In this document: one piece after another, positions 1 through 19,860 of the stretch
How positions within the stretch are numbered: the first letter of the stretch is position 1
Layout: each line of letters opens with the position of its first letter
DNA from: Sphingopyxis macrogoltabida
GTDB taxonomy: Bacteria; Pseudomonadota; Alphaproteobacteria; Sphingomonadales; Sphingomonadaceae
DNA: 19,860 bases
Direction: 5' to 3'
NCBI RefSeq assembly: GCF_001307295.1
Contig: NZ_CP012705.1
Span: forward strand, 1 to 19,860
Notes under the pieces: generated by a model
The model's database searches: none
What the model was told of the DNA's origin: nothing
Seen by the model: only the letters and a program-made list of their open reading frames with translations
Position numbers and translations under genes: made by a program

Positions 1-244
1 TCGATCCGGCGTAATCGCACACACCGGTCCCGGAAGATCGAACGGTAGCTTTGAGATAGCGCCTCATCACCCTCTCCACTGGCGAACGCTGAAGGCACCC
101 ACCGCCGGTTTCGCCTGGCTTCTCTCGGAAGCCTCGCGGCCGGCAGGCCGCTCTGGTGACGGCGGTAGCCGGCACGGATCGAAGGTGCATTGGCCGTGAG
201 GCCAATTCCGCATTGCTCTTCTCAGGTCGACGGTTTTGGGTGAG
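1..244. other. Non-coding leader next to the origin, with two hairpins
   Basis: I see no convincing gene here. Two compact perfect hairpins are visible: arms 136-141/146-151 (GCGGCC, 4-nt loop) and arms 190-195/200-205 (TTGGCC, 4-nt loop). Neither is followed by a clear T-run on either strand, so a classical terminator call is weak. The repA operon reads leftward towards them, so they could stabilise or end that transcript after it crosses the origin, or be origin-associated structure. The window may cut a gene at its left edge, but no frame here shows recognisable protein sequence. Confidence 0.4.
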
Positions 245-300
245 TCCTGTCGTTAAGAGATTCTGTTAAATAGGAATCGTTAAACAAGTTAAACCGCTCA
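245..300. other. AT-rich candidate DNA unwinding element
   Basis: This stretch is far more AT-rich than its surroundings and holds four spaced GTTAA(A/G) units, at 252-257, 265-270, 279-284 and 288-293. AT-rich direct repeats next to iterons and a DnaA box are the usual layout of the melting region in iteron plasmid origins. The position, about 50 bases from the first iteron, fits that role. The function is inferred from layout only. Confidence 0.55.
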
Positions 301-346
301 AAAAGCGGAATCTTGCCTTGCTTATCAACTGCTTGCCGGACAGCCC

Positions 347-581
347 GGTGGGTGAAACCCCGTGATTCGGTGTGTGATACCCCGATAGCGCGGTGGGTGA
401 TACCCCGACGCCAAGGTGGGTGAAACCCCGAGACTCTGGAGCCGAAAAGGAGCCTCCCGCGCTAGTTATCCACAGCCTGGCTGGTGGCTTCGGCATCGCC
501 CGAAGCATGTCAGGGTTCAGGCAGCATCGCTGGCCGGTGGGTGAAACCCCGATAGTTGGACTTGCGGTGTGTGAAACCCCG
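347..581. repeat. oriV: Iteron array of the plasmid origin (oriV), six 16-bp copies
   Basis: Six copies of a 16-bp direct repeat, GGTG(G/T)GTGA(A/T)ACCCCG, lie at 347-362, 369-384, 392-407, 415-430, 536-551 and 566-581. The first four are spaced 22-23 bp, about two helical turns, so an initiator would bind one face of the DNA. The last two form a separate pair 30 bp apart. The only degenerate positions are G/T at base 5 and A/T at base 10. The array lies just past the 3' end of repA and brackets a DnaA box, with an AT-rich stretch on its far side. Iterons bound by the plasmid's own Rep protein control both initiation and copy number; binding by this RepA is inferred from adjacency. Confidence 0.9.
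466..474 (+). promoter_or_regulatory. DnaA box
   Basis: TTATCCACA is an exact match to the consensus DnaA box. It lies in the gap between the four-iteron and two-iteron groups, where iteron origins often recruit host DnaA to help RepA open the AT-rich region. Confidence 0.8.
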
Positions 582-585
582 ATAG

Positions 586-1539
586 TCAGCGGCGGCCAGC
601 AAGCCGGTCCATCTGTGCATCGACTTCCTCGGCCCGCTTGCGCTCGGCGTCGAAACGGGCGCGCCGCTCCTCCTCGGCGCGCATTCTCTCGGCGAGTGCC
701 AGTGCCTCGGCCTCGCCGCGGAGCCTGAACAACACGGCCGGGCTTTTGTCCGTCGTCTCGGTCAGCTCCATCGCATAGTCGGGGAGCTGGTCGGCCTCGA
801 TCACCCGCCGAAGCATCCGGTTGAACTCCTTGGGCTGGGCATCGCTGCCGGTCTTGTCGCGAAGTACCTCTACCCGGCAAGTCCACCCACCGCGCTGCGT
901 GCCGGCGTGCTTTCGCGCGATACGATAGAGCGCCCGCTCCAGCCCTCCGGAGAGCAGGAAATAGTCGGGGTGCATGGTGAGCAGCGACTTCTCGTTGACG
1001 ATGCCCTCATAGACCCAATCCGAGAGGGTCAGCGTCATGCCGCGCGGCTGCTCCGTTTCGGCGTCGGTGTCGAAGGTCCAGCTGTCGAGCCAGTTGAAGC
1101 CAGCCTTCTGCCGGCGCTTCGTCGCGCGGATCGAAGTTGTGATCGAGGTCGTCTGGAGCCGGAGGAGCGCAGCTTGCAGCTCCTGATAGTCCCTGCCCCC
1201 TGTGCTGCGCTTGATCGCCCGCAGTAGGTCATAGGGCGTGGTTGTCAGCGTGCGGGGCAGATCGTTCAGCCCCTGCTGCTTCATGCGGTTGAGCGTGGAC
1301 GCGGCCCATATCAGGATATCGGCGTCCCAGATCGTGGCCATGCCGTAGTCGGGAATGGCCTGGACGCGCACCCAGGCCTCGCCATCCGGGCTGCGATACT
1401 CGATCGGCTTCAGCCGCTTGCGCTTCTGGAGCGAGAAGAACGGGCGCTCCATGACCTCCCGCTGGTCCTTGAGCGGAAGATCGCCGAGCGCCGGAATGAA
1501 CAGGTCGAACTCGGGATTGGGATCACGCCGCTTGCTCAC
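586..1539 (-). CDS. repA: Plasmid replication initiator RepA (RPA family)
   Basis: A 317-residue initiator that should bind the adjacent iterons and open the origin. The N-terminal half, with a DLFIPALGDLPLKDQREVME stretch followed by a conserved LPRTLTTTPYDLLRAIKRST region, is typical of the replication initiator protein A family (Pfam RPA) found on many alphaproteobacterial plasmids. These proteins are built from winged-helix DNA-binding domains. The last 45 or so residues are a charged Glu/Arg-rich helix. The start is GTG at 1539, overlapping the stop of the upstream partition gene by 3 bases (GTGA), which implies translational coupling. It is the last gene of the parA-RHH-repA operon, so copy number and partition share a promoter. 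The iterons begin 5 bases past its stop codon. Confidence 0.9.
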   Translation of the reverse strand: MSKRRDPNPEFDLFIPALGDLPLKDQREVMERPFFSLQKRKRLKPIEYRSPDGEAWVRVQAIPDYGMATIWDADILIWAASTLNRMKQQGLNDLPRTLTTTPYDLLRAIKRSTGGRDYQELQAALLRLQTTSITTSIRATKRRQKAGFNWLDSWTFDTDAETEQPRGMTLTLSDWVYEGIVNEKSLLTMHPDYFLLSGGLERALYRIARKHAGTQRGGWTCRVEVLRDKTGSDAQPKEFNRMLRRVIEADQLPDYAMELTETTDKSPAVLFRLRGEAEALALAERMRAEEERRARFDAERKRAEEVDAQMDRLAGRR

Positions 1540-1868
1540 GGCGCGAACCTGGTGTGTCCCCGCTGGACCAAATACTGGCGCAGCAACCGCTCGGTGATGA
1601 CGGTAAGGGGCTCCCCGCCCTCCTCGACGCTGAGCTGGCGCAGTGTGCGGTGCATGTCTTCGGGAATGTGGATTAGCACCGGCTTCTTGCCGGGATGGCT
1701 GCTGCGCCGGGCCGGTGCTGCCGGGGCCGACGTGTCCGCCGCACGCCGCGACCGACGCGGGACGGCAGGCTGCGGCGCGGGAGTTGCATCGGCAACGGGA
1801 GCCTGTGCCTGTGCCTCGGGCTCGTCATCGAAGATGCCGGCGAGCGCGGAAGATTTCTTCGCCATCAT
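1536..1868 (-). CDS. Ribbon-helix-helix partition / centromere-binding protein
   Basis: A 110-residue protein in two parts. Residues 1-60 are low-complexity, rich in Ala, Pro and Arg, and probably disordered. Residues 63-103 (KPVLIHIPEDMHRTLRQLS and onward) have the short beta-strand plus two-helix pattern of a ribbon-helix-helix (CopG/ParG-like) dimer. It lies between parA and repA with 4-base and 3-base overlaps, which is where the centromere-binding partner of a small ParA is expected. It probably plays the ParB/ParG role, binding the CTTAG-rich repeats around parA and repressing the operon, while its flexible tail stimulates the ParA ATPase. The family is clear from the pattern; the target sites are inferred. 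Confidence 0.75.
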   Translation of the reverse strand: MMAKKSSALAGIFDDEPEAQAQAPVADATPAPQPAVPRRSRRAADTSAPAAPARRSSHPGKKPVLIHIPEDMHRTLRQLSVEEGGEPLTVITERLLRQYLVQRGHTRFAP

Positions 1869-2518
1869 CCAACCTCGCTTACTTGCTTAGTCGTAAAGCC
1901 GCTTAGTCGCTTAGCCTCATCATAGGCGGCGCGCAACTCGGCCGCCGCCTTGCTGGCCGGGTCCGTCTCGGCGGCCGTTCTGCCGAGCGGCGTGGCCTTG
2001 TAGAAATCCTTGCGGAAGTGGAGGCGGCTGTCGAACATCGTCACGCCCTTCGCCGCGAAGCCGGCATGGGCCTCCTGCCCCTCCCCGCCCTGATGCGGAA
2101 CCTGCGTCAGTATAACGGCGAACGGCGTGCCTGCCTGCTGCACCTGCTTGACGGTCTGCAACACCGAATGAACGTCCAGCCCCCGCGGCGCGACAGGGAT
2201 GATGACGAAATCCGCCTGCTCGGCTGCGAGCATGGCAATGTCCTTGGAGTTCGCCGGCGTGTCGATGATGATGAGGTCGATCTTGCCGCTGCTGCGCCCG
2301 CGGGAGACGTGGAGCGGCAGACCGGCAACGCTGCTGTCCTTCACCATCACGTCGTCGTCGTCGCGGCGTTCGGACCAGTAGAGCGCCGATCCCTGGCGAT
2401 CGTCGGCATCGAGGATAACGACCGACGCCCCCTCCCGCGCCGCCTCGACGGCGAATCCGGTTGAGAGGGTGGTCTTGGATTGCCCGCCCTTTTGCGCGAT
2501 GACGGCCCATACTTGCAT
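1865..2518 (-). CDS. parA: ParA-type partition ATPase
   Basis: A 217-residue Walker-type ATPase that separates plasmid copies before division. The deviant Walker A motif KGGQSKTT is at residues 10-17, a Walker A' aspartate (LDADDRQG) at 36-43 and Walker B (LIIIDTPA) at 82-89. It lacks the N-terminal HTH of large chromosomal-type ParAs, so it is a small (type Ib-like) ParA, which normally leaves operon repression to its small partner. The ATG start at 2518 follows an AGGAG ribosome site at 2527-2531. Its stop overlaps the start of the RHH gene (ATGA). Oddly, its last 15 or so codons are built from the same CTAAG-type repeats found upstream of the gene, so the C-terminus may be a by-product of a DNA site. 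Confidence 0.92.
   Translation of the reverse strand: MQVWAVIAQKGGQSKTTLSTGFAVEAAREGASVVILDADDRQGSALYWSERRDDDDVMVKDSSVAGLPLHVSRGRSSGKIDLIIIDTPANSKDIAMLAAEQADFVIIPVAPRGLDVHSVLQTVKQVQQAGTPFAVILTQVPHQGGEGQEAHAGFAAKGVTMFDSRLHFRKDFYKATPLGRTAAETDPASKAAAELRAAYDEAKRLSGFTTKQVSEVG
1884..1914. repeat. Partition-type repeat copy inside the 3' end of parA
   Basis: This 31-bp segment matches 2564-2594 at 27 of 31 positions. It carries GCTTAG-type units starting at 1885, 1901 and 1910, with the same 16- and 9-bp spacing as the other copy. It lies within the last codons of parA. It may be a second binding site for the RHH protein, acting as part of the centromere or as a local operator before the RHH-repA genes. 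Confidence 0.7.
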
Positions 2519-2532
2519 AGCTGCTGCTCCTA

Positions 2533-2570
2533 CTAAGCGGCTAAGCGACTTATAGAGCTTAGCCGCTTAG
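2533..2570. promoter_or_regulatory. Operator / parS-like inverted repeat over the par-rep promoter
   Basis: Perfect 13-bp arms CTAAGCGGCTAAG (2533-2545) and CTTAGCCGCTTAG (2558-2570) flank a 12-bp centre containing the minus-strand -10 box. Bound protein would block RNA polymerase, so autorepression of parA-RHH-repA is likely. Such operator regions often double as the centromere (parS). Related units continue rightward to about 2594. Confidence 0.75.
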
Positions 2571-2577
2571 TCGTAAA
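2549..2577 (-). promoter_or_regulatory. Promoter of the parA-RHH-repA operon
   Basis: On the minus strand TTTACG (2577-2572) is followed after exactly 17 bp by TATAAG (2554-2549): 4 of 6 and 5 of 6 matches to the sigma70 consensus. Transcription would start near 2542, about 24 bases before the parA ATG, leaving room for its AGGAG site. Both arms of the inverted repeat overlap or abut this promoter. Confidence 0.7.
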
Positions 2578-2594
2578 GATGCTTAGTCGCTTAA
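2564..2594. repeat. Partition-type repeat copy upstream of parA
   Basis: Second copy of the 31-bp repeat also found at 1884-1914 (27 of 31 identical). It overlaps the right arm of the inverted repeat and the -35 box of the par-rep promoter. With the copy at the other end of parA it makes a pair of CTTAG-rich clusters about 680 bp apart. Confidence 0.75.
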
Positions 2595-2660
2595 CCAGGT
2601 TCGTCCTCAGTTCCGTCGCCGATCGGATCGTGGCGCATCGGGCCGTGCCCCTCAACCGGG

Positions 2661-3064
2661 CACAAAGGTGCACCCGCTGTCTCCAGCCATTTGCGCGCAG
2701 TCGTCTACGCCAACCAGGCCACGGTCGTAATCGAGCCCACGGCCGACAGCCTCGCCCTGATCAGGACGGCCACGCGCGCGGCCGCGGCGATGTGGCGCGA
2801 CGGCTACCGCTACCAGAAGACCGGGATCGTACTGCTCGACCTCTATCAATCCGCGGGCCTGCCCGTGGCCGACCTGTTCGCGTCGTTCGATCCGGAAAAA
2901 TCCAAGGCGCTGATGGCGGCACTTGATCCGGTCAACGGCCGCTTTGGCCGCAACACCCTGCGACCGGGCGCTGTTGCGGCAACGCCGACCTGGGCATGCG
3001 ACGGGGTAATCTGTCTCCCTGCTATACGACGCGGGAGACAGATTTTCTGCGCGTTCACACCTGA
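2661..3064 (+). pseudogene. umuC: Remnant of umuC (DNA polymerase V catalytic subunit), C-terminal end only
   Basis: The reading frame around 2691-2995 encodes YANQATVVIEPTADS, then WRDGYRYQKTGIVLLDLYQS and LMAALDPVNGRFGRNTLRPG, which match the C-terminal part of UmuC, the Y-family error-prone polymerase of the SOS response. The catalytic palm and fingers are missing. Near 2990-2995 the frame breaks: the conserved ending continues in another frame as MRRGNLSPCYTTR and stops at TGA 3062-3064. So the piece is truncated at the 5' end and frameshifted, and cannot be functional. Its left limit is uncertain; I see no homology signal before about 2661. It probably marks the scar of an earlier insertion or deletion between the plasmid backbone and the island. 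Confidence 0.75.
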
Positions 3065-3082
3065 AAGCACCCTACCATAATG

Positions 3083-3134
3083 CATGCTACATATATGTTG
3101 ACGGATTTCGGTTAGGCGCGCATACATGCTGCAT
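3083..3134. promoter_or_regulatory. Paired direct repeats before the HTH-NTPase gene (candidate operator)
   Basis: CATGCTACAT (3083-3092) and CATGCTGCAT (3125-3134) differ at one base and lie 42 bp apart, about four helical turns. A TTGACG (3098-3103) lies between them, with only a weak -10 match 17 bp on (CATACA, 3121-3126). The downstream gene starts with an XRE-type DNA-binding domain, so these could be its autoregulatory operators. This is inferred from position. Confidence 0.45.
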
Positions 3135-3148
3135 GAAGGAGATTGTGC

Positions 3149-5329
3149 ATGGGCGGTATTTCACATAGCGCGGTTCTCGCGCGCCTTAGAAGCGAGATCG
3201 GGGTAACGCAGGCGGCCTTGGCGACGGAGGCCGGCCTCGATCAAAGTCGGGTTTCCCGCATCGAAAAGGGGGAGGTGTCTTCCGAAGCGGAAGTCGAGAA
3301 GGTGCTCGATGCGCTGACGGCGCTCGGCTCTCCCCAGGCCCGGGCCTATAAAGAATTCATCGGCCGCGCGTGGGAGAACATCGCGCCGCCGAGCTTCTTC
3401 AACCCGCAGCGCGCATGCCTTGAAATAGCCGACGAGGCGCTTCGCGACATCGACACCTTCCTCGCCGATGAGAGCCGTCCCTGGCCGCTCCGCCGCCAGA
3501 TCGAGCGGCATAAGGACACCCTCATCAAGGGGGCGAACTACCTTCAGAAGATGAACCACAACATCGCCTTCATCGGGCCGATCGGCGTGGGAAAATCGAC
3601 AGGTCTTAGCTTCCTCTTCGACCTTCTCGTGCCGCCGACGCTGGCCTCCAAGCCGATCGACCGGCCCGTCCTCGAAACAGGGGCGGGCGGCACGACCATT
3701 TGCGAGGTTCATATCAAGCGCGGGCCGGAATTCGGCATCAGTTTGCTGCCGATGTCTGAAACCGAGCTGCGCGACCTGGTGGCCGACTTCTGCGCCTCGC
3801 GTTGGGCGGTGCTGAAGGGCGAGCTGAAGGAGTCAGCCGATAACGCCGGGGTGAGCCGCGAGCATGACCGGGCGATCCGGAATATGTCGGGCCTAACGCG
3901 TCGCCGCTCCACCGAGAACGGCAAGATCGTCTATTTCGATCCGGTGAGCGATCTGGTCGCCTCCTGCGCGAGCGAAGACGAGTTCCGCACGCGGGTCCTG
4001 GAGTTGATGAAGCTGCCCGAGCGCACTCAAAGGGAACTCTGGTACGACAGCGTGACGCGGCAGCACCCGATGGAATGGGTGATGAAGACCTTCCGCGAGG
4101 TAAACAACGGTCGTCTGGCCGACGTGTCGCTGCCGACGAGCATTGACCTGATCATTCCCGAGTTCGGCCGCAGCTTCGGCGAGCTGGAAATCAATGTCAT
4201 CGACACGAAGGGCGTCGATGATGTGGCCGTGCGCGAAGACCTGGACCTCCGCCTCAAGGACCCCCGCACCGCGGTCGTGTTCTGCACCCGCTTCAACGAC
4301 GCGCCGGGCGTGACGACGCGCTCCCTGCTGCAGCACATGCACGACACGTACTCGGAACCGGTGAATACGGGGAAAGTCTCGATCCTGGCGCTCCCGCGCA
4401 CCGAGGAAGCGCGGGCCATGAAGGACGACGCGGGCGAAGTCGCGATGGACGATGCCGAGGGATATGCCTTCAAGCAGATGCAGGTGGAGAACGAGCTGGC
4501 GGCCGAGGATCTGGCCGGCGTTCCCATGGTCTTTTACAACGTGCAGTCGGACGACGCGGCGCCGGTGCGCGGCGCGCTGTTCGACCAGCTGAACCGTATG
4601 CGCTCCACGGTCGAGGCCCGCCTGTTCGACCTGTGCGCCGCTGCCGACGAGGTGATGAAGAACCACGAGGCGCAAGCCCTCACGGCGGCAATGGAGGAAG
4701 TAGCCGAAAGGCTGAACTCCTTTCTTGATGCTCACCCGGCGCTCCCGGCCCGTGAGCGTCATGCTTATACGGAGGCGCTGACGACGATCGGCGGGGTGCG
4801 ATACGCCGCGACGCTGTGGGCGGCGACGCGCCGGAACGGCGAATATTCCGGGTTCAACATCATTCACAACATCGGGGTGGGCGCGGCGAAGGATGCGCGG
4901 CAGCGCAGCGATCGGTGGTTCTCGTCGCTGAAGGACTACATCGCCGTCATGAAAGGCGACGAGGGGCTGCAGCTGGCGGAGAAGACGATCAGTCAGATGG
5001 AGCAAAGCGCGATCGCAACGCGCACCGCATTCCTGGAAGCGGTGCAGCGGGCGGGGATGGAAGTCTATCGCGGCCCCCTCTCCAGCGCTTCGATCTGGAG
5101 TCAGTGCGCGGCCGAATGGGGTGCGGGACCGGGCTTCAAGGGCCGCGTCGCAGGCAACCTGAAAACGTGGTTCGAAGACCGGGCCGATCTGAAAGACAAG
5201 CTGGAGGAGATTACGAACGTCCTCTGGGATCAGCTCGTCATCGCGCCGATGCGCCGCCTGGTGGCGGAGAACGCGCCGGAAGCCGGGCTGGGTGGGAACG
5301 TGATCCCATTCCCGACGAAAGCTGCATAA
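3149..5329 (+). CDS. XRE helix-turn-helix fused to a dynamin-like P-loop NTPase
   Basis: A 726-residue two-part protein of unrecognised specific function. Residues 6-58 form an XRE-type HTH (RLRSEIGVTQAALATEAGLD, then SRVSRIEKGEV). A P-loop GPIGVGKST is at residues 143-151, a TT pair that could be switch I in GGTTICEV lies about 40 residues later, and a DTKG motif typical of GTPase G3 is at 352-355. No canonical NKxD guanine-specificity motif is obvious, so GTP versus ATP use is open. The long, mostly helical C-terminal half (about 450-700) recalls dynamin-like stalks. I chose ATG 3149 because AAGGAG at 3136-3141 is 7 bases upstream. The next gene starts 28 bases downstream and is surely co-transcribed. 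A DNA-binding head on a large GTPase-like body beside a DUF262 nuclease suggests a defence sensor/effector pair. Confidence 0.75.
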   Translation: MGGISHSAVLARLRSEIGVTQAALATEAGLDQSRVSRIEKGEVSSEAEVEKVLDALTALGSPQARAYKEFIGRAWENIAPPSFFNPQRACLEIADEALRDIDTFLADESRPWPLRRQIERHKDTLIKGANYLQKMNHNIAFIGPIGVGKSTGLSFLFDLLVPPTLASKPIDRPVLETGAGGTTICEVHIKRGPEFGISLLPMSETELRDLVADFCASRWAVLKGELKESADNAGVSREHDRAIRNMSGLTRRRSTENGKIVYFDPVSDLVASCASEDEFRTRVLELMKLPERTQRELWYDSVTRQHPMEWVMKTFREVNNGRLADVSLPTSIDLIIPEFGRSFGELEINVIDTKGVDDVAVREDLDLRLKDPRTAVVFCTRFNDAPGVTTRSLLQHMHDTYSEPVNTGKVSILALPRTEEARAMKDDAGEVAMDDAEGYAFKQMQVENELAAEDLAGVPMVFYNVQSDDAAPVRGALFDQLNRMRSTVEARLFDLCAAADEVMKNHEAQALTAAMEEVAERLNSFLDAHPALPARERHAYTEALTTIGGVRYAATLWAATRRNGEYSGFNIIHNIGVGAAKDARQRSDRWFSSLKDYIAVMKGDEGLQLAEKTISQMEQSAIATRTAFLEAVQRAGMEVYRGPLSSASIWSQCAAEWGAGPGFKGRVAGNLKTWFEDRADLKDKLEEITNVLWDQLVIAPMRRLVAENAPEAGLGGNVIPFPTKAA

Positions 5330-5357
5330 TAATCAACCACGAGGGGGCCTAAGAACC

Positions 5358-7265
5358 ATGGCGGGATCAACGTTCCAGACTAATCCGATCGACCTTCAAC
5401 GGCTGCTGGACGAATGCCATCGCGGCATCATCCAGCTGCCCGACTTTCAGCGGAGCTGGGTCTGGGACGAAGACCGCATCAAGAGCCTCATCGCTTCGAT
5501 CTCGCGGGCTTTCCCGGTCGGCGCGCTCATGTCGCTCGATACGGGGGGGCCTGTGAATTTCAAACCTCGCCCGGTCGAAGGCGCGCCGCCCGAGGCCCGG
5601 CAAATGGCGCCGCAATCCCTCCTGCTGGACGGCCAGCAGCGCATGACGTCCCTCTATCAGGTGGCGTTGCGGGGCAAGGTTGTCGAAACCGTCACCCCGA
5701 AGAAGAAGCGTGTCAAACGCTGGTTCTACATCGACATCCGCAAGGCTATCGACGAGCTGGCCGACCGCGAGGAGGCGGTCGTCGGCGTGCCGGAAGATCG
5801 CATGGAGCGCACGGATTTCGGCCGGGAGGTCACGCTCGACCTCTCGTCGCCGGAGAAGGAATACGCGGCGCTGATGTATCCGGTGTCGCAGGTGTTCGAT
5901 TGGGACAAGTGGCAAGACGGCTTCGACGACTATTGGGCCGGCGACGAGCACAAGGCGGTCCGCGAAGAATTCCGCGCCTTCAAGCGCCAGGTGCTCGAAA
6001 ACTTCAAATACTACCGCGTGCCGGTGATCGCGCTCGACCGCTCGACCTCGAAGGAAGCGGTCTGCGTCGTGTTCGAGAAGGTGAACACAGGCGGCAAGGC
6101 GCTCGACGCCTTCGAGCTGGTCACGGCCATGTATGCCGCCTCGGGGCATGAACTCCGCAAGGACTGGTATGGCGATGAAAGCACCAAGGGGCGCCATCGC
6201 CGCCTCGCCGACACGCTACGCCCCGCGGATTCCGACGCCGGCATCCTGGCGGGCGTGGGCAACACGGATTTCCTGCAGGCGGTGTCCCTGTTCTACACGC
6301 GCGACAAGCGGCGTGCGGCCGAGCAGGCGGGTAAAGAGGGCAAGGAGCTTCCGGCGGTGTCGGGCAACCGCCAGGCACTGCTCGATCTCCCGCTCGACGC
6401 CTATAAGCTCTATGAAGCGCAAGTGGAGCAGGGCTTTGTACGGGCCGCCAAGTTCCTGCACATGCTGCATATCTACCGCATTTTCGACCTGCCCTATCAG
6501 TCGCAGATTGTCCCCCTTGCGGCGATCCTCGCTGACATCGGCGACGCATGGGAGCACGAGGCCAATCGGTCCAAGCTGGTGCAATGGTACTGGAACGGCG
6601 TCTTCGGCGAACTCTACGGGTCGGCGGTCGAGACCCGCATCGCGCGCGATTTCATGGAGGTGCCACGCTGGCTGAAGGGCGGCCCGGCCCCTTCGACCGT
6701 CAGCGAAACGATGTTCCGGGCTGACCGCCTGAAAACGATGCGCATGCGACTGTCAGCCGCTTACAAGGGCGTGAACGCCCTACTGATGAAGGAGGGGGCG
6801 CAGGACTTCCGCTCCGGGCAGAGGTTCGATCACACCGTCTTCTTCGGCGAGAACGTCGACATACACCACATCTTCCCGCAGGACTGGTGCAAGGCGCGCG
6901 GCATCAAGCCGGCCGTCTTTGATAGCATCATCAACAAGACGCCGCTGTCCTACCGCACGAACAGGATCATCGGCGGCGTGGCGCCGTCCGAATATCTCGG
7001 GAAGCTGGAGAAGGGCAACAACGCCAACCCGCCGATCAGCAGCGAGAAGCTGGACGGCTATCTGGCATCGCACCTGATCGATCCGGCGATGCTCCGGGCC
7101 GATGCCTTCGAGGCCTTCATGGACGATCGGCAGAAGCGGCTGCTTGGCCTGATCGAGCAGGCGATGGGTAAGGCCGCCTACAAGGGCGACGTTCCGGAAG
7201 AGGGTGAGGATGTCGAGAGCGACGACGATACGGCCGAGGCCGAGCAGACGATCCCCTTGGCTTAA
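5358..7265 (+). CDS. DUF262 domain protein with C-terminal HNH-type motif (GmrSD-like)
   Basis: A 635-residue protein. The N-terminal DUF262 signature is clear: LPDFQRSWVWDEDRIKSLI near residues 22-40 and LLLDGQQRMTSLYQ with DGQQR at 91-95. DUF262 is a ParB/Srx-like fold that binds or hydrolyses nucleotides in GmrS-type restriction proteins. The C-terminal part carries DIHHIFPQDWC (His503, His504), followed by an Asn-rich segment (INKTPLSYRTNRIIGG), as in the HNH nuclease half of GmrD/DUF1524 proteins. GmrSD enzymes cut glucosylated phage DNA; here the two halves are fused, as is common. The AGGGGG-like ribosome site is 12-17 bases upstream. With the preceding HTH-NTPase it forms a two-gene unit. 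Family assignment is firm; the modified-DNA target is inference. Confidence 0.85.
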   Translation: MAGSTFQTNPIDLQRLLDECHRGIIQLPDFQRSWVWDEDRIKSLIASISRAFPVGALMSLDTGGPVNFKPRPVEGAPPEARQMAPQSLLLDGQQRMTSLYQVALRGKVVETVTPKKKRVKRWFYIDIRKAIDELADREEAVVGVPEDRMERTDFGREVTLDLSSPEKEYAALMYPVSQVFDWDKWQDGFDDYWAGDEHKAVREEFRAFKRQVLENFKYYRVPVIALDRSTSKEAVCVVFEKVNTGGKALDAFELVTAMYAASGHELRKDWYGDESTKGRHRRLADTLRPADSDAGILAGVGNTDFLQAVSLFYTRDKRRAAEQAGKEGKELPAVSGNRQALLDLPLDAYKLYEAQVEQGFVRAAKFLHMLHIYRIFDLPYQSQIVPLAAILADIGDAWEHEANRSKLVQWYWNGVFGELYGSAVETRIARDFMEVPRWLKGGPAPSTVSETMFRADRLKTMRMRLSAAYKGVNALLMKEGAQDFRSGQRFDHTVFFGENVDIHHIFPQDWCKARGIKPAVFDSIINKTPLSYRTNRIIGGVAPSEYLGKLEKGNNANPPISSEKLDGYLASHLIDPAMLRADAFEAFMDDRQKRLLGLIEQAMGKAAYKGDVPEEGEDVESDDDTAEAEQTIPLA

Positions 7266-7276
7266 ATGACAGGGAC

Positions 7277-7313
7277 GCCGCCTCCGGCGGCAGGCTCGGC
7301 AGGGGGGTCCTGC
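7277..7313 (+). terminator. Two small hairpins after the DUF262 gene (weak terminator)
   Basis: Hairpin 1 pairs GCCGCC (7277-7282) with GGCGGC (7286-7291) around a 3-nt loop; hairpin 2 pairs GCAGG (7299-7303) with CCTGC (7309-7313). They lie between the end of the DUF262 gene and the higBA promoter, where a terminator would be expected. There is no T-run, so intrinsic termination would be inefficient. Confidence 0.35.
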
Positions 7314-7331
7314 GGGGTTGTATGGCGTAAC

Positions 7332-7360
7332 TTGACACCGAACGCTTATTTTGGTAGCAT
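7332..7360 (+). promoter_or_regulatory. higBA promoter
   Basis: TTGACA (7332-7337, perfect -35) and TAGCAT (7355-7360, 4 of 6) are separated by 17 bp. Transcription would begin 6-7 bases past the -10, at 7366-7367, and the HigB ATG begins at 7366. There is no Shine-Dalgarno sequence, so the mRNA is probably leaderless or nearly so. Confidence 0.7.
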
Positions 7361-7365
7361 AGATC

Positions 7366-7656
7366 ATGAAGATCAGGAACGTGATCCATAAGGGATTGCG
7401 ACGCTTCATCGAGACCGATGATGCTAGCGGGCTGCAGCCCGCCGTCGTGGCCAAAATCCGGCGCATGGTCTCCTTTCTCCAGGACATGGAGAAGGAGGAC
7501 GAGCTGCGCACGGTGCCGAGCTGGAAGGCCCATCAGCTGACCGGCGACCGCAAAGGCACCTGGAGCCTGTTCGTGACCAAGAACTGGCGGATGACGTTCC
7601 GGATCGATCGGGGCGAGATCGAGATCGTCGACCTCGACTATGAAGATTACCACTAG
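7366..7656 (+). CDS. higB: HigB-type toxin (RelE superfamily mRNA interferase)
   Basis: A 96-residue protein matching the HigB/plasmid maintenance killer family: the start IRNVIHKGLRRFIETDD, a middle VPSWKAHQLTGDRKGTWSL and an ending NWRMTFRIDRGEIEIVDLDY are characteristic. HigB toxins cut mRNA on the ribosome; several basic residues (Arg, Lys, His) in the C-terminal half fit that chemistry. Toxin-first order, with the antitoxin 9 bases downstream, is the hallmark of higBA. On a plasmid it acts as post-segregational killing and may also respond to phage. Its own perfect -35 promoter lies immediately upstream. Confidence 0.92.
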   Translation: MKIRNVIHKGLRRFIETDDASGLQPAVVAKIRRMVSFLQDMEKEDELRTVPSWKAHQLTGDRKGTWSLFVTKNWRMTFRIDRGEIEIVDLDYEDYH

Positions 7657-7665
7657 GAGGTGGCC

Positions 7666-7998
7666 ATGGCTGCAAATCTGGGACTCCGCTTGAAGAACCC
7701 CGCCCATCCCGGCGGCTTCATCAAGCACGAGATCATCGAACCTCTCGGCCTGTCGGTGACCGCCGCGGCCGAAGTGCTGGGGGTCACGCGGGCGACGCTC
7801 TCGACGCTGCTCAACGAGCGGGCGCACCTGTCGCCGGAGATGGCGCTGCGGATCGAGAAGGCCTTCGGCGTCTCGATGGACACGCTCATGCGGATGCAGA
7901 ACAGCTACGACATTGCCCAGGCCCGCAAGCGGGAAGGGGACATCAAGGTTGCCCCCTTCAAGGGCAAGCCGATCGATCCGCAGCCGTCGATGATCTGA
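7666..7998 (+). CDS. higA: HigA antitoxin (HTH transcriptional repressor)
   Basis: A 110-residue XRE-type protein. It contains PAHPGGFIKHEIIEPLGLSV, the usual opening of HigA/VapI antitoxins, followed by the helix-turn-helix TAAAEVLGVTRATLSTLLNE and LSPEMALRIEKAFGVSMDTL. It should bind HigB directly and repress the higBA promoter. I chose ATG 7666, placed 5 bases after a perfect AGGAGG (7655-7660), over the in-frame GTG at 7660. The strong ribosome site contrasts with the leaderless toxin start and would favour antitoxin synthesis. Confidence 0.93.
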   Translation: MAANLGLRLKNPAHPGGFIKHEIIEPLGLSVTAAAEVLGVTRATLSTLLNERAHLSPEMALRIEKAFGVSMDTLMRMQNSYDIAQARKREGDIKVAPFKGKPIDPQPSMI

Positions 7999-8032
7999 CG
8001 CGAATGCTCCTTCCTTCTTGCAAGTGCACCTC

Positions 8033-8659
8033 ATGAGTTTAATCAAGTCCAGAGAGCGAGTGAACGATCACGGTGAGGTATTCACTCCCCCGTGGCTCGT
8101 CGAAAAGATGCTCGATATCGTCAAAGGCGAGACGGAGCGCATCGACGCGCGCTTTCTTGAACCTGCCTGCGGCAGCGGCAATTTCCTGGTGCCGATCCTT
8201 CAGCGCAAGCTTGCGGCAGTGCAACTGAAATTCGGTAAGTCTGAATTCGAGCGGCGCCACTACGCGCTGTTTGGCCTTATGTGCTGCTACGGTATCGAGC
8301 TGCTGCCCGACAATATCGCCGAATGCCGCGCGAACATGCTGGAGGTCTTTGCTGACTATCTCGGCGTCGGCCAGCAGGACGAGGCCTATCGCGCCGCCTC
8401 CTTCGTGCTGACGCTCAATCTCGTCCATGGCGATGCCATGACCATGCGCGACACAGCGGGCGCGCCGATCAGCGTCGTGGAGTGGGGCTATTTAGGAAAG
8501 GGCAAGTTCCAGAGGCGGGATTTCCGGCTCGATGTGCTCACCGGAATGGCAAGTTTCAGCGCCGAGGACTCGCTCTTCGCCAGCCTCGGGAAGCACGAAA
8601 TCTTCACGCCCACATCATCATATCCGCCGATGTCGCTTGGCGACCTCGCGGCAATGTGA
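8033..8659 (+). CDS. N6-adenine DNA methylase-like protein, short, without visible NPPY
   Basis: A 208-residue protein with the N-terminal signature of gamma-class N6-adenine methylases: HGEVFTPPWLVEKMLDIV (motif X, about residues 12-30), then FLEPACGSGNFL (motif I, S-adenosylmethionine binding, Glu43-Pro-Ala-Cys-Gly-Ser-Gly). Motif IV (NPPY), which holds the catalytic centre, is absent and the protein ends soon after. It may be a partner that helps the next methylase, a degenerate duplicate, or a subunit whose catalytic half is supplied in trans. The ATG at 8033 is preferred to an upstream TTG; no strong ribosome site is visible. It lies 34 bases after higA and 21 bases before the full methylase, so it probably belongs to the same transcript as the genes that follow. 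Confidence 0.75.
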   Translation: MSLIKSRERVNDHGEVFTPPWLVEKMLDIVKGETERIDARFLEPACGSGNFLVPILQRKLAAVQLKFGKSEFERRHYALFGLMCCYGIELLPDNIAECRANMLEVFADYLGVGQQDEAYRAASFVLTLNLVHGDAMTMRDTAGAPISVVEWGYLGKGKFQRRDFRLDVLTGMASFSAEDSLFASLGKHEIFTPTSSYPPMSLGDLAAM

Positions 8660-8680
8660 CGGCGGTACAGGGGGAAAAGA

Positions 8681-10261
8681 ATGAACGAACAGGCGGGATT
8701 CACATTGCGGGGGCGCAATCCCGACGTTTTGACCTGCATCGCCAACCTGTCGAACGACGAGGTGTTTACGCCGCCGGAGTTCGCCAACCGGATGCTGGAC
8801 ACACTGGCCGAGGCGTGGGCAACGGCCAATGACGGGGCGAGCATATGGGGAAATCGAAATGTTCGATTCCTCGACCCCTTCACCAAGTCTGGCGTCTTCC
8901 TGCGCGAGATCACCACGCGGCTGATTGCTGGGCTGGCCGATGAAATCCCAGAGCTGCAGGAGCGGGTCGATCATATCCTGACCCGCCAGGTTTTTGGCAT
9001 CGGCATCACTAAACTCACTAGCCTGTTGGCGCGACGCAGCCTTTATTGCTCGAAGTATGCCAACGGCGAACATTCGGTCGCCAGCAGCTTCAAGACGGAA
9101 GTCGGTAACATCTGGTTTGAGCGGATCGAGCACACCTGGAACGGAGGGAAGTGCTCGTTCTGCGGTGCGCCCCGCTCCCTCTTTGACCGCGACAAAGGCC
9201 TGGAGAACCACGCCTATGCTCTCATTCACACCAACAACATAAAAGCTCGCATTGGAGAGCTGTTCGGAGCCGACATGCAGTTCGATGTACTTATCGGAAA
9301 CCCTCCCTATCAGATGACCGGCGGGGCTGGCGGAACAAGTGATTCATCTATCTATCATCTGTTCGTTGAGCAGGCGATGGCGCTGGAGCCAAGATATATT
9401 TCGATGGTAATTCCATCTCGCTGGATGGCAGGTGGCCGTGGGATGGATGATTTTCGTCAGGCTTTCCTGAGCGGCGGTCATCTGAAGGAATTAGTTGACT
9501 TTCCCGCGTCGGCGGAAGTTTTCCCTGGTGTCGAAATCAAGGCCGGCATCTGCTATTTCCTATGGGATAGGGCACATAAGGGGAAGTGCAATGTCACGAC
9601 GTTTCGCGGCGGCGAAGCCATCGGTCCTATAGCACGCAAACTTGATGAGTATGACATCTTTGTTCGTGATGGACGAGCGCTATCAATTCTTCATAAGGTT
9701 CTTTCACACGATGAGGTTCCTATAAACAGCATTTTAAGCCGAGATACCGCCTTTGGCCTTGCCTCAAATTTTGCTCAATTTCGCGCGACTGAGCGCGATG
9801 GCGATGTGGCACTTTTTTTCATTCAGAGGATGAAGAGAGGCGTCGGGTACGTAGCTCGTGATACCATAAGGAAGAGTATTCCTCTCATCGACAAGTGGAA
9901 GCTTCTCGTACCGGAAGCTTATAATGGTGGCGACGCGGTTCCACATCAAATACTTGGCAAGCCTGTTGTTGCCCCACCTAACTCAGTGTGCACTCAGTCA
10001 TTTCTTGTATTTAGCGTTGATACTCAACAAGAGGCTGAGAGTGTGCGATCGTACTACTCCACGCGCTTGTTTAGGTTTCTGGTGTCTCAACGAAAAATAA
10101 CTCAGCATGCGCTGAACTCAACTTACTCATGGGTCCCAATGCAGACATGGGACACGACTTGGACGGATGAGATGCTGTACGAGAAATATGGCATTTCAGC
10201 GGACGAGCAGGCTTACATCGAGTCTCAAGTTCGCGCGATGGATGTCGGCGATGGCGAGTAA
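8681..10261 (+). CDS. Eco57I-like class N6-adenine DNA methyltransferase
   Basis: A 526-residue modification subunit. DEVFTPPEFANRMLDTLAE near residue 27 is motif X. FLDPFTKSGVFL around Asp65 is a diverged motif I. FDVLIGNPPYQMTGG carries the catalytic NPPY at residues 207-210. A CSFCGAP Cys pair lies between motifs I and IV. The C-terminal half should be the target recognition domain; its DNA is visibly AT-richer (for example 24 of 60 G+C at 9721-9780) than the flanking genes. It methylates adenine in host DNA to protect it from the adjacent helicase/nuclease. The ATG follows an AGGGGGA ribosome site. Its stop overlaps the start of the next gene by 11 bases, indicating coupled synthesis of the modification and restriction components. 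Confidence 0.85.
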   Translation: MNEQAGFTLRGRNPDVLTCIANLSNDEVFTPPEFANRMLDTLAEAWATANDGASIWGNRNVRFLDPFTKSGVFLREITTRLIAGLADEIPELQERVDHILTRQVFGIGITKLTSLLARRSLYCSKYANGEHSVASSFKTEVGNIWFERIEHTWNGGKCSFCGAPRSLFDRDKGLENHAYALIHTNNIKARIGELFGADMQFDVLIGNPPYQMTGGAGGTSDSSIYHLFVEQAMALEPRYISMVIPSRWMAGGRGMDDFRQAFLSGGHLKELVDFPASAEVFPGVEIKAGICYFLWDRAHKGKCNVTTFRGGEAIGPIARKLDEYDIFVRDGRALSILHKVLSHDEVPINSILSRDTAFGLASNFAQFRATERDGDVALFFIQRMKRGVGYVARDTIRKSIPLIDKWKLLVPEAYNGGDAVPHQILGKPVVAPPNSVCTQSFLVFSVDTQQEAESVRSYYSTRLFRFLVSQRKITQHALNSTYSWVPMQTWDTTWTDEMLYEKYGISADEQAYIESQVRAMDVGDGE

Positions 10262-12809
10262 GCCCGCAATTGAGGAAATCCTCACCCCAAAGCCGGAAGC
10301 ACGCCCCCGCATCTACGCCTATTCGATCGCATCCGACACACACAGCGGCCTTCTCAAGGTCGGTCAGACCACTCGCGACGTGACGCAGCGTGTCTCGGAG
10401 CAGCTCAAGACGGCCGCGATCACCAATTACACGATCGAGCTGGACGAAAACGGGGAGCGTGATGATGGCGGCATCATCACCGATCACGCAGTGCGTGAAG
10501 CCCTAAAGCGAAAGGGTTTTGCCAATCCGCAGCTCGAATGGATGCGCTGCACGGTGGCCGACGTGAAAACCGTGCTCGCAGAGCTGCGCTCAGGCCAGCA
10601 ATTCACCGGCACTCACCATGAGGATTTCCCGCCGCGCAAAGAGCAGGCGGAAGCGGTCGATCAGACCTACGCCTATTTCCGCTCCCGCTGGGAACAGGAC
10701 CCCAAGGCGGTGCCGCGCTTCCTCTGGAACGCGAAGATGCGGTTCGGCAAGACGTTCACGTCCTACCAGCTCGCCAAGAAGCTTGGAGCGAAGCGGGTAC
10801 TGGTCCTGACGTTCAAGCCAGCGGTCGAGGATGCGTGGCAGGCCGACCTGGAAAACCATCGGGATTTCGATGGCTGGCAGTATCTCTCCCGCAAATCGGG
10901 GCGCGACCCGAGCCAGATTGATCCCGAAAAGCCCGTGGTATTCTTCGGCTCTTTCCAGGACCTCCTTGGCCGCGACAAGGCCGGAAATATCAAGGCCCGC
11001 CATGAGTGGGTGCATACGACGAATTGGGATTTGGTCGTGTTCGACGAATACCATTTCGGCGCCTGGCGGGAGACGGCCAAGGAGCTGTTCGAGGGCGAGG
11101 AAGAGGCAGTCGCCAAGAAGGAGACCAGCCTTGAGTATGCAGCAGACCTCGAAGACGTGAACGAGGATCTCGGCGTCCTCTCAGAGAGCGAGGCCGAGTT
11201 CCTGCCGATCACGACACGGGCTTACCTCTATCTCTCGGGAACGCCTTTCAAGGCCCTGGCCACCGGCGAGTTCATCGAGGAGCAGATTTTCAACTGGACC
11301 TACACCGACGAGCAGAAGGCCAAGGCCGCGTTTGCGGCCAAAAATCCCGGTAAGCGGAACCCCTACGGGGCGTTGCCGCAGATGCGCCTGCTGACCTACC
11401 AGATGCCTGACGAGCTGCTGGCAATCGCCAGCGCAGGCGAGTTCGACGAGTTCGACCTGAACGCCTTTTTCAGTGCAACAGGTACGGGCGACGCGGCGGA
11501 GTTCAAGTTCAAGAACGATGTCCAGAAGTGGCTCGACATCATCCGCGGCGGCTATGCGCCGCAGACGGTCAAGAGCCTCAAGGCCGGCACCAGGCCGCCA
11601 TTCCCCTATTCGGACGTGCGGCTGCTGCCCTATCTGCAACACTCCTTCTGGTTTTTGCCGAACGTGGCCGCCTGCCACGCCATGGCTAACCTGCTCAAGG
11701 AGCGGCAGAACACCTTCTGGCACGATTACAACGTGATCGTGTCCGCCGGTGCGACGGCAGGGATCGGCCTCGACGCGCTGCCGCCGGTGCGCGAAGCGAT
11801 CGGCAGCGGCTTTGACACCAAGACGATCACTCTGTCCTGCGGCAAGCTCACCACCGGCGTCACCGTCGCGCAGTGGTCGTCGATCCTGATGTTGCGGAAC
11901 CTTAAGTCGCCGGAAACCTACTTTCAGGCGGCGTTCCGGGTGCAATCGCCATGGTCGATCAAGAACCCCAACGGGGATGATCCGAACGAGGAAGAGGTCC
12001 TCAAGCCGGTCTGCTTCGTATTCGATTTCGCCCCGACGCGCGCGCTGCGCCAGCTCTCGGAATACGGCATTGGCCTTTCGCCTGGCGAGGCCAATCCCGA
12101 GAATGCTGTCCGCGAGCTGGTCTCGTTCCTCCCTGTGCTCGCCTATGACGGCGCGAACATGACACAGATCGATGCCGGCGGTATCCTCGATATCGCCATG
12201 GCTGGGACCTCGGCCACGCTGCTCGCGCGCAAGTGGGAATCGGCGTTGCTGGTCAATGTCGACAACGACACGCTCCGTCGTGTTCTGGACAATCCCGAAG
12301 CAATGGCCGCCGTCGAGCGGATCGAAGGATGGCGGTCTCTCGGGGACAACATCATCGAGACGATCATCAACAAGAGCGAGACGGTTAAAGACCTTAAAGC
12401 CAAGGCGAAGGAAAAGGGGGGCGAGCTGTCTGCGAAAGAGAAGAAGGAGCTGACGGACGAGGAGAAGGAGTACAAATCGAAGCGCAAGCTGGTGCAGGAG
12501 AAGCTGATCAAGTTTGCCACACGCATTCCGGCCTTCATGTACCTGACGGATTTTCGCGAAAATACGCTTCAAGATGTCATCACCAAATTGGAGCCCGAGC
12601 TGTTCCAATCGGTAACGGGCCTGACGGTCGCGGACTTTCACCTGCTCGTGCGGCTTAAGGTGTTCAACACGGAGCGCATGAACGAAGCAGTGTTCGCCTT
12701 CCGGCGATATGAGGACGCCTCGCTCCGGTATACCGGCATCGAAAGCCACGAAGGGCTGACGCATTATGGCCTTTACGACACCGTGGTTGCAAAGGACGAG
12801 GCAGCCTGA
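10251..12809 (+). CDS. GIY-YIG-like domain fused to SF2 helicase (restriction subunit)
   Basis: An 852-residue protein, probably the restriction subunit acting with the overlapping methylase. Residues 20-110 (RIYAYSI, then LLKVGQTTRDVTQRV) match the pattern of T5orf172/Mug113-type GIY-YIG nucleases, with AYS and KVG in place of GIY and YIG and Arg47 in the expected place. Helicase motifs follow: Walker A NAKMRFGKT (160-168), DEYH Walker B (265-268), SGTPF motif III (329-333), and a late TTGVTV then YFQAAFRVQSPW matching motifs V and VI. A Lys/Glu-rich stretch near 700-750 is probably coiled coil. I chose ATG 10251 because an earlier in-frame start would lie deep in the methylase gene. The helicase family is certain; DNA cleavage by the N-terminal domain is inference. 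Confidence 0.82.
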   Translation: MASKPAIEEILTPKPEARPRIYAYSIASDTHSGLLKVGQTTRDVTQRVSEQLKTAAITNYTIELDENGERDDGGIITDHAVREALKRKGFANPQLEWMRCTVADVKTVLAELRSGQQFTGTHHEDFPPRKEQAEAVDQTYAYFRSRWEQDPKAVPRFLWNAKMRFGKTFTSYQLAKKLGAKRVLVLTFKPAVEDAWQADLENHRDFDGWQYLSRKSGRDPSQIDPEKPVVFFGSFQDLLGRDKAGNIKARHEWVHTTNWDLVVFDEYHFGAWRETAKELFEGEEEAVAKKETSLEYAADLEDVNEDLGVLSESEAEFLPITTRAYLYLSGTPFKALATGEFIEEQIFNWTYTDEQKAKAAFAAKNPGKRNPYGALPQMRLLTYQMPDELLAIASAGEFDEFDLNAFFSATGTGDAAEFKFKNDVQKWLDIIRGGYAPQTVKSLKAGTRPPFPYSDVRLLPYLQHSFWFLPNVAACHAMANLLKERQNTFWHDYNVIVSAGATAGIGLDALPPVREAIGSGFDTKTITLSCGKLTTGVTVAQWSSILMLRNLKSPETYFQAAFRVQSPWSIKNPNGDDPNEEEVLKPVCFVFDFAPTRALRQLSEYGIGLSPGEANPENAVRELVSFLPVLAYDGANMTQIDAGGILDIAMAGTSATLLARKWESALLVNVDNDTLRRVLDNPEAMAAVERIEGWRSLGDNIIETIINKSETVKDLKAKAKEKGGELSAKEKKELTDEEKEYKSKRKLVQEKLIKFATRIPAFMYLTDFRENTLQDVITKLEPELFQSVTGLTVADFHLLVRLKVFNTERMNEAVFAFRRYEDASLRYTGIESHEGLTHYGLYDTVVAKDEAA

Positions 12810-12861
12810 CCAGAAAACCCTAAGCCTGACCATACATTAGTTTACATATTTTGCATTTGGG

Positions 12862-12890
12862 TTGACATTTCTACCCTTCAGTGACACAAT
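12862..12890 (+). promoter_or_regulatory. ietAS promoter
   Basis: TTGACA (12862-12867) and CACAAT (12885-12890, 4 of 6) are separated by 17 bp in an AT-rich gap after the helicase gene. Transcription would start at about 12897-12898, which is the A of ATG 12898. No Shine-Dalgarno sequence precedes either candidate ATG. It gives the ATPase/protease pair expression independent of the restriction operon. Confidence 0.6.
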
Positions 12891-12897
12891 AATGGGT

Positions 12898-14022
12898 ATG
12901 GAAGTTGACAAGTCCCTTGTATCTGCGCTGATCGAAGCCGCCATGTCGGCGAATTACACCGGAGTCCGCCGTATCGGCGGCCAGATCGCCAAAAGCCTAG
13001 CGGAACAAGACGACCTGGAGGGCGCGAAGGCCCTCCAGTCGCTGCTCCGGAAGCGTGGCGTCCCCCTTCAAGCTTCGGGCTATGCCGAGGCGCTTCCGCG
13101 TGACGCAGGATCGCGACTACCCCTCATTGAAGAGGGGCAATGGCCGACAACGCCGATCATGCTCGGGGGGGAGGCTGGCCAGACCATCTCGCAGTTCATC
13201 GAGGATGCGCAGCATATCAGCTTGCTGGCCGAGAAGGGCGTTTCCGCGCGCCTTGGCCTGTTGCTTTACGGCCCGCCAGGAACGGGGAAAACCCTGCTGG
13301 CGGGACATATCGCGGCGTCGCTGCAACGGCCGCTCTACGTCGCCCGTCTTGATTCCCTGATCTCGTCTCGACTTGGCGAAACCGCCAAAAATGTCCGGGG
13401 GATATTCGATTTCGTGCCTGCTCGTAACGCGGTGCTGTTCCTCGACGAAATGGACGCCATTGCAAAGCTTCGCGATGATCGGAACGAGCTGGGCGAGCTA
13501 AAGCGTGTCGTGAACACCGTTCTTCAGGGGCTCGATTCCCTGACGGACGACGTGGTGACCGTCGGCGCGACCAACCATCCACACCTCCTCGATCCCGCCA
13601 TTTGGCGGCGCTTTCCCTACAAGGTGAAGCTGGATCTTCCCGATGAGGACGTGCGCGCCAGCATGTGGGAGCATTTCCTGTTTCAGGAAGATGCCCTTCA
13701 CAAAGACAATGCGCGCTTGCTGGCGCGGGTTTCAGAAGGGCTGAACGGCGCGGATATCGAGAATATCGCGCTCGCGTCACGGCGGCGGGCGATCCTCAGT
13801 GACCGCGAGGTCGATCTGGCGCGTATCCTTCTCGCGGTTAGCGGATCAAAAACCGGCAGCCCACGCCTGCTCGACAGCCGGGACCTGGAAACGGCGGATA
13901 AGAAGGTTCTGACCCGCCTGCTCCACGAAAAGGGCGGCATCGGCCAAGCCGAGATTGGCAAGATCGTCGGTGTCAGTCGTCAGATGGTGCACCGCTATCT
14001 GAAGGAGGCGATCGATGGTTGA
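12898..14022 (+). CDS. ietA: AAA+ ATPase, IetA-like
   Basis: A 374-residue ATPase with an N-terminal helical region (1-90), an AAA+ core and a C-terminal DNA-binding-like tail. Walker A GPPGTGKT is at 125-132, Walker B LFLDEMD with Asp183-Glu184, sensor 1 GATN with Asn226, then RRFPYKVKLDLP, the arginine-finger/FtsH-like region. The tail QAEIGKIVGVSRQMVHRYLK reads as a helix-turn-helix. It sits 8 bases overlapped with a subtilisin-like protease, the arrangement of IetAS, where the ATPase counteracts or controls the protease. That pair was described as a stability/incompatibility module on the Ti plasmid and later as an anti-phage system. ATG 12892 (two residues longer) is possible; I chose 12898 because the promoter geometry puts the transcript start there. 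Confidence 0.8.
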   Translation: MEVDKSLVSALIEAAMSANYTGVRRIGGQIAKSLAEQDDLEGAKALQSLLRKRGVPLQASGYAEALPRDAGSRLPLIEEGQWPTTPIMLGGEAGQTISQFIEDAQHISLLAEKGVSARLGLLLYGPPGTGKTLLAGHIAASLQRPLYVARLDSLISSRLGETAKNVRGIFDFVPARNAVLFLDEMDAIAKLRDDRNELGELKRVVNTVLQGLDSLTDDVVTVGATNHPHLLDPAIWRRFPYKVKLDLPDEDVRASMWEHFLFQEDALHKDNARLLARVSEGLNGADIENIALASRRRAILSDREVDLARILLAVSGSKTGSPRLLDSRDLETADKKVLTRLLHEKGGIGQAEIGKIVGVSRQMVHRYLKEAIDG

Positions 14023-15757
14023 TACTCCACGGCGGCCGCTGCTGAACCCCGTTCTGCGCTTCATCAAGGACCCCAAACCGGAAGGGGTGTCCGGCGGCGG
14101 AAAGAACGCGAGCAGCATCAAGACGGACCGCCTGCCCGAACAGCGGCGCGTGCTGTCTCGACAGTTCCTTGCCCTGTCCGAAGAGACGGCGCAGCGCCCC
14201 CGGTTCGATGGACGCGTTGTGCTCTACGCGGCGATGTTCGACGACTCCCTTGCGCCCAGCTACACGCCCTCGGACCTCTTTAGCCCGACGCGGGATGCGC
14301 GGCTCATTGCTCCTTATCGGTCGGGATACCTCGTCGAAGTGGCGGCGAACCAGCTTCCCGCTTTTGCGCGCCTCGTGCAGCGCACGGACCTGGCCAAGGA
14401 ACAGGTGGACATCTCTCGCATCGAAGCCGTCCGCTTTTTCGAGAACGAGGATACCACCGGAGCCACGTCTCTGGACGAGATTTGGGATGCTGCGCCGGAA
14501 ACCAAGGGAGGCAGGGCCTTCACAGTCTGGCTCATGCCTCTGCGCGGCCGCGATGCCTCAGAAGAACTGATCGAGCGCTTTGCTGCGCTCCGCGATGGCA
14601 CGATCACACCGCCGCCGCCTCTTCTGGCGGGCGTCGATCTCGACGCCGAGAGCGATGTTCCGGTCGTGATGCGGCGCAGCCTGCGTGCGGCGGGCGCGAG
14701 CGGCGACCGCATTAATCTCGCGATGCGGGCTTATCGCCTGCGCCGTCGGGCGCGCACAACGGTTCTCGTTGCGTCGCGGGCCGCGCTTGGCCAGCTTGTC
14801 GCGTCCGGCACCGTATTCCGTATCGAGCCGGTACAGCCGATAAGCTCCACCTCGCCCGGGGAGGGTCGGGAGCCGGACCGCCCTTTACCGGAAAACTTGA
14901 CGATGCTGCCAATCGTCGGCGTCGTTGATGGCGGCATGACGGCGGGGTCCTACCGTCATGCAGAGGCATGGCGCGCGCCGCCGCTCGTCGCTGATGGCGC
15001 GGCCGATACCCAGCATGGAAATTGGGTAACCTCTCTCGTGGTGCAGGGTCATGACTGGAACAACAATCTCACCCTGCCGCCGCTCTACTGCCAGGTCGGC
15101 ACGGCCCAAGCCCTCGCAAAGCAAGCGTCGGGGGTCTTCGTCGACCCTCAGGATTTTATCGCCTATGTGGATGGAGTGATGGCAGCAAACCCGGACACGC
15201 GGGTTTGGAATTTCTCCCTCAATCAGGCCTACGCCTGCGATCTCGAAGCCGTGAGCGCGCTCGGGCATGATATTGCCTTGCTGGCGCGCAAGCACCGCGT
15301 GCTGCCCATCATCTCCGTAGGCAACAAGCCGGGCTCCCGGCTTCAGCCGCCCGCCGATTGCGAAGCGGCGATCACAGTCGGAGGCCGGAGTCACGACGGC
15401 AACGGCGATCCGGCGGGGGAATGTCCCGTGAGCCTGTGTGGGCCAGGGCCGTCCAGTATGCTCAAGCCCGACCTCTCGCATTTTTCGCACGTCCGCGTCT
15501 TGGGCGGGCATCTCATTCGGGGGTCGAGCTTCGCAACGTCCCTCACGTCGCCGCTCGCTGCACACACGATGGAGCGGGTGCGCGACGCCTCTCCGGACCT
15601 TGTGAAGGCTCTGCTGCTGCACAACTCGGACGGGATGAACTTCGATCCGGCCATGGGCTTTGGCACCCCGTCGGCCGCCTCGCTGCCCTGGGAGTGCCGA
15701 CCTGGCTTTGTTACGCTGCAATGGCGCGCGACGCTTCGCCCTGGCGCAGCCTATTAG
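14015..15757 (+). CDS. ietS: S8 subtilisin-like serine protease, IetS-like, C-terminus cut off by transposon
   Basis: 580 residues remain. The N-terminal 290 residues are a non-catalytic region; the S8 core follows with Asp305 (GVVDGG), His334 (QHGNWV) and Ser505 (RGSSFATSL), plus the oxyanion-region Asn in ISVGNKPGS. In IetAS the protease is the toxic partner of the AAA+ ATPase. The ATG at 14015 has AAGGAGG 6 bases upstream and overlaps ietA by 8 bases. The frame ends RPGAAY then TAG at 15755-15757, and the G of that stop is the first base of the transposon. The stop is therefore created by the insertion and the original C-terminal region continues beyond the element, outside this window. 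The catalytic domain is intact on paper; whether the truncated protein folds or is toxic is unknown. Confidence 0.82.
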   Translation: MVDTPRRPLLNPVLRFIKDPKPEGVSGGGKNASSIKTDRLPEQRRVLSRQFLALSEETAQRPRFDGRVVLYAAMFDDSLAPSYTPSDLFSPTRDARLIAPYRSGYLVEVAANQLPAFARLVQRTDLAKEQVDISRIEAVRFFENEDTTGATSLDEIWDAAPETKGGRAFTVWLMPLRGRDASEELIERFAALRDGTITPPPPLLAGVDLDAESDVPVVMRRSLRAAGASGDRINLAMRAYRLRRRARTTVLVASRAALGQLVASGTVFRIEPVQPISSTSPGEGREPDRPLPENLTMLPIVGVVDGGMTAGSYRHAEAWRAPPLVADGAADTQHGNWVTSLVVQGHDWNNNLTLPPLYCQVGTAQALAKQASGVFVDPQDFIAYVDGVMAANPDTRVWNFSLNQAYACDLEAVSALGHDIALLARKHRVLPIISVGNKPGSRLQPPADCEAAITVGGRSHDGNGDPAGECPVSLCGPGPSSMLKPDLSHFSHVRVLGGHLIRGSSFATSLTSPLAAHTMERVRDASPDLVKALLLHNSDGMNFDPAMGFGTPSAASLPWECRPGFVTLQWRATLRPGAAY

Positions 15758-15801
15758 GCCCAGTCGGCCCGAAGCTGCGATTTTGGTCATCTTGGAGAAC
15801 A
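15757..15801 (+). repeat. Left terminal inverted repeat of the transposon
   Basis: 45 bp starting GGCCCAGTCGGCCCGAAGCT, matching the reverse complement of 19816-19860 with three mismatches (at positions 31, 35 and 39 of the repeat). It would be bound by the transposase at each end. About 38 bp is usual for the family; the match here continues slightly further. Confidence 0.93.
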
Positions 15802-15878
15802 CGTCGGGAACGGGCTGGTTGTTGTTGACGATCGCCCATGCGAGGAACGACGTTCCGCTCCGATAAGGGAGCGGCGTT

Positions 15879-18788
15879 ATGAGCCTTGGCGTTTCGAGTG
15901 GGGATCTGATCGGCTCCTGGAGCCTGAGTTTTTCGGACATCGCGTTCGTGACCGGCAAAGCGGAGACGGCACGACTGGGATTGGCGGTTCAGCTTAGATT
16001 TTTCGCCGGGCATGGCTTCTTTGTGCCGGATCATGCGTCGATACCCTCCGACGGTGTCTTGTATCTGGCGGAGCAACTTGGTCTCGATGCCAAATCCGTG
16101 AACCACTATGATTTTTCCGGGCGCACCGCCCGCCGGCATTGCGCGGAGATTTTGCGGCATCTCGGGTTCCGCCGTATGACGCAGACGGATCGCAGGGCGT
16201 TGTCGAGGTGGATTTCCGACGATCTTTGTGCGGGCGGGCAGCCGATCAATGCCATGCTCGAGCATGTTTTCCTGTGGTGCCGCGACCGCCGTATCTATGG
16301 GCCGTCGCGCAAGGAGCTGGAACGCCTCGTCCGTTCGCAACGACACCTCTATCTGGAGGCCCTGTTGGCCCGAGTCCGCGATCGGCTTGCGCCGGATGCG
16401 GTCGCCTTGCTGGAAGCCTCGCTCGCCGATCCCGATGGCCCGACCGGCTTCAACACGATGAAGGGGGATGCAGGTCAGGCGACGCTCGAAAACATTCTTG
16501 GCGTGACCGCCAAACTCGCCTTTATCCAACGGCTTGCTCTTCCCCGAGATTTCCTATCGGTCACGGGCAAGGCATGGGTCGATCAGATCGTTCGCCGGGT
16601 TGCCGGCGAGAAAGCCTCGGAGATGCGCCGGCATGTACCGGCGCGCCAGCTCGGGCTCTATGCCGTTTATCTGATGGCGCGGGAAGCTCAGCTTACGGAT
16701 GCGATGGTCGACCTGCTGATCGAGACGGTCCATAAGATCGGATCGCGCTCGAAACGCAAGGTGGTGGGCGATATCGCGAAAGACATCGAGCGGGTCTATG
16801 GCAAGGAGCGACTCCTGGTCGAGATTGCCAGCGCTTCGATCGACGATCCATCCGGGCGCATCTGCGATGTCATTTTCCCAATCGCCGGCAAGGACAAACT
16901 GGCGGCGATCATCAAGGAAAGCCAGGCAAAGGGCGCCTTGGATCGGCGGATCTACAAGGTGATGCGGAGGTCATGGGCCAATCATTATCGCCGTATGCTG
17001 CCAAGCCTGCTTTCGGCACTGGAGTTCCGGTCGAACAACGCCGTGTGGCGTCCGGTGCTGGCGGCCCTGGACTGGATCAGAAGCAAAGTGGATGATGGAT
17101 GCCGCTACGTGCCGCCGCACGCAGTGCCGGTCGACGAGGTCATTCCGGCGAGATGGCGCAGTTCCGTCATTGATGAAGAGGGGCGCGTAAACCGGATCAG
17201 TTATGAGCTTTGTGTCCTCGCGCAACTGCGCGATCGCATCCGTTCTAAGGAAATCTGGGTTGTCGGGGCGGACCGATACCGCAATCCCGATGACGATCTT
17301 CCCAAGGACTTCGATGCGCGGCGAGAAGCATATTACACAGGATTGAACCTGACGGCGGATGCGCGTGCATTTTCAAGCGCCATCCGGGAAGAGCTTGCTC
17401 AGGAACTGTTGCTCCTCAATGCCAATATTCCCCGGAACGACAAGGTTCGGCTGCTGTGGCGCGGCGAGAACCGTATATCTCTCACCCCGTTCAAACCCTT
17501 GCCCGAACCCAGGGGTCTCGCCTCGATCAAGACCGAGATCGGCCAACGCTGGCCGATGACCGGGCTGCTCGACGTACTGAAGGAGGCTGCCCTTGATACG
17601 GGACTTCTCGAAGCGTTCGAAACATCGGCCTCGCGTGTTGCACTGCCGAAAACCGCGCTGGATCAACGTCTCCTGCTATGCCTCTACGGCCTGGGAACGA
17701 ATGCCGGGCTCAAGCGGATCGCCGGCGCCACCCCCGATGTCAGCTATGAAGAGCTGCTGCATGTCCATCGCCGCTTCGTTCATGCCGCGGCGCTCAAGGA
17801 GGCGTGTGCCAGGGTTGCGAATGCGACCCTGGCAATCCGCAATGCTGCAGTCTGGGGGGACGCCGGCACGGCCTGTGCGTCAGATTCCACAAAGTTCGGA
17901 GCCTGGGATCGCAACCTGATGACGGAATGGCATGCGCGTTATGGTGGACGGGGCGTCATGATCTACTGGCATGTCGAACGACGCGCGACATGCGTCTATT
18001 CCCAGCTCAAGCGCTGCTCTTCCTCCGAGGTCGCCTCCATGATCGAGGGCGTGCTGCGCCATTGCACCGACATGGAAATCCAGCGACAATATGTTGATAG
18101 TCATGGCCAAAGCGCGGTTGGCTTTGCATTTTGCCGGCTTCTCGGATTTGAGCTTGCACCCCGCCTGAAAGCGATCGCTCGCCAGAAGCTGGCTCTTCCC
18201 GATGTCGGCATGCGAACGCGGCTTCCCCACTTGCAGCCGATCCTCTCCAGTCCGATCAACTGGGATGAGATCGAGCAGCAATATGACGAGATGGTCAAAT
18301 ATGCAGCCGCGATGCAGACAAAAACCGCCGACCCGGAGGCGATCCTGCGCCGGTTTAGCCGCTCCGAGGTGATGCACCCGACCTACAAGGCGTTGAGTGA
18401 GCTGGGCCGCGCGGTCAAGACGATCTTCCTGTGCCGGTATCTGCGCGAGGAGTCCTTCCGCCGCGAAATTCATGAAGGCCTGAATGTCGTTGAAAACTGG
18501 AACAGTGCCAATGGGTTCGTTTTCTTCGGCAAGGGCGGCGAGATCGCCACTAACCGCATCGATGAGCAGCAGCTCTCGGTCCTGGCGCTACATTTGCTGC
18601 AAGCGTCGCTTGTCTATGTGAACACCCGAATGCTTCAGAGCGTGCTGGTGGAACCGAAATGGACGGGCCGGATGACGCCGGATGATTATCGCGGCCTCAC
18701 ACCGCTGATTTACAGCCACGTCAATCCTTATGGCCGCTTCGACCTCGATCTGAATAGCCGGATCGATTTTGGGCGGCTTGCTGCCTGA
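15879..18788 (+). CDS. tnpA: Tn3-family transposase TnpA
   Basis: A 969-residue transposase, normal full length for the family, that carries out replicative transposition through a cointegrate. The N-terminal part ([13 protein letters not shown], then [11 protein letters not shown]) is the DNA-binding region that reads the terminal repeats. The catalytic D-D-E residues are Asp669 ([10 protein letters not shown]), Asp740 (QYVDSHGQS) and Glu872 ([13 protein letters not shown]). The ATG at 15879 follows a purine-rich AAGGGAG ribosome site at 15865-15871. No frameshift or internal stop is present, so the enzyme should be active and the insertion may be recent. It is oriented from the left repeat inward, in the same direction as tnpR. 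Confidence 0.95.
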
Positions 18789-18930
18789 CCGGGGCCTTTC
18801 CGCTCGCACCATTTGGGTGCACCCGAACGTGACGATCGGAAGTGACATATACGACATGTCACAAAAGGGTGGTTCCGTCACCAATGTTACTGTACGAGGG
18901 CAAAGCCACCCTAATGTGACGGATTTGCCC
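18789..18930. promoter_or_regulatory. res site (resolution region) between tnpA and tnpR
   Basis: The gap between tnpA and tnpR is rich in short inverted repeats, as expected for resolvase-binding subsites. GTGACAT (18842-18848) pairs with ATGTCAC (18856-18862), and TCCGTCAC (18874-18881) pairs with GTGACGGA (18916-18923). The shared GTGAC/GTCAC half-site recurs throughout. Resolvase bound here would resolve cointegrates and probably repress its own gene. The subsite layout is inferred. Confidence 0.65.
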
Positions 18931-19797
18931 ATGACCCGCGTCGGCTACGCCCGCGTCAGCACCATCGACCAGGATCTCGACATCCAGGTTGCCCGGTTGA
19001 AGGCAGCGGGCTGTGAAATCCTCCGCTCCGAAACAGGCTCGGGCGCATCGCGCACTGGACGCACGGAGCTTGAGACGATCATGCAGTTCCTGCGCGCCGA
19101 TGACGAACTCGTCGTCCTGCGTCTCGATCGGCTCGGTCGCTCCACACGCGATGTTCTCAATCTGGTTCATGAACTCGACCAGAAGGGAGCCTCATTGCGG
19201 GTGCTTGAGCCGGAGGTGACGACGGCCGGAAGCATGGGGCGGATGGTGATCACCATTCTGGGCATGGTCGCGGACATGGAACTGACGTTCATCAAGGACC
19301 GGCAGCGCGCCGGGATCGAGGCGGCGCGCGCCGAAGGCGTCTACAAAGGCCGGAAGAAAAACATCGATGACGATGAAATCCGACGCCGGATCACCGCCGG
19401 CGCGAGCAAGGCCAGCGTCGCGCGCGACCTCAAGATCTCAAGAATGACCGTCTATCGGGCGCTTGACGTCATTCCTTCAAGGATCGGGCTGCCGGAAAAG
19501 CCGCCTTCTGTCACCATCGCCCTGCATCTGACCATCGAGAACTTCAACAAGCATGGTCGTGGCAGAAAGCCCGCTCGCGAGCGCATTGAGGCGATGCTGG
19601 AGCGGGATTACCAGATGCAAAAGACCGGGAACTGCGATTACACGCTGACCGTCGCCTATGATCAGGGTGCCGATGGCGTCAGCCTCGATGATGAGATCGC
19701 ATCTCTCCAGACAGAGATGTTCAACATCGCAGAGAGCTACAGGTGCTCGATCGAGACCGATGTTTACGAGATTGGAGGACAAGAGCGAGCCTGGTAG
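18931..19797 (+). CDS. tnpR: Serine resolvase TnpR with a 100-residue C-terminal extension
   Basis: A 288-residue site-specific recombinase that resolves cointegrates at the upstream res. The N-terminal catalytic domain is classical: VGYARVSTIDQDLDIQ with catalytic Ser10, then LVVLRLDRLGRSTRDV and FIKDRQRAGIEAARAEG. A DNA-binding helix-turn-helix (ASKASVARDLKISRMTVYRAL) ends near residue 185, where resolvases of this size normally stop. About 100 more residues follow (SVTIALHLTIENFNKHG to GGQERAW), in frame, ending 18 bases before the right terminal repeat. I do not recognise this extra domain. I chose ATG 18931 because the GYARVS core begins there; in-frame upstream starts would run through res. 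Confidence 0.88.
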   Translation: MTRVGYARVSTIDQDLDIQVARLKAAGCEILRSETGSGASRTGRTELETIMQFLRADDELVVLRLDRLGRSTRDVLNLVHELDQKGASLRVLEPEVTTAGSMGRMVITILGMVADMELTFIKDRQRAGIEAARAEGVYKGRKKNIDDDEIRRRITAGASKASVARDLKISRMTVYRALDVIPSRIGLPEKPPSVTIALHLTIENFNKHGRGRKPARERIEAMLERDYQMQKTGNCDYTLTVAYDQGADGVSLDDEIASLQTEMFNIAESYRCSIETDVYEIGGQERAW

Positions 19798-19815
19798 ATC
19801 GCCATGTTCAATCTT

Positions 19816-19860
19816 TGTTCTTCAACATGGCCAAAATCGCAGCTTCGGGCCGACTGGGCC
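19816..19860 (-). repeat. Right terminal inverted repeat of the transposon
   Basis: Reverse complement of the left repeat with 42 of 45 matches. It runs exactly to the last base of the window, so the outer boundary and the flanking target sequence are not visible. Confidence 0.93.

Follow-up and report, generated by a model that had tools for sequence, protein, structure and literature searches.

A predicted XRE-dynamin fusion as a candidate autoregulated switch gene of exchangeable anti-phage loci

Bacterial dynamin-like proteins with an anti-phage role include Eleos/LeoA, and in the McrBC system McrB powers or licenses McrC. DynA is a further bacterial dynamin that protects against phages (PMC8844932, excerpt). 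Less is understood about what keeps defence systems silent and what turns them on than about their modes of attack (PMC9122601, PMC12255303, both in excerpt). Among the regulators described, 48% of BrxR homologues are found together with defence systems of various kinds (PMC9122601, excerpt), and RptR, a repressor proximal to type I restriction-modification (R-M) genes, uses direct repeats with a 6-bp palindrome to repress a defence-island promoter (PMC12255303, excerpt). A report on one regulator of many defences (PMC11888443) has no mention of GTPase, helix-turn-helix (HTH), dynamin or P-loop. Neither an XRE-dynamin nor a pair of an HTH-GTPase and a DUF262 protein was found in open-licence PMC among the best matches of broader queries, which is a weak absence.

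The two genes and their products

The window analysed here is a stretch of 19,860 nucleotides from Sphingopyxis macrogoltabida (NZ_CP012705.1, positions 1 to 19,860). An earlier note had proposed two of its genes, here called P1 and P2, as a candidate undescribed defence pair. Both genes exist at the coordinates claimed for them (3149-5329 and 5358-7265), and the following features were assigned:

3149..5329, plus strand: P1, XRE-dynamin fusion, 726 aa
3170..3328, plus strand: XRE helix-turn-helix domain of P1 (Pfam PF13560/PF01381)
3575..3598, plus strand: P-loop GPIGVGKS of P1, residues 143-150 (G143, G148 and K149 invariant in 58 rows)
4202..4213, plus strand: G3 motif DTKG of P1, residues 352-355 (D352 and G355 invariant in 58 rows)
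4556..5269, plus strand: helical stalk of P1, residues 470-707 (long helices 470-528, 571-603 and 605-645 in the model)
5358..7265, plus strand: P2, GmrSD-family (BrxU-like) DUF262-HNH protein, 635 aa
5397..6134, plus strand: GmrSD_N (DUF262, ParB-like) domain of P2 (Pfam, 97.6 bits against 33.2)
5628..5642, plus strand: DGQQR motif of P2, invariant in 24/24 aligned rows
6750..7112, plus strand: HNH nuclease domain of P2

P1 carries both motifs of the dynamin superfamily, the P-loop GxxxxGK[ST] and DxxG, and structure models show beyond the HTH a dynamin-fold GTPase with a dynamin-type G-domain and a helical stalk, which is predicted to be soluble. The dynamin G4 motif is [TN]KxD; P1 reads ALPR at the expected place, and no [TN]KxD was seen by eye. 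A hydrophobic paddle or membrane segment of the BDLP/DynA type is absent from P1 (19-residue hydropathy maximum 1.37, at the P-loop), and maxima in the P1 family have a median of 1.33 and reach 1.74 at the highest. Pfam matched HTH models only and found no WYL domain, and PADLOC-DB 2.0.0 (2023) gave weak matches to P1, nearly all to HTH parts (best HTH_VI, 1.9e-4), with none to PDC profiles.

P2 combines the two features by which GmrSD type IV restriction is recognised, a DUF262/GmrSD_N domain with DGQQR and a C-terminal HNH nuclease. It differs from BrxU, to which it is 16% identical, and from GmrSD enzymes in that PF07510 has no match in P2. Its best PADLOC profiles are PDC-M55C (9.7e-25) and HEC-05 (1.3e-19), and the best-scoring stretches of these PDC-M55/HEC-05 candidates cover part of P2 (13-128 and 9-59). 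The domain calls of the earlier note (HTH and dynamin-like NTPase for P1, DUF262-HNH for P2) were borne out, and the defence context that it had seen was likewise supported.

Like the BrxR-family WYL regulators and CapW, which are DNA-binding regulators (PMC9122601, PMC9122588, both in excerpt), P1 adjoins many unrelated defence systems, and DNA binding is predicted for it. In P1, however, the HTH is of XRE type, Pfam finds no WYL domain, and a dynamin-fold GTPase of ~600 residues is the presumed sensor. Unlike RptR, described as small (PMC12255303, excerpt), P1 is large and fused to a GTPase, and its operator is not that of RptR. With anti-phage dynamins of the DynA type P1 has the dynamin-superfamily fold in common, but P1 is predicted to be soluble, includes a DNA-binding domain and occurs in association with DNA-targeting systems.

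A predicted operator at the P1 promoter

A feature absent from the earlier note is a palindrome of ~20 bp (consensus ATGCTGCATATATGCAGCAT) that sits on the P1 promoter. The window shows the following arrangement:

3084..3103, plus strand: predicted operator ATGCTACATATATGTTGACG, top site of the window (20.4 by leave-one-out PWM), overlapping the -35 element and placed at -65 relative to the P1 start
3098..3103, plus strand: predicted -35 element TTGACG, 17 nt from CATACA
3115..3134, plus strand: second operator copy, half-conserved, over the -10 region (PWM 8.5; right half ATGCTGCAT matched by eye)
3121..3126, plus strand: predicted -10 element CATACA (3/6 match to TATAAT)

When whole loci of 6.8-19.8 kb were scanned with a leave-one-out PWM, the locus-wide top site lay at most 120 bp upstream of P1 in 22/22 close-clade loci, with a thin margin in the window, where 20.4 stands against 20.1 for the best site elsewhere, a coding one within P2. 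The dyad GCATA/TATGC occurred in 13 of 25 P1 upstream regions, and in shuffles (n=50) the commonest dyad of any kind occurred at most twice. In 18/22 loci TTGAC fell in the 20-nt stretch whose end is 10 nt ahead of the operator centre, versus 57/4400 random stretches. The -10 elements match TATAAT at just 3-4 of 6 positions, and the P1 promoter of the window was absent from the output of a stricter promoter scan. Upstream of distant P1 relatives other palindromes are found (TGAATATATTCA, AGAAACGTTTCT); a strict test was passed by 9/25 versus 21/214 upstream regions of other genes (p 0.001) and by 0/3 HTH-less P1 homologues. One HTH-less homologue (L054) has wider-gapped dyads upstream, none of which passes the strict test. 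Taken at the sequence level, autoregulation of P1 through the predicted operator is well supported, and P1 has at its own promoter the operator by which a defence-associated autoregulated repressor is recognised.

Beyond P1 operators, PWM scores above 12 were reached in the fetched loci at L010 17199, L017 7584 and window 9339; five further such sites overlap or adjoin a P1 operator, and the chance expectation over the set is 1.6. The L017 site lies ~40 bp before a divergent gene, and its 905-aa product has helicase IV as its sole, weak PDB match (E 2.2e-4). The P2-internal site at window 6462 recurs in L010 (11568) at the same position of the coding sequence and seems accidental. In the host genome (G000), the operator pattern with two mismatches was found at 12 places, each counted on both strands, against 4 for the backward control; two are the P1 promoter (contigs C5 and C6), two are P2-internal on these contigs, and the other eight are at different places. 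With these counts, an operator regulon elsewhere in the host genome was rejected.

Partners of P1 and rival roles

The survey of P1 neighbours covered 54 loci and left out three P1 loci on viral contigs; partners were assigned by PADLOC/Pfam or by clustering, and PADLOC tallies are raw and from part of the loci. P1 is followed by Gabija in four loci (L012, L014, L018, L024), by type I R-M genes (HsdMSR) in L017 and L020, by Septu PtuA in L006, by PDC-M01A in L055 and by a type IIG R-M gene in L034. PD-Lambda-5_B is the partner in L037, and brxABC (BREX) is divergent from P1 in L016. Across MAGs whose titles name alpha- and gammaproteobacteria and a verrucomicrobium, the P1-Gabija unit co-diverges, with identities of 85-89% for P1 and 79-87% for GajA and with gaps of about 25-102 bp. 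What recurs around P1 is varied defence systems or none adjoining, together with its own palindromic operator in the close clade. On the P1 tree, partner labels change at least five times among six labels, a trivial minimum, so that repeated switching is not demonstrated by this count alone. A same-strand gene lies downstream in just 30/52 loci, within 150 bp in 19/52, so for many copies of P1 there is no operon that could be switched. Hairpins in some P1-partner gaps (L010, 282 bp; L017; L020) may break the transcript, and PADLOC matched none of many P1 neighbours tested (0/10 in one set).

When the P1 query A1 was run against 385 genomes, 120 matched, of which by coordinates only G000 and G410 did so at full length; the remaining matches were short and nearly all within the HTH. 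No match was found among 50,697 phage records.

The P1-P2 gap is 28 bp in the window and 19 bp in L004, and a DUF262 gene follows P1 in 3/54 loci, all of the window's own clade (window, L004, L010). Locus L004 has a near copy in L101. The proposal of an obligate two-component system, in which the P1 dynamin GTPase would power or license the P2 nuclease by analogy with McrB and McrC, draws on these short gaps and on like divergence (to L004 and L010, P1 is 83 and 85% and P2 85 and 87% identical). The DUF262 protein SspE, which couples recognition to cleavage by GTP hydrolysis (PMC13251355, excerpt), would also fit, but DUF262 proteins have their own proposed NTPase site at DGQQR (PMC4619093, excerpt). 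Moreover, none of 39 other loci with P2 relatives has a relative of P1; their settings include a place flanked by a helicase-like gene and a type III methyltransferase and one that follows DrmB. P2 has no match in L011, where P1 is 85% identical and a different gene lies 19 bp downstream. We regard such a system as improbable, and an obligate P1-P2 pair as a general rule was rejected. Of the earlier note's pair it still holds that P1 and P2 together fit no single named system in PADLOC-DB 2.0.0 (2023), P1 giving weak HTH matches, but the fixed pairing is not general; that the genes rarely adjoin elsewhere, which the note itself had named as refuting it, is largely what was found.

P1 might instead be a stand-alone anti-phage dynamin, possibly of abortive-infection type, that merely autoregulates via its XRE domain, with the defence genes being island neighbours and not targets. 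DynA, a bacterial dynamin that acts against phages (PMC8844932, excerpt), offers a precedent. No co-directional gene lies downstream of P1 in 22/52 loci, strong operator sites are confined to P1's own promoter with weaker ones elsewhere, and HTH-less homologues persist amid type I R-M genes (L053, L054, L056), so the GTPase can persist without a regulator role. However, the P1-Gabija units are tight, co-directional and co-diverging and exceed loose island neighbours, and P1-DUF262 gaps measure only 19-28 bp (L004, window); we consider the stand-alone role possible but doubtful. That P1 is a maintenance regulator of plasmids or mobile elements, along with which defence cargo travels by chance, could be read from 17 plasmid records carrying P1 and an integrase-type cluster nearby in six loci (identity checked on one member). 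This is very unlikely, as some copies are on megabase-scale scaffolds (L023, L046) and at least six unrelated kinds of defence gene are among the immediate P1 neighbours.

A possible switch for interchangeable defences

The reading that we favour, and hold to be about evenly balanced between true and false, is that P1 is an exchangeable, autoregulated XRE-dynamin switch of anti-phage loci, acting as BrxR does but with a dynamin where BrxR has a WYL sensor. The XRE domain, presumably dimeric, would bind the ~20-bp palindrome that covers the -35/-10 elements of the P1 promoter and hold the P1 or P1-partner operon low. An infection cue would alter the nucleotide state or oligomerisation of the GTPase, P1 would leave the operator, and more P1 would be made together with any defence system on the same transcript. 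In the window, P2, by family a GmrSD/BrxU-type protein, would be co-transcribed and cut modified phage DNA; in other loci Gabija, type I R-M, Septu or type IIG R-M would be the partner, and BREX divergently. Because a partner of this kind is missing beside many copies of P1, the dynamin part probably acts by itself as well, like other defence dynamins. A more far-reaching version is put forward tentatively: P1 may be a DNA-tethered dynamin working off membranes, a transcription switch that reads infection via its oligomeric or nucleotide state and frees interchangeable defence operons (Gabija, Septu, BREX, type I and IIG R-M, GmrSD) linked to it by horizontal transfer.

The shared defence controllers that we found described are WYL proteins and one small repressor. 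If the switch role is true, an XRE-dynamin whose operator is conserved and whose partners can be swapped would represent a new controller class, and a DNA-linked role would be unusual for a dynamin.

Conservation of the P1–P2 pairing

In the earlier note, P1 (an XRE DNA-binding domain fused to a dynamin-fold GTPase) and P2 (a GmrSD-family DUF262-HNH protein) were proposed as a candidate undescribed defence pair. The gene positions assigned there were correct, with both genes on the forward strand and a gap of 28 bp.

3149-5329, + strand: P1, open frame
5358-7265, + strand: P2, open frame, 28 bp after P1
14015-15757: IetS region
15757-19860: Tn3-family transposon, truncating IetS
15757-15801 and 19816-19860: inverted repeats of the transposon

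Neighbourhoods of P1 were taken from 48 genome-contig loci, seven of 17 plasmid records (L004-L009 and L101), one genome match (L059) and the window, with three viral P1 loci excluded from the counts and genes called mechanically as the longest open frames. Removal of duplicates left 54 loci; the table of orientations and gaps comprised 52, without L024, where another gene splits P1, and L026, at a contig end. A fixed pairing was not borne out, as a DUF262 gene of the P2 kind follows P1 at only three of the 54 loci (the window, L004 and L010; L101 repeats L004), and no P1 relative was found at the 39 other loci with a P2 relative, the window's own copies and L101 being set aside. These 39, some of them near-duplicates, were six genome loci with 1.5-kb flanks, five of ten other plasmid records and 28 viral contigs. 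The DUF262-paired rows of the P1 tree lie within one five-row clade (window, L010, L004, L011 and P0042; support 100). At L011, where P1 is 85% identical to that of the window, a different gene starts 19 bp past P1 and no P2 match was found in the locus, and L052 carries a remote DUF262 gene on the opposite strand, three places from P1.

The gene in P2's position at L011 (10192-10914) encodes about 240 aa and, tested as a 276-aa mechanical frame, gave no Pfam or PADLOC match. P2 relatives have their own surroundings. One lies near DrmB (L097), and another (L105) has a helicase-like gene of 1022 aa on one side and a type III methyltransferase on the other, and a WYL gene heads the line. The order helicase-like gene, P2 relative, type III methyltransferase is apparently a conserved multi-gene arrangement.

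L105, 2034-10775: P2-relative arrangement
L100, 2932-11705: P2-relative arrangement, with an intervening 271-aa gene

The window is identical to contig C6 (19,860 bases) of its assembly and is wholly contained within a second contig, C5 (30,496 bases), which holds an extra 10.6 kb beginning exactly at the transposon end. C6 looks as if it derives from a deletion next to the transposon, or else is an artefact of assembly. In C5, the transposon has a TATTA target duplication, and past the element lies a further coding-like stretch that is absent from the window. Sphingomonad plasmids hold near relatives of parts of the window, and none of the plasmid records compared covered 80% of it. Downstream of P2, the consecutive frames 8018-8659 and 8681-10261 both match one and the same part of the methyltransferase profile PDLC03630, and the former (213 aa) may be a partial paralogue. 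Together with a T5orf172-helicase frame (10254-12806), they resemble, as predicted proteins, a split type IIG restriction-modification (R-M) protein (PDLC03626).

Defence genes beside P1

The best evidence of genuine linkage between P1 and a partner is provided by Gabija. GajA lies directly downstream of P1 on the same strand, followed by a GajB-type helicase gene, at L012, L014, L018 and L024 (PADLOC E 3.6e-235 to 2.3e-241 for the three GajA tested and 1.2e-190 for the L018 GajB; clustering served to assign L014 and the remaining GajB genes). The genes have diverged together (P1 85-89% and GajA 79-87% identity) across gaps of about 25-102 bp. Contig titles name Rhodospirillaceae, Steroidobacteraceae, Alphaproteobacteria and Verrucomicrobiae, for which binning errors are possible because all contigs are metagenome-assembled genomes. 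L020 has an additional Gabija pair upstream of P1, but this one belongs to a different lineage, with GajA at about 50% identity. At L024 (5743-9941), a 507-aa gene splits P1 into an N-terminal part and a remainder, and the Gabija genes behind it appear whole.

Other genes directly downstream of P1 on the same strand are HsdM-S-R (L017 by Pfam, L020 by clustering), PtuA (L006; E 3.7e-165, gap 238 bp), PDC-M01A (L055; E 4.6e-140, gap 276 bp), a type IIG gene (L034; E 1.5e-266) and PD-Lambda-5_B (L037; E 1e-89, gap 267 bp); HsdR follows an HTH-less P1 homologue in L056 (gap 209 bp). Including the DUF262 loci, a same-strand downstream defence gene was present at 14 of 54 loci, nine of them at ≤150 bp. 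Co-transcription is not assured in L017 and L020, since an inverted repeat lies in the P1-hsdM gap, nor in L010, where a hairpin lies inside the 282-bp P1-P2 gap. Further arrangements include brxA-brxB-brxC (L016) and a dGTPase gene (L013) divergent from P1, HsdS preceding an HTH-less homologue (L054), an adjoining ZacB-like gene (L045; E 4.7e-20), and HerA then SIR2 convergent to P1 (L030). The dGTPase family also includes housekeeping members.

An immediate defence-type neighbour was thus found at at least 19 of 54 loci, a raw count over the neighbours tested. Among the neighbour proteins tested, all ten of one batch (seven loci) had no defence match, as did 6, 8, 6, 2 and 3 of ten in five further batches, with E limits differing among batches. 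P1 is therefore a frequent companion of defence systems, yet it often occurs without such a neighbour. The downstream gene is on the strand of P1 at 30 of 52 loci, and within 150 bp at 19 of 52; the overall bias in orientation is not strong. In Vibrio metoecus (L053, 23-13395), an HTH-less homologue has type I R-M genes on one side and tniQ/cas8-5f on the other, a gene content that places it within or next to a CRISPR-associated transposon of type I-F.

Predicted operator and role of P1

The upstream regions of P1 in the close clade (22 loci, P1 53-85% identical to that of the window) have a palindrome in common, with consensus ATGCTGCATATATGCAGCAT. A position weight matrix (PWM) was built from the best site per locus within 150 bp upstream of P1, and for the scan of each whole locus that locus was withheld from the matrix, as were close relatives in three sets. 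This placed the top site ≤120 bp upstream of P1 for 22 of 22 loci. The test is not fully independent, because other kin stayed in training and the consensus itself was derived from these loci. For the window, the top site leads narrowly, scoring 20.4 at the P1 promoter against 20.1 for a coding site inside P2. A 20-nt stretch whose end lies 10 nt ahead of the operator centre contained the −35 core TTGAC in 18 of 22 loci, as did 57 of 4400 stretches drawn at random from these loci, and a matching −10 (3-4 of 6 to TATAAT) overlies the palindrome. The window's predicted promoter was absent from the output of a strict promoter scan.

3098-3126: predicted P1 promoter, TTGACG-17-CATACA, the −35 overlapped by the best operator and the −10 by a weaker copy

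Distant P1 relatives have different palindromes, TGAATATATTCA in L006, L037 and L042 and AGAAACGTTTCT in L036 and L047. Strict perfect palindromes preceded 9 of 25 P1 genes versus 21 of 214 other genes of the same loci (p 0.001); for the close clade, the counts were 7 of 22 versus 20 of 180 (p 0.015). None was found upstream of three HTH-less copies (L053, L054, L056), of which L054 has wider-gapped dyads. XRE regulators commonly autoregulate via palindromes ahead of their own frame, according to an excerpt of PMC12565409; given this habit and the palindrome and promoter evidence, P1 likely controls itself via the putative operator.

In L016 (2942-8001), the predicted operator lies in a 199-bp intergenic region common to P1 and the divergent brx genes, the kind of spot a BREX regulator might occupy. 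In L017, a weaker operator-like site (7584-7603; PWM 16.9) about 40 bp ahead of a divergent 905-aa gene, which weakly matches helicase IV, is a possible second target.

That P1 is a switch for defence operons is ranked first and given an even chance; co-regulation of the operon by P1 would account for the tightly spaced partners. An additional activity of the GTPase part itself is suggested by the solo P1 copies and by the HTH-less ones located among type I R-M genes. The same copies favour P1 as a stand-alone effector, which is ranked second and is tentatively kept as the less probable explanation. As a switch, P1 would be analogous to BrxR in its controller role beside diverse defence systems; about half of the BrxR homologues co-localise with such systems, as stated in an excerpt of PMC9122601. 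Different from BrxR, the attached module of P1 is a dynamin-superfamily GTPase.

The earlier note knew of no named system of this kind, and PADLOC-DB 2.0.0 indeed has no named profile for P1, yielding weak matches at most. A description of a P1-like protein was not found among the papers listed from the open-licence PMC literature, which for some of the larger result sets were the best matches. From its sequence and neighbourhoods, P1 is proposed to be a defence-associated regulator that would carry a dynamin sensor or effector.
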